This document shows, in pieces, positions 1 through 64,000 of a DNA stretch of 64,000 bases. Numbering within the stretch: position 1 is the stretch's first letter; every line of letters starts with the position of its first letter. The translations under genes and the position numbers were made by a program. The notes beneath the pieces are model-generated. The model did no database searches and had not been told where the DNA came from. It was given only the letters and a program-made list of their open reading frames with translations. The DNA is from Ligustrum vulgare (Eukaryota; Streptophyta; Magnoliopsida; Lamiales; Oleaceae). The stretch lies in contig OY743171.1 in the NCBI GenBank assembly GCA_963555705.1, positions 25,600,852 through 25,664,851 of the forward strand, read 5' to 3'.

Positions 1-186
1 TATGTCACTTTGTCGTGGTGGAATTCGACCGTAAGAACATGTTGCAATTTGTATCAATTTCACAAAATCCTACATGTATAAAATCCAGATAAAGAAAATG
101 ATTATTCCAAAATACTCAAAAATAAAAATAAAAATAACACAACAAGCACATGAAAGGAAAGTTAAAAATAAAATTCTTAACATTCT

Positions 187-520
187 TGTCGAGAATAACA
201 ATTTGAAATGAGAGTTCCTCTAAAACTTGAAATCTGCGAAATCATTCAACTCTGCAGGGTACAAACTCGATTGGTGTCAGTGTGTGGATGTGATGTCATC
301 GACTCCATCAGATGTGAGATTACCTTTCAAGTTTAAAAGAAGACAGTTTCCGTTGATTGTGTTTTATGTTATGACCATTAATAAAAGTCAAGGTCAATCA
401 CTTTCGCATGTGGGTCTATTCCTTAAAAAGACAGTTTTTAATTATGGGTAGTTGTATGTAGCAGTGTTGAGTGTTAAGAATTGTGCTAGTCTGTACATAA
501 TGATGATGCGATGACAATAG
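187..520 (+). pseudogene. Helitron PIF1-like helicase, C-terminal fragment
   Basis: The reading frame at 227-451 contains the C-terminal helicase signature of plant Helitron Rep/Hel proteins: a PFKFKRRQFP-like strand followed by MTINKSQGQ and a hydrophobic VGLFL run. The next in-frame words after the stop at 449-451 (LYVAVLSVKN) match the usual continuation of helicase motif VI with a damaged start. Only about 80 residues of a protein that is normally over 1,300 aa remain, so this is a relic. No Helitron 3' hairpin with CTRR was found next to it. Family assignment is by motif recognition. Confidence 0.75.
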
Positions 521-986
521 GACTCAACAAATGTGACGATAATGTCATGTATAAAGAGGTTTTCAAAGTAATACTTTTGATAACCAAATACTTATTATTA
601 TTTAAATTGGAACTGACTTTTGTTAGTTTTTTATGATTTTTTCTCCATTGTTCTGTTTCAGAACATTATTTTTTGCCATGAATATGTTTGTGTATCGCAC
701 GAGTGTAAAACTAATGATGATTAATTTTAGAATATAATGTATGATAGTGACCTCTAGTAATTGTCTATTACTTAAAACGTAGGAAAGTGCAATTTACTAA
801 ATCGGCGATCCACAAAGACTATATTATTGCCATGGTGCTTGTTTTTCTTTTACTAGTAATTGTGTATTATTATTGTGGAGTTGTTACTTTTGAAAATTTT
901 AATATTATTATTTTAAGCATCAGTTGCATTTATATTAAGCATCGTGTATTTTACACATATGAATATCATATTTACTCCTATACCAT
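521..986. other. AT-rich intergenic DNA
   Basis: No coding signal I trust. A short hydrophobic frame at 787-1005 has no family resemblance and is likely chance. Confidence 0.5.
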
Positions 987-1626
987 GTGTTACGACCACG
1001 CTTAAATGAGGCTCGACAGGCCACTTATGGGAGCCCACGTCGGACCCATTGGTTACTAGATGTGCTCAAAACCTCGTGAATTACTGTATTTCCGAGGTAG
1101 TAAATTGGCCGAACTCCTTATGGCTAAACTACTTGTCCGAATTGGTGTTATCCGAGGCACATGCCTAGGACCAGCAAGAAGACTGGTCAAGTGTGTCGAG
1201 AGATTTGACTTTCCTGTAAGTTGCAAAACTTGATGGGACAGTAATGATTATAACCAAACAATTGGTTTACCTCATGAACGGCTAGGGGTATGCCACGAGT
1301 AAAGTAGAGCACGTGTCTCAATTTGGGAATATAATTTCAATTATAAATAGAATACATTGTTCTCCAAATAAAAGGTTAGAAACTTTCTACTAAGACTCAA
1401 TATACAAATCTCACTCTCTTTTCTCTCTTCTAAACACTTATATTTCCCTCACCCAATTGTATTTACTTGAAATGAGTACTAACTTAAGTGTCAGAGTGCA
1501 AACGGGAGCCACCTCGGCCCCCTTTGCATACTGACTATTTACCCTAGTGTGCAGGAAGTTCATGTGTTCAAGAAGGAGGAGCTGAGACGTGTAGATCCAA
1601 GATCCCACTAGATTTTGTGGTCAACA
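987..1626 (+). repeat. 5' LTR of the Tat-like element
   Basis: It begins TGTTACGACC and ends TCAACA directly before a PBS-like site. A TATAAATAG box lies near 1344, followed by a CT-rich leader, as expected for an LTR promoter. No 3' partner is in the window, so the left edge is an estimate. Confidence 0.6.
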
Positions 1627-1627
1627 T

Positions 1628-1645
1628 TTGGTGCTGTCTGTGGGA
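1628..1645 (+). other. Primer-binding site of the Tat-like element
   Basis: TTGGTGCTGTCTGTGGGA lies immediately inside the LTR and resembles the TTGGCGCCGTCTGTGGGA form common in plant Ty3 elements, with two changes. Confidence 0.6.
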
Positions 1646-2189
1646 AACCACACCTTTAACTACGAAAATCACTTGGTAAAAAAGTGATCAAAAACCTTGC
1701 TAAAGGCGTAAGATCTAACGAACCTTGAAAAAGGTGAGAAACCTCTTGGAAAAGCAGGTGACAAGTAGGAAGCCTTGAAAAAAGGCTTAAACTTTGAAAA
1801 GTAAGTTTATCAACCTTGAAGAAGGGATTAGAAACTTTGAAAGATAAGTTCATCAACCTTGAAAAAAGGTTTATAACTTTGAAATACAAGCCACCCCACC
1901 TCGAAAAGGGATAGCAATTAAATCAGTACAACAATGTGTGAGAGTGATAATAATGCTAACCCCCAGAGAAGCAGGGAAGAACAATTAGACAACGATGAAG
2001 AAATACACCCAAATGACCATCCTGAAAACGCTAACGAGGAGGCTCCACAACCTAACCCTCCTTACAGGCAGCGAAGTAGGCGCATGCTACGAGACATGAC
2101 GCGCATGGCCACCCAAATGCTGGAAATGCAGAAGCAACATATCGAGCAGACTGTCACTCTAAATACCTACATGGCTGTAGAGATGACAA

Positions 2190-2640
2190 AAAAATTCGAT
2201 CTGATCCGTCGATCCGAAGATCTGATCCGATTCGATCCAAAATACTTTCAATTTGTGGATCGACTGATCGGATTTGGATCGGGGGTGATCCGATCCGAGA
2301 TTCGGTTTATTGTTTAAAAAACTAAAAAAAAATTATAAAAAATTAATTATTAAATAGAAAATATAGAATCTTTTATTTAATTTGGCACAAAATCTCTAAT
2401 TATCAATATATGTATTATTTTGTTATATAAATTGGATATTATATTAGTTGTTTTATGAATTATGTATTGATTTGCTTGTCGTTAATGAAAATAGATAGCA
2501 AAAATTTCTTAATATTTGTTCCAATCCGATCCAATCCGAACCTGACCCGATCCGAGTTTTTTTTCTGTTTAACCCGATCCGATTCGATTCAATTCGAAAT
2601 CTCGCAGATCGAATTTGGATCGACATCGATCTGCCCTGAT
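2190..2640. mobile_element. Small TIR element (hAT-like MITE) in gag
   Basis: About 450 bp bounded by subterminal inverted repeats rich in GATCCGATCCGA on the left and TCGGATCGGGT-like complement words on the right, with an AT-rich core containing no coding sequence. The gag reading frame is interrupted exactly across this block. I could not fix the target-site duplication, so edges are plus or minus 20 bp. Confidence 0.55.
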
Positions 2641-2831
2641 TCGCTCCATTACCATCGCTACATAGCAGGAGGATATATGGCACATGAACCAATAGTACCA
2701 CAACATTACCCTCAGACCCAGCTGCACTTATCACCTTCTGATGTAGGCACCGCTTCGTACTATCATAATGTGTCACAACAAATGTCGAGGTGGATTCCAT
2801 GTCCTTTTACGAGGACCTTGCATATGAAGCA

Positions 2832-3108
2832 TGTAATACCTTGACTAAGGAAGCTTAAAAGAAATGATAGGTACTACTCATACCAACAAGGTGCACCTTC
2901 TTTTCCGAAAGTCCATCGTTAGAAACTCCACAATTAAGCATGTTTGGCTTGGATAAATTCTGGGATGTATGACCTCCTAAGAAATTTTCTCGGGGAGCGT
3001 GCAAGTGAGGACAAAGTATGCTCAAAAGACTCGTGTTGGTACAGTGAGGACAGTACACTGTCATCTAACGATCGGGATAGCCCGACAAGTGGGACCCAGG
3101 TCGTTACA
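2832..3108 (+). repeat. Cassandra 5' LTR with decayed 5S-like domain
   Basis: The 5S-like part covers about 2913-2998. Its C-box region reads GGATGTATGACCTCCTAAGA, so it carries several changes relative to a plant 5S gene and to the right LTR. Confidence 0.88.
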
Positions 3109-3260
3109 AATGTTATCAGAGCCAGCCGCCATCCGAAAATTGAGAACTAAGTGCTACGCTATTGACGCGGGAGCCACCTCTAGAATCCCAACGCCTGGAA
3201 ACAGATCCTCATATGGGTTAAGCGCGAGACGAAGACGTTGCAAGTCTAACAGGAGGTGAT

Positions 3261-3537
3261 TGTAATACCTCGATTAAGGAAGCTTAAAAGAAATGATAGG
3301 TACTACTCATACCAAAAAGGTGCACCTTCTTTTCTGGAAGTCCATCGTTAGAAACTCCACAGTTAAGCGTGCTTGGCTTGGAGAAATTCTGGGATGGGTG
3401 ACCTCCTGGGAAGTTTTCTCGGGGAGTGTGTGAGTGAGGACAAAGCATGCTGAAAAGACTCATGTTAGTACAGTGGGGACAGTACACCGTTATCTAACGA
3501 TCGGGACATCCCGTTAAGTGGGACCCGGGTCGTTACA
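3261..3537 (+). repeat. Cassandra 3' LTR with well-kept 5S-like domain
   Basis: The 5S-like part covers about 3343-3425. The box C sequence GGATGGGTGACCTCCTGGGA (3393-3412) and the A-box word GTTAAGCGTGCTTGG are intact, so the internal Pol III promoter may still be recognised here. Confidence 0.9.
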
Positions 3538-4239
3538 AAGCACCGAAAGAACATAGACCCCCTCCTGAATATCATGAGGCTGTCCGATCAAGGTCCGGTA
3601 GCTTCTTTAGCTGGAGAGGCGGGTTATTCAGAAATAGGCAAGAAAGTAAGGCTGAAGAAGCTCGACCTCGAGCATAAGATCCTAGAAATTGGCGCAAACG
3701 GAGGGTCGAAGAGGTCCATTCACAAGATCACATGTCTAGGAATAAATATGGAGCGAAAGCGAGTGTTGAAGAAGCATACCCACCGATCCATGAGCCTAGA
3801 AATAGGTGGGAGCGAAGAGCTGTAGAAAAATCAATTCTCGTATCCATTCCAATAGTTGGAGATTGATGGAGTTTCAGAATCAACTCGCTATGTGGATTTC
3901 TATTAGAGGCTGGCCAATTGGACAACTGGTGGTGACAAGATTGTACCTCCTGTTTCAGATTTTAGATTCACGGCGTTCATCAAAGGTATCATTCTAATCA
4001 CAAATTTTACCCAAGTACCCAAGTGCAAGGTTGATCCGGGCTATGGTTTCGTGTTTGTTTAATTTCCGCTACGCATGTATGTATCGAAACCTTACACACA
4101 AACCTCACCGAAGCTCTAGACCCCATCTACAGTTTTACTGGGGACTGCATTGTTCCGAGAGGATCAATAATCCTAATGACGGAGATAGGGGAAGGACCCA
4201 CTATTTCCAAGACCCCAATGGAATTCCTGATAGTGGATA

Positions 4240-5970
4240 AAAGTTCAGCATATCATAGCTCCATTGGAAGGTCGGGCCTCACAACCTTGAGACTATTACC
4301 CACACAAAGTACTTATACATGAAATTCCCTACAAAAGACGGGGTAGCAATAGTTCGAGGGAGCCAAACCGAATCCAAATCATGTTACACCAACGCAATCA
4401 GAAAGTTCCAAGATCGAACTAGCAATATGTTTAGTGATGTAACCATGATGACATACCCCCCGATCCTGAAGAGCTGGGTCTTGAACCTATGATAGATGTG
4501 GACGTTACACTGATAGAAGAAGATTTAACAGATTTGGATCCTAGGATGAGGGGAGCGGATTGCCACACCACACCTGCAACAACTAGAGTGCATCATTGTT
4601 GACCCATCTGATCCTATGAAGGAATTGTAAATTGGTCGAGGCTCCACCAGGGAATTTAAGGAGCAATTGAACAATTTTCGCTTGCAAAATTTAGACGTGT
4701 TTGCATGATGACATGGTGGGAATAAACACAATGGTGGCTTGTCATAAGCTTCAAATTGATCTAAACACCCCGGACGTAGGCAGAAAAGAAGGCCTATGAG
4801 TCCTGAAAAGTATGAAGTCTTGAAAGATGAGGTATTGAAGCTATTGAAAAGTGACTTTCTCAAGGAATCCAGTTATTCCAAGTGGATTTCTAACCAAGTA
4901 TTGGTCCCCAAGCAAAGCGGAAAGCTCAGAGTGTGCATTGAATTTTCAAACCTAAATCAAGCATGCCCAAAGGACAGCTTTCCACTGCCTCAGATTGATC
5001 AACTGGTCAACTCTACCATAGGGCATGAAGTTTTGAGATTCATGGACACGCATTCGGGGTACAACCAAATCCCTATGCACCAATATGATAAGGAACGAAC
5101 TTCCTTTATCACAGAAAGGGGTCTCTATTATTACTGAGCCATGCCCTTCGGATTAAAAAAATACTAGAGCAACTTATCAGAGGTTAGTGAACCGAATGTT
5201 CACAAAACAGCTCGGAAATACCATGGAGGTATATGTGGACGATATGCCAGTAAAAAGTATTATAGCATCCAAACATGTTGAGCACTTATCCGAGACCTTC
5301 GGCATATTGAGAGAGTATAAGATGAAGCTCAACCCCCTCAAATGTGCCTTTGGAGTAGGGCCCAATAAATTCTTAGGTTTCATGGTGAATTGTAGGGGTA
5401 TTGAAGCAAACCTAGATAAGATCAAGGCACCGTTTGACATGCAATCCCCTTAGAATCCCAAAGAGGTGCAAAGCTTGACGGGTGAAGTAGCGGCGTTAGG
5501 CAGGTTTATCTCCAAATCAATAGACAAGTGCTTACCCTTTTTAAAGTCCTCAAAGGAGGAAAGAAGTTCAGCTAGATGTCGAAATGCAAGATGCCTTTGC
5601 ACAACTGAAAGACTTTTTAAGGCGGGCCCCGCTGTTGTCGAAACCAAAAGTCGAGGAGCTGTTGTTCCTTTATTTGGCGGTAACTAAGGAAGCAGTAAGT
5701 TCAGTTTTGATCAGAGAAGAAAATGGGAATGAACTTCATTATATTACATAAGCAAAGCCTTGTTGGATGCTAAAACACGCTATCTAGACATGGAAAAGCT
5801 CGTTCTGGCGTTAGTCATGACAACTCGTAAACTTCGCCCCTATTTTCAGTCACATCCAATCCAGGTTCTCACCAACTTCCCAACGAGGCAGGTTCTACAG
5901 AAACTAGATGCATCGGATTGGCTAATGAAATGGGCTGTGGAAATTAGACAGCCATGTGTAGAAAGCTAGG
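4240..5970 (+). pseudogene. Ty3 protease/RT/RNase H remnant
   Basis: Protease-end words (SAYHSSIGR) appear near 4250. The RT begins near 4796 with SPEKYEVLKDEVLKLL, followed by WISNQVLVPK and the SGYNQIPM core, then after a stop and a frameshift the YVDD-type active site at about 5230 (VYVDDMPVKS) and LNPLKCAFGV. The RT connection and thumb segment (QSLTGEVAALGRFISK) lies in a third frame at 5466-5560. RNase H words (LLDAKTRYLDMEKLVLAL, PIQVLTN) follow to about 5970. Stops at 5135 and 5451 and several frame changes rule out activity. Confidence 0.85.
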
Positions 5971-7208
5971 TGTGAAGAATTCATATTAAGTCATGTAAGT
6001 GTACTCTGATTATATATTTTATCTACATGAGTTTCTTACAATATTCATTGATTCATTCTATTAATTTGAAGGAATTTGTATGTTTCAATATTAGACATAA
6101 GAGATATATATATTCCTAAAAACTGCACCCAGGAGTAGAATAATATTTTTGGCACTATCAATGATATAAAAATAATGGTCTTACCTAGATTCAATTATCA
6201 AATTTCCAAATCTGAAGTCAATTAATTTTAAATGTATATATAGTATAAGTAATGGTGATATTAGATTCATTTTCTATGAGACACATAAAAATTATGAGCA
6301 TGACCCACCATGCACATTTTGTTCAATATAAAAATCATGGAAATACAACCATAATAATATTACAAAATGAACATCTTATGTAAAGTTATCTATTTAATCA
6401 TTTGTATTTACAAACTTTTCCTTGAGATAATTCAAGGGTGGTATGTTTTACTTATAAAATTTAATCTTCAACTTTCAACGTTTGTACGAACAGAATAAGA
6501 GAAATAAGATTTATCAAAGTACATATTTATTAACAGTTAGGTACTGTAGTGACTATTATAATCTACTGTTTGTCACCGATCACATCTAATTAGCATTCAG
6601 GAAATAAACCTATTCATCTTGGGTGCATGCAATATAAATATTTTACATATGAAGTAATTAAAAACTCTGAAGACATCGACTTCTATGAATGGTCTGAGAG
6701 ACGCAATAAATGAATCAGAAATAGGCAGTCTCAGCTCCAGTTTCCCTTTCTTCGTGACTGGGACTGTACTTTTTGAATTGGATAGCTTTCACAGGCTAGA
6801 ATAGGTAAATTGAATACTAGTTGGGCTTGTCCTCGGGAATATTAGGAGCTTTTGATCAATGAGTTCCTAAACTCGATGTTTCAAATTGTAACAGTTATCC
6901 GTGTCATGACCAACTCTGTCGGAATGAAACTCACACCTCGAGTTGTACCAAACATCATCAAATTATATACCTATAATTATTTATTATACATAAAAACTTA
7001 TTCAATTATATCTCTATATATCTTTTTCTTGGTTTTTATTGTCTTTTTATATGAAAAGTAAAATATTGAATCAAAGAAAAGATGTAAATAAAATATATTA
7101 CAGGTGATAATAATATCTAAAAGATAACATAAGTCAAAATTTCTTCAACTATAATATCAAGCTAAATTAGTACCATGTGGGAAGGTTAGGAATTTTTCCA
7201 TAAAATAT
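5971..7208. other. AT-rich noncoding DNA
   Basis: I see no gene, no LTR edges and no clear TIR. The Tat-like element ends abruptly at the left edge, which suggests a deletion breakpoint. Confidence 0.5.
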
Positions 7209-7375
7209 TGTTTGGTAACATTGTTTGGTTTATAAACTGGTTTATTTATGATTTTGAGGTAAAGAGCAGTGATTGAAAATTGGAGAGGAAAAATGTATGT
7301 GGTTAAAAAGTGGTTTGTAAAATTTTGTGGTTTATAAAGATGTTTATAAACCATTTTTCACACTTTATCGAACAC
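7209..7375. mobile_element. MITE, PIF/Tourist-like family copy 1
   Basis: Imperfect terminal inverted repeats with GTTTGGTAAC at the left and the complement of GTTCGATAAAG at the right, plus an internal GGTTTATAAAC word in both arms. The centre (ATTGAAAATTGGAGAGG, then TGTGGTTAAAAAGTGG) recurs at 57756-57902. Confidence 0.55.
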
Positions 7376-7628
7376 ATGCTAAGTTATTTGCATAAACTTC
7401 TGAAATCGCTTCTTTTAAAGAACAATCACTGGAAGTAGCATAGTGAAACATTAGACATATTTTCTAGATAATAAAACCAAAATTTGACAAGTCAGTAAAT
7501 TTAAAATAAGAATTTATTAAAAAAAGGGAGAGAATTGTACTCCGATCACAACAAGTTTTGGAATAAAGCTCTGATGAGATCAAGACCCAATCACGCAATT
7601 TACGTGAGAGGCTTTCTTGTGTTTTCAC

Positions 7629-8341
7629 TGTAATTTTTTTTATAAAAAAATGTTATTCAAATATAGATATCAAAGTATAAAGGTGAAAAAATGCAAAAAT
7701 CGGATAGAAATGATGAGAGCCGGTCCAAAAAGTGCAAAACCAGACCAAACAGTTCAATTGGAACGAACCAGATGGACAAAGTGGACCAGACCGGACTAAT
7801 AGTCCGAAACCATGCGACCGCACGATACTTATAAGCGCGCGGTCGCGCTGTTGAAAAATTTGACCGTTGGACAAAATGATCCAGTTTTTTGCATACACAT
7901 TTTCATCAACATTTTGCACTCTTTCATGAAGAGTTGTGTGAACCATGAATTGGGGTGATGTAATTCTATAAATAGATATAGAATTCATGGTTTTCAAAAT
8001 AAGATTATCACTTTTACATTGTGATTATCACCATCAAATTCTTGTTCTTCGTATTTATAATCTTTTTCATTTGCTCTTCTTGTTCTCTATTTTCAAGTTT
8101 TCAATTGTGCTATTTGATACTTGGTTTGAAACTTGAGATTTGCTAAAGCAATTTTCTTGGAGGCCTTTAGCATTCTCTTTATGAGAGGACACAAATTTAG
8201 CTTTTAGGATAGCATTATTTGCGATTCAAGACTTTAATCTCTTCTTCTTATTTTCTATTATCTTCTTGATTCTTTGATTTCATTTTTATGTCTATAACAA
8301 CAAAACAGATATTTCACTTCAAGAAAGGATTTTTATCAACA
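7629..8341 (+). repeat. 5' LTR of the host copia element
   Basis: Starts TGTAATTTTT, contains a TATAAATAG box near 7970, and ends ATCAACA. It matches 44096-44802 with many scattered differences and small indels, so the element is old. I did not recognise a standard PBS after it. Confidence 0.8.
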
Positions 8342-8361
8342 ACCTAAAAGCTAAATTTGAT

Positions 8362-8777
8362 GTGGCAACCGAAGGAGACACAATTATGGCTACAATCAAG
8401 TTGATGAATCAAGACTTGGTAGGGTTGGATCGCTTTGATGGTACAAACTTTACAAGGTGGCAAGACAAAATAAATTTCATATTAACGGCGCTGAAATTTT
8501 TTTACATTCTTGATCCTAATTTGGAAGATCTACCCGAACCCTCCGATAAAGACACGGAACAAGCAAAGATTGATCGAAAGAAGCAAGAAAAAGGTGAACT
8601 TATATGTCGTGGTCACATTCTAAATGCGCTATCGGATTGTCTATATGACTTGTACAACAACAAAATATGCAAAAGAGATATGGAATGCATTTGAAAACAA
8701 ATACAAGGTAAAAGAGGAAGGTACTACTAAATTCCTAATTACAAGGTATTTTTTATTTCAAATTTTTTTAAAATGTT
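8362..8777 (+). pseudogene. Copia gag, N-terminal part
   Basis: The frame shows the copia gag opening (LDRFDGTNFTRWQDKINFIL) and a later ALSDCLYDLY helix. A frameshift near 8670 separates it from the continuing AFENKYKVKEEGTTKFL words. It is cut at 8778-8782, the CCTTT target of the composite element, and resumes at 22911. Confidence 0.8.
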
Positions 8778-8782
8778 CCTTT

Positions 8783-10680
8783 TGTTGACCTATGGTCAAT
8801 TTGACCTTATTGTTTTGATCATAACAAACAAGAATTTATTGTGTTGCTAACAAGTGTGCTTCAAGTGTTTCATGTAATGATAAATATTCAAAGCACTCAA
8901 TGTTCAAATCGTCTCTTAAAAATATAAATCAAAATTATGTGATCGAGCACATGAGACGCAAAGAAGATCATGAAATCATTGAAGATATTCAAAGATCAAA
9001 ATTGAGGTTGAAAAGCATGACATGAAGATCAAGATTTCAAGCTTACAAGATTAGAGTTGATTTAACGTATGTAAAGGTATAACACTCTCAATCTTTAGCG
9101 ATGAAATTCAACGAGCTCGAAAATGATTTTTATGCATCAAGAAACTTACTTGGAAATTCATCACTTGCATAAAATATTTTTATATAAGTCAAGATTGTCT
9201 TTCAAATGTTATTTGATCTTAAATCATGATTATATTATGTTAAACCACTTTGAAAAACAAGTTAGAAACCTAAAAATCAAAAATTTTCATATTTTTCAAA
9301 AGTCAACCAAAAGTCAACGGTCAACAGTTGACTTTCGGTCGACCGAAAGTTTGGTCAACCGAAAGTTTCGGTCGACCGAAAGTTGGTCAACCGAAAATTC
9401 AACGGTTGAATTTATAACGGCTATATGGAAGATTCGGTCGACCGAAACTTCAAATTGGTCAACCGAAAGTTGCTGAATTTGAATATTTTGATCTATAAAT
9501 AGCCATCTCATTCACATTCAATAACAACAACTTAGATAAGATTTATACAAACTTTCTTGTGAAAATTCATTGTTCTTACTTAGTTTTTATTCATCTTTTA
9601 TTTTCATAAAACTTTGATTGATCTAAACTTTGTTTTATCAAATTCATCAAAGTTTTTGGAAGAAAGTTTTGTGAAGATTCTTGGTTTTACATTGTTTGAA
9701 TTTCTTCAACATCTTCACACTATATTGGAATTGAAGTGTAAGTCTCTCTTTGTTCTAAACTTGTTTTAATCTTTAAAAAGAGAGAAATTTCAATTAAGGA
9801 ACTTTGATTATTTGTGCTACATTTTTCATCATCATTTGATTCATCAAAATTCCATTGCCTAAACACTTTGAGCTTAACTTATTGTTAATTATTCAAGTGT
9901 GGCATCTCTTGGTACTTAATTCGATTCAATATTTTTAACAAGAGATTATTTGAAAAACTTTGTTTGATTGCATCAACTTTTCATTATCATTTGCATCAAA
10001 GTTTTTCTCTAACACTCGAGCTTAATTCATTGCTATCTATTGAAGTGTTAGCCTAACTCTCTTGGTACTTAATTTGAGTATATCATTTGTCAAGAGAGTT
10101 ATTTCAATTGTAAATTCAATTCATTATATCTTGTGGTTTCGAGAGCCTTGTGAAAACTCGATTGTTGGTTTTCGAGAGCCTTGTCAAAACTCGATTGTTG
10201 GTTTTCGAGAGCCTTATCAAAACTCGATTGTTGGTTTCGAGAGCCGTGTGAAAACTCGATTGTAAAAGGATAGGCGCTCCTTGTTGTAAGTCGCCTAAGG
10301 ATTTGGTACTCCTTGTTGTAAGTTACCAAAATAGTGGATTTGGCCTTGCTCGTGACGGAGAGCTCGGTAACGGGGGACGTAGATCACGTTGGTTGATTGA
10401 ACCTCCATAAATCGCGTTTGCACTCTCTCATCCCTTTTATTTACTTACATCGCACTTACTCTATTCTATCAATTTATATTGTGCAACGCTTTATCTTAGT
10501 GCTATACTTGCCTTATCAATTAAGTTTACACATATATAGCACACTACATTGATAGTTTAGTTACTTGTAACACTAAGTGCTAATACTTGTACCTATTGGT
10601 TTTAAGTTTGAGATTATTTATCGAAAAAGTTTTATAAACCAATTCACCCCCCTCTTGGTTAATTTACTCTTGGGCTAACA
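8783..10680 (+). repeat. Composite element LTR 1
   Basis: 1,898 bp, starts TGTTGACC, ends GGGCTAACA. Contains three TTCGGTCGACCGAA palindromes (9334-9446), a TATAAATAG box near 9495 and a four-fold repeat of about 31 bp (10137-10262, unit with TTTCGAGAGCCTTGT). Confidence 0.94.
9334..9446. promoter_or_regulatory. Palindromic boxes upstream of the LTR TATA box
   Basis: Three perfect 14-bp palindromes TTCGGTCGACCGAA at 9334, 9367 and 9433, interspersed with GGTCAACCGAAAG half-site variants, lie within 165 bp upstream of TATAAATAG. The same block recurs in LTR 2 (about 15466-15578) and LTR 3 (about 21558-21671). Position suggests an enhancer or activator-binding array; this is inference. Confidence 0.55.
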
Positions 10681-10681
10681 A

Positions 10682-10694
10682 TTGGTATCAGAGC
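10682..10694 (+). other. Primer-binding site, internal domain 1
   Basis: TTGGTATCAGAGC immediately inside LTR 1, the common tRNA-Met-type PBS of plant retrotransposons. Confidence 0.9.
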
Positions 10695-10735
10695 TTAGGT
10701 GCTCGTTTTTTAAAAGATTTTACAATCTTGAGTAA

Positions 10736-11683
10736 ATGGCTAACCATAATCTTGAGGGGCATTCTACAAATCGTCCTCCTTTCTTTGATGGTACAAATTA
10801 TAATTATTGGAAAACTAGAATGATGATTTTTATTCAATCCATTGATTATAATATTTGGGATGTCATTGAATCCGGTCCTCATGAGCTTACTATGGTCATT
10901 AAGGTTGATGGAAAACCGGATCAAACTATCTTAAAACCTAGAGAGGAATACGATGAAAATGATAGGAGGAAATTGACTTTAAATGCTAGGGCCAAAAATA
11001 TACTTTATTGTGCTTTGGATATTAATGAATTTAATCGTATTAGCACATGTGATTCCGCACACGATATTTGGCATGCTTTAGAAGTCACACACATGGGCAC
11101 AAATAAGGTTAAAGAAACAAAAATAAATCTTTTGTATAAAAATTTTGAAAATTTCTTTATGAAGCAAGATGAGCCCATTACTTGCATGATTACTCGTTTT
11201 ACCGATATTGTAAATGGTCTTAAAGGCTTTGATCATAAATTTACTAACGGTGAACTTGTGAGTAAAATTCTTAGGTCTCTCTCCCAAGATTGGAATCATT
11301 TGAGGATGTTGATCGAAAACACGATAGACGTCAACACACATCCATTGGAGGAACTTTATGGAACATTGATGACTTATGAGCTCAACAATGCCGAAACAAA
11401 GGAGAGGACAAGAAAAGGAAAAGAAGAGGCCAAGCGCGAAATTGTTCTTAAATCATCACATGGTAAATGCGCATCAAACTCAAATATAAGTGATGAGGAA
11501 CTTGATGATCTTGCTATCCTTATCAAGAAGTGGAGAGGCGTTCGCAAAAATCATCGAATCCAAAAGAGAGAAGAAAATGTTAAAAGTGATGATGAGCAAG
11601 ATGAAATAGCCAACATGTGCTTCATGGCCATTGACGATGAGGTAAATTTCTTTGATACATCTTGGATTTTAAATTATCAATGA
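10736..11683 (+). CDS. Copia-type Gag without zinc knuckle (copy 1)
   Basis: 315 aa intact frame starting 42 bp after the PBS. Residues about 10-60 carry the plant copia gag opening (PPFFDGTNYNYWKTRMMIF), residues 110-230 the UBN2-type helical capsid region (IWHALEVTHMGTNKVKE, ITRFTDIVNGLKG). Gag would form virus-like particles in the cytoplasm and package element RNA. The usual CCHC knuckle is missing: the chain passes from a basic RKNHRIQKREE segment to an acidic tail ending in ANMCFMAIDDEV, a phrase that normally follows the knuckle in this family, so I infer an internal deletion. No protease or pol follows. Confidence 0.88.
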   Translation: MANHNLEGHSTNRPPFFDGTNYNYWKTRMMIFIQSIDYNIWDVIESGPHELTMVIKVDGKPDQTILKPREEYDENDRRKLTLNARAKNILYCALDINEFNRISTCDSAHDIWHALEVTHMGTNKVKETKINLLYKNFENFFMKQDEPITCMITRFTDIVNGLKGFDHKFTNGELVSKILRSLSQDWNHLRMLIENTIDVNTHPLEELYGTLMTYELNNAETKERTRKGKEEAKREIVLKSSHGKCASNSNISDEELDDLAILIKKWRGVRKNHRIQKREENVKSDDEQDEIANMCFMAIDDEVNFFDTSWILNYQ

Positions 11684-12337
11684 TTTAAATTTCTATGAAT
11701 CAACATTTTTGATTAAAGCATCTTGCTCTTCATAAAAATTTCTTACATATGTTGAGTATGAATATGAAACATGGTGCTAATATGTGGTTTATGCATAATT
11801 GTATGTTACATGTTTTAACCGAAATCAAATGAAAAAAAAAAAAATTTCAATTTTTAGTGATTTCGGTCGACCGAACCTTTGTCGGACGATCGAAACTGTC
11901 TTTTCGGTCGACCGAACCTTTGTCGGACGACCGAAACTGTCTTTTTGGTCGAACAAATGCTCAACCGAAAGATGTTTCGGTCTACCAACTGTACGACCGA
12001 AACCAGACTTTCGGTCGACCATTAGTCAGCCGAAAGTGTCTGCAGCTTCCTGATTTTTACTCTGCAGAGTTTCGGTCGACCGGTTCATACTTTCGGTCGA
12101 CCGAAAGTGGCTGAAATAAGGGATTTTCTTTTATTTTCAAATTTGTCATACACAATCCCTAAATGACTTGAAATCATCTTCTTCTCTTCATAAAACTCTT
12201 GTAATACATTTCTTTGATCACTTATTTTTTGGCTTTGAGAGTGATATGATTGTTGACCAAAATTGTTTTGATATGTCGACATAATGCATTATCCTTTAAC
12301 TCATTTCATGATAACAATTACTTCATAGTCAAACATA
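11684..12337. other. Spacer with TTCGGTCGACCGAA array (internal domain 1)
   Basis: No coding sequence. At 11862-12105 palindromes and half-palindromes of the same kind as in the LTR occur, including a 41-bp direct repeat (unit starts at 11862 and 11903). Internal domain 2 has one fewer 41-bp unit, which explains most of the length difference between the domains. Confidence 0.8.
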
Positions 12338-12660
12338 GATATTATTATTTCTCATTAAAGAGTACACACTAGAGTCACACTTGAAAGGAAATACATGGTA
12401 CACGCAAATTCTAAAGAGAGAAACATGGAAAGTCCTCAAAATGAGAGATGTGTTTCCGGAGTAGCCGTATCCTACCACCTCTGATCTTTTGAGGAAACAA
12501 AGACAAACCTTCAAAGAGGTGTGTTTCGAGAGTAAAAATACTCCGTAATCTACCACATTTGAAGTACACACACAAGATTTAAACATTAAGGTAATCCTAG
12601 GAAATTAGAGGGGTGTCTCAAGAGTGAGTATACTCCGTACTCTACCCCCACCTATTTTAG
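12338..12660 (-). promoter_or_regulatory. 3' flank of cassette A with threefold repeated motif
   Basis: Downstream of the LOG stop on the minus strand. A motif readable on the plus strand as GTGTTTC..GAGTA..TACTCCGTA.TCTACC occurs three times (about 12451-12480, 12519-12556, 12612-12648). The flank is conserved in cassette C at 34425-34756, unlike the surrounding retroelement. The short inverted words (AGAGT/ACTCT) could form hairpins in the transcript or mark a terminator; function is not established. Confidence 0.55.
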
Positions 12661-12663
12661 GAT

Positions 12664-13317
12664 TCACAAAGTCAAATTTACATTAACCGGACTCCTTTTT
12701 CGCTTGACTCCCCTTCCTTGCGACCAATCTATCTTTAAACCTGCTGGATCTTGTATTGGGATATATGACTGCAGCTTATCCAGTAGTTCATCAATAGTTG
12801 GAGCAGAAATAAGGATCCTTCTGGAAAATGGAGAGATGAATCCCTGTTCCACTGCATGATCAAGAAAGGTTAACAAACCATCAAAGAAATGGTTAACATT
12901 TAATAGCCCAATAGGTTTAGTATGGAGATCTAGTTGAGCCCAGGAGGTAATATTAAAGATTTCTTCTAAGGTGCCAAAACCTCCGGGCAGGGCTATAAAT
13001 GCATCAGATCCATATAGCATACAAGTTATGCGTTCATGGATAGATAAGGTTTGTACTTCATGACCTCGTGTTTTGCCTGCTATATCTGCTAAAGGGACAG
13101 GAATAACACCAATCACCCTTACTTTCTCTGTGAGAGCAGATTGGGAAACACAGCCCATCAGACCACTGCTACCTCCTCCATACACAAGATTGATACCTTT
13201 CTCCCCCAGTTTCTTTCCAAGGTCTACTGCTGTTTCAAGATACCCAAAACCTTTCCCCACATGTGATCCACAAAATACACATATTGTTTTGATCTGTCTT
13301 AGTTTTGATCCCTCCAT
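12664..13317 (-). CDS. LOG: LOG-type cytokinin nucleotide phosphoribohydrolase (cassette A)
   Basis: 217 aa, intronless. LOG enzymes hydrolyse cytokinin riboside 5'-monophosphates to free cytokinin base plus ribose 5-phosphate in the cytosol. The Rossmann-type fold is visible from ICVFCGS (12-18) onward; nucleotide-binding GGGSSGLMG lies at 47-55, HER with conserved Arg at 94-96, and the catalytic PGGFGTLEE at 111-119. Length matches plant LOGs (about 210-230 aa), whose genes usually have several introns, so this is a retro- or virus-processed copy. A basic C-terminal tail (GVKRKRSP, 203-210) is an added feature, possibly nuclear targeting. The gene lies antisense to its retrotransposon, 262 bp downstream of the zinc-finger gene, with its own TATA-like box. 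Confidence 0.92.
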   Translation of the reverse strand: MEGSKLRQIKTICVFCGSHVGKGFGYLETAVDLGKKLGEKGINLVYGGGSSGLMGCVSQSALTEKVRVIGVIPVPLADIAGKTRGHEVQTLSIHERITCMLYGSDAFIALPGGFGTLEEIFNITSWAQLDLHTKPIGLLNVNHFFDGLLTFLDHAVEQGFISPFSRRILISAPTIDELLDKLQSYIPIQDPAGLKIDWSQGRGVKRKRSPVNVNLTL

Positions 13318-13388
13318 TTTTGTAAGAAAAGAAAGGAAAACTCAAGAGAAGATGTGATTTTGGGATGCATGAACTATGAAAACCTTTG

Positions 13389-13401
13389 GCTATTTAAAAA
13401 C
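13389..13401 (-). promoter_or_regulatory. TATA-like box of LOG gene A
   Basis: Minus strand TTTTTAAATAGCC about 75 bp upstream of the LOG ATG. The same site is kept in cassettes B and C (CTTTAAATAGCC) at the same distance, while neighbouring intergenic bases differ. Confidence 0.6.
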
Positions 13402-13579
13402 CGAAAAACTACACTATTTACGATCATCTTTTTGAAAAAGCAAAGATTTACTTTTGACAAATTCAGCCTACTTTTGAATATTTTTATCGTATCGAGGCTG
13501 TCACCTTTCGGCGATTTATTTTATTTAAACCTTTATCAAAACTCGCGAAAGGAAAAAGGATCAAAAATTTTACCTTATA

Positions 13580-14110
13580 TCAATGCTGGGTTTCCAAAAC
13601 AGACTGGCAAACCGGATCTTTTGCGATTGTATTCTTGAGACTATAACGTTTTTTATCCTCGTTAAATTGAGCATATAAGGAAAGAAGTTCCCGTTGCACA
13701 TATCCACTTGGGTGCGTCTCAAGAGTCAATCTAATATCATCCAAACACTCCATACTCAGTCCACCCTTTATGAAATCAATTTTATCATCTCGATTGTTAG
13801 ATGAATATCCGACTGTTTTGCAACGAGAATCACAATTCCAACGAGCACATTTGTAGCAACCATTCAGCCTTTTTGCTCTTCGCTTCTTTGCAAAAGTGCT
13901 TTTACCCAAACCAGGCAGATGTTTAGGAAATGATAATGGTAATTCACCAGTTAATCGGACTTTTGCTTCTATTAACCAGCGCACGTCTTCTGGAACGCCA
14001 TGAGCCATAAGCACCCTCAATCTTTCGAGCCTCATTTGATAATTTTTTCTAAGATCATTCATTGGAAGATTGGAATAATACTTGCGAATGCTTGAAAGGA
14101 TGTTATCCAT
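13580..14110 (-). CDS. Carlavirus NABP-like cysteine-rich zinc-finger protein (cassette A)
   Basis: 176 aa, basic, no signal peptide or membrane segment. An N-terminal helical part (MRLERLRVLMAHGVPEDVRW, 26-45) leads to a Gly/Ser turn and a basic patch AKKRRAKRL (74-82), then four cysteines at 85, 88, 93 and 97 (C-x2-C-x4-C-x3-C) and a conserved DDKIDFIKGG (108-117). This order, basic RR-A patch followed directly by a Cys finger, is that of the 3'-proximal nucleic-acid-binding protein of carlaviruses and relatives (Carla_C4 family), though the finger loop is shorter and the C-terminal 60 residues are extra. Related viral proteins bind nucleic acid, enter the nucleus and affect silencing or transcription. 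Residue 23 is Asn here but Ile in the other copies. Family call is by pattern only. Confidence 0.7.
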   Translation of the reverse strand: MDNILSSIRKYYSNLPMNDLRKNYQMRLERLRVLMAHGVPEDVRWLIEAKVRLTGELPLSFPKHLPGLGKSTFAKKRRAKRLNGCYKCARWNCDSRCKTVGYSSNNRDDKIDFIKGGLSMECLDDIRLTLETHPSGYVQRELLSLYAQFNEDKKRYSLKNTIAKDPVCQSVLETQH

Positions 14111-14139
14111 TTTTTGATGGATTTAACCTCTTCCCAACC

Positions 14140-14153
14140 GATCTTTTTAAAGG
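14140..14153 (-). promoter_or_regulatory. TATA-like box of zinc-finger gene A
   Basis: Minus strand CCTTTAAAAAGATC about 30-40 bp upstream of the ATG; cassette C has CCTTTAAATAGATC at the equivalent place (36296-36309). Confidence 0.5.
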
Positions 14154-14914
14154 TGAAAAGGATCTGGGTAGTTCCTCATGATACTGTTTCCTGCAAGACA
14201 ATATGAAATAGAATAATGAAAAGAGGGAACAAGATTTCATGCGCTGTAACTTTACTGTTAAAGGAAGATTTGATCTGCGATATTGAATATTTTACTTGGA
14301 TTTTGTACTGATATGTTTCGGTATAATAATAATCAAGGTATATAGGACCTGGGTAGATCCACAGGCTGTTAAGTCCAGCGAGAAAGCAGGGAATAGAAAA
14401 ATGAAAAGAGGGAACAGGATTTTAATGCGCTGTAACTTTTACTATTAAAGAAAGATTTGATTTGAGATATGCGATTTTACTGGAATACGTGAAACTGAAT
14501 TTTGTGATTTTTGGTAATTTTTCATGCTAAAAATGCTTTTACTATTAAAGGGGGAATGCTTCACTAAAGGGGAAATTCGATTACAATCGAGATATTTTTT
14601 TTTTTTTTGCCCCATTATTATGCTTATCACACCTATGCTCATGAATAAGGAATAGATGCCACCTTTTTGCTTATGCCAAAAGGGGGAAAATATGGTGATG
14701 ATTTGATTTGCTTGAAATTGGATAATCTATATTCATAAAAAGGATTATATTAATTGCTAGATTATACCTCATTGGTGTGTATAAGATAGGGGGAATATAT
14801 GCTAAAATTGAACTTATCAATTATTCTCATTTCCCTACACTTTGATTACGTGCTTCAATTGCTTTTATTATCATTACAAATCATCTTGTTTGTCATAATC
14901 AAAAAGGGGGAAAT
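14154..14914. promoter_or_regulatory. Upstream region of cassette A with a direct duplication
   Basis: No coding sequence. A block of about 95 bp (14191-14285) is repeated at about 14377-14470; both contain AATGAAAAGAGGGAACA and GCGCTGTAACTTT. Cassette C has one related copy. Homology with cassette C can be followed to about 14500. The region ends in the purine tract AAAAAGGGGGAAA (14901-14913), the PPT before LTR 2. Confidence 0.6.
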
Positions 14915-16812
14915 TGTTGACCTATGGTCAATTTGACCTTATTGTTTTGATCATAACGAACAAGAATTTATTGTGTTGCTAACAAGTGTGCTTCAAGTGT
15001 TTCATGTAATGATAAATATTCAAAGCACTCAATGTTCAAATCGTCTCTTAAAGATATAAATCAAAATTATGTGATCGAGCACATGAGACGCAAAGAAGAT
15101 CATGAAATCATTGAAGATATTCAAAGATCAAAATTGAGGTTGAAAAGCATGACATGAAGATCAAGATTTCAAGCTTACAAGATTAGAGTTGATTTAACGT
15201 ATGTAAAGGTATAACACTCTCAATCTTTAGCGATGAAATTCAACGAGCTCGAAAATGATTTTTATGCATCAAGAAACTTACTTGGAAATTCATCACTTGC
15301 ATAAAATATTTTTATATAAGTCAAGATTGTCTTTCAAATGTTATTTGATCTTAAATCATGATTATATTATGTTAAACCACTTTGAAAAACAAGTTAGAAA
15401 CCTAAAAATCAAAAATTTTCATATTTTTCAAAAGTCAACCAAAAGTCAACGGTCAACAGTTGACTTTCGGTCGACCGAAAGTTTGGTCAACCGAAAGTTT
15501 CGGTCGACCGAAAGTTGGTCAACCGAAAATTCAACGGTTGAATTTATAACGGCTATATGGAAGATTCGGTCGACCGAAACTTCAAATTGGTCAACCGAAA
15601 GTTGCTGAATTTGAATATTTTGATCTATAAATAGCCATCTCATTCACATTCAATAACAACAACTTAGATAAGATTTATACAAACTTTCTTGTGAAAATTC
15701 ATTGTTCTTACTTAGTTTTTATTCATCTTTTATTTTCATAAAACTTTGATTGATCTAAACTTTGTTTTATCAAATTCATCAAAGTTTTTGGAAGAAAGTT
15801 TTGTGAAGATTCTTGGTTTTACATTGTTTGAATTTCTTCAACATCTTCACACTATATTGGAATTGAAGTGTAAGTCTCTCTTTGTTCTAAACTTGTTTTA
15901 ATCTTTAAAAAGAGAGAAATTTCAATTAAGGAACTTTGATTATTTGTGCTACATTTTTCATCATCATTTGATTCATCAAAATTCCATTGCCTAAACACTT
16001 TGAGCTTAACTTATTGTTAATTATTCAAGTGTGGCATCTCTTGGTACTTAATTCGATTCAATATTTTTAACAAGAGATTATTTGAAAAACTTTGTTTGAT
16101 TGCATCAACTTTTCATTATCATTTGCATCAAAGTTTTTCTCTAACACTCGAGCTTAATTCATTGCTATCTATTGAAGTGTTAGCCTAACTCTCTTGGTAC
16201 TTAATTTGAGTATATCATTTGTCAAGAGAGTTATTTCAATTGTAAATTCAATTCATTATATCTTGTGGTTTCGAGAGCCTTGTGAAAACTCGATTGTTGG
16301 TTTTCGAGAGCCTTGTCAAAACTCGATTGTTGGTTTTCGAGAGCCTTATCAAAACTCGATTGTTGGTTTCGAGAGCCGTGTGAAAACTCGATTGTAAAAG
16401 GATAGGCGCTCCTTGTTGTAAGTCGCCTAAGGATTTGGTACTCCTTGTTGTAAGTTACCAAAATAGTGGATTTGGCCTTGCTCGTGACGGAGAGCTCGGT
16501 AACGGGGGACGTAGATCACGTTGGTTGATTGAACCTCCATAAATCGCGTTTGCACTCTCTCATCCCTTTTATTTACTTACATCGCACTTACTCTATTCTA
16601 TCAATTTATATTGTGCAACGCTTTATCTTAGTGCTATACTTGCCTTATCAATTAAGTTTACACATATATAGCACACTACATTGATAGTTTAGTTACTTGT
16701 AACACTAAGTGCTAATACTTGTACCTATTGGTTTTAAGTTTGAGATTATTTATCGAAAAAGTTTTATAAACCAATTCACCCCCCTCTTGGTTAATTTACT
16801 CTTGGGCTAACA
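14915..16812 (+). repeat. Composite element LTR 2 (central, shared)
   Basis: 1,898 bp, near-identical to LTR 1 (only a few single-base differences seen). It serves as the 3' LTR of unit 1 and the 5' LTR of unit 2. Confidence 0.94.
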
Positions 16813-16813
16813 A

Positions 16814-16826
16814 TTGGTATCAGAGC
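16814..16826 (+). other. Primer-binding site, internal domain 2
   Basis: TTGGTATCAGAGC, identical to that of internal domain 1. Confidence 0.9.
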
Positions 16827-16867
16827 TTAGGTGCTCGTTTTTTAAAAGATTTTACAATCTTGAGTAA

Positions 16868-17815
16868 ATGGCTAACCATAATCTTGAGGGGCATTCTACA
16901 AATCGTCCTCCTTTCTTTGATGGTACAAATTATAATTATTGGAAAACTAGAATGATGATTTTTATTCAATCCATTGATTATAATATTTGGGATGTCATTG
17001 AATCCGGTCCTCATGAGCTTACTATGGTCATTAAGGTTGATGGAAAACCGGATCAAACTATCTTAAAACCTAGAGAGGAATACGATGAAAATGATAGGAG
17101 GAAATTGACTTTAAATGCTAGGGCCAAAAATATACTTTATTGTGCTTTGGATATTAATGAATTTAATCGTATTAGCACATGTGATTCCGCACACGATATT
17201 TGGCATGCTTTAGAAGTCACACACATGGGCACAAATAAGGTTAAAGAAACAAAAATAAATCTTTTGTATAAAAATTTTGAAAATTTCTTTATGAAGCAAG
17301 ATGAGCCCATTACTTGCATGATTACTCGTTTTACCGATATTGTAAATGGTCTTAAAGGCTTTGATCATAAATTTACTAACGGTGAACTTGTGAGTAAAAT
17401 TCTTAGGTCTCTCTCCCAAGATTGGAATCATTTGAGGATGTTGATCGAAAACACGATAGACGTCAACACACATCCATTGGAGGAACTTTATGGAACATTG
17501 ATGACTTATGAGCTCAACAATGCCGAAACAAAGGAGAGGACAAGAAAAGGAAAAGAAGAGGCCAAGCGCGAAATTGTTCTTAAATCATCACATGGTAAAT
17601 GCGCATCAAACTCAAACATAAGTGATGAGGAACTTGATGATCTTGCTATCCTTATCAAGAAGTGGAGAGGCGTTCGCAAAAATCATCGAATCCAAAAGAG
17701 AGAAGAAAATGTTAAAAGTGATGATGAGCAAGATGAAATAGCCAACATGTGCTTCATGGCCATTGACGATGAGGTAAATTTCTTTGATACATCTTGGATT
17801 TTAAATTATCAATGA
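16868..17815 (+). CDS. Copia-type Gag without zinc knuckle (copy 2)
   Basis: 315 aa, identical in protein sequence to the copy at 10736-11683; one silent change was noticed (AAT to AAC near 17617). It shares the same missing CCHC knuckle and the same absence of downstream pol, so both units were already gag-only before they were joined. It would need reverse transcriptase and integrase from an autonomous copia relative. Confidence 0.88.
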   Translation: MANHNLEGHSTNRPPFFDGTNYNYWKTRMMIFIQSIDYNIWDVIESGPHELTMVIKVDGKPDQTILKPREEYDENDRRKLTLNARAKNILYCALDINEFNRISTCDSAHDIWHALEVTHMGTNKVKETKINLLYKNFENFFMKQDEPITCMITRFTDIVNGLKGFDHKFTNGELVSKILRSLSQDWNHLRMLIENTIDVNTHPLEELYGTLMTYELNNAETKERTRKGKEEAKREIVLKSSHGKCASNSNISDEELDDLAILIKKWRGVRKNHRIQKREENVKSDDEQDEIANMCFMAIDDEVNFFDTSWILNYQ

Positions 17816-18429
17816 TTTAAATTTCTATGAATCAACATTTTTGATTAAAGCATCTTGCTCTTCATAAAAATTTCTTACATATGTTGAGTATGAATATGAA
17901 ACATGGTGCTAATATGTGGTTTATGCATAATTGTATGTTACATGTTTTAACCGAAATCAAATGAAAAAAAAAAAAAATTTCAATTTTTAGTGATTTCGGT
18001 CGACCGAACCTTTGTCGGACGACCGAAACTGTCTTTTCGGTCGAACAAATGCTCAACCGAAAGATGTTTCGGTCTACCAACTGTACGACCGAAACCAGAC
18101 TTTCGGTCGACCATTAGTCAGCCGAAAGTGTCTGCAGCTTCCTGATTTTTACTCTGCAGAGTTTCGGTCGACCGGTTCATACTTTCGGTCGACCGAAAGT
18201 GGCTGAAATAAGGGATTTTCTTTTATTTTCAAATTTGTCATACACAATCCCTAAATGACTTGAAATCATCTTCTTCTCTTCATAAAACTCTTGTAATACA
18301 TTTCTTTGATCACTTATTTTTTGGCTTTGAGAGTGATATGATTGTTGACCAAAATTGTTTTGATATGTCGACATAATGCATTATCCTTTAACTCATTTCA
18401 TGATAACAATTACTTCATAGTCAAACATA
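17816..18429. other. Spacer with TTCGGTCGACCGAA array (internal domain 2)
   Basis: As in domain 1 but with one fewer 41-bp unit. Palindromes lie at about 17995-18200. No coding sequence. Confidence 0.8.
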
Positions 18430-18752
18430 GATATTATTATTTCTCATTAAAGAGTACACACTAGAGTCACACTTGAAAGGAAATACATGGTACACGCAAA
18501 TGCTAAAGAGAGAAACATGGAAAGTCCTCAAAATGAGAGATGTGTTTCCGGAGTAGCCGTATCCTACCACCTCTGATCTTTTGAGGAAACAAAGACAAAC
18601 CTTCAAAGAGGTGTGTTTCGAGAGTAAAAATACTCCGTAATCTACCACATTTGAAGTACACACACAAGATTTAAACATTAAGGTAATCCTAGGAAATTAG
18701 AGGGGTGTCTCAAGAGTGAGTATACTCCGTACTCTACCCCCACCTATTTTAG
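18430..18752 (-). promoter_or_regulatory. 3' flank of cassette B with threefold repeated motif
   Basis: Nearly identical to 12338-12660; same three TACTCCGTA-type motifs downstream of the LOG stop. Confidence 0.55.
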
Positions 18753-18755
18753 GAT

Positions 18756-19409
18756 TCACAAAGTCAAATTTACATTAACCGGACTCCTTTTTCGCTTGAC
18801 TCCCCTTCCTTGCGACCAATCTATATTTAAACCTGCTGGAACTTGTATTGGGATATATGACTGCAGCTTATCCAGTAGTTCATCAATAGTTGGAGCAGAA
18901 ATAAGGATCCTTCTGGAAAATGGAGAGATGAATCCCTGTTCCACTGCATGATCAAGAAAGGTTAACAAACCATCAAAGAAATGGTTAACATTTAATAGCC
19001 CAATAGGTTTAGTATGGAGATCTAGTTGAGCCCAGGAGGTAATATTAAAGATTTCTTCTAAGGTGCCAAAACCTCCGGGCAGGGCTATAAATGCATCAGA
19101 TCCATATAGCATACAAGTTATGCGTTCATGGATAGATAAGGTTTGTACTTCATGACCTCGTGTTTTGCCTGCTATATCTGCTAAAGGGACAGGAATAACA
19201 CCAATCACCCTTACTTTCTCTGTGAGAGCAGATTGGGAAACACAGCCCATCAGACCACTGCTACCTCCTCCATACACAAGATTGATACATTTCTCCCCCA
19301 GTTTCTTTCCAAGGTCTACTGCTGTTTCAAGATACCCAAAACCTTTCCCCACATGTGATCCACAAAATACACATATTGTTTTGATCTGTCTTAGTTTTGA
19401 TCCCTCCAT
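18756..19409 (-). CDS. LOG: LOG-type cytokinin nucleotide phosphoribohydrolase (cassette B)
   Basis: 217 aa, intact, and with the same motifs as cassette A: GGGSSGLMG at 47-55, HER at 94-96 and PGGFGTLEE at 111-119. It differs from copy A by three replacements (G41C next to the nucleotide-binding strand, D190V and K195N near the C terminus) and no silent change that I found. This pattern fits recent, unselected or RT-introduced change after the two units diverged. Cys41 sits just before a conserved strand, so activity of this copy is less certain than of A or C. Same antisense placement and 262 bp from the zinc-finger gene. Confidence 0.9.
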   Translation of the reverse strand: MEGSKLRQIKTICVFCGSHVGKGFGYLETAVDLGKKLGEKCINLVYGGGSSGLMGCVSQSALTEKVRVIGVIPVPLADIAGKTRGHEVQTLSIHERITCMLYGSDAFIALPGGFGTLEEIFNITSWAQLDLHTKPIGLLNVNHFFDGLLTFLDHAVEQGFISPFSRRILISAPTIDELLDKLQSYIPIQVPAGLNIDWSQGRGVKRKRSPVNVNLTL

Positions 19410-19479
19410 TTTTGTAAGAAAAGAAAGGAAAACTCAAGAGAAGATGTGATTTTGGGATGCATGAACTATGAAAACCTTT

Positions 19480-19494
19480 GGCTATTTAAAAACC
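19480..19494 (-). promoter_or_regulatory. TATA-like box of LOG gene B
   Basis: Same TTTTTAAATAGCC as in cassette A, about 75 bp upstream of the ATG. Confidence 0.6.
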
Positions 19495-19671
19495 GAAAAA
19501 CTACACTATTTACGATCATCTTTTTGAAAAAGCAAAGATTTACTTTTGACAAATTCAGCCTACTTTTGAATATTTTTATCGTATCGAGGCTGTCACCTTT
19601 CGGCGATTTATTTTATTTAAACCTTTATCAAAACTCGCGAAAGGAAAAAGGATCAAAAATTTTACCTTATA

Positions 19672-20202
19672 TCAATGCTGGGTTTCCAAAACAGACTGGC
19701 AAACCGGATCTTTTGCGATTGTATTCTTGAGACTATAACGTTTTTTATCCTCGTTAAATTGAGCATATAAGGAAAGAAGTTCCCGTTGCACATATCCACT
19801 TGGGTGCGTCTCAAGAGTCAATCTAATATCATCCAAACACTCCCTACTCAGTCCACCCTTTATGAAATCAATTTTATCATCTCGATTGTTAGATGAATAT
19901 CCGACTGTTTTGCAACGAGAATCACAATTCCAACGAGCACATTTGTAGCAACCATTCAGCCTTTTTGCTCTTCGCTTCTTTGCAAAAGTGCTTTTACCCA
20001 AACCAGGCAGATGTTTAGGAAATGATAATGGTAATTCACCAGTTAATCGGACTTTTGCTTCTATTAACCAGCGCACGTCTTCTGGAACGCCATGAGCCAT
20101 AAGCACCCTCAATCTTTCGAGCCTCATTTGATAAATTTTTCTAAGATCCTTCATTGGAAGATTGGAATAATACTTGCGAATGCTTGAAAGGATGTTATCC
20201 AT
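19672..20202 (-). CDS. Carlavirus NABP-like cysteine-rich zinc-finger protein (cassette B)
   Basis: 176 aa, intact. The basic patch AKKRRAKRL and the four cysteines (85, 88, 93, 97) are unchanged. It differs from copy A at three residues: Lys18 (Asn in A and C), Ile23 (Asn in A, Ile in C, so B is ancestral here) and Arg120 (Met in A, Lys in C). All three are replacements. The role is inferred as nucleic-acid binding, possibly nuclear given the basic patch. Family call as for copy A, by pattern rather than by search. Confidence 0.7.
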   Translation of the reverse strand: MDNILSSIRKYYSNLPMKDLRKIYQMRLERLRVLMAHGVPEDVRWLIEAKVRLTGELPLSFPKHLPGLGKSTFAKKRRAKRLNGCYKCARWNCDSRCKTVGYSSNNRDDKIDFIKGGLSRECLDDIRLTLETHPSGYVQRELLSLYAQFNEDKKRYSLKNTIAKDPVCQSVLETQH

Positions 20203-21006
20203 TTTTTGATGGATTTAACCTCTTCCCAACCGATCTTTTTAAAGGTGAAAAGGATCTGGGTAGTTCCTCATGATACTGTTTCCTGCAAGACAATATGAAA
20301 TAGAATAATGAAAAGAGGGAACAAGATTTCATGCGCTGTAACTTTACTGTTAAAGGAAGATTTGATCTGCGATATTGAATATTTTACTTGGATTTTGTAC
20401 TGATATGTTTCGGTATAATAATAATCAAGGTATATAGGACCTGGGTAGATCCACAGGCTGTTAAGTCCAGCGAGAAAGCAGGGAATAGAAAAATGAAAAG
20501 AGGGAACAGGATTTTAATGCGCTGTAACTTTTACTATTAAAGAAAGATTTGATTTGAGATATGCGATTTTACTGGAATACGTGAAACTGAATTTTGTGAT
20601 TTTTGGTAATTTTTCATGCTAAAAATGCTTTTACTATTAAAGGGGGAATGCTTCACTAAAGGGGGAATTCGATTACAATCGAGATATTTTTTTTTTTTTT
20701 GCCCCATTATTATGCTTATCACACCTATGCTCATGAATAAGGAATAGATGCCACCTTTTTGCTTATGCCAAAAGGGGGAAAATATGGTGATGATTTGATT
20801 TGCTTGAAATTGGATAATCTATATTCATAAAAAGGATTATATTAATTGCTAGATTATACCTCATTGGTGTGTATAAGATAGGGGGAATATATGCTAAAAT
20901 TGAACTTATCAATTATTCTCATTTCCCTACACTTTGATTACGTGCTTCAATTGCTTTTATTATCATTACAAATCATCTTGTTTGTCATAATCAAAAAGGG
21001 GGAAAT
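20203..21006. promoter_or_regulatory. Upstream region of cassette B
   Basis: Matches 14111-14914 with a few substitutions, including the duplicated 95-bp block, the TATA-like CCTTTAAAAAGATC (20232-20245) and the terminal purine tract before LTR 3. Confidence 0.6.
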
Positions 21007-22905
21007 TGTTGACCTATGGTCAATTTGACCTTATTGTTTTGATCATAACAAACAAGAATTTATTGTGTTTCTAACAAGTGTGCTTCAAGTGTTTCATGTA
21101 ATGATAAATATTCAAAGCACTCAATGTTCAAATCGTCTCTTAAAGATATAAATCAAAATTATGTGATCGAGCACATGAGACGCAAAGAAGATCATGAAAT
21201 CATTGAAGATATTCAAAGATCAAAATTGAGCTTGAAAAGCATGACATGAAGATCAAGATTTCAAGCTTACAAGATTAGAGTTGATTTAACGTATGTAAAG
21301 GTATAACACTCTCAATCTTTAGCGATGAAATTCAACGAGCTCGAAAATGATTTTTATGCATCAAGAAACTTACTTGGAAATTCATCACTTGCATAAAATA
21401 TTTTTATATAAGTCAAGATTGTCTTTCAAATGTTATTTGATCTTAAATCATGATTATATTATGTTAAACCACTTTGAAAAACAAGTTAGAAACCTAAAAA
21501 TCGAAAATTTTCATATTTTTCAAAAGTCAACCAAAAGTCAACGGTCAACAGTTGACTTTCGGTCGACCGAAAGTTTGGTCAACCGAAAGTTTCGGTCGAC
21601 CGAAAGTTGGTCAACCGAAAATTCAACGGTTGAATTTATAACGGCTATATGGAAGATTCGGTCGACCGAAACTTCAAATTGGTCAACCGAAAGTTGCTGA
21701 ATTTGAATATTTTGATCTATAAATAGCCATCTCATTCACATTCAATAACAACAACTTAGATAAGATTTTATACAAACTTTCTTGTGAAAATTCATTGTTC
21801 TTACTTAGTTTTTATTCATCTTTTATTTTCATAAAACTTTGATTGATCTAAACTTTGTTTTATCAAATTCATCAAAGTTTTTGGAAGAAAGTTTTGTGAA
21901 GATTCTTGGTTTTACATTGTTTGAATTTCTTCAACATCTTCACACTATATTGGAATTGAAGTGTAAGTCTCTCTTTGTTCTAAACTTGTTTTAATCTTTA
22001 AAAAGAGAGAAATTTCAATTAAGGAACTTTGATTATTTGTGCTACATTTTTCATCATCATTTGATTCATCAAAATTCCATTGCCTAAACACTTTGAGCTT
22101 AACTTATTGTTAATTATTCAAGTGTGGCATCTCTTGGTACTTAATTCGATTCAATATTTTTAACAAGAGATTATTTGAAAAACTTTGTTTGATTGCATCA
22201 ACTTTTCATTATCATTTGCATCAAAGTTTTTCTCTAACACTCGAGCTTAATTCATTGCTATCTATTGAAGTGTTAGCCTAACTCTCTTGGTACTTAATTT
22301 GAGTATATCATTTGTCAAGAGAGTTATTTCAATTGTAAATTCAATTCATTATATCTTTTGGTTTCGAGAGCCTTGTGAAAACTCGATTGTTGGTTTTCGA
22401 GAGCCTTGTCAAAACTCGATTGTTGGTTTTCGAGAGCCTTATCAAAACTCGATTGTTGGTTTCGAGAGCCGTGTGAAAACTCGATTGTAAAAGGATAGGC
22501 GCTCCTTGTTGTAAGTCGCCTAAGGATTTGGTACTCCTTGTTGTAAGTTACCAAAATAGTGGATTTGGCCTTGCTCGTGACGGAGAGCTCGGTAACGGGG
22601 GACGTAGATCACGTTGGTTGATTGAACCTCCATAAATCGCGTTTGCACTCTCTCATCCCTTTTATTTACTTACATCGCACTTACTCTATTCTATCAATTT
22701 ATATTGTGCAACGCTTTATCTTAGTGCTATACTTGCCTTATCAATTAAGTTTACACATATATAGCACACTACATTGATAGTTTAGTTACTTGTAACACTA
22801 AGTGCTAATACTTGTACCTATTGGTTTTAAGTTTGAGATTATTTATCGAAAAAGTTTTATAAACCAATTCACCCCCCTCTTGGTTAATTTACTCTTGGGC
22901 TAACA
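21007..22905 (+). repeat. Composite element LTR 3
   Basis: 1,899 bp. It carries a handful of private changes (for example TTTCTAAC near 21069 and one extra T near 21768), more than LTR 1 and LTR 2 carry relative to each other. Ends GGGCTAACA followed by the TSD CCTTT. Confidence 0.94.
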
Positions 22906-22910
22906 CCTTT

Positions 22911-23573
22911 ATTACCCTAAGTGAATGAATTGCAAGTGATTGTCAATAAACTTAAAGCGGTGAAGATAGAATTTCTAGAATCATTTCAAGTAGGAGCAAT
23001 TATTGCAAATTGCCTTCTACTTGAAGATGATAGAGGAAGAAAATTCTTCACAACTCTGAAGACTTTTCAATGGAGCAAATTCAAAAACATCTCCGAATTG
23101 AGGAATAGTCGAGGGTAAGAGATGAGATTGAAAATCCCCATGTTGGCACTTCTAAAGCCAATGCCTTAGAGAACAACAAAGTGACCAAAGTAAACAAGAG
23201 AAAGTTTACTAAGCACAACAACAACAAAAAATTCAAAAAGAAGCCCAAGGGAGAATGCTTTGTGTGTGAAAAAATCGGTCACTTTACGAAAGATTTCCGA
23301 CATAAAAAACAAAGCAAAATTGGAGGCAAGGTTAATTCCATTGACAAGGATGAAATCATTGCAACTATATGCAAGGTAAATTCTATCAAAGGAGAAATTT
23401 ACGGATGGTGGTATGATACATGCGCCACCGTTCATGTTTGCTATGATAAATCTCTCTACAAGATCTATCAAGAAATTGATAATGGTCAACAAATTCAAAT
23501 GAGGAATGAACATTGTTTGAAAGTCACAGGCAAAGGGAATGTTGATCTTCAATTCACACCGAAAAAGTTGTAA
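22911..23573 (+). pseudogene. Copia gag C-terminal part and protease
   Basis: Continuation of the host copia gag after the composite insertion. Frames at 22921-23118 and 23181-23573 carry a basic KKFKKKPKGECFVCEK segment; the zinc knuckle reads C-x2-C-x4-H-x4-F, with the last Cys replaced by Phe (TTC). The protease site reads WWYDTCATVHVC, with Cys where the usual active site has Gly. These losses, with stops near 23118 and 23573, show decay. Confidence 0.85.
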
Positions 23574-24251
23574 TACTCACAAATGTCATACATGTGCCGG
23601 ATGTGAATAGAAACCTTGTTAGTGGTGATTTGTTGGGAAAATCAGCCATAAAATGTATTTTTGAATCGGGAAAACTAGTATTGTCCGGAAATGGTTTCTT
23701 TGTTGGAAAAGACTATTCTACTAATGGAATAATCAAATTGTGTACTATTGAAAATGATATTAATAAAAAAATTCTTCTTACTTTGTGTGTTCTTTAAATT
23801 TATGTCATGATAGATTATGGCACATTGGATAATCTACTTGGCATAGAATGATTAGAAATTACATGCTATCTTGTAAATTTACAAAGAATGATAAATGTGA
23901 AATTTGAACTAAGTCAAAAATGATTAAAAAACCTTTTCAAAGTATAGAAAGATCATCCAACATTCTTGACTTAGTACATACCGATATTTGTGAACTCAAC
24001 TGTATATTAACTAGAGGTGGTAATAAATATTTCATCACTTTCATTGATAATTCTCTAGATTTTGTTATGTTTATCTGATGAAACATAAAAATGAGGCATT
24101 TCATATGTTTAAAGTATATAAAAGTGAAGTGGAAAATCAAAATGGTAAAAGAATTAAAATCCTTAGAAGTGAGAGGTGGAGAATACTTTTCAAAAGAATT
24201 TGACATCTTTTATGAAGAGTATGTTATTATACATCGATATAGTACATCTAG
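23574..24251 (+). pseudogene. Copia pre-integrase and integrase, first part
   Basis: The GAG-pre-integrase region (NLVSGDLLGK, then LWHIG-like HIHxxC remnants) is followed by integrase core words (VHTDICELN, KYFITFIDN) in shifting frames. It is interrupted at 24251 by the Athila-like element and continues at 41350. Confidence 0.8.
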
Positions 24252-25861
24252 TGATAAGTGCTTTATTAGCATGTATTTAATTCACTTATTATCCTATTTT
24301 TTTATTAGTTTGATCCTATTGAAGTATCGTTTAATGCATTTTCATTTAATGTGTTATACAGGATCGAAAAGAACGAAAAGAAAGGAAACATGACCAAAGA
24401 AATACAAAAAAATCAAGAAGTGAGGTTCAAGGGCATATTCAAAGAGCTCCAAATCAATAATGGCATGTGGGAAGAATATTACATGCAAAGATTATGGTCA
24501 AAGAAGGTTTGGAATGAAGTTTGAAATCAAAAACCCGCAAGGATTGTGATCATGAATTTTAGTCATAGATTGAAGCTCAATTTGGTCATAGAATACTTTC
24601 GAATTTTGGAAGATCTATTTCACAAAGAATTTTATATATTTGAGTTTTCTTTCCAATGCAACTTGAATCACCACAATCAGACTTCAGGAGAGAAAGTTAT
24701 GACCAAAACATCGAACACAGGCGCTTCTCGGCAGAAATACACTTACGGCCGTAAATTAAAAATTTACGGCCGTAAATTCCAAATTCCGGAAATTTTCAGA
24801 ATCCCAATTACGGCCGTAACTTGCTCTTCAAGGAATTTCCTTATTTGATTCAAGGTCTATCTTTGGTATATCTTTGGGGTAAAGCTAGGGCAGGATTTTG
24901 TGAATATTAAAGGAGCAAAATAGCCACAAAAAGGAGGTTGGACATTGAGGAAAATTGAGAGAAAAATATAGAGCATTCTTGGGAGATTTTCAAGTGCAAG
25001 AATATCAATAACGGTGGAATTCATGAAGCAACTTGAAGAATCTACCACAACAATGCTAGGCTAAATTCCATATCTTGTTCAAAAGGGAAAGTTGTATTAA
25101 CTTGATTATGTTATTTTCTTTTCCTACAAATTAGTAGCGTGAATTTATTCCTTTATTTCAATTGTTGGATTATTATGTTTTGAATGTTCAATTGAGTTTA
25201 TTTGATTAATAGTTTAATTTGGCCAATTGGATTATTGATCTTTGGATTCATGAATATGCTATGTTTAGATTCTTGATCCGTAATTGTCATTGAATCTTTA
25301 CTTTAGTAGCAAATAAATCTCGTGCAGGTTTAGTAATAATTCGACTTGGATTGTTTAATTCGAGCTTGTGTAATTAACGATCCAATTCAATCTATTCTTC
25401 TAAATTTTCATACTAGTCGTGCATTAAATCCTAAGAGCTTGTTTAGGATTGTCCATGGCTAGAATTGGTTCAAAGAGCTTATTTTGAATCAATACACATA
25501 AGGAAGAATTTAGATAATCAGAGCTTGTTGATTATTTATGATTGATAATTGAATTAGGAATAGAAACACGTTACAAGGAAAAGTATAACATTAATTGAGG
25601 GCACAACCGAATCCGAGGACAAGATTTCTTCTCATATTATTTTTCTAGTCATATTGAATTGTTTATTTTTATGCATATTTTTTATTCAAGCAATTTCAAA
25701 CAACAAACCCCCCCCCCCCCAATTCCATTTTAATTGATCGAACAACTAAAATTAGTTTCCGTTCCTCGTGGGATCGACTCTTACTCTCGCTACTACATTA
25801 TTAATTAATATTTAGCAAGTAAGGAATTATTTATTATTTTGGTGCATTGCGACACGCATCA
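24252..25861 (+). repeat. Athila-like 5' LTR
   Basis: 1,610 bp. Contains three ACGGCCGT palindromes at about 24745-24820; the 3' LTR has a fourth related site in a segment of about 20 bp missing here. Confidence 0.9.
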
Positions 25862-25865
25862 AATT

Positions 25866-25885
25866 TTTGGCGTCGTTGCCGGGGA
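25866..25885 (+). other. Athila-type primer-binding site
   Basis: TTGGCGTCGTTGCCGGGGAA five bases after the LTR end. Confidence 0.88.
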
Positions 25886-26109
25886 ACTGTCAACCAATTT
25901 AGTTGTTTAGTTAATTAGAATTTTTTTTCTGCATTTTTTTTATTAATTTTATTTTCAATTGATTTCTATAATTTTTCAAAAAAAAAAAATTCTTGCCTAT
26001 CTACTTCTTTTCTTATATGCGTAAAACTCGATCAACTAATTTTGAATTTTTTGATTTTGACCCAGAAATCGAGAGATCTTTTCAACAGTAAAGAAGAGCT
26101 GCACAACCA

Positions 26110-27124
26110 ATGGCAGTAGCTAACAATAATCTGACTCTCAAGCAACTAGCTACCCCGGATGTTGCTCAACAACCGCTATGCATCACTTTCCCGGCAGTGG
26201 AAGAAGGCAGAACTTTTGAGCTAAAATCCGGACTGATCCATCTTCTACCAACTTTCAGAGGACATCCCGGTGAGGACCCATACAGACATCTGAAGGAGTT
26301 CCATGTCATTTGTGATTGCATGAGACCCACGGGTATTACTGAGGAACAAATAAAGATGAGGGCCTTTCCATTCTCACTGAAGGATGCTGCCACTGACTGG
26401 TTATACTGTCTACCATCTGGATCAGTAACCACCTGGAACGACATGAAGAGGCTATTCCTGGAATAGTACTTTCCTGCATCGAGAGTTGGGACAATCAGGA
26501 AGGAGATTTGCAGGGTTCGCCGAAGCAATGGAGAGACATTATATGAGTACTGGGAGCGTTTCAAGAAACTCATTTCGAGCTGCCCCCCACCACTAGATCA
26601 GTGAGCAACTCCTGGTGTAGTATTTCTACGAAGGGTTAGCACCGATGGATAGAAACATGATAGATGCCGCGAGTAGAGGAGCGCTCATGGACAAGACGCC
26701 GGAACAAGCGCGAGCTTTAATCTCCAATATGGCTGAGAACACTCGGCAGTTCAACTCCAACAGGGATATGCAAGTTCGGCGCGTGAATGAGGTAAGTAGT
26801 TCCAATATTGAAAGTCAATTGTTTGAACTAACAAATCTCGTTAAACAACTTGCTGTAGGGAATGAACAACAGGTCAAAGCATGCGGGATCTTTTCAAATT
26901 TTGGACATCCAACAGATACTTGTCCGGTGTTGCAAGAGGGAAATGGTGAACAAGTAAGTGCTGCAGAGGGTTTTTTGTTCCAAAGACAGCAGTACAATCC
27001 ATACTCCAATACCTACAATCCAGGATGGAGGGATCACCCCAACCTAAGCTACAGAAGCAACAAGCCCCTAGGTTTCATTTCCAACAAACCTCAAGGACAA
27101 TTTCAGCAACAAGGAACCTTCTAA
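26110..27124 (+). pseudogene. Athila-like gag
   Basis: The frame opens at 26110 (MAVANNNLTLKQLATPD). The Retrotrans_gag domain is visible (FRGHPGEDPYRHLKEFHVIC, FPFSLKDAATDWLY, WNDMKRLFLE) and is stopped by TAG at 26464-26466 where the family reads on into YFPASR. A frame change near 26600 leads to 26645-27124, with ALISNMAENTRQF and a decayed Cys-rich knuckle (ACGIFSNFGHPTDTCP). Not functional. Confidence 0.85.
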
Positions 27125-27178
27125 AAACATGGGCAATATCAGCTAAAATCTCAAGGCTCAGGTGCTTCTCTTGAAGAC

Positions 27179-28375
27179 ATGGTAAAAGCCTTGGCATCTA
27201 ACACACTTCAATTTCAACAGGACACCAAGTCTAGCATTCAAAATCTGGAAAACCAAATGGGTCAAATGGCTACTACCATCAACAGACTTGAGGCACAAAC
27301 CGGAGGAAAGCTACCATCTCAACCTGAAGTAAATCTAAAGAATGTGAGTGCAATTACTCTCCGAGGTGGAAAAGAGCTTGAAGAACCGCAACTGAAACCT
27401 ACCGCAATCGAAGAGAAGGAAGTTGAGGGAAGGGAAGTCGGGAAGAATGATAGCACCTCAAAAAGCTCGCAGGTAAAAACAGATTCCACTTTAAATGTTA
27501 AACTAACTCCACCTCCCTTTCCCAGCAGGTTAGCAAAAGCGAACAAGGAGGGCAAGGAAAAAGAAACCCTGGAGATGTTCAGGAAGGTGGAAATCAACAT
27601 TCCACTTTTAGATGCAATCAACCAAGTGCCCCGATATGCTAAGTTTTTGAAGGATCTGTGCACCAACAAACGAAAACTGATGGGGAATGAAAAGGTAAGA
27701 ATGGGTGAGTCTGTATCTGCACTTCTTCAAAGAAAATTACCTCCCAAGTGCAAGGATCCAGGTATGTTTACCATACCTTGTCAAATAGGTAATAAGAAAA
27801 TAAATCGTGCTTTAATAGACTTAGGTGCATCTATCAATGTAATGCCTAGGTCCACCTATGCGTCATTAAAACTTGCCACACTGACTGAAACTAATGTTAT
27901 AATTCAACTAGCCGATCGTTCTAATGCTTATCCTGACGGGGTAGTTGAAGACATTCTAGTGCAAGTAGGAGGGTTAGTATTTCCTGCAGATTTTTATGTA
28001 TTGGACATGAATGATGACCATTCCCCCAACTCTACTTCTATTTTGTTAGGTAGACCATTTCTAAAGACATCTAAGACCAAGATAGATGTCAGTAGTGGCA
28101 CACTCACCATGGAATTTGATGGTGAGATTATTCAGTTTAATATTTATGATTCTGTGAACTACCTTGATGATGATAATCCTGTTCATTTTGTTAATTTTAT
28201 TGATTCTTCAGTACAGGAAACTTTCAAACTTGGTGGAAATGGTGAAAAGCTAGGTAAAATCTCATGTATTACATTACCAACTTCTGATGACATGTTTTTG
28301 CCCCCTGTCTTGCAGGCCCTAATGAAAAATATGAAAAAGAAGTTGAGCTTTGGAAATCCACCTAATCCCGGTTGA
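27179..28375 (+). CDS. Athila-like gag tail and aspartic protease (open, 398 aa)
   Basis: 398 aa open frame. Residues 1-50 form a coiled gag tail (ENQMGQMATTINRLEAQ), followed by AITLRGGKEL and an acidic linker. The retropepsin domain spans about 200-330: CQIGNKKINRALIDLGASINVM, with active-site-like D-L-G-A-S, then ILLGRPFLKTSKTKID. In many Athila proteases the motif is also D-L-G-A-S, so it may have been functional. No RT follows; the frame ends at a stop after LSFGNPPNPG and the sequence becomes noncoding. Confidence 0.8.
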   Translation: MVKALASNTLQFQQDTKSSIQNLENQMGQMATTINRLEAQTGGKLPSQPEVNLKNVSAITLRGGKELEEPQLKPTAIEEKEVEGREVGKNDSTSKSSQVKTDSTLNVKLTPPPFPSRLAKANKEGKEKETLEMFRKVEINIPLLDAINQVPRYAKFLKDLCTNKRKLMGNEKVRMGESVSALLQRKLPPKCKDPGMFTIPCQIGNKKINRALIDLGASINVMPRSTYASLKLATLTETNVIIQLADRSNAYPDGVVEDILVQVGGLVFPADFYVLDMNDDHSPNSTSILLGRPFLKTSKTKIDVSSGTLTMEFDGEIIQFNIYDSVNYLDDDNPVHFVNFIDSSVQETFKLGGNGEKLGKISCITLPTSDDMFLPPVLQALMKNMKKKLSFGNPPNPG

Positions 28376-30213
28376 AGGAGGAAACAACAAGTCTAGCCAA
28401 AGACAGTAAACAAAGGAAGGCAACCCGAGAGGGGAGTTTCTTTACTCCCTCAAATTGTTATTTTTTTATTTTCATTTTTGTCATTTTCCTTATTAGTTAA
28501 TTTCATTCAAAAAAAAAAAAAAAACATGTCCCCTCCTTTGATTCCATTCACATTCCCCTCTTTTGTTTTGTATTGTCACGCTCCACATTGAGGACAATGT
28601 GGAATTCAAGTGTGGGGGGGATGATTATCTATTATCTTTTGTTATCCCTATTTTATTCATCTTCATTCAGTTTTTTTTGTCAGTTAGCTTTAATTGTGCT
28701 TAGACCCACATTTTGGTTTAATAGGAAGCAGCCCCACTTATGATTATTTTTGAACCACCAACTTCCTAAATTGCATAATCGGATAAACAATGAGCACATA
28801 GAGATGAATTTTCCAATAATTTCTGAATTAGTTTGAAAATTGGGACAAATTGAAAAATTTCTGCAACCTAATTGAGTCAAACCAAAATTGATATGATAAA
28901 ATACCGCCCCGAGTAACTTCATTCTATCCTTATCCCCTAGATTTTGAGTTCGGAATGAAGACTGAGCAATGACCTATAACTCATAATTGGATGGGAGAAG
29001 CACATATAAACCATAATTTGTGAGCTTTTGAGCCTATGAGCTACTTTTACTCTTTATATTGAGCTCTATTTTTTGATGTGTGTCCTGCATGGTTGATTTG
29101 TTCTTGGATTTTCTTTTCTGTACATGCCGTTGTAGCTCTTGGCTCAAGTGCAAAATATAGTAAAGGCATTAGGTTAAACCAAATTTGACCTTCTAAAAGG
29201 GCCTACCATGATACATGTACCAATAGAAGCCCTTTTGAGTCTTAGCCTTTCCTTGAAATTTTGATGCCACGCTACAAGCTAAGAAATACCCTTTCTTTCA
29301 CATTGTCTCTGTTTTGAACCCATAGAGAAGGGATTCGCAAGCTTTTGTTGATTAAGGATCATGCTGTAGTCTAAGTCTAAGAAGTTGCAATGGTTATCTT
29401 GTGTTGGACGATGGTTGTGTAATGGACTGAATTCAGGGGAATTTAATTCTATCTCAAGCAAATTGGTGACTGCGTAATGATTTGAACAAAAGAGAAAAAG
29501 TTGCAGTCTGTACTCAGAAAAAAAAAAGAAGAGAAAAAAGCAATAAAAAGGAAGTTTAGTCAAGAAAATTAGAAGTTGAGGAAGTCAAACACTCAACTTG
29601 TGAAAAAAATAAATATATTCAAGTGTGAACAAAGTTGGGTAGAGTGAAACAATGAAGTTCATATTAAGGGGTGAAGGAAGTAATGTCATTGTGAATTGAC
29701 TTAGTTTGCGAAATTCCTTCTCGACTCAGCCTAAATATATCCTTTTATCCTACCTGACCCGAAGCCCCGTTACAACCAAATAAAGACCTTTACTTGGTAC
29801 TTGTGTTATTGTTGGCTCCGGTTATGACATTTGAGTAGTCTGTGGTAATAGATTCTCCATGCAGTGAGTAGAGTGGAAATTCTCACCCTTATACACTTTG
29901 TGGGAAGAGAGAAATATCTAGTGAGGGTGTTAACTCCCATTACATATGCTTATGAGTGGTTTGAATTGCTTGGTCTATATTCTGTGCTTTCGAGTTGGCC
30001 AAAAACTAACACCCATGTAGTAAATCATTGATAGAGGTTAAGAGAGAACTCACGAGAGGTGGGAGGATACAAGCCACATTGGGAAATGAATTGGGCCGGG
30101 GGTATTGATTTTCATTTCTGTTCAGAGGATATTGGATGATGAATCTCTTGCACATACTAACACACTCCGGTTATGCAATTGAATTTTCATGCTAAAAGAG
30201 AAGTGGGCTGTAA
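28376..30213. other. Athila-like 3' noncoding region
   Basis: Contains an 8-bp-stem inverted repeat (TCCACATT/AATGTGGA at 28582-28603) next to AAGTGTGGGGGGG (28610), a typical Athila 3' motif. RT and integrase that should precede it are deleted. No coding sequence. Confidence 0.7.
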
Positions 30214-30509
30214 CCTTGTGTAGCGACCAAGAATTTTTACGCGATTAATAATTATTTTAATAAAAAAACCGTGTCGCTACTATTTCACCCATTTTTATTA
30301 AGTTAACGCCGCGACGTATTCGTATAGCCAAGTCAAGAAATAATCGAGATCGTTCGATTTTAAATTAAATTCCGAAATTTTAAAAATATCTCCATTCTCT
30401 TGATTTAAAGTATATTAAGTCCAAGTACTTAATTCAATGTTATCCCAATATTTATTTATACAAAAATTATTTTTATTATTGAAATTAAGAAAATATATGC
30501 AAGCATGAG

Positions 30510-31076
30510 AGGTTCCATTATATATAATAATTATGAGAATCTTAATTTAATAAATATGGAAAAGTATATGAATGAATTATATACTCCATTATATATAATC
30601 ATGAAGAGCATAATATTTGTATAAATATGGAAAAGTATATGAATGGTTGATATACTCCATTATATGTAATCATGAAGAGCATAATATTTGTATAAATATG
30701 GAAAAGTATATGAATGAATTATATACTCCATTATATGTAATCATGAAGAGCATAATATTTGTATAAATATGGAAAAGTATATGAATGAATTATATACTCC
30801 ATTATATATAATCATGAAGAGCATAATATTTGTATAAATATGGAAAAGTATATGAATGAATTATATACTCCATTATATATAATCATGAAGAGCATAATAT
30901 TTGTATAAATATGGAAAAGTTTATAAATGATTGATAAGACTCCATTATATGTAATCATGAAGAGCATAATATTTGTATAAATATGGAAAAGTATATGAAT
31001 GAATTATATACTCCATTATATATAATCATGAAGAGCATATTATTTGTATAAATATGGAAAAGTATATGAATGAAGC
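30510..31076 (+). repeat. 71-bp tandem repeats upstream of the LTR promoter
   Basis: About eight units, each with ACTCCATTATAT, TCATGAAGAGCATAAT and GGAAAAGTATATGAATG. The same array lies at about 37481-38047 in the 3' LTR. Confidence 0.9.
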
Positions 31077-31301
31077 TTTACTTTAAGAAAATGATGTGTT
31101 AAAATTAATAGAATTGAATGATTATGTTTACAATATGCCAACTTTATACATCTATTTAAACCCATCTCTTTTACACACAACTCTACACATATACACTTAT
31201 TTCCAATCTCTTGACAAAATCCACAAGTAAGAGAAATTCAAGGTGGTCAAGAAAGTTTTGGTCCATTTACTACTACACTTCATTTTAATCTTTTAAAAGG
31301 T

Positions 31302-32235
31302 AAGTATATCTTATGTTTTTATGAAAAGTAAGTATGTTTTTATGAAAGGTAAATACACCTTATGTTTTTATGAAAAGTAAGTATGTTTTTATGACAAGTA
31401 AGTATATCTTATGTTTTTATGAAAAGTAAGTATGTTTTTATGAAAGGTAAATACACCTTATGTTTTTATGAAAAGTAAGTATGTTTTTATGACAAGTAAG
31501 TATATCTTATGTTTTTATGAAAAGTAAGTATGTTTTTATGAAAGGTAAATACACCTTATGTTTTTATGACAAGTAAGTATATCTTATGTTTTTATGAAAA
31601 GTAAGTATGTTTTTATGAAAGGTAAATACACCTTATGTTTTTATGAAAAGTAAGTATGTTTTTATGACAAGTAAGTATATCTTATGTTTTTATGAAAAGT
31701 AAGTATGTTTTTATGAAAGGTAAATACACCTTATGTTTTTATGAAAAGTAAGTATGTTTTTATGACAAGTAAGTATATCTTATGTTTTTATGAAAAGTAA
31801 GTATGTTTTTATGAAAGGTAAATACACCTTATGTTTTTATGAAAAGTAAGTATGTTTTTATGACAAGTAAGTATATCTTATGTTTTTATGAAAAGTAAGG
31901 ATGTTTTTATGAAAGGTAAATACACCTTATGTTTTTATGAAAAGTAAGTATGTTTTTATGACAAGTAAGTATACCTTATGTTTTTATGAAAAGTAAGTAT
32001 GTTTTTATGAAAGGTAAATACACCTTATGTTTTTATGAAAAGTAAGTATGTTTTTATGACAAGTAAGTATATCTTATGTTTTTATGAAAAGTAAGTATGT
32101 TTTTATGAAAGGTAAATACACCTTATGTTTTTATGAAAAGTAAGTATGTTTTTATGACAAGTAAGTATATCTTATGTTTTTATGAAAAGTAAGTATGTTT
32201 TTATGACAAGTAAGTATATCTTTATGTTTTTATGA
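31302..32235 (+). repeat. Tandem array of splice-donor-like units
   Basis: About 38 subunits of 24-25 bp organised in 98-bp higher-order units. Almost every subunit has GTAAGTAT or GTAAATAC followed by TTTTTATG. It begins about 140 bp downstream of the LTR TATA box, at AAAAGGTAAGTATATC. The same array occupies about 38271-39113 in the 3' LTR. Confidence 0.92.
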
Positions 32236-32752
32236 AAATGTTTGGATCATTGCTATGAAATCAATCTCACAAGATTGTTATGGGTTCCATATGATATGTT
32301 TATGATTATGCTAAGGGGACCGGAGTTTAGTAGCGCTACACATAAGAATTCTTGCCATTTAAGTTCGGTAAAATTCTTGTGTCTCCCTATATTTATGAGT
32401 ATTTTTCGATCTTATCCTATGTTATGATGAAAATGATCCATATGCTTTCAAAAGAAAATTTATGCTTGGTATACTTACTGGGATTTTATAAATCTCACTC
32501 TACGATATTTACCATTTTCAGATAATTGAAGGTTCGAGGCGGTCAACATGGAAGTGGCAAAAGTGGTTAAGATTGATGAGATAATTATGTTGAACTTTAT
32601 GTAAGAAAATTATGTTCTATTTATATAAAAAAATAAAATTATGGGATTCTAATTATTCTTTTGAATAATTTTACATTACTATTTAAGTCTCGATAATATG
32701 ATATGAGTCACTTTTAGTGGCACTCGAATGGTCGATATTTCGGGTCGTCACA

Positions 32753-34424
32753 GTTGGTATCAGAGCTAAGAGTTTTAAAAACGATTCTGTAGATTTTTGA
32801 AATTTTATTTCTTTAAAAAAAAAAAAAAAAAAAAAAAATCACTATTCACGTGAATAGTAAAACGACGTGCTATTCATGATGAACAGTGAACGAAATCACT
32901 ATTCATTAAAAAAAAAAAAAGTTGAATTTTCACATGTCAAGTATGGTTATGATTTTGAAAAGCATGATGAAATTTGATGTGCGAATTTTAAGGACAAAAT
33001 TCATTTTAAGCAAGGGAGTTTGTAATGTCCTGAAAATTTTATGAAATATAATTAGTTAGTGATATGATGTTTATATTGATGTCTTTGATAAATTTCTAGA
33101 AGTTCGGGGACTAAAGGAAAATAAGATTTGACGATAAATTTTTATTTGGGTTAATTAGGCCCAATCTTATGTAAAGATGCGAAATGATTAATAATTATTT
33201 TTTTTATGAAATATTTTAACTCATCACTCTACTATGTCACTCTCCACGTATTGACTCCTCGAACCAGGTATGTTATATGCTTTGCAAGTCATTTACGATT
33301 TTATTAAGACATGTTAAGTATGAAATATTCATATGTTATGAATCTTTAAGTGAAATATACATGTTGAGTATGATATGAATTGATAGAAGCCTAAATTTTA
33401 ATTTATTCCTTTTAATGTAGAATCATGAGACATAGAGGATATTGATATGAATTTTGGTTCATATTAAGCTTAGTAAGACTAACTAAATTAGAAAATTAAG
33501 TTGGTTCGTAATTTTTGCCAAAAAAAAAAATATGGAATAATATATTAAACAAACAAAATTAATAATGAATTCGTACAATAATTTATCCCTTTATCACTAC
33601 CTTTGTGTAAAGACAAGGGAAAAACTGTGGATGGTTATTAGTACTTCCTCTTCAAGTTTCAATTATCGGTTCAATAATTTATCCCTTTATCACTACCTTT
33701 GCTTAAAAGTAAGGAAAAACTGTGGATGATTATTGGTACCACTCTTCAAGTTTCTATTCTAAAAAAAAAAAAAAAAAAAAAAATCAGAAAGAAAGAACGA
33801 GTGTTTAGTATAATGAAAAAAATATGATTTACGAATGATTTTCAAAATAATCTTTGTCGTCAAGTTTAGAAATGATGAGCCCTAAATGGACTTTGCATAA
33901 TTGATTTTAGACATGGCACTAAGTATGAGAAGTTAACAGAAAGGACTAGATAATATTTTCGAATTATTCATCGTTTAGATTAAACGAGAAATAGAAAGTC
34001 AGTTTTATGAAGTTATGATGAGATGTTGAGATTATAAGTGATATGATTTTTATTTTTATGAGAAGAATTATGAAGTTAGAGATTTAAAGTTTAGGCTCTT
34101 AATTATTGAGAAATAAGGACTTGATATGGTGATATTAGAAATTATGATTTGAAATTTCTATGTTGAAGAATTATGAATTGATTTTCTGGAATATTTATGA
34201 TGATATTGAAGTTTGATGAAATTGTGATCAAATGTACAATTAGTTATTATTGTGAGTTATGAAGTATGCTTACGATTTGGATAAGTACAAATTTCAAAGG
34301 AAAACTGCCTAGAATTTTATCGTTTGGAGTTAAGAGCATAGTATGGTATGCAATCACTAAGAGAATTGAGGTTAGACATACAAGTTCATTTACATCACAA
34401 ACGAGATTTAGTAGATGATAACAG
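32753..34424. other. LARD interior, left part, noncoding
   Basis: Contains the PBS, two long A-runs (32814-32838 and 33763-33782), a PPT-like GGACAAAATTCATTTTAAG (32990-33010) that looks like the end of another Ty3 element, and a direct duplication of about 80 bp (33590-33650 and 33675-33750, with TTTATCACTACCTTTG). No gene seen. Confidence 0.6.
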
Positions 34425-34756
34425 AGATATTATTATTTTCTCATAAGGAGAACACACAAGAGTCACCCTAGAAAGGAAATACATGAAATACGCAAAAGCA
34501 AAAGAAAGCAACATGGGAAATTCCTCAAATTGAGAGATGTGTTTCCGGAGTAGCCGTATCCTATCACCTCTGACCTTTTGAGGAAATAAAGAAACCTTCA
34601 AAGAGGTGTGTTTCGAGAGTAAGAATACTCCGTAATCTACCACCTGGAACCTTTGAGGTACACACAAGATTTAAACATTAAGGAAAATCCTAGGAAATTA
34701 GAGGGGTGTCTCGAGAGTAAGAATACTCCGTACTCTACCCCCACCTATTCTAAGAT
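34425..34756 (-). promoter_or_regulatory. 3' flank of cassette C with threefold repeated motif
   Basis: Homologous to 12338-12660. The three motifs with GTGTTTC or GTGTCTC followed by TACTCCGTA or the variant AGCCGTA are retained, and the GAGTAGCCGTATCCTA part is unchanged. Confidence 0.55.
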
Positions 34757-35410
34757 TCATAAAGTTAAGTTTACATTAACCGGACTCCATTTTCGCTTGA
34801 TTCCCCTTCCTTGCGACCAATCTATCTTAACCCCTGCTGGATCTTGTATTGAGATATATGACTGCAGCTTATCCAGTAGTTCATCAATAGTAGGAGCAGA
34901 AATAAGAAGCCTTCTGGAAAATGGAGAGATGAATCCCTGTTCCACAGCATAATCAAGAAAGGTTAACAAGCCATCAAAGAAATTGTTAACATTCAAAAGC
35001 CCAATAGGCTTAGTATGGAGATCTAGTTGAGCCCATGAGGTAATGTTAAAGATTTCTTCTAAGGTACCAAAACCTCCGGGCAGGGCTATAAAGGCATCAG
35101 AACCATATAGCATACAAGTTATGCGTTCATGGATGGATAAGGTTTGAACTTCATGCCCTCGTGTTTTTCCTGCAACATCTACCAAAGGGACATGTATGAC
35201 ACCGATTACTTTTGATTTCTCTGCAAGAGCAGATTGGGAAACACAACCCATTAGACCACTGCTACCACCCCCATACACAAGAGTGATACCTTTTTCCCCC
35301 AGTTTCTTTCCAAGATCTACGGCCGCTTCTAGATAACTGAAGCCTTTCCCCACTTTTGATCCACAAAATACACAAATAGTTTTGATCTGTCGAAGTTTTG
35401 GTGCTTCCAT
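34757..35410 (-). CDS. LOG: LOG-type cytokinin nucleotide phosphoribohydrolase (cassette C)
   Basis: 217 aa, intact and intronless, about 91 percent identical to copy A (19 replacements). GGGSSGLMG (47-55), HER (94-96) and PGGFGTLEE (111-119) are unchanged, and the whole block from residue 80 to 142 is identical. Replacements cluster at the N terminus and residues 63-79. Codon comparison with A by eye gave about 39 silent versus 19 replacement codon changes. The basic tail is kept in part (GIKRKWSP). The gene lies antisense in a different retrotransposon family than copies A and B, 310 bp downstream of the zinc-finger gene. Cytokinin activation in the cytosol is the expected role. Confidence 0.92.
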   Translation of the reverse strand: MEAPKLRQIKTICVFCGSKVGKGFSYLEAAVDLGKKLGEKGITLVYGGGSSGLMGCVSQSALAEKSKVIGVIHVPLVDVAGKTRGHEVQTLSIHERITCMLYGSDAFIALPGGFGTLEEIFNITSWAQLDLHTKPIGLLNVNNFFDGLLTFLDYAVEQGFISPFSRRLLISAPTIDELLDKLQSYISIQDPAGVKIDWSQGRGIKRKWSPVNVNLTL

Positions 35411-35482
35411 CTTTGATAGTATAGAAGAGAAAACTTACGAAGAAGATGTGATTTTGGGATGCCTGAACTATGAAATATGTTT

Positions 35483-35496
35483 GGCTATTTAAAGCC
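35483..35496 (-). promoter_or_regulatory. TATA-like box of LOG gene C
   Basis: Minus strand GGCTTTAAATAGCC, about 75 bp upstream of the ATG, at the same place as in A and B. Confidence 0.6.
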
Positions 35497-35720
35497 GAAA
35501 AAATTTACTGTTTTTGATTGATTCTGAAAAAGTAAAGATTTACTTTTGACAAAATCAGCCTACTTTTGACTATTTTATCAAAGCTTTCATCTTTCGGTGA
35601 TTTATTTTCCAGCTTTATCAAACCTCGAGAAAGGAAAATATATTTTTACTAACCTTTATCAAAACGCGTGAAAGGAAACAGAAGAATATTTTAAATATGT
35701 ATCAAGAGATTTACCTTATA

Positions 35721-36266
35721 TCAATGCTGATTTGCCACAACCTCATTGTGTAAAACAGACTGGCAGACAGGATCTTTTGCAGTTATATTTTTGAGACTAT
35801 AACGATTTTTGTCTTCGTTAAACTGAGCGTATAAGGAGAGAAGTTCACGTTGCACATAACCACTTGGGTGCGTCTCAAGAGTCAGTCGAATATCATCCAA
35901 AGGCTCCTTACTCAGTCCACCCTTTATGAATTTGATTTTATCATCCCGATTAGTAGAAGAATATCCTACTGTTTTGCAACGAGTATCACAGTTCCAACGA
36001 GCACATTTGTAGCAACCATTCAGCCTTTTTGCTCTTCGTTTCTTTGCGAAGGTGCTTTTGCCTAAACCAGGCATGTGCTTTGGAAATGTCATAGGTAATT
36101 CACCAGATAATCGAACTTTTGCTTCGATCAACCAGCGAACATCTTCTGGAATACCATGAGCCATCAGCAACCTCAACCTTTCGAGCCTAATTCGATAAAT
36201 TTTTCTCAGATCATTCATAGGAAGATTGGAATAATACTTGCGAATGTTTGAAAGGATGATATCCAT
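35721..36266 (-). CDS. Carlavirus NABP-like cysteine-rich zinc-finger protein (cassette C)
   Basis: 181 aa, intact. The stretch from PGLGKST through the basic patch AKKRRAKRL to the fourth cysteine is unchanged from copy A except Ser to Thr at 95. About 35 silent versus 19 replacement codon changes relative to A were counted by eye. The extra Cys122 of A is Pro here, so only the four clustered cysteines look essential. The C terminus differs by a 15-nt insertion or deletion (VLHNEVVANQH versus VLETQH). A TATA-like CCTTTAAATAGATC lies 30-43 bp upstream of the ATG. Likely a nucleic-acid-binding protein; viral ancestry is inferred from pattern. Confidence 0.7.
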   Translation of the reverse strand: MDIILSNIRKYYSNLPMNDLRKIYRIRLERLRLLMAHGIPEDVRWLIEAKVRLSGELPMTFPKHMPGLGKSTFAKKRRAKRLNGCYKCARWNCDTRCKTVGYSSTNRDDKIKFIKGGLSKEPLDDIRLTLETHPSGYVQRELLSLYAQFNEDKNRYSLKNITAKDPVCQSVLHNEVVANQH

Positions 36267-37192
36267 TTTTGATGGATCTAACCTCTTCCCAACATGATCT
36301 ATTTAAAGGTATAAAGGAACTAAGTGGATCCATCTGATATTGATTCCAGCAAGAAAGCGCGGAATAGAATAATGAAAAGAAGAGACAAGAATTAATGCGC
36401 TGTTTAATTTTATCGATAAAGGAAGATTTGATGATAAGATTTTGAGATACAGAATATTTTCTTGGATTTGGTACTGATATTTTTTGGTATAATAATAAGT
36501 AATTAAGGTATGGTGTGATGATATGGGAATACGTGAAAGTGAAATAAGGACCGTATCGAATCAGAATTCATAAGTATGTACAAGTGAAAGAAATACCTTG
36601 CGGGAAATGTTGTGACAATTAAGTGAAGAATTTTAGTTATTTGGGAGCTAATTATTTATTTGAATTTTGCAGAACGTTTTGGTTACAAATATGGGAAAAG
36701 ATAAGCTGATGATATTATGTTGATTGATGAATAATATGTTTGGATATATTACATAGGGAATATTCAGGTAACCATTTTATTTACTTTGGGATATTTGGTG
36801 ATAAGAAGAAATGACTAATTATTATGGTATGATATGTTAGTAAAGATTTATTGAAATTTTAGAGATATTAATACGAATATTTGAGGTCACATGATACGAT
36901 GATAAGTGACAGGTTACATGAGTACTACAAGACATGATGAAATATCACATACGATTGGGAATTTTCCTTTTGAGTCAGAATTTATGAGTAGACACATATG
37001 TCTATTATTGATAGAAAGTCCATGTTTTTAAGAAAAACAAAGATATGCATTTAGTCAAAGTCCAGTGGGTTAAATATAGTAGCAATGATACTACCTAAGA
37101 GAAGAAGAGAAGAGATTCTGATTAAGTGTTCAGAAATCATAAGATCAAGTAAGTTTAATTTCGAGGACGAAATTATTTTAAGGGGGTAAGTT
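36267..37192. other. LARD interior, right part, with cassette upstream region and PPT
   Basis: 36267 to about 36553 aligns with the upstream region of cassette A (shared GAATAATGAAAAGA, GCGCTGT, GGAATACGTGAAA). The remainder is AT-rich without genes. The PPT block TTTTAAGGGGGTAAG (37176-37190) ends it. Confidence 0.7.
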
Positions 37193-39625
37193 TGTAGCGA
37201 CCAAGAATTTTCACGCGATTAATAATTATTTTAATAAAAAACCGTGTCGCTACTATTTCACCCATTTTTATTAAGTTAACGCCGCGACGTATTCGTATGG
37301 CCAAGTCAAGAAATAATCGAGATCGTTCGATTTTAAATTAAATTCCGAAATTCTAAAAATATCTCCATTCTCTTAATTTAAAGTATATTAAGTCCAAGTA
37401 CTTAATTCAATGTTATCCCAATATTTATTTATACAAAAATTATTTTTATTATTGAAATTAAGAAAATATATGCAAGCATGAGAGGTTCCATTATATATAA
37501 TAATTATGAGAATCTTAATTTAATAAATATGGAAAAGTATATGAATGAATTATATACTCCATTATATATAATCATGAAGAGCATAATATTTGTATAAATA
37601 TGGAAAAGTATATGAATGGTTGATATACTCCATTATATGTAATCATGAAGAGCATAATATTTGTATAAATATGGAAAAGTATATGAATGAATTATATACT
37701 CCATTATATGTAATCATGAAGAGCATAATATTTGTATAAATATGGAAAAGTATATGAATGAATTATATACTCCATTATATATAATCATGAAGAGCATAAT
37801 ATTTGTATAAATATGGAAAAGTATATGAATGAATTATATACTCCATTATATATAATCATGAAGAGCATAATATTTGTATAAATATGGAAAAGTATATGAA
37901 TGATTGATAAGACTCCATTATATGTAATCATGAAGAGCATAATATTTGTATAAATATGGAAAAGTATATGAATGAATTATATACTCCATTATATATAATC
38001 ATGAAGAGCATATTATTTGTATAAATATGGAAAAGTATATGAATGAAGCTTTACTTTAAGAAAATGATGTGTTAAAATTAATAGAATTGAATGATTATGT
38101 TTACAATATGCCAACTTTATACATCTATTTAAACCCATCTCTTTTACACACAACTCTACACATATACACTTATTTCCAATCTCTTGACAAAATCCACAAG
38201 TAAGAGAAATTCAAGGTGGTCAAGAAAGTTTTGGTCCATTTACTACTACACTTCATTTTAATCTTTTAAAAGGTAAGTATATCTTATGTTTTTATGAAAA
38301 GTAAGTATGTTTTTATGAAAGGTAAATACACCTTATATTTTTATGAAAAGTAAGTATGTTTTTATGACAAGTAAGTATATCTTATGTTTTTATGAAAAGT
38401 AAGTATGTTTTTATGAAAGGTAAATACACCTTATGTTTTTATGAAAAGTAAGTATGTTTTTATGACAAGTAAGTATATCTTATGTTTTTATGAAAAGTAA
38501 GTATGTTTTTATGAAAGGTAAATACACCTTATGTTTTTATGACAAGTAAGTATATCTTATGTTTTTATGAAAAGTAAGTATGTTTTTATGAAAGGTAAAT
38601 ACACCTTATGTTTTTATGAAAAGTAAGTATGTTTTTATGACAAGTAAGTATATCTTATGTTTTTATGAAAAGTAAATATGTTTTTATGAAAGGTAAATAC
38701 ACCTTATGTTTTTATGAAAACTAAGTATGTTTTTATGACAAGTAAGTATATCTTATGTTTTTATGAAAAGTAAGTATGTTTTTATGAAAGGTAAATACAC
38801 CTTATGTTTTTATGAAAAGTAAGTATGTTTTTATGACAAGTAAGTATACCTTATGTTTTTATGAAAAGTAAGTATGTTTTTATGAAAGGTAAATACACCT
38901 TATGTTTTTATGAAAAGTAAGTATGTTTTTATGACAAGTAAGTATATCTTATGTTTTTATGAAAAGTAAGTATGTTTTTATGAAAGGTAAATACACCTTA
39001 TGTTTTTATGAAAAGTAAGTATGTTTTTATGACAAGTAAGTATATCTTATGTTTTTATGAAAAGTAAGTATGTTTTTATGACAAGTAAGTATATCTTTAT
39101 GTTTTTATGAAAATGTTTGGATCATTGCTATGAAATCAATCTCACAAGATTGTTATGGGTTCCATATGATATGTTTATGATTATGCTAAGGGGACCGGAG
39201 TTTAGTAGCGCTACACATAAGAATTCTTGCCATTTAAGTTCGGTAAAATTCTTGTGTCTCCCTATATTTATGAGTATTTCGATCTTATCCTATGTTATGA
39301 TGAAAATGATCCATATGCTTTCAAAAGAAAATTTATGCTTGGTATACTTACTGGGATTTTATAAATCTCACTCTACGATATTTACCATTTTCAGATAATT
39401 GAAGGTTCGAGGCGGTCAACATGGAAGTGGCAAAAGTGGTTAAGATTGATGAGATAATTATGTTGAACTTTATGTAAGAAAATTATGTTCTATTTATATA
39501 AAAAAATAAAATTATGGGATTCTAATTATTCTTTTGAATAATTTTACATTACTATTTAAGTCTCGATAATATGATATGAGTCACTTTTAGTGGCACTCGA
39601 ATGGTCGAGATTTCGGGTCGTCACA
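37193..39625 (+). repeat. LARD 3' LTR
   Basis: 2,433 bp, same arrays and promoter as the 5' LTR, with few point differences, so the insertion is recent. Confidence 0.92.
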
Positions 39626-39630
39626 CCTTG

Positions 39631-39727
39631 ACTTTCCGATTGTAGGTCTATCTTCTTGTTTGAGTTATGTTTCTTTTCTTTCACATCATTATTCGAGGAC
39701 GAACAATGGTTTAAGTGTGGGGGGATT
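39631..39727 (+). other. Athila-like tail and polypurine tract
   Basis: Resumes the Athila 3' region after the LARD. TTCGAGGACGAACAATGG then AAGTGTGGGGGGATT is the PPT directly before the 3' LTR. Confidence 0.8.
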
Positions 39728-41349
39728 TGATAAGTGCTTTATTAGAATATATTTAATTCACTTTTTATCCTATTTTGTTATTAGTTTGATCCTATTGAAG
39801 TATCGTTTAATGCATTTTCATTTAATGTGTTATACAGGATCGCAAAGAACGAAAAGAAAGGAAACATGACCAAAGAAATACAAAAAAATCAAGAAGTGAG
39901 GTTCAAGGGCATATTCAAAGAGCTCCAAATCAATAATGGCATGTGGGAAGATATTACATGCAAAGATTATGGTCAAAGAAGGTTTGGAATGAAGTTTGAA
40001 ATCAAAAACCCGCAAGGATTGTGATCATGAATTTTAGTCATAGATTGAAGCTCAATTCGGTCATATAATACTTTCAAATTTGGGAAGAGCTATTTCACAA
40101 ATAATTTTAGATATTTGAGTTTTGTTTCCAACGCAACTTGAATCACCACAATCGGACATGGGGAAAGAAAGTTATGACCAAAACATCGAACACGGGCGCT
40201 TCTAGGCAGAAATATACTTACGGCCGTAAATGACAAATTTACGGCCGTAACTTCCAAATTCCTGAAATTTTCAGAATCCCAATTACGGCCGTAATAAGGA
40301 AAGTTATGGCCGTAACTTGCTCTCCAAGAAATTTCCTTATTTGATTCAAGGTCTATCTTTGGTATATCTTTAGGGTAAAGCTAGGGCACGATTTTGTGCA
40401 TATTAAAGGAGCAAAATAGCCACAAAAAGGAGGTTGGACATTGAGGAAAATTGAGAGAAAAATATAGAGCATTCTTGGGAGATTTTCAAACGCAAGAATA
40501 TCAATAACGGTGGAATTCATGAAGCAACTTGAAGAATCTACCACAACAATGCTAGGCTAAATTCCATATCTTGTTCAAAAGGGAAAGTTGTATTAACTTG
40601 ATTATGTTATTTTCTTTTCCTACAAATTAGTAGCGTGAATTTATTCCTTTATTTCAATTGTTGGATTATTATGTTTTGAATGTTCAATTGAGTTTATTTG
40701 ATTAATAGTTTAATTTGGCCAATTGGATTATTGATCTTTGGATTCATGAATATGCTATGTTTAGATTCTTGATCCGTAATTGTCATTGAATCTTTACTTT
40801 AGTAGCAAATAAATCTCGTGCAGGTTTAGTAATAATTCGACTTGGATTGTTTAATTCGAGCTTGTGTAATTAACGATCCAATTCAATCTATTCTTCTAAA
40901 TTTTCATACTAGTCGTGCATTAAATCCTAAGAGCTTGTTTAGGATTGTCCATGGCTAGAATTGGTTCAAAGAGCTTATTTTGAATCAATACACATAAGGA
41001 AGAATTTAGATAATCAGAGCTTGTTGATTATTTATGATTGATAATTGAATTAGGAATAGAAACACGTTACAAGGAAAAGTATAACATTAATTGAGGGCAC
41101 AACCGAACCCGAGAACAAGATTTCTTCTCATATTAATTTTCTAATCATATTGAATTGTTTATTTTTATGCATATTTTTTATTCAAGCAATTTCAAACAAC
41201 AAACCTCCCATTCCATTTTAATTGATCGAACAACTAAAATTAGTTTCCGTTCCTCGTGGGATCGACCCTTACTCTCGCTACTACATTATTAATTAATATT
41301 TAGCAAGTAAGAAATTATTTATTATTTTGGTGCATTGCGACACGCATCA
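39728..41349 (+). repeat. Athila-like 3' LTR
   Basis: 1,622 bp, matching 24252-25861. It has ACGGCCGT palindromes at about 40220-40320 and a fourth ATGGCCGT variant. Confidence 0.9.
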
Positions 41350-42009
41350 CCTAGAACACCGGAACAAAATGGCCTAGCGGAAAGGAAAAATAGGACTTTT
41401 GTTGAGATGGTAAATGCTATGATAACAAGGTCTAAATTGCCTAATAATTTATGGGGGAGATGTCTTACTTACACCGTGTCACATAAATAATAGAACTCCT
41501 TCTAAGAAACTTATAGTTTCACTTTATGAATTGTGGAAAGATAGAAAACCTAACATTGGATATTTTAAAGTGTAGGGGTGCTTGGCCTATTATAAAAACA
41601 CCAATCTAGTAGGACAAAACTAGGACCAAGAGGGATCAAAAGTGCCTTTGTTGGATATGCTATAAATAGTAAAGCATATAGGCTACTAGATCTAATATCC
41701 ACTGTAATTATAGAATCACGAGATGTTGAATTTTTTGAGAATTCATTAAGCGTTGATGATATTCCTCAAAATTCAACGAATATTCGAAATGAATTTTTGG
41801 CTTCTAATAAATCACTAGAAACATCTTCTCATTATGTAATTGAGACTAGTGAACCTCGAAGAAGCAAGAGATCTCGTAAAGAGAAGGTGTTAGGACACGA
41901 CGAGATTGGTTCTCAAAGAATTTACCTATACTTGGTTGAAGCAAGGAAGATGTAGTAAGAACAATTCCAAATGTTCTTTAATTGATAGTGATCCTAAAAC
42001 ATATAAAGA
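41350..42009 (+). pseudogene. Copia integrase, second part
   Basis: Resumes exactly after the Athila insertion with the integrase motif PRTPEQNGLAERKNRT, then WGRCLTYTVS and linker sequence. Many stops and frame changes. Confidence 0.82.
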
Positions 42010-42978
42010 AGCAATGACTTCTAGAGATAGCACATTTTGAAAAGATGCTATCAATAATGAGATGGATTCTATAATGTCCAACAATACTTGGAAGATTGTT
42101 GAATTACCACTGGATCAAAAGTCATTGGTTACAAGTGGGTATTTCAAAGGAAATATAATACCGATGGCTCAATCCAAACTTATAAAGCAAAATTAGTTGT
42201 TAAAGGTTGTCGACAAAAAAAAAAAGGAATTGATTATTTTGACACTTATGCACCAGTAGCCAAAATTACTACTGTTAGAATTTTATTTGTATTATCTTCT
42301 ATATATGATTCATATGTGTATCAAATGGATGTTAATACTGCATTTTTAAATGGAGAGTTAGATGAAGAAGTTTACATGGAACAACCGGAAGGCTTTATTC
42401 TTCCGGGAAATGAAAATAAAGTTTGTAAACTCGTTAAATCATTATATGGTTTAAAACAAGCTCCTAAAAAATGGCATGAGAAATTTGATAATGTAATTAT
42501 GTCTTTTGATTTTTCACATAATATAGTAGATAAATGTTTATATATCAAAAATTGTGATAAACTTGTTATATTTGTATGTTTATATGTGGACGACATGTTG
42601 ATTATAAGTAATCACATGGATGGTATAAAAGAAACAAAGAGGTTTCTATCGTCAACATTCCAAATGAAAGATCTTTGTCAAGTAGATACCATATTGGGTA
42701 TAAAAGTGATCAAGAGTGATTTGGGGTATACATTAACACAATCACATTATATTGAGAATATGATTGAAAAGTTCAAACACTTGAACATTACAGAGGGAAA
42801 TGCTCCATTCGATTCAAGTATTAAACTTGTAAAGAATGTTGGAAGGGTTATTGAGAAACTCGAATATGCAAGTGCAATTGGGAGCCTAATGTATGTTGTT
42901 CAATGCACAAGACCGGACATTGCATTTGCCGTAAGTAAACTTAGTAGGTTTACTAGCAATCCAACTGTTGATCATTGA
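42010..42978 (+). pseudogene. Copia reverse transcriptase
   Basis: The RT_2 (RVT_2) domain: VYQMDVNTAFLNGELDEEVY, EQPEGF, YGLKQAPKKWHEKFD, and the active site CLYVDDMLIIS near 42575-42605, then TILGIKV and YASAIGSLMY. A 220 aa open stretch covers 42316-42978, but upstream frames are broken (41980-42315) and TGA at 42976-42978 replaces the Trp codon of the family's next segment. Not functional as it stands. Confidence 0.9.
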
Positions 42979-43533
42979 AAAACAATTGGAAGAGTTCTTG
43001 GTTATTTAAAGAGAACTAAAAACTTTGGGCTCCAATATTCCAAATTCCCAGCTATACTTGAAGGATATACCAATGCGAATTGGATATCAAGTGCTGGTGA
43101 AAATAAATCAACCTCGGGATGGTTGTTTATACTTGGAGGAGGTGTTGTTTCTTGGAGATCAAAGAAACAAATAATGATTATGCATTCCACAATGAAATCT
43201 GAGTTTGTGGCATTAGCTGAAACTGGAAAAGAAGCAAAGTGGCTTAAAGATCTTCTTTATAAAGTACCATTAGATACGAAGAATGAGTCTTCAATATCTA
43301 TACTATGTGATAGTCAAGTTACTCTAGCAAGGGCTTATAACGAAGTCTACAATGGAAAGTTTAGGCATATGAGTCTTAGACATGATTACATAAAAAAATT
43401 AATAAAGAATGGAATAATTTCACTTACTTATGTAAGATCAAGTAAAAATTTGACTGATCCATTCACAAAACCACTTACCAAAGAGTTGGTAAGACAAACA
43501 TCGAGTAGGATGGGGCTTACGCTCCTATTATAA
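42979..43533 (+). pseudogene. Copia RNase H and 3' end of pol
   Basis: Same frame family after the stop: TSGWLFILGGGVVSWRSKKQ, STMKSEFVALAE, the catalytic-region LCDSQVTLARA and the HDYIKKLI to DPFTKPL ending. The frame 43123-43533 is open, but it is separated from RT by a stop. 3' noncoding sequence and the PPT AAGTGGGGAATT (44085-44096) follow before the LTR. Confidence 0.88.
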
Positions 43534-44095
43534 AATTCACCAATAACGGCAACCCTACTTGTCATTACGAAATGAGTAATTCATGGGGGTTGAAAGGGTA
43601 ACAAGAAGTCATTCGATAAGTGAAATTTTTCAGCACTTAGTATATAATTTAAAAGGCCTACCTAAGGAGGTAAGTGCTGGGTAACTGTTTTGGAGGGTTG
43701 AATAAAAATCTTAAAGAAATTCAGTACTTAGTATAAGTGCCTTTAAAAGTTACCAAGACACTGTAAAAATTTCTCCTGTGTGAACTTAGAAGTGGTGCCT
43801 CTTCAAGGAAAGTTGGAGTTACATTCTGAAAAGTTCATGAATTCGGATGGGCGCAAGGCCTTTAACACATCAAAGTAAATTTGTGTAGAACATATTAAGC
43901 AAGAATGTTCACGTGTGCGATGTCGTCGGTAATATCATAAGGGATAATTGGTTTAAATCTAAGGCTACCTAAGATCTTGATATTACTTTGCAATGTTAGC
44001 ACTAATATAAGGTTCAAATCGAAAGATATCTTATCTTATGCGTGGCATTGTTTATGATTCTAAGTTGAGTTTCTATATTTGAACAAGTGGGGAAT

Positions 44096-44802
44096 TGTTA
44101 TAAAAAATGTTGTTCAAATATAGATATCAAAGTATAAAGGTGAAAAAATGCAAAAATAGGATTGAAATGATGAGAAACGGTTCAAAAATTGCAAAACCGG
44201 ATCAAATAGACCAATTAGAACGAACCGTACGGACCAGGTGGACCAGACCAAATTAACAGTCCGGTTAGTAATAGAATCATGTGACCGCATGCTACTTATA
44301 AGCGCACGGTTGAAAAATTTGACCATTGGACAGAATGTTCTAGTTTTTTGCATACACCTTTTCATCAAAATTTTGCACTCTTTCATGAAGAGTTGTGTGA
44401 ACCACGAATTGGGGTGATGAAATTCTATAAATAGATATAGAATTCATGGTTTTCAAAATAAAGATTATCACTTTTACATTGTGATTATCACCCTCAAATT
44501 CTTGTTCTTCATACTTAGAATCTTTTTCATTTGCTTTTTTTGTTCCATGTTTCCAAGTTTTCAATTGTATTATTTGATACTTGGTTTAAGACTTGAAATC
44601 CGCTAAAGCAATTTGTTTGAAGACCTTTTAGTATTCTCTTTATGAGAGTGCGTAAATTTAGCTTTTAAGATAACATTCTTTGCAATTCTAGTTTTTAGTC
44701 TCTTCTTCTTATATTCTATTATTTTCTTGATTCTTTGATTTCATTTTTGCTTCTACAACAATAAAGCGGATATTTCACTTCGAGAAATGAATTTTCTCAA
44801 CA
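44096..44802 (+). repeat. 3' LTR of the host copia element
   Basis: Starts TGTTATAAAA and ends CTCAACA; partner of 7629-8341, including the TATAAATAGATATAGAATTC block near 44425. Confidence 0.8.
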
Positions 44803-46611
44803 ATTTCTCACATCAAAATCAAGTATATAATTTAATGTTCCATGTATACGGGATGCTTCTGCCAGATCATTTATTTGAAATGAACCGGAGCATTAGATCT
44901 AATTACTAAAAGTTACCTAGACAGAAGAAAGAAGGAAAGCGGCTAAACAAAACTGATAAAATATGCAGTCACAACACCATGAAAGTTTCAATACAAAGGG
45001 CCAACAAAATGGAAGCAGATTGAAGATACGAGCATTGTAATCAGTGAAAATAATCCATTGCTTAAACAAAATAAATTTCAACTTCCAAAGTGACCGGAAA
45101 GATTCATTCTTTCCCGAAACACGTGATGTAGGGATAAATCTCTCTATGTTTCCTCATGTATGAACTGGTGGTACAATCTCATTCTATTTGAACCATCTAA
45201 AAAGGAAAAAAAATGTCATTCCAATTTGTGGCAAGTAATCTGAACATCCACGAGTATCAAATTGAAAAGTGACAATGAGCACTCATTGTATTGTATAATT
45301 AGTTAATATAGTACAAGTATTTTTTTTTTTTTAATCTAATAATTCACCTCCATTTTATCCTTCTCAATATGTACCTATGTATTTATGGTTAAATATGTTA
45401 TTACTACATCTTTTTATATATGCATCACATTTTAATTGCAAGAAATGTTCATAACTTTTAATCAATATTACAATTATGTCCCCCAATTTTTTTCATCGTA
45501 TTCTTATTTTAATATTTTTATTAATTAATAAATCTCGTCTCTTCTACCGATTTCTGTCAAAAAATTTATTAAGAGGGATCAAAAAAACTTATTTACCGCT
45601 TGCACACTTAATAAGTAAAAAAAATCAAAATTTTAATTTAATACATATTCATTGTTTTAAAGCACGATAATAATAAAAAAATTGGACAAAAACCATCATG
45701 AAGGACAAAATTTGATAACTTTTGAAAATTTAATGATAAGAACTTGATGAAAAAAAAAGAACATAAATGTAATAATTTATAAAGATTATGGACCAATAAT
45801 GCAATTCAAATGTGATGTCGTTATAAAAAATTGTGGTGCAAATATAATTACCCTTTATTTATACGATCTAGTTTGTGTTCCAAACCCTATTGTATTCCCT
45901 CTTATTCTTCTTCATTTGTATTCCCTGGAAGTCTCCGTTTGGCAAATATGTTTTTAAACATGTTTTTCCTACACAATTTCCCAAATCACTTTTTAACCTT
46001 ATACATTTTCTCTTTCCATTTTTCAGACACACCTTTTAGCTAGAAGACATTAAAAAAATATGTTTTTAAACAACAAACTCTTAACTAAAATATCATTTTC
46101 AATTCACATGAGCCCTCCTTTCATAATCTTGAATTATTAAAAACACACAAAGACGACGAATATTTAACATCTAAATCAATAACAGGATAACAATTACACC
46201 AACCTTAGAAACATACCCCAATTCAACAAATTTAAACGCTATACCCAAAGATATTGCCCGACCTTCTTCATATTTATTTCCTTCAAGATATTAAGGTCGG
46301 TATATCCCGGTCACATGAAGACCAGGAGCCTGGGAGCAAACGATGTTCTACGTTTATGTGTCTCATCTTTGGGCCACCCTTTTGGGTCACGGAAAGAAGA
46401 AATATAACCCATAAGGAAACCTCCTAAAAAGAGGGAAGTCAATTCTATTGATGATAGAACTCTACTTAAAAGGTAAGTTCATAGAAAAAAGACTCCTTCT
46501 CCCATTAAACAAGGTTAATGGACTTTTCAGCCTTATAAATACAGTTCCTTTGATCACATACTATTCATTCATTATTCTTTACGTTTTTCAGTTAAATATT
46601 CTCTCTCTACT
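44803..46611. other. AT-rich noncoding DNA with one MITE
   Basis: No gene seen. A MITE of the family at 7209-7375 lies inverted at about 45936-46034 (GTTTGGCAAATATG at the left, TTTTTAACC and CATTTTTCAGACACACC at the right). Confidence 0.5.
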
Positions 46612-49365
46612 TGTAACACCCCAAGTTTAAAAGTCTAAAACCTAGGCGTGTTAACTTCCATTCACATTATATGCGGAATTAAATCATTTACACATCAAAA
46701 TATTCATTTATCTATTATAAAATTCTTACAAAATTTCGGCAGAGTCTCCTCTATAAATTGGACTTAACCAACCTGTAGAGGGACATCAAAACCATTTTAC
46801 AACATAAAACTCAACTCAAATAAAAATCCAATACTCAACATACAAACCCAATTTTACTTCAAACTCCCACATCACTACACTATTTCAAATTCAATCCCCA
46901 AACTCCTCAACACAACATTTTTCATCAATAAGCTTCAATTAAATACAGTAAGTGATAATATAACCAATATTAGAAATTCCATAACTAATTTAAAACTAAT
47001 CTCAACCAAACAATTATCAAAATAATGAATTAAGGAATAAATTCAAATGATAACTTTAATAAATTTAACTTTATTTAATAATGTCGACAGCGGGTACTGT
47101 CTGAGTCAGCCGCCAAATGTTCTCCTCAGATCACCTAACTTTCATCACCTGAAATGTTGGGGAGGGATTGGGGTGAGCTAAAGCTCAGTAAGTAAACTGT
47201 ATGCATGAATGCATGCTTATGACATGAATGCTTTAAAAATTTCCATACATGTATCCCCTTTTTCTTTACTTTCCAGAACATTCAAACTTTTCAAACTTCC
47301 ACTTAACATTTCAAAACTTTCACTTGACATTTCAAAACTTTCACTTCATTTCCATCGTGAGCTCACTTGATGTAACTTCTAGTCAATCAGAATACAGTGG
47401 ACAATTACTTATTTGGAACCAGATTAACATGCGCATTTCCACCGCAAAGCGGTTTAACATTCACTTTCCCACCGCAAAGCGGTTTAACATTCACTTTTCC
47501 ACCGCAAAGCGGTTTAACAGTCCACCGTAAACGGTTGAACATTCCGTCGCAAAGCGACTTAATTCGGGTACGCCGGTCCCCCGCGCCCCATTTCCCACTC
47601 GCAACTTTCATGAACTAGAAATACACCCATTCTTTCTTTAAAAACTTGGGATACATAACTTTTGAACAAACTTGCACCTTGACACATTTCTTTCATTTAA
47701 AAACATTTCACTTCCCAATTTCGATGCCAATGCATGCTTGATGATGCAATGACATGATAATGTGCATGCTTGAACATTCTTCATAATGGCATATACTTTC
47801 ACAAAGTAGATGAAATTCATCAAAGCAAGTAAGTTACAAGACAGTCATTTACACATAACTTTCACATTTACATTCAACTTTGATGAAAATAGGGGGAAGT
47901 TTACTTACTTGACGTCCTTGGTATTTACCGTTATCTGAATTTGCAAGTGGAGGAGCCTCGACTGCCCGTGTCGTCAATGTACCAAAATCCTAGTTGTACC
48001 CATTCATTAAGTGAAATATAATTTTAGTTCAAAATCACATTTCACACTTCTAAATAAGGTTGAGACTTTCATGTGACTCACAATTCAAACCAAATGGGAT
48101 CTTAAGTCATGTCAAATACAAATCATACTTCATTCGAAATAAGAGATTAACTTAGATGCCAAAATTGAAATCTAACTAATCAAATTACATAAAGGTTCAA
48201 GCTATGGAATCTTCATCACAACTTGAATTTCACAAGGACAATTCCAATTAGCATTCTACTATTCATAAATTTGAAAATCACCATTTTTTCAAACTTTACC
48301 AACTAAACTTCAATTTTCATAAACCTCAAAAATTATAAATTTATGTATACATACTTGAAAATTTCAGAAATTTATTCACGTTTATACCAATTTCCAAATT
48401 TCTAAAATTCTCAAATTAATAACTTAAACTAACAAATTTCAATTAAACTATTTTCATATATACAATTCAAACTTTTTCCCTAGTTAACTAAGCCACAAAA
48501 TTATCCTTACATACATACATACATATATACACACACACACACATACACACACATTGTCCAACATCCCAAATTAGCACTTAAAATTCAAAAATCTAAACAA
48601 ACCCATAATCTGAAATTTCGTATGTACCACATAAATAATAGCATCTCATATCCATTTATGTGTTTGGGTGTGTGTGAATCAGTGTGTGTGAATCCGTGAG
48701 TTTGTGCGTGCGGGTGTGTGCGTTCGTGTGAGTTCGCGCGCGAGCGGTTAAGAAGATCCCGAGCAGCAGCGCTCGAGAGGGAGGGAGAAAGGGAACCTTA
48801 CCGTGCAGGGGAGTGGCGGATGCTGAGGCTGTGGTCGGTGGCTGCAGCTTCTACCGACGATGGGGCGGCTTAGCGTGAAAGGAGAGAGAGACAGAGAGGC
48901 CAAGAGAAGGAGAGAGCGGGATGGGTTCGACCGAGAGGGAGAGTGGGTGTGAGAGAGAGACTGTGAGTGAGATTTAATTAGATTAGGGTTAAGTTTTAAT
49001 CTTTTGGAATTTGCAAATCAGTCCCTCAAATCTCCTCTTTTGTTTAAGTAAGTCTATAAATTCTATTTACCCTCGATTGTCTCTAAACTCTCCCCCCAAG
49101 TTTCAAATTGGCATAATAAAATAGAAAATAACATGCTTAGGTAATAAAACAATTAATCACATAGAATTGCACGTAAATAATTAGAATAACTAATTTATAA
49201 ACTTTTAATTGGTACATTGATCGAGACGGCATCCAAGTCCTTCCACTGCAAAATAATTCAAATTATCGACATTAAAAATATCATTAAATTTAAAATTTAT
49301 AATAACATTAACATAATTATTACGTGAAATCAAGAACGCACGTAAAACGAAAAACTGGTATTACA
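46612..49365 (-). repeat. Solo LTR, Ty3-like, minus orientation
   Basis: 2,754 bp. On the plus strand it begins TGTAACACCCC and ends GGTATTACA; it is flanked by a perfect duplication CTACT (46607-46611 and 49366-49370). Read on the minus strand it starts TGTAATACC, has a CT-rich leader (about 48970 down to 48780) and ends GGGGTGTTACA, so the element pointed leftward. No internal domain remains. Confidence 0.88.
47430..47560. repeat. Short tandem repeats in the solo LTR
   Basis: Three near-perfect units of about 31 bp with CCACCGCAAAGCGGTTTAAC plus two decayed ones; each holds the CCGCAAAGCGG inverted repeat. Confidence 0.85.
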
Positions 49366-49370
49366 CTACT

Positions 49371-50879
49371 TTTCTCCAGAATACTAAATTTCACACCGGA
49401 GGGGCGACGGGGAAAATCCTCCTCGCCTTTTTTGTAGGTCATCCAAGACGAATTCATTAATTTTTTTCAGCAATCAAGTATCATCAGATCCTGTCACGTC
49501 AAGGTTAGGATTTTTTACAGCATCACATATGTTAGTTTAAATGTAAGATTATTGTCAATGGTTCGCCATTCCTGTTCACCTTCGCAACTACGACTCTAGA
49601 ATTTTATTTTTTATTTATTTATTTTCCCCCCTTTCAAAGAGTGCCAAATAAAATATATTGTTAAGTTCCAGATCCACCTCATCTAGTTCGTGCCAATGAC
49701 GCAGGAGAATTGGATCTCAAGGTTGCAAACCATAAAACTCAGTATTATCACAGATTTGAGCTTCAAAATTCGTTCGTTGCTTTTACAGGTAGTAAAAAAA
49801 AATATTACTTCAAATAAACAATATAATTCTTATTCTGTATTTATTTCTATTAAGTAAAATGCAATTACACATTTTTTTTTTCAAAAATTCATTTTTTCAT
49901 CAGTAAACAATATTTTTGCCCACACATCTGTGCGACCTCTAAAGGATTGTTGAGATCCCAGTTCGAAGTGTGATAAATTTCATTTGTAGCTCAGAAATGT
50001 ACAGATCTACACAAGGTTTTAAAAAATATCGGCTTTTGTAAAGTTAAAACTCTTTCTAAATTTTTTCTAACTAAGTATTTGTTAGAGATTTAACATATTT
50101 TTTAAATTTTACAATCAATCGATGCACTGACTAACTACCGGCTATGCACTGGTATAATTTTTTTTTTTTAAAAACATTTTTTCATGCGTGGATGGATATG
50201 AAAATAGTTGATCCATCCATCAAAGCTGTTTCTGAGAAAACATGAAGAAAGACTACATCAAGAAAAAATAACGAATTCAAAAAATATATATATATATATC
50301 AAGGCACACACCCATATCTTTTTTTTCTTTTTCGCATAGACTATTTTTTTCAACGAACAAACATGATTTTTTTTTTCAAACAATCAATGGAGGCAGAGAT
50401 TAAATAATGGGTATATGAGCCTAACATTCTTTGTTAAATGTTTTTTTATGCAAGGACGGGTTTGAAGAGAGTTTGTCCGTCTAACAAAGGTTTTTCTGGA
50501 AAAACACAAAGAATGTGCACCTCCAACAAAATAACTAAGTGAAGAATAAATCACGGTAAACCTTTGTTATTATTTTCTTTTTTCCGTATATATACTGTGT
50601 TTTTATACGAACAATAATTTATATTCCATTTAATTTTTTATTTCCATTTCGTTATGAACATTTTAAAAACTGAATAGCCGTGATAATTACCTATTTAAAG
50701 TTAAAGATAATTAAATTATGAATTAGTAAAATCTATTTTATTTAATTAAAATGTTAAGTGCTAAAAAAATGAATAAAGATTTCTTAATGTTTACACTATT
50801 GAAGAGGAGAAAGCTATAATTTAATTAACTTCAAAAATATCTATGAATTTTGAATTCGATAGAAAACATACCTTCCTAC
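49371..50879. other. AT-rich noncoding DNA
   Basis: No gene seen. Contains an (AT)n run at about 50285-50299 and a diverged internal repeat of about 250 bp (the TTTTTCATGCGTGGATGG region near 50177 and TTTTTTATGCAAGGACGG near 50440). Confidence 0.45.
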
Positions 50880-51600
50880 GAGCAGTCTGAAAAATTGTTG
50901 TCTTCATCTACACATAAAATTTAAAGGTTAAAAAGATTATATATAAATTTTGAAGTAGTATTACAGATATAATTTAGACATTTAAAATACAATTACCATC
51001 AGTGTTGAGATTCACAACTTCACTTTCAAAAGTTCCACCATCGGGAAGCACGTCTAAATTGTCTGAAAAGAATATAGAACTTGCAATTAAAATTAATTAT
51101 TATGATTTACAGACATTTCATTATTTGAATTTTTTCATAATATGAAACCAAATGAATATGTTAGTAAATTGGATGACTTACTCATTTTATTTACTTCATG
51201 TAAATCTGGAACAACCTGTTCAAGGCTCTGCGCAAAGGCATTTGAAGAACTTGAGTTCTCACAAGATAAAACTTGTCTACTAGTTATCTTGAATTTCCCC
51301 AATCTCAATACATTTCTATTTGTAAGTGGTCCATTCCATGCTTGTCGATTAAAATCATTTAAATGTCGTATTGGAGTTGTACATCTAACCTCCAAATCTA
51401 TGTACAAAGAAATAAATACATAAGAAATTTGATGTATTCAACTGTAAACTATACCAATGTCAAAAAATAAGAATTAAAAAATATATAAATATATATTAAA
51501 AATAATCATTTGTAATATCACTCAATGGCATAGTAGACATGATATTTCTAGTTCTCTTGCCATCGTCGTTATGTCTAGCAGATTTACCACCTAAAATGTC
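50880..51600 (-). pseudogene. Helitron N-terminal exon fragments
   Basis: On the minus strand, from right to left: a frame with GGKSARHNDDGKRTRN and MPLSDITN (about 51590-51510), then DLEVRCTTPIRHLNDFNRQA with LTNRNVL (51400-51150), then DNLDVLPDGGTFESEVVN (51065-51000) and DEDNNFSDCS (50912-50880). Blocks are separated by AT-rich, intron-like sequence. LSDITN-type words are common at the N terminus of plant Helitron helicase or replication proteins. Assignment is tentative; a host gene fragment captured by a Helitron is the alternative. Confidence 0.4.
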
Positions 51601-51824
51601 TACGAATTAGAAGTAGTTTTTGTAGAATAAATAGAATGTACACATATATATCTAGAAAACAATAATGAAATATTTATTTTGAAATTTATTTGCTGCAAAA
51701 AGTTTTTATTTCTATGAAGAAAAAATGTATCGGCTCTATGAAGGAAGAACAAGTAAATATTTTTTCAATAGAAATTGAACAGGATAAATTGTGACTGGAT
51801 ATTCAACTCTTAATCCTATAAACT

Positions 51825-52508
51825 TAGGAATGGCAACGGGGCGGGTACGTGGCGGGGATGCCTTTCCCCTTCCCCGTCCCCGCCCCGTTAGTGATTTACC
51901 ATCCCCATTTTATCGGGGATGGGGCGGTTCGGGGATCGGGACGGGGCGGGGATAGAAAAATCCCCGTTTACATCCCCATTTGTTTTTTTTAAGTTTTAAA
52001 ATAATTTTATGCAGACAATATAAGAAAACATGCAGCGGATAGCCCTAACATTTTCTAAATCCAATAATCTTTACACATTATTTGGACATTCGTCTAATAT
52101 ATATATATATTTGTTTGTGTCGTTATTTTATATTTGATTAGATAAGAAAATACAACTCGATAAGGTTAATAACTAATAATCAGTAACTTTTTCAAAATAA
52201 GTATTTAAAGTTTATAACTTGATAAGTAATAAATTTTTGGTACAAGAAATTTGACATCATAGGACTTTTGTACAGATAATATAGGACTTTTTTTTTTTAC
52301 TTTTTAAATTTTAACGGAACTTGTTAATTGGGGATGAGGATCGGGGACGGGGCGGGGATGGGGACAAGACGGTCATCCCCGTCCCCGCCCCATCCCCGGT
52401 TCGGGGATGCCTTTTCATCCCCATCTCCGTTTTTGTCGGGGATTCCCCGCCCTGTTCGGTGCGGGTCCCCGTCGATTTCGGGTATTCCCCGCCCCGTTGC
52501 CATCCCTA
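51825..52508. mobile_element. hAT-type nonautonomous transposon
   Basis: 684 bp with terminal inverted repeats TAGGRATGGCAACGGGGCGG, GC-rich subterminal GGGGATGGGG words, an AT-rich core, and a perfect 8-bp duplication TATAAACT (51817-51824 and 52509-52516). No transposase. The small frames at 52321-52521 are simply the GC-rich subterminal repeat. Confidence 0.92.
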
Positions 52509-52626
52509 TATAAACTACTGAAATAAGTTTCGAGCTATAACTTGAGTATAGAGGAAAAAAATACTAATTTTAAAAATCTACTTCGAACCAATCATTCCTT
52601 ATACTACACACAGTTTCCTTGTAACT

Positions 52627-54660
52627 GTCACCATTTACACACATAATTTCCCGCCCATTTTTACCTGTCATTTTAGAAAATTTCTTATTTTTATCAATTT
52701 ATGTTAATACATTAATTAGGAAAGTTCAATTAATGCAGATAATAAATGATTTATGGATTTTTGAAAAAAAAAAAAAAAACATCTATAAAAAGTCAAATTA
52801 TAATTTTTTTATTTTGATAATTATTGCATTATTTTGAAGTAGAAAAATAAGCAATATGGATGTGAAATCTAAGATCTCAACGAGAAATTTAATACAAACT
52901 AATAAATAAGAGCAAATTCTAAACATATCATTTGTAAAATCGTTTAAATGCAAAATGTAAAAGTTTTACTTATACTTTTTACTTTTTTCTAACATTTAAT
53001 CTTTTTAATTTATCTCATTTAATCTATACATATATAATAATAGGATAAACGTCACCATTTTATATGCATAGTTTCTCGCCCATTTCCACCTGCAATTTTA
53101 GGAATTTTTTTATCAATTTATTTTAATACATAAATTAGAAAAGTTTAATTAATGCATGTAATAAATGATTTATGGATTTGTGAAAAATCATAGTATATTC
53201 ATACTATATATAAAAGTAAGACACTTCTCAAAAACAATTCTTGACCATTTTTCCCGCCCATTTTTTTCTATAAATTGTAAGTTCTCATAAAATTAAACAT
53301 CTTTATTTGTGCTAAATGTGAATGCAACGTGATTAACGTGAATGCAAAATAAATGTATACCAAATGTGAATGGAAAATCTGGATAAATGTGAACACGTTT
53401 ATTGTGTTTTATACACACACACACATGTAAGTACTAATATTATGGTAAATACTAAACAATGGTTGATATTTTTTAATCAATTTTAATTTTATTATTATCA
53501 CTAATACTGAATGATTTCAATTAATATTTTTAGTTATCAGTATTAAAGTTATCATTTAATTATTATTTTTTATTTATTTGTTGTTCTTAATATTATAAAT
53601 TTTATGCGTAAATCATTTGTTATCTTTAATATTAAAAATCATATTTTCTGAAATATATATATTGTTGAAAAAATGTGTTATAAATAATTTATAAAAAAAG
53701 TTATTGAACGAAGACTCATATTGAATAATTAATGCTTTAATTTCTTTTTAGTTAATAATATCAATAGAATGATTAATATTTTTTAATCATTCTTAATTTT
53801 AATAAACTTTTAAAGATTATAGGGTATAAGATTTTCATTATAATTTCATAATCTCCAACTTTACTCGGTTGTCATATCATGATAATAATTGCGAGATTTT
53901 CAAATTATTATTTTTATTGCTTATTTTATTAAATAAAGTTTTATTGGTTGAATTCAAATATTTTGTTTACTTATTTTCTAATTATTGTCATTGATGTTTT
54001 GAATGAAATTGTAAAGTATGTTAAATATGATAGTCAAATGTAGAAATTATGAGAAATATATTAATACATTTGACATACATCAATATTTGTACACATAATA
54101 TTACATCAAACATGATATATCATTAAAAAAAAGCTACTAAATTTGTATTTTTAATAAAGTTAATAATAATTCATCAAAATTATTGAAATCAATAGTCATT
54201 TATTATTTAAATATATAAATTGACGTTTATTAAATAAAGTAGTTTTTAATAATTTGAATTAGTTATATTATTTTTCAAATTCTAATAATCTATACATATA
54301 TAATAGTGAGATAACCATCACTATTTTACGCACATAGTTTCCCGCCCATTTTCACCTGTCATTTTAGGAAATTTCTTATTTTTATTAATTTATTTAAATA
54401 CATGAATTAGGAAAGTTCGATTAATGCATGTAGTAAATAATTTATGGATTTGTGAAAAAAATATCTATAAAAAGTCAAACCATAGATTATTTTTTTTCCT
54501 TTTGATAATTATTGCATTATTTTGAAGTAAAAAAATATGCAATGGGTGTCAAATCCAAGATCTCAATGGGAAGTTTAGTCCAAGCTAAGAAATGAGAGCA
54601 AAATCTAAAGATATCATTCGTAAAATCGTTTTAAATACTAAATGTAAGAGTTTACTTTTT
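52627..54660. repeat. Diverged AT-rich repeat family, about three copies
   Basis: Copies at 52627-52990, 53051-53190 (truncated) and 54312-54660 share CCCGCCCATTTTCACCTG, TTAGGAAAGTTCAATTAATG and GATTTATGGATTTG. Two are preceded by TCTATACATATATAATA (53023 and 54289), which resembles a Helitron 5' end. No coding sequence in the interval. Confidence 0.65.
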
Positions 54661-55271
54661 ATAGCGCCTCGAGTTATAAATTGTACCTTGAGTCATAGCC
54701 TTCTAATCAAAAGTCCTTGAGTAATGGAAAGCTGAAAATTCAAGACAATTTATCTAGTCTATTCAAGATCTAAATCCACGCATTGATGAAAAATCAAACT
54801 CTCTTGTAGACTAGACTTTTTTATTGATTAGTATTTTTTTTTTTTTAAATACCTTATATCAACTTCCCATCAGAGAAGATGTACATATAATTTTAGAAAT
54901 AGGCTTCCAAAAGCTCATTCAGGGATTTCATTTTCTAAACTTTATGTATACAATCAAATGCGACGATAATTTGAAACAAGATGACTTATGTACCCAAGTC
55001 GTTATATCATATATATTGCTTGCTTTGGGAAGGCATCTTTCATCTTACCCCTAACAAACTTTTATTATATTCTCCAAGATTTGATCTTAGTACTCTTCTA
55101 CACACTTTTTTTAGCCGATCTTGGAAAATTGAGACATGGGAATAAAATGGATGGAATGTATAATTTGTCATGTTAAATTCTTGTGGGTCAATTTTTTCTT
55201 AATTTTTTTTTAATGCTTCATTTATATTAATCTTCTTTTCATTGGACTACAAATCTCTTCAAACATAGACT
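54661..55271. other. AT-rich DNA, no clear feature
   Basis: Short frames at 54824-55176 have no recognisable family. It may contain the 5' end of the Harbinger element, but I could not find its TIR. Confidence 0.4.
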
Positions 55272-55932
55272 ATGGGGGGTCATAGAGGTAGAACAAAGGA
55301 ACCAATGACATGGTCACATGAGAATGAGCATGCCTTCATCATAATTCTTTATGATCATGTGAAGTTAGGGCTACTGCAGACGTTCGCTTTCACGAAAGAT
55401 GAATGGGGTAGGATCAATCAAGCCATGATTGAAAAAACAAAAATCGTTTATGGCATCAATAGACTTAAGGGTAAGTGGAATCGCTTGCGGTCTGTTCATC
55501 GAATATTCTCTAACCTACTGTGACATACAAGGGTAACATGGGATCCAAATACCAATCAAGTTATTGCTGCTGAGGAAGTTTGGAAACATTTTTACACGGT
55601 AAACTTTTTTTATTTAAAAAATTTTTACACGGTAAGCTTTTTTTATTACAACTTTAAATGTTAGGAATCTACTATTTCATATGTTTTTACATGGTACACT
55701 TTTTAAAATATTTGTCCTCATGCAGATTAACAAGGAGACATATAGGCTTTTCAGGAAGGAAGGATGCAAGAATTATGAGACTCTTGGGGAAATTTTTAGC
55801 GGGACCACAACTACTGGAGGTTTAGGAAATGCTTCCACTCAACTTCCTCCAACATCGGATGAGGAAAGAGAATTGGAGGATGCTTTCTTAACTGGAGGAG
55901 TACATGTCCATATGTTGAATGATGATGCATAG
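55272..55932 (+). pseudogene. PIF/Harbinger ORF1, Myb/SANT-like protein
   Basis: Frame 55272-55523 has the SANT-like helix set (TWSHENEHAFI, DEWGRINQAM, LKGKWNRLRSVH); a stop TGA at 55521 breaks the usual continuation TWDPNTNQVIAAEEVWKHF (55535-55600). A second block, probably a second exon (55715-55932), has YRLFRKEGCKNYETLGEIF and an acidic tail. In autonomous PIF/Pong elements this DNA-binding partner works with the transposase at the next gene. Stops and a duplicated TTTTTACACGGTAA show decay. Confidence 0.75.
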
Positions 55933-56229
55933 GTGACATTGCAAAGACCCGTCGACGTGAAGAGATTGGAACAAGTGATGGACGACGACGGAAGGAAAAG
56001 GTTAGGAAGTCTGATAAGCTCGAAGCATGCATGACCCAATTTTCTTCTACAATGAGCATGAGGAGTGAAGAAAATGAACTGTGAAAGTTATATCTGGAAG
56101 AAAAGCTCGCAAAGTTATAAGAAAAATCGGGGATTCCATAAGACAGTGAAGCAACTAGTCCCGATCTTTATTCAATTGCAGCTTGTCTTGACATCCTAAA
56201 TGGTATGGACAGCGTTCCCAATGAGATGT

Positions 56230-57495
56230 ACGCTAAAGTTATAACCAAATTTAAGGATCCAAATTTCAGACTGTCGTTTGTGAAGATGCCAGGATGTAGG
56301 AGGGGACCAGTATTGGAACTTGTTTGAGTTCAGTGTTAGAGGAGACCATGTCGGACATCTATGCTTACTGGTAAAATATACATTATGGAAATAGTAAATG
56401 GCCATCCAGATATTTGCCATCGAATTTTTCGCATGCAGAAACAAGTGTTCTTAAACTTTTGTGATGCTTTGAAGCAGAGGGGGTTGTTGCAGGATGGTAA
56501 AAAGGTTACCGTTGAGGAGGGGGCCTCCATGTTCCTTATGATTGTGGGGCATACAACACGGTTTAGTGTCATATTGGATAGATTACAACATTCCAACAAT
56601 ATAATTCATAAATGGTTTAAGCGTGTGTTACGAGCTGTTTGTGCATTTGAAACGGAGATAATACTCCCGATAAGCTGAAATAGTGTGCATGAGAGGATTT
56701 CACAAAAATATCCATACTTAAAAGATTGCATGCGCGATAGATGGAACACACGTGGCAGCGTATGCACCAGCTTCGAGGCAGACCTCATTTCGTGGGGGGA
56801 AAATCAATGTCACACAAAATGTGATGCTGACTTGTGATTTCAATATGAAGTTTACGTTCGTTTATGCTGGATGGGAGGGTACTGCCAATGATTCGAGGGT
56901 TTTCATTGATGCGGTGACACGACCTTCAAACAACTTTCCAATGCCTTGAGGAGGTATGATAAAATATTTTCGTCACTTTCATAAATATTTTTTCCTTTGT
57001 CAAAAAGTATTTAATCATTACATTTTTGTGATAGATCAATTTTACCTGGTGGATTCCGGCTACCCTAATATGCCTGGTTTTCTTGCTCCATATCGAGGAC
57101 GTTGATACCATCTCCGTGATTATGTAGGCGGTGGAAGGCCGCGTGGAAAGGAAAAAGTCTTCAACTATAGACACTCCTCATGTCGTAACATTATTGAATG
57201 TTGCATTGGAGTTCTAAATGCCAGATTTTCTATCTTGAAGTATATTACCAATTACCCGCTAATAAGGCAAAGACAAATTACAACTGCATTCTACGCGATA
57301 CATAATTTCATTCGCCAAGAGCATGCTCTACATAGATTGTTCACTGAGTATTCAGTATCTCACATGATATTCCCAGAAGTGCCAGGGTCTAGTGAAGATC
57401 AAGATGCTATACAATTTGATGCTAGTCAAATGGCACAAGTTAGAGATGAGATAGCTACGCAAATGTGGAATGAGTATTCTAGGAGACGCTTTTAG
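56230..57495 (+). pseudogene. PIF/Harbinger DDE transposase
   Basis: The N-terminal part (56361-56678) has CHRIFRMQKQVFLNFCDALK and ASMFLMIVGHTTRFSV. After a frame break comes the catalytic core: first Asp in MRAIDGTHV (near 56742), second Asp in TANDSRVF (near 56890), an apparent intron from GTATG (56954) to TAG (57034), then YLVDSGYPN and the Glu in IIECCIGVLNARF (near 57200). The C-terminal part, 57235-57495, is open. Stops at 56676 and 56947 and a changed Arg-stop near 57105 disable it. Confidence 0.85.
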
Positions 57496-57755
57496 TTGCA
57501 TTAAAACAATTTGTCTTTTGAATTAACTTTTTTGAATAAAAGATGAAGTCTGCTTATTTTGCCCATTGACAGTGGTTCGATGTTGTTACAATTAAACTAC
57601 TATCCAATATATGAACTAATATATATTAATTACTTTAGATTCAAGTTTTACTTGTTGCTAGAGTAACAAATGTTTGTTGAATAGAGAACTGACTGGTTTA
57701 TTGACATTAAAATTAATGTAATTCAATAAATCAACCATTTTTTACATATAAGCTT
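57496..57755. other. AT-rich noncoding DNA
   Basis: Nothing recognisable; probably the 3' flank of the Harbinger transposase. Confidence 0.4.
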
Positions 57756-57902
57756 GTGTTCGAAAACTGTTATAACAGGTAATGATTTGTGTTATTTGTA
57801 TTTTCTAGGTAAGATATGTGGTTAAAAATTGAAGAGAGAAAAGATGTGGTTAAAAAATGGTGTTCGAAATTGTGTTGATTATAACACAATTTTACCAAAC
57901 AC
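57756..57902. mobile_element. MITE, PIF/Tourist-like family copy
   Basis: Terminal inverted repeats GTGTTCGAAAACTGTTATAA and the complement of GTGTTTGGTAAAATTGTGTT, with the family centre AAAATTGAAGAGAGAAAA and TGTGGTTAAAAA. Relatives at 7209-7375, 45936-46034 (inverted) and about 63765-63925. Confidence 0.65.
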
Positions 57903-58685
57903 ACGATAAAATATCACAAAATAAATATATCAGAAAATTACAAAGTAAACGCATTTTTCAGTTTTCTATTTTTTAAAACAGTTTTCCAAAATTACAAAGA
58001 GAACATATTTTCAGCAATTCAAAAACAAACAACCAAAATCCAAAACTCAAAACAAAATCCAAAACTCAAAATTCAAAATCGAAATACAAAGAGAATGGCT
58101 CCAGACTCCGTTCTCTTTGCTATTTTCAGCCCAATTTTAGTTTTCGATTTTTGAAAATATCGAAAACCCGTTCACTTTACCCCTTTTTCAAAAAATTTTT
58201 TTCCAAAAAAAAAAATAAATAAAAATACAAAGGACACTGAAAACAAGTTTATCTCATTTTGGATATTTTGTGTTAAAATATCCAAAACACGCGTTTTGGA
58301 CTTTTATGCAGATTCTTCAGATAAAAAAAGAAAGAAAGAAATGGCATAGCTCCTCTCTCTGCAGCCTCTCTTTCAATCTGGGTTTCTCTCTTTCTCATGC
58401 CTGTGACGTCTTGTCCCCAACGAGGCTGCTGCCGACGACCCCGCTCTCGATGACTTACAACCCCACTGCCGACTACCCCGCTACCGACGACGTAGGTTCT
58501 CTCTCTTTCTCTCAGATTTCTTGTATGTACATTTGTTTATTTTTCCTTTTTCCTTGTAGATCTGTAGATTTTTGTTGGAATTTGTTGGATTTTGAGCATT
58601 TTTGGTTCTCGATCTATCCTTCCAAACTAGTTCTTCATGTCATTCCTGAATTGTAATATGAAATTTGCAATCTTGTCTTCTCATT

Positions 58686-58690
<5 letters not shown>
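57903..58690. other. Noncoding DNA, possibly a host gene leader
   Basis: An A-rich block is followed by a CT-rich stretch (58345-58520) with a short frame 58270-58656. The CTCTCTTTCTC-rich composition resembles a plant 5' UTR, but I recognise no protein. Confidence 0.3.

Positions 58691-58741
<51 letters not shown>
58691..58741. repeat. (TA)n(GA)n microsatellite
   Basis: A TA run then a GA run; the GA run continues at 61474-61490 beyond the solo LTR, so the LTR inserted in the microsatellite. Confidence 0.9.
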
Positions 58742-61473
58742 TAGCGACCAAGAATTTTCGTGATTGATTTTGAATAAATATTATTTATCTTTAAAAACGT
58801 ATTGCTACAACTTTGCCCATTTATTTTTAAAACTCGTGTGTCTAGCCATTTTAAGTGAAATTAAAATCATTTAAAAATGTTAGTCCAATTCCGATTTCAA
58901 TTTAAAAATGTCCAAATGTCATTATCTATTTTATGTTCAAACTTTCAATTCTAGCTAAATCTCCAATTTTAAATTATTTTAAAAATCTCAAATTATTTCT
59001 TAGTTCAAAATTTTCAAATTCTAATATCTTGTCCAATTTAAAACTAATTTAATTTCTCTTTAATCCCAATTTAGAAACGACCATTCACCTAGTCATCTAT
59101 TCCTCACATTTCTTTTTCCTCTTCACAACAAATTCTTATTTTCCAAAATTTTACCTCCGCACACGTCCATACCATTTCGACAATCATTAACTCTCCCCCT
59201 CAACCCCTCCAATCGTCCCCAATTCTTAAGCTGTCAAATTTAATATACAACCAAGATTATATACTCCATCACAACTCACGTTCAAACAGAGTCATCATCC
59301 CAACATAACCTCATGCCTTCCATGCATATTTTTGAAATCCCTCAATCTCACCATCTTTCCATAAGCCATGATTTTGACCTAAATTACCAAAGTAAATCAA
59401 TACGTATAACTACACACTCCATTCCCTCCCCCTCACGACATAGACAACAGCAAAAATCAGTACACACACACACACACCAGCTCAAACACTCTCTGGTATG
59501 AACCCTTTTTCCCCTCAAACTGATCACATTCATGAGATCACACACTCGAAAATCATATGTTTCTTGCCACCAACAAATGTGAGGAGTTCCAAATTCCCAA
59601 AAAGTTCATTACACACACAATCGAATCCGCTGCCTCCAACCCCACATAAACTGATCCGAGGACACATTGCAACCCAAATCTGCAGGACCTCAACTAAGTC
59701 TCCATAACAGACCGAGACACCCAACCACAACTTATATACAATCTGCAAACTTCAGATTTCACACACAACCCCTCATCAATTCAAAGGTCGAACCATCACC
59801 AGCCGCTACCTACTGCCCATTTAGTCCATGAACCACCACCACCCCGTTTCCCACATCACAACCAAACCAAGAATTTATTTCACAACCTCCACCTTCATCA
59901 CTCAACCACCACCATTTGCCAACCAAGCCACAGCCACATTCAACCTCAAAATTGGGCCTCAAACCACCAACTTTCAATCCTTCCCAGATTTGCTAACCTC
60001 CATAGCCGACCCAATCAATACCATCAAGCATCACCAAACCAAACCGTAGCACCACTATTTCCCAACCAAAACGACCACCATCCCGTTGCCTACACCCGAA
60101 CCATCTCGCACACCACACCCGTCACCACCCACTGCCCAACTACGAAGACCCCTAAATCGGCACCCAAATAAAACCCAAAACCAAGAAATAAAACAAGCCC
60201 AATTACTTACCTTCATCGCCGGAAACGCAACCTCCCAAAAACACCTGAACCCAGCCTCAGGTTACTCTCGGTTTCGCACCCAAAAATTGCCCAGAGTCCT
60301 CTCCCTTTACACACAAACACACCGCCCTCACCCCCGCCTCGTGCCGGCGGCGCCTCGCCGGCAGCAGCTGGACGGAGAAGGGGGCTTCGCCCCTTCTCTT
60401 TGTATGATATCTCTCTCTAAATCGTTAGAGAGAGATATGAGAGATAGATATATACATATATTTTGTATATTTTTGAAGATTTACCAATTAAGTCCCTTAT
60501 GTTTCAAAATATTTTATTTCAGTCCATCACATTTAAAAATATTTTATCTCAGCCCTTCTGTTTTTGAAAAGTTACGAATCAGCCCTAATTCCAATTCCTT
60601 TACTGCACGATCAGTCCCTGATTTTTCCAATTTCACTATTTAGTCCCAAATAAATTCTTAAATCCTAATTTTACACAAATTTCAGCATTTAAGACTTGAT
60701 TGTTCAAAAGTATAATTTTAATTTATTTTGATAGGATTAGACGAGGTGCGGACCATTAGAAAGTAATTATTCCCGGTTGCTCAATCTCGAGAAATTAAGG
60801 TAGACTCTAATCTACAAATTTACGTTTTTCAAAAGTGCGCATCAATAATTATTTTAATTATAAGTTTAGCATGTATGATTGTGTTCATGAGAATTACTTG
60901 TTTTTCTAAGCATGAGGCTATGTTACGAGAATTTACTTGCTTAAATGCATGAGGCTTGAACTTGTATGTTCATGAGAATACTGGTGATCGTTAGACACCT
61001 GAGACTTGAATATCATGACTATGTGTTTTAATTTATAATGTTAAATGATTATTGTGCGCGAGTCTACTGAATATTTCTATGAAATGCTCATGTTTTCCAA
61101 AACAAAATTTTGCAGATGACGGAGTTAATGGCGAATGAAATGACAGCGGTGGCAAATAAAAAATAATGTTAATTTTTCTTTTAAGTCAAGTTGCATAAAT
61201 GTCGTCAATTTAATTATTTATCGTTACTTTACTTTAAAACTTAAGATTTAATTTTTATGAATTGTTTTAATTAAATTGATTAAAATTTAGTTTCCGCTTT
61301 AGCTTTTAAACAATGGATGTGATGTTTTATAAATTCGTTTCTTCTGCAAAAATGTTGTTTCAAAGGTTTCAAATAATAAATATGATGTTTGAAATTTTTA
61401 ATTATTTTTGCAATAAAATAAAATTTAAAGGATGACGTGGCGTCCCGAGCTCCACGAAATTCGGGACGTTACA
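58742..61473 (+). repeat. Solo LTR related to the LARD LTR
   Basis: About 2,730 bp. It begins TAGCGACCAAGAATTTT, matching the start of the LARD LTR without its leading TG, and ends TTCGGGACGTTACA. GA repeats on both sides hide the duplication. It lacks the LARD tandem arrays. A Pro/Thr-rich frame (60086-60643) overlaps its CT-rich leader and is not a convincing gene. Confidence 0.8.
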
Positions 61474-61490
61474 GAGAGAGAGAGAGAGAG

Positions 61491-62394
61491 TGGCCGGCTC
61501 CACTGCTATAGCAATCGGCCACTGCTCCACTTTTTCAAACTTGCATTAGGCATTTGAAGTTGTTTGTTAATTCATAAATCATAAGTAATGCATATAAAAT
61601 AATTCTTTACTCATTCAATGCTCGATTGATGTGTGCTTATAATCAGTCTAATCATCATAAACTTTTAGGCTGGTTTCGACCCTCAATAGTAAAATATTTC
61701 CCTTCTCTTCTAGAATATTGCTCACTTCCAAACTTATTTTTCAACCACTAATCCGGGATGTTCATTCTAAGGTTGATCTCGCAACATTCTTAACTTCCAT
61801 TCTAGTTTGGTTGAGATTCACAAATGAAAGTTTCTATCTATATATGTGATGATTCTCCATATATTTGAATGTCTCAGACCTTTAAATTTCAATTAGTATT
61901 GTAACCCTCACAAGAAATCTAAATTCCATATTAAGTATCAAATTCTTAACCGGACAAGAGCACAAAGCTTATAGTTATCTTGTCACTACCTCTACAAACT
62001 TCATTTTTCTTCATTTATTATGTCCCTTCTTCTGTTTCTTTCATCTTTTATTTAGTTTTCGAATGTAGTTTTCACTCTATATTACAACTAGCCCTCTTCC
62101 CCAATATATTATTTCCTAAATATTGGTGATGAGTAGGGCCAAATTACCCAGGAATAACTTCACACAACAACAATATTGTAAGTAACTTTTTTCTACGCGT
62201 CACAACTAGTGCAATGCCTTTCATTTTTTTGGATGAGTACTTGGATTCAAAATATACGGTTACTACCTATATTATACTAGTTATCCAAAAATATTCCACA
62301 CAAGTTTTCATACACAAATTAACGTTAACACATATCTAAATGGCTCCTACAGTGGATAAATCATCCCCAAACTATCATTTTAATAGGTTTAGTG
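61491..62394. other. AT-rich DNA, no clear feature
   Basis: No gene or repeat structure seen. Confidence 0.4.
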
Positions 62395-63290
62395 ATTGTA
62401 GTGAGCATTATTTTCCGGAACCAATGGAACAAGACCAGAATCGGTTAGAACCGACGGTCTGGATCCAATTCGACCAAGGAACAATTTAGTTTTGATCTGG
62501 TCCAGTTCCGAGTTCTTGGTTTTAGAACCGAATGTTTATTTAGTTCTCCAATTATTATTATTTTTCTTTTTATTTTTGGTAAAATGTAAAAATATCACGT
62601 CCGATCTTCCCAAAGTTCCCACATTTCCCATATAGGTCTTTCAGAATTTCTTTATTTCCACTATGGCAGAATCCTCCTTCTCAAATGGACAATTCTTTGA
62701 TTCTTTCCTTAGTTTATTTTCCTATAATCAACTTTTAACCTATCAACTCCAAAATCATTCGGCCTTGTACCTAAATAATTTTATAAACTAAAACTCTAAA
62801 AACTATAAACTTTATTCCAAAGATGCAACATGTAGAAAATTTATTATGAGACTCAATGTTTACAAAAATTCTATTTTCTTGAAGTCTGTCGGCCTTAAAC
62901 CTTTGTAGATTGTTGAAGATAATTAGGTAATTTTGCATTGTTTTCATAATTTGATTTACAATTTTTAGCCTATTTCTTTACTATTTTTTTTAAAACATGT
63001 ATATATGTTATTTTGTTTGTTTGTTTGTTTTTTTTTTTTTAAATCATTGTAATATTTGTATAATAAACTGTAAAAGTATGTGCAATGTAAACAACATGAT
63101 TTTTTTAATCAACATTTTTTTTAACTTTTTCAATGTAAAGAACTGGATTGGACCAAATCGGAATCGATTGGTTCGGGTCTGGTTCGGTTCCATAGTTGGA
63201 CCAATGATTTCATCACTAAGATTCTCATATTGATACTTGGTTTGGCTAGGTTCCCTTCGAAATCGGACTGAATCGGACCGTGCTTACTCC
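62395..63290. mobile_element. Putative nonautonomous TIR element
   Basis: Inverted, GAACC/GGTTC- and TCGGACC-rich subterminal regions at 62414-62540 and 63140-63285 flank an AT-rich core. Ends AGTGAGCA and the complement of AGTAAGCACGG are similar, but no target duplication was found. Confidence 0.4.
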
Positions 63291-64000
63291 TTGATAATAT
63301 GATCCTGCTTTATCGACATAAATTCACATTAATTTAACATATACCATCACTATAACCAATCCAAACAATTTATAATGATTAACTGTGCTCAATATAATTC
63401 GATATAACATGAAAAAATCAAATTAGAAAAAAACTTGCATCACAAATAATTCCAAATATTCATAATCATAGACGACGGGCTATCCAACTCACGCAAACAC
63501 ATAAAATGAAGATTTTTGTTTAATCTACTAAAATTTCAAAAGCAAATAGTGATTAAAATCTAATAAAAATGAAAAAATCAATTATTATTATTATTATTAT
63601 TTTCCCCGTACGATGCACGGAAGTTGTTTTCCGCAATATTTATTTCAACAAGTATTCGTAAAATGTTAATACAAAAAAAAACATAATCAAAACAAATATA
63701 AAATGCATAAATTAATAATATTCTATACAATAATTATTAAAATTTAAAAAACAATGTACATGATTGGTAGGGAATAAAATTAGGTTTTTAGTAGATTTTG
63801 ATAAAATTTAAGGGAATGTGTGGTTAAAATTTGTAGAACCTACGAAATGTGTTGTTAAAATTAATTGTTGACTTTGAGTTAAATTTTAGTCAAAAGTTTA
63901 ATTTAGAGTTATCAAACATGTGAAATATAATTAATCCAAATTATTGAAAACTTATTTGGATAGTAAATGTTAATTTATATATTTATTTAAATAATAAAAT
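63291..64000. other. AT-rich end of window
   Basis: Contains a possible hairpin CCCCGTACGATGCACGG (63603-63619), reminiscent of Helitron 3' ends but without a CTRR end, and a weak MITE-family copy at about 63765-63925 (GGGAATGTGTGGTTAAAATT). Confidence 0.35.

Follow-up and report, generated by a model that had tools for sequence, protein, structure and literature searches.

An antisense NABP–LOG gene pair is carried by several kinds of LTR retrotransposons in Ligustrum vulgare and may influence the host cell nucleus

Results

The window—the whole stretch of 64,000 nucleotides of Ligustrum vulgare DNA analysed here—holds two LTR elements, A and B, that carry three intact pairs of an NABP gene followed by a LOG gene, two in A and one in B. 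Element A (8783–22905, plus strand) is a tandem LTR element with a copia-type gag, consisting of three LTRs (8783–10680, 14915–16812, and 21007–22905, all plus strand) and two internal regions. It is flanked by the duplication CCTTT (8778–8782 and 22906–22910), and its LTRs differ from each other at 2–5 positions per 1898 bases. A primer-site-like sequence, ATTGGTATCAGAGCTTAGG, directly follows the first LTR (10681–10699, plus strand), and each of the two units encodes a copia-type gag of 315 aa (10736–11683, PF14223, E 1.2e-25; and 16868–17815; both plus strand). Element B (30219–39625, plus strand) has LTRs other than those of A, namely a 5′ LTR containing 71- and 49-base tandem repeats (30219–32752) and a 3′ LTR (37193–39625), whose alignment has 10 differences in 2433 aligned bases and a further 101 gap columns; the duplication CCTTG flanks this element (30214–30218 and 39626–39630). 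With paired LTRs and 5-base target-site duplications, both A and B qualify as LTR retrotransposons.

The first pair, on the minus strand of A, comprises NABP copy 1 (14110–13580, 176 aa) and LOG copy 1 (13317–12664, 217 aa), both antisense to the gag at 10736–11683; the initial annotation had rightly described these frames as intact and as borne by a retrotransposon in this orientation. Two further intact pairs on the minus strand had escaped it: copy 2 in A (NABP, 20202–19672, 176 aa; LOG, 19409–18756, 217 aa) and copy 3 in B (NABP, 36266–35721, 181 aa; LOG, 35410–34757, 217 aa). The stretch common to A and B has clear ends and defines the cassette (copy 1, 12332–14499, minus strand): 12332–14332 aligns with 34420–36498 at 83.6% identity and weaker pieces reach 14499, so that the limits originally proposed (12338–14500) were nearly right. 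TATA-like boxes lie upstream of NABP (14143–14151, minus strand) and of LOG (13391–13401, minus strand) in copy 1; both are aligned in 11 cassettes, and a promoter function is putative. Three hairpins follow the 3′ side of LOG copy 1 (12432–12659, minus strand), and a search of 12200–14700 returned no Rfam match to a known structured RNA.

All three NABP copies in the window exceed the Pfam gathering scores for both Viral_NABP (PF05515; E 1.8e-7 for copy 1 and 1.4e-8 for copy 3) and Carla_C4 (PF01623; E 3.2e-5 for copy 1), and these profile searches bear out the earlier proposal that the protein resembles viral ones. Encoded as it is inside plant LTR elements rather than in a virus genome, NABP is a relative of these viral families and not a member by origin. 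In copy 1, a basic stretch, KKRRAKR (13868–13888, minus strand), precedes a four-cysteine stretch, C85–C97, of the form CX2CX4CX3C (13820–13858, minus strand), a layout as in the viral proteins described in PMC12172455. Among 57 NABP sequences, K75–K80 are nearly invariant, C93 is invariant, C88 and C97 are each present in more than 90%, and C85 is present in fewer than 90%. The predicted structure (pLDDT 66.5, pTM 0.32) was not good enough to support a fold search. NABP conservation extends across plants; there, pairs of equal-sized contigs with NABP and LOG matches (4511, 2128, and 1524) were dropped as evidence for linkage, a few such coincidences being expected, and a same-size pair of 873 is too short to hold both genes.

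NABP and LOG each have at least 150 scored matches in the genome. At all 20 further loci that we picked from the best 150 LOG matches, NABP sequence adjoins LOG in the same orientation. These loci represent three element types, with seven of the 20 being type A and one of the three types having neither a recognised gag nor a recognised pol. LTR pairs were found at 10 of 12 type C loci, and target-site duplications in seven of eight type C copies examined. With a single copia reverse transcriptase protein as the sole query, no matching reverse transcriptase was detected inside the elements at the 20 loci; at one of them (L009), two copia matches both lie outside its LTRs. The pair is present in many copies, lying within complete elements that belong to three types or more; the carriers are probably non-autonomous LTR retrotransposons of several kinds with the pair reversed inside. 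The copia-type gag of the initial annotation was confirmed, but its single gag-only element did not stand. An ordinary single-copy host locus—the case that the same annotation had named as its refutation—was not seen and is ruled out by the number of matches per gene and by complete elements with duplications.

Between copies 1 and 3, the 67 differences in LOG split 15/6/46 over codon positions 1/2/3, and the 66 differences in NABP split 13/10/43. Because they concentrate on the third position, the frames are not chance ones, an explanation that this pattern and dN/dS together rule out. Between element types, dN/dS is about 0.08–0.10 for LOG and about 0.14–0.18 for NABP; both frames are under purifying selection, with LOG conserved more strongly than NABP. 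Such selection is also compatible with an active LOG enzyme.

Selection on both frames across element types speaks against the view that the cassette is a fragment of a virus integrated long ago, or of another mobile unit, which inserted into several elements and is passively copied along. The relation of NABP to RNA-virus protein families and the clear ends of the stretch shared by A and B would fit such an origin, but inspection by eye revealed no terminal repeats at the cassette ends, and scanning a viral contig collection with NABP, albeit one possibly poor in RNA viruses, gave 23 pattern matches and no confirmed one. We consider this origin very improbable. The corresponding scan with the LOG alignment gave 25 loci at 24–46% identity.

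The identity of LOG, a single open frame without introns as the initial annotation had it, was borne out by profile search above the curated cut-off (PF03641; E 2.5e-34 for copy 1 and 4.8e-33 for copy 3). The domain and a PGGxGTxxE motif (PGGFGTLEE in copy 1; 12961–12987, minus strand) together place it among LOG phosphoribohydrolases by sequence. The LOG fold of copy 1 is well predicted (pLDDT 86.1), and in the tree element LOGs form a group (98/95) separate from the plant LOG1/LOG3/LOG8 enzymes. The window LOG has the catalytic Arg99 and Glu122, and its relatives keep PGGxGTLEE, Arg99 (104/107), Glu121 (103/107), and Glu122 (105/107), as well as Met96 (97/107). In contrast, Lys100 is found in 7 of 108 of these relatives versus 118 of 118 host LOG1/LOG3-type proteins, and Glu125 in 7 of 107 versus 108 of 108. 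The window LOG itself carries Ile, Ile, and Asn at the positions of Met96, Lys100, and Glu125, and so does not match the expected adenine/prenyl site. In C. glutamicum LOG and AtLOG3, Lys100 and Glu125 are named as base- or prenyl-site residues (PMC4979012).

A second departure lies at the C-terminus. LOG copy 1 ends in an EAR-like tail, VNVNLTL (12667–12687, minus strand), with V at two L places and a basic cluster, KRKR, ahead of it (12694–12705, minus strand); residues 201–217 are disordered in the model (pLDDT <50). An LxLxL-like (EAR-type) tail occurs in 97 of the 120 closest LOG relatives (93 with a strict LxLxL end, the 97 including the relaxed form), whereas none of 120 host LOG1/3-type proteins has one; the sample was taken from best-scoring matches, and the comparison is confined to host LOG1/LOG3-type proteins of other plants. 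The LOG copies in the window have the relaxed VNVNLTL and no strict LxLxL, and the 23 relatives without a tail are partly cut-off predictions. The basic cluster, present in 105 of 120 relatives and 2 of 120 host proteins, usually precedes the EAR-type tail. Such a tail suggests another or an additional role for the element LOG.

With Lys100 and Glu125 mostly replaced and an EAR-type tail gained, cytokinin release by the element LOG appears doubtful, and the earlier claim that it frees active cytokinin is unproven as stated. One could nonetheless imagine, along the lines of the initial annotation, that an active, cytokinin-releasing LOG and NABP as a proliferation factor raise cell division in meristems, where new copies would be heritable. 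The retained motif and catalytic residues and the well-modelled fold argue for this account, as does an NABP-like carlavirus protein that PMC12172455 describes as a transcription factor inducing hyperplasia. It has no need, however, of the gained basic and EAR-type tail, and the mostly replaced residues are those named for the base or prenyl site in C. glutamicum LOG and AtLOG3; on balance we find it unlikely. Judged from its sequence, the tail together with the pocket replacements suggests that recruitment of a corepressor in the nucleus is no less likely a role than cytokinin release.

Alternatively, NABP might be the main actor, shielding the elements in trans as an anti-silencing protein, with LOG as its helper (for example, a nucleotide hydrolase or an NABP partner). 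NABP-like viral proteins are described as silencing suppressors in PMC12172455, and the conservation of NABP across plants and between element types would agree with this. Yet NABP is only moderately similar to viral proteins (E 1e-5 to 1e-8), and the stronger conservation of LOG and its gained tail are left unexplained; we regard this alternative as unlikely.

Discussion

Our preferred reading, to which we assign a probability of roughly 0.4, is that NABP and LOG form a two-gene accessory module, antisense and kept by selection in non-autonomous LTR retrotransposons, that would retune the host nucleus. Both genes would be transcribed from their own putative TATA-like promoters. NABP, as a nuclear zinc-finger protein, would bind nucleic acid in the way that the viral cysteine-rich proteins do. 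The LOG derivative, in which the fold and the catalytic Arg and Glu are retained and the base pocket is probably altered, would work inside the nucleus, its basic and EAR-type tail making it a putative adaptor for a TOPLESS-type corepressor. Jointly, the two proteins could retune transcription in the host, be it for defence, silencing, or differentiation, and cells retuned in this way might tolerate new element copies or pass them on; any cytokinin effect would be secondary. In its general form, the proposal is that retrotransposons carrying the pair may influence the host cell nucleus. More tentatively, different types of LTR retrotransposon might share, and trade among themselves, a long-kept nuclear counter-host module made up of a viral-type zinc finger and a LOG-fold, EAR-tailed corepressor adaptor, and NABP genes might have moved between RNA viruses on the one side and elements or hosts on the other.

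The role of extra and antisense genes in plant retrotransposons is presented as an open question in PMC7264820. Here, such genes have recognisable relatives, selection maintains them in elements of several types, and they link a plant-virus protein family to genome-resident elements. In some plant annotations, LOG genes present in multiple copies may belong to elements rather than encode hormone enzymes.

In our literature search, we found no report in print of an NABP partner of LOG in LTR elements, which agrees with the original remark that no element with the pair had been described; the LOG domain alone, by contrast, had already been reported. A LOG/YgdH domain is published in LTR retrotransposons of Citrus and Populus (PMC9289625, citing Steinbauerova et al. 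2011). The EAR-type tail and the replacement of Lys100 and Glu125 in element LOGs are unreported before, and our literature search found no such tail on an element LOG in print. The Citrus and Populus elements resemble ours in carrying a LOG-family domain inside plant LTR retrotransposons. Theirs is reported for Gypsy-type consensus elements, whereas ours occurs in a copia-gag element and two other types, with an NABP partner, in antisense orientation, and with changes to tail and pocket.

Grande, RIRE2, Retand, and PvRetro13 also have extra ORFs antisense to the element, and that of Grande is described with its own promoter and a nuclear protein (PMC7264820). These ORFs are located between pol and the 3′ LTR, and the paper describes them as lacking clear relatives, whereas both genes of our pair have known relatives and the elements around them have no recognised pol. 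With plant LOG1/LOG3/LOG8, the element LOG has the fold, PGGxGTLEE, and the catalytic Arg and Glu in common; it differs in its separate tree group, its one open frame, the mostly replaced Lys100 and Glu125, and its basic and EAR-type tail. Finally, NABP shares the Viral_NABP and Carla_C4 families, and a basic stretch followed by four cysteines, with the cysteine-rich proteins of carlaviruses, allexiviruses, and mandariviruses, but has longer N- and C-terminal parts, exists in many chromosomal copies, and sits beside LOG.

The NABP–LOG cassette within two LTR elements

The window contains three copies of a two-gene cassette, all on the minus strand and each comprising a gene for NABP (a four-cysteine protein related to viral nucleic-acid-binding proteins; 176–181 aa) followed by one for a LOG-family protein (LOG; 217 aa). 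Copies 1 and 2 both lie inside one tandem element, A (8783–22905), which possesses three LTRs, a primer-site-like sequence, a purine tract and, within each of its internal parts, a copia-type gag, and is bordered at both outer ends by CCTTT. Copy 3 resides in element B (30219–39625), which has LTRs unlike those of A, CCTTG at both ends, and NABP and LOG as its only ORFs of at least 150 aa. All three copies are oriented opposite to the direction of their host element. Internally, A and B share substantial homology only across the cassette (12332–14332 versus 34420–36498; 83.6%), with weaker pieces reaching to 14499. The LTRs of A show 2–5 differences per 1898 bases, and those of B 10 differences over 2433 aligned bases, plus 101 gap columns.

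The LTRs of B also hold tandem repeats of 71 and 49 bases in long arrays (30348–31002 and 31137–32346, with copies in the 3′ LTR). Further out, a repeat pair (7645–8342 and 44102–44803, pieces 85–94% alike) encloses gag-like and copia RT ORFs. The arrangement (7645–44803) suggests an outer element broken up by two others, A and a gypsy-like element (repeats 24252–25107 and 39728–40603), the latter itself seemingly interrupted by B.

Abundance and element types

Searching the genome (1.385 Gb, 51 contigs) yielded at least 150 scored matches each for the LOG family and for NABP; the first-look candidates (7995 and 8765, respectively) are not copy counts. From the best 150 LOG matches, 20 loci were picked for spread and 10 kb examined at each—a sample biased toward well-kept LOG genes, in whose choice NABP played no part. 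At all 20 loci, NABP sequence adjoined LOG in the same orientation. LOG frames of at least 210 aa were present in 18 loci, and 14 loci had NABP frames of 170 aa or more, the remainder being broken or short.

Seven loci were of type A (L009, L011, L013, L014, L017, L019, and L020), one was B-like (L021), and twelve represented a third element type, C. LTR pairs of ~0.16–0.26 kb flanked ten of the twelve type C loci. In eight type C copies examined, the primer-site-like sequence (near CGTTATCAGCACGAG) and the purine tract (near TTCAAGGGGGAG) were unlike those of both A and B, and 5-base duplications were readable in seven; the eighth, L027, is situated within an AT repeat. Beside the pair, ORF listings of two type C loci (L012 and L016) contained only stop-to-stop frames of 92–107 aa and antisense frames of 147 and 248 aa. 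The gag of A, used as a query, matched all seven type A loci and the flank of L027; a copia RT protein, the sole RT query, had no match within any element at the 20 loci. At L027, a gag stretch 73% like that of A comes after a B-type LTR, so types A and B may be remotely related.

NABP genes also form tandem arrays in the genome, four to six in a row at steps of ~6.06–6.13 kb (e.g., C11:7519278–7550095, C8:45997858–46016563, and C2:24814049–24845761), which resemble the two-unit array of the window.

Constraint on the cassette frames

Ratios of median dN to median dS were calculated from 21 of 23 LOG and 17 of 23 NABP copies, those with short or no frames being excluded. Between types, they were low for both LOG (A–B 0.10, A–C 0.10, B–C 0.08) and NABP (A–B 0.14, A–C 0.18, B–C 0.16), at median dS values of 0.38–0.68; within types, they ranged from 0.12 to 0.26. 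Young elements, as judged from their LTRs, thus carry frames that have been constrained for far longer than the age of the elements themselves. The gag of type A is likewise kept; thus, constraint is not peculiar to the cassette.

Features of the two proteins

The resemblance to viral nucleic-acid-binding proteins claimed in the initial annotation was borne out, as all three window copies of NABP passed the Pfam cut-offs of Viral_NABP and Carla_C4. A search of 5.8 billion proteins returned 198 relatives, of which the best 120 were listed; among these matches, all with a species name were from plants (Orobanche, Striga, Populus, Acer, Xanthoceras, and Hibiscus), and clusters reached 566 sequences. 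One predicted protein from Orobanche gracilis (P0017) is a fusion of NABP with the terminal part of a LOG, the sole evidence of NABP–LOG linkage beyond this genome among the matches listed. Across 57 aligned sequences, the basic KKRRAK was nearly invariant; among the four cysteines, C93 was fully so, with C88 and C97 above 90% and C85 lower. NABP found no match among solved structures, and its predicted structure was weak.

Among the best 120 of 6830 LOG relatives, single species such as Reevesia pubescens contributed many entries, located on different chromosomes. In a tree of 62 sequences, rooted for drawing only, one branch (support 98/95) grouped 35 relatives with five proteins of this genome; across it lay 20 host LOG1/LOG3-type proteins, Arabidopsis LOG8, and C. 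glutamicum LOG. A C-terminal [LVI]x[LVI]xL occurred in 97 of the 120 closest relatives versus none of 120 host proteins, the strict LxLxL—the EAR consensus (PMC9956375, PMC6283911)—in 93 versus none, and a basic cluster within the last 28 residues in 105 versus two. The window tail, KRKRSPVNVNLTL, is a relaxed form of LxLxL. The predicted LOG structure was good (pLDDT 86.1), with residues 201–217 disordered.

The pocket differed as well: Lys100 was retained in 7/108 readable relatives versus 118/118 host proteins, and Glu125 in 7/107 versus 108/108. Met96 (97/107), Arg99 (104/107), Glu121 (103/107), Glu122 (105/107), and Trp129 (106/107) were mostly kept, against 108/108 each in host proteins. 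In C. glutamicum LOG, Met96, Lys100, and Glu121 are described as the adenine site and Arg99 with Glu122 as the proposed catalytic pair; alanine changes in AMP-binding or catalytic residues, save S19A, nearly abolished AMP activity (PMC4979012). The first branches inside the LOG group are Xanthoceras P0209 and P0238 (Lys100, no tail), next Xanthoceras P0174 (both), then the remainder, an order that fits capture of the gene followed by gain of the tail and later by change in the pocket. Another Xanthoceras relative, P0122, has a retrotransposon gag-protease-like stretch between LOG pieces (17/41 identical).

Candidate non-coding signals of the cassette

In 11 cassettes picked for alignment, both genes are preceded by a TATA-like TTTAAA stretch, and AAGGTAA, a good candidate splice donor, comes after the stop codon of NABP (window region 13565–13575, minus strand). 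Most carry a palindrome near AAAAGTAAATCTTTACTTTT ahead of LOG (region 13460–13500, minus strand) that looks like a dimer binding site.

On the 3′ side of LOG lie two or three hairpins that share a conserved internal loop. Among 17 sequences, standard pairing occupied 90.4% of pair cells (equally high in 1/500 shuffles) and both-sided change six cells (as high in 3/500); such change affected only two of 12 pairs, matched by 338/500 shuffles and exceeded by one slid control. Single folds gave z-scores between −3.7 and +0.5; taken as a whole, the 271-base stretch folded no better than shuffles (z −0.27). On these results, the structure is likely but unproven.

A putative nuclear module and its precedents

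The initial annotation had proposed a cytokinin-releasing LOG alongside a proliferation-promoting NABP; the cytokinin reading is now weakened rather than refuted. Most likely, the cassette is a nuclear accessory module, in which NABP would bind nucleic acid and the LOG derivative would recruit a corepressor via its tail. The analysis establishes the anatomy of the cassette, its abundance, the selection on its frames, and the residue changes; we infer that it is expressed, acts in the nucleus with such partners, and benefits its element. Zinc fingers, nuclear signals, and silencing suppression are described for viral proteins of the NABP kind, one being a transcription factor that causes hyperplasia (PMC12172455), and TOPLESS-binding pathogen effectors offer a precedent for corepressor recruitment (PMC7446885, PMC8126959).

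Among the best-ranked papers of a largely open-access literature, we found no mention of an NABP partner of LOG, of the EAR-type tail, or of the pair in several element types. A report (PMC9289625) that cites Steinbauerova et al. 2011 has already described a LOG (YgdH) domain in LTR elements from two Citrus species and, once one filter was switched off, from Populus trichocarpa, and antisense extra genes in LTR elements are a known theme (PMC7264820).
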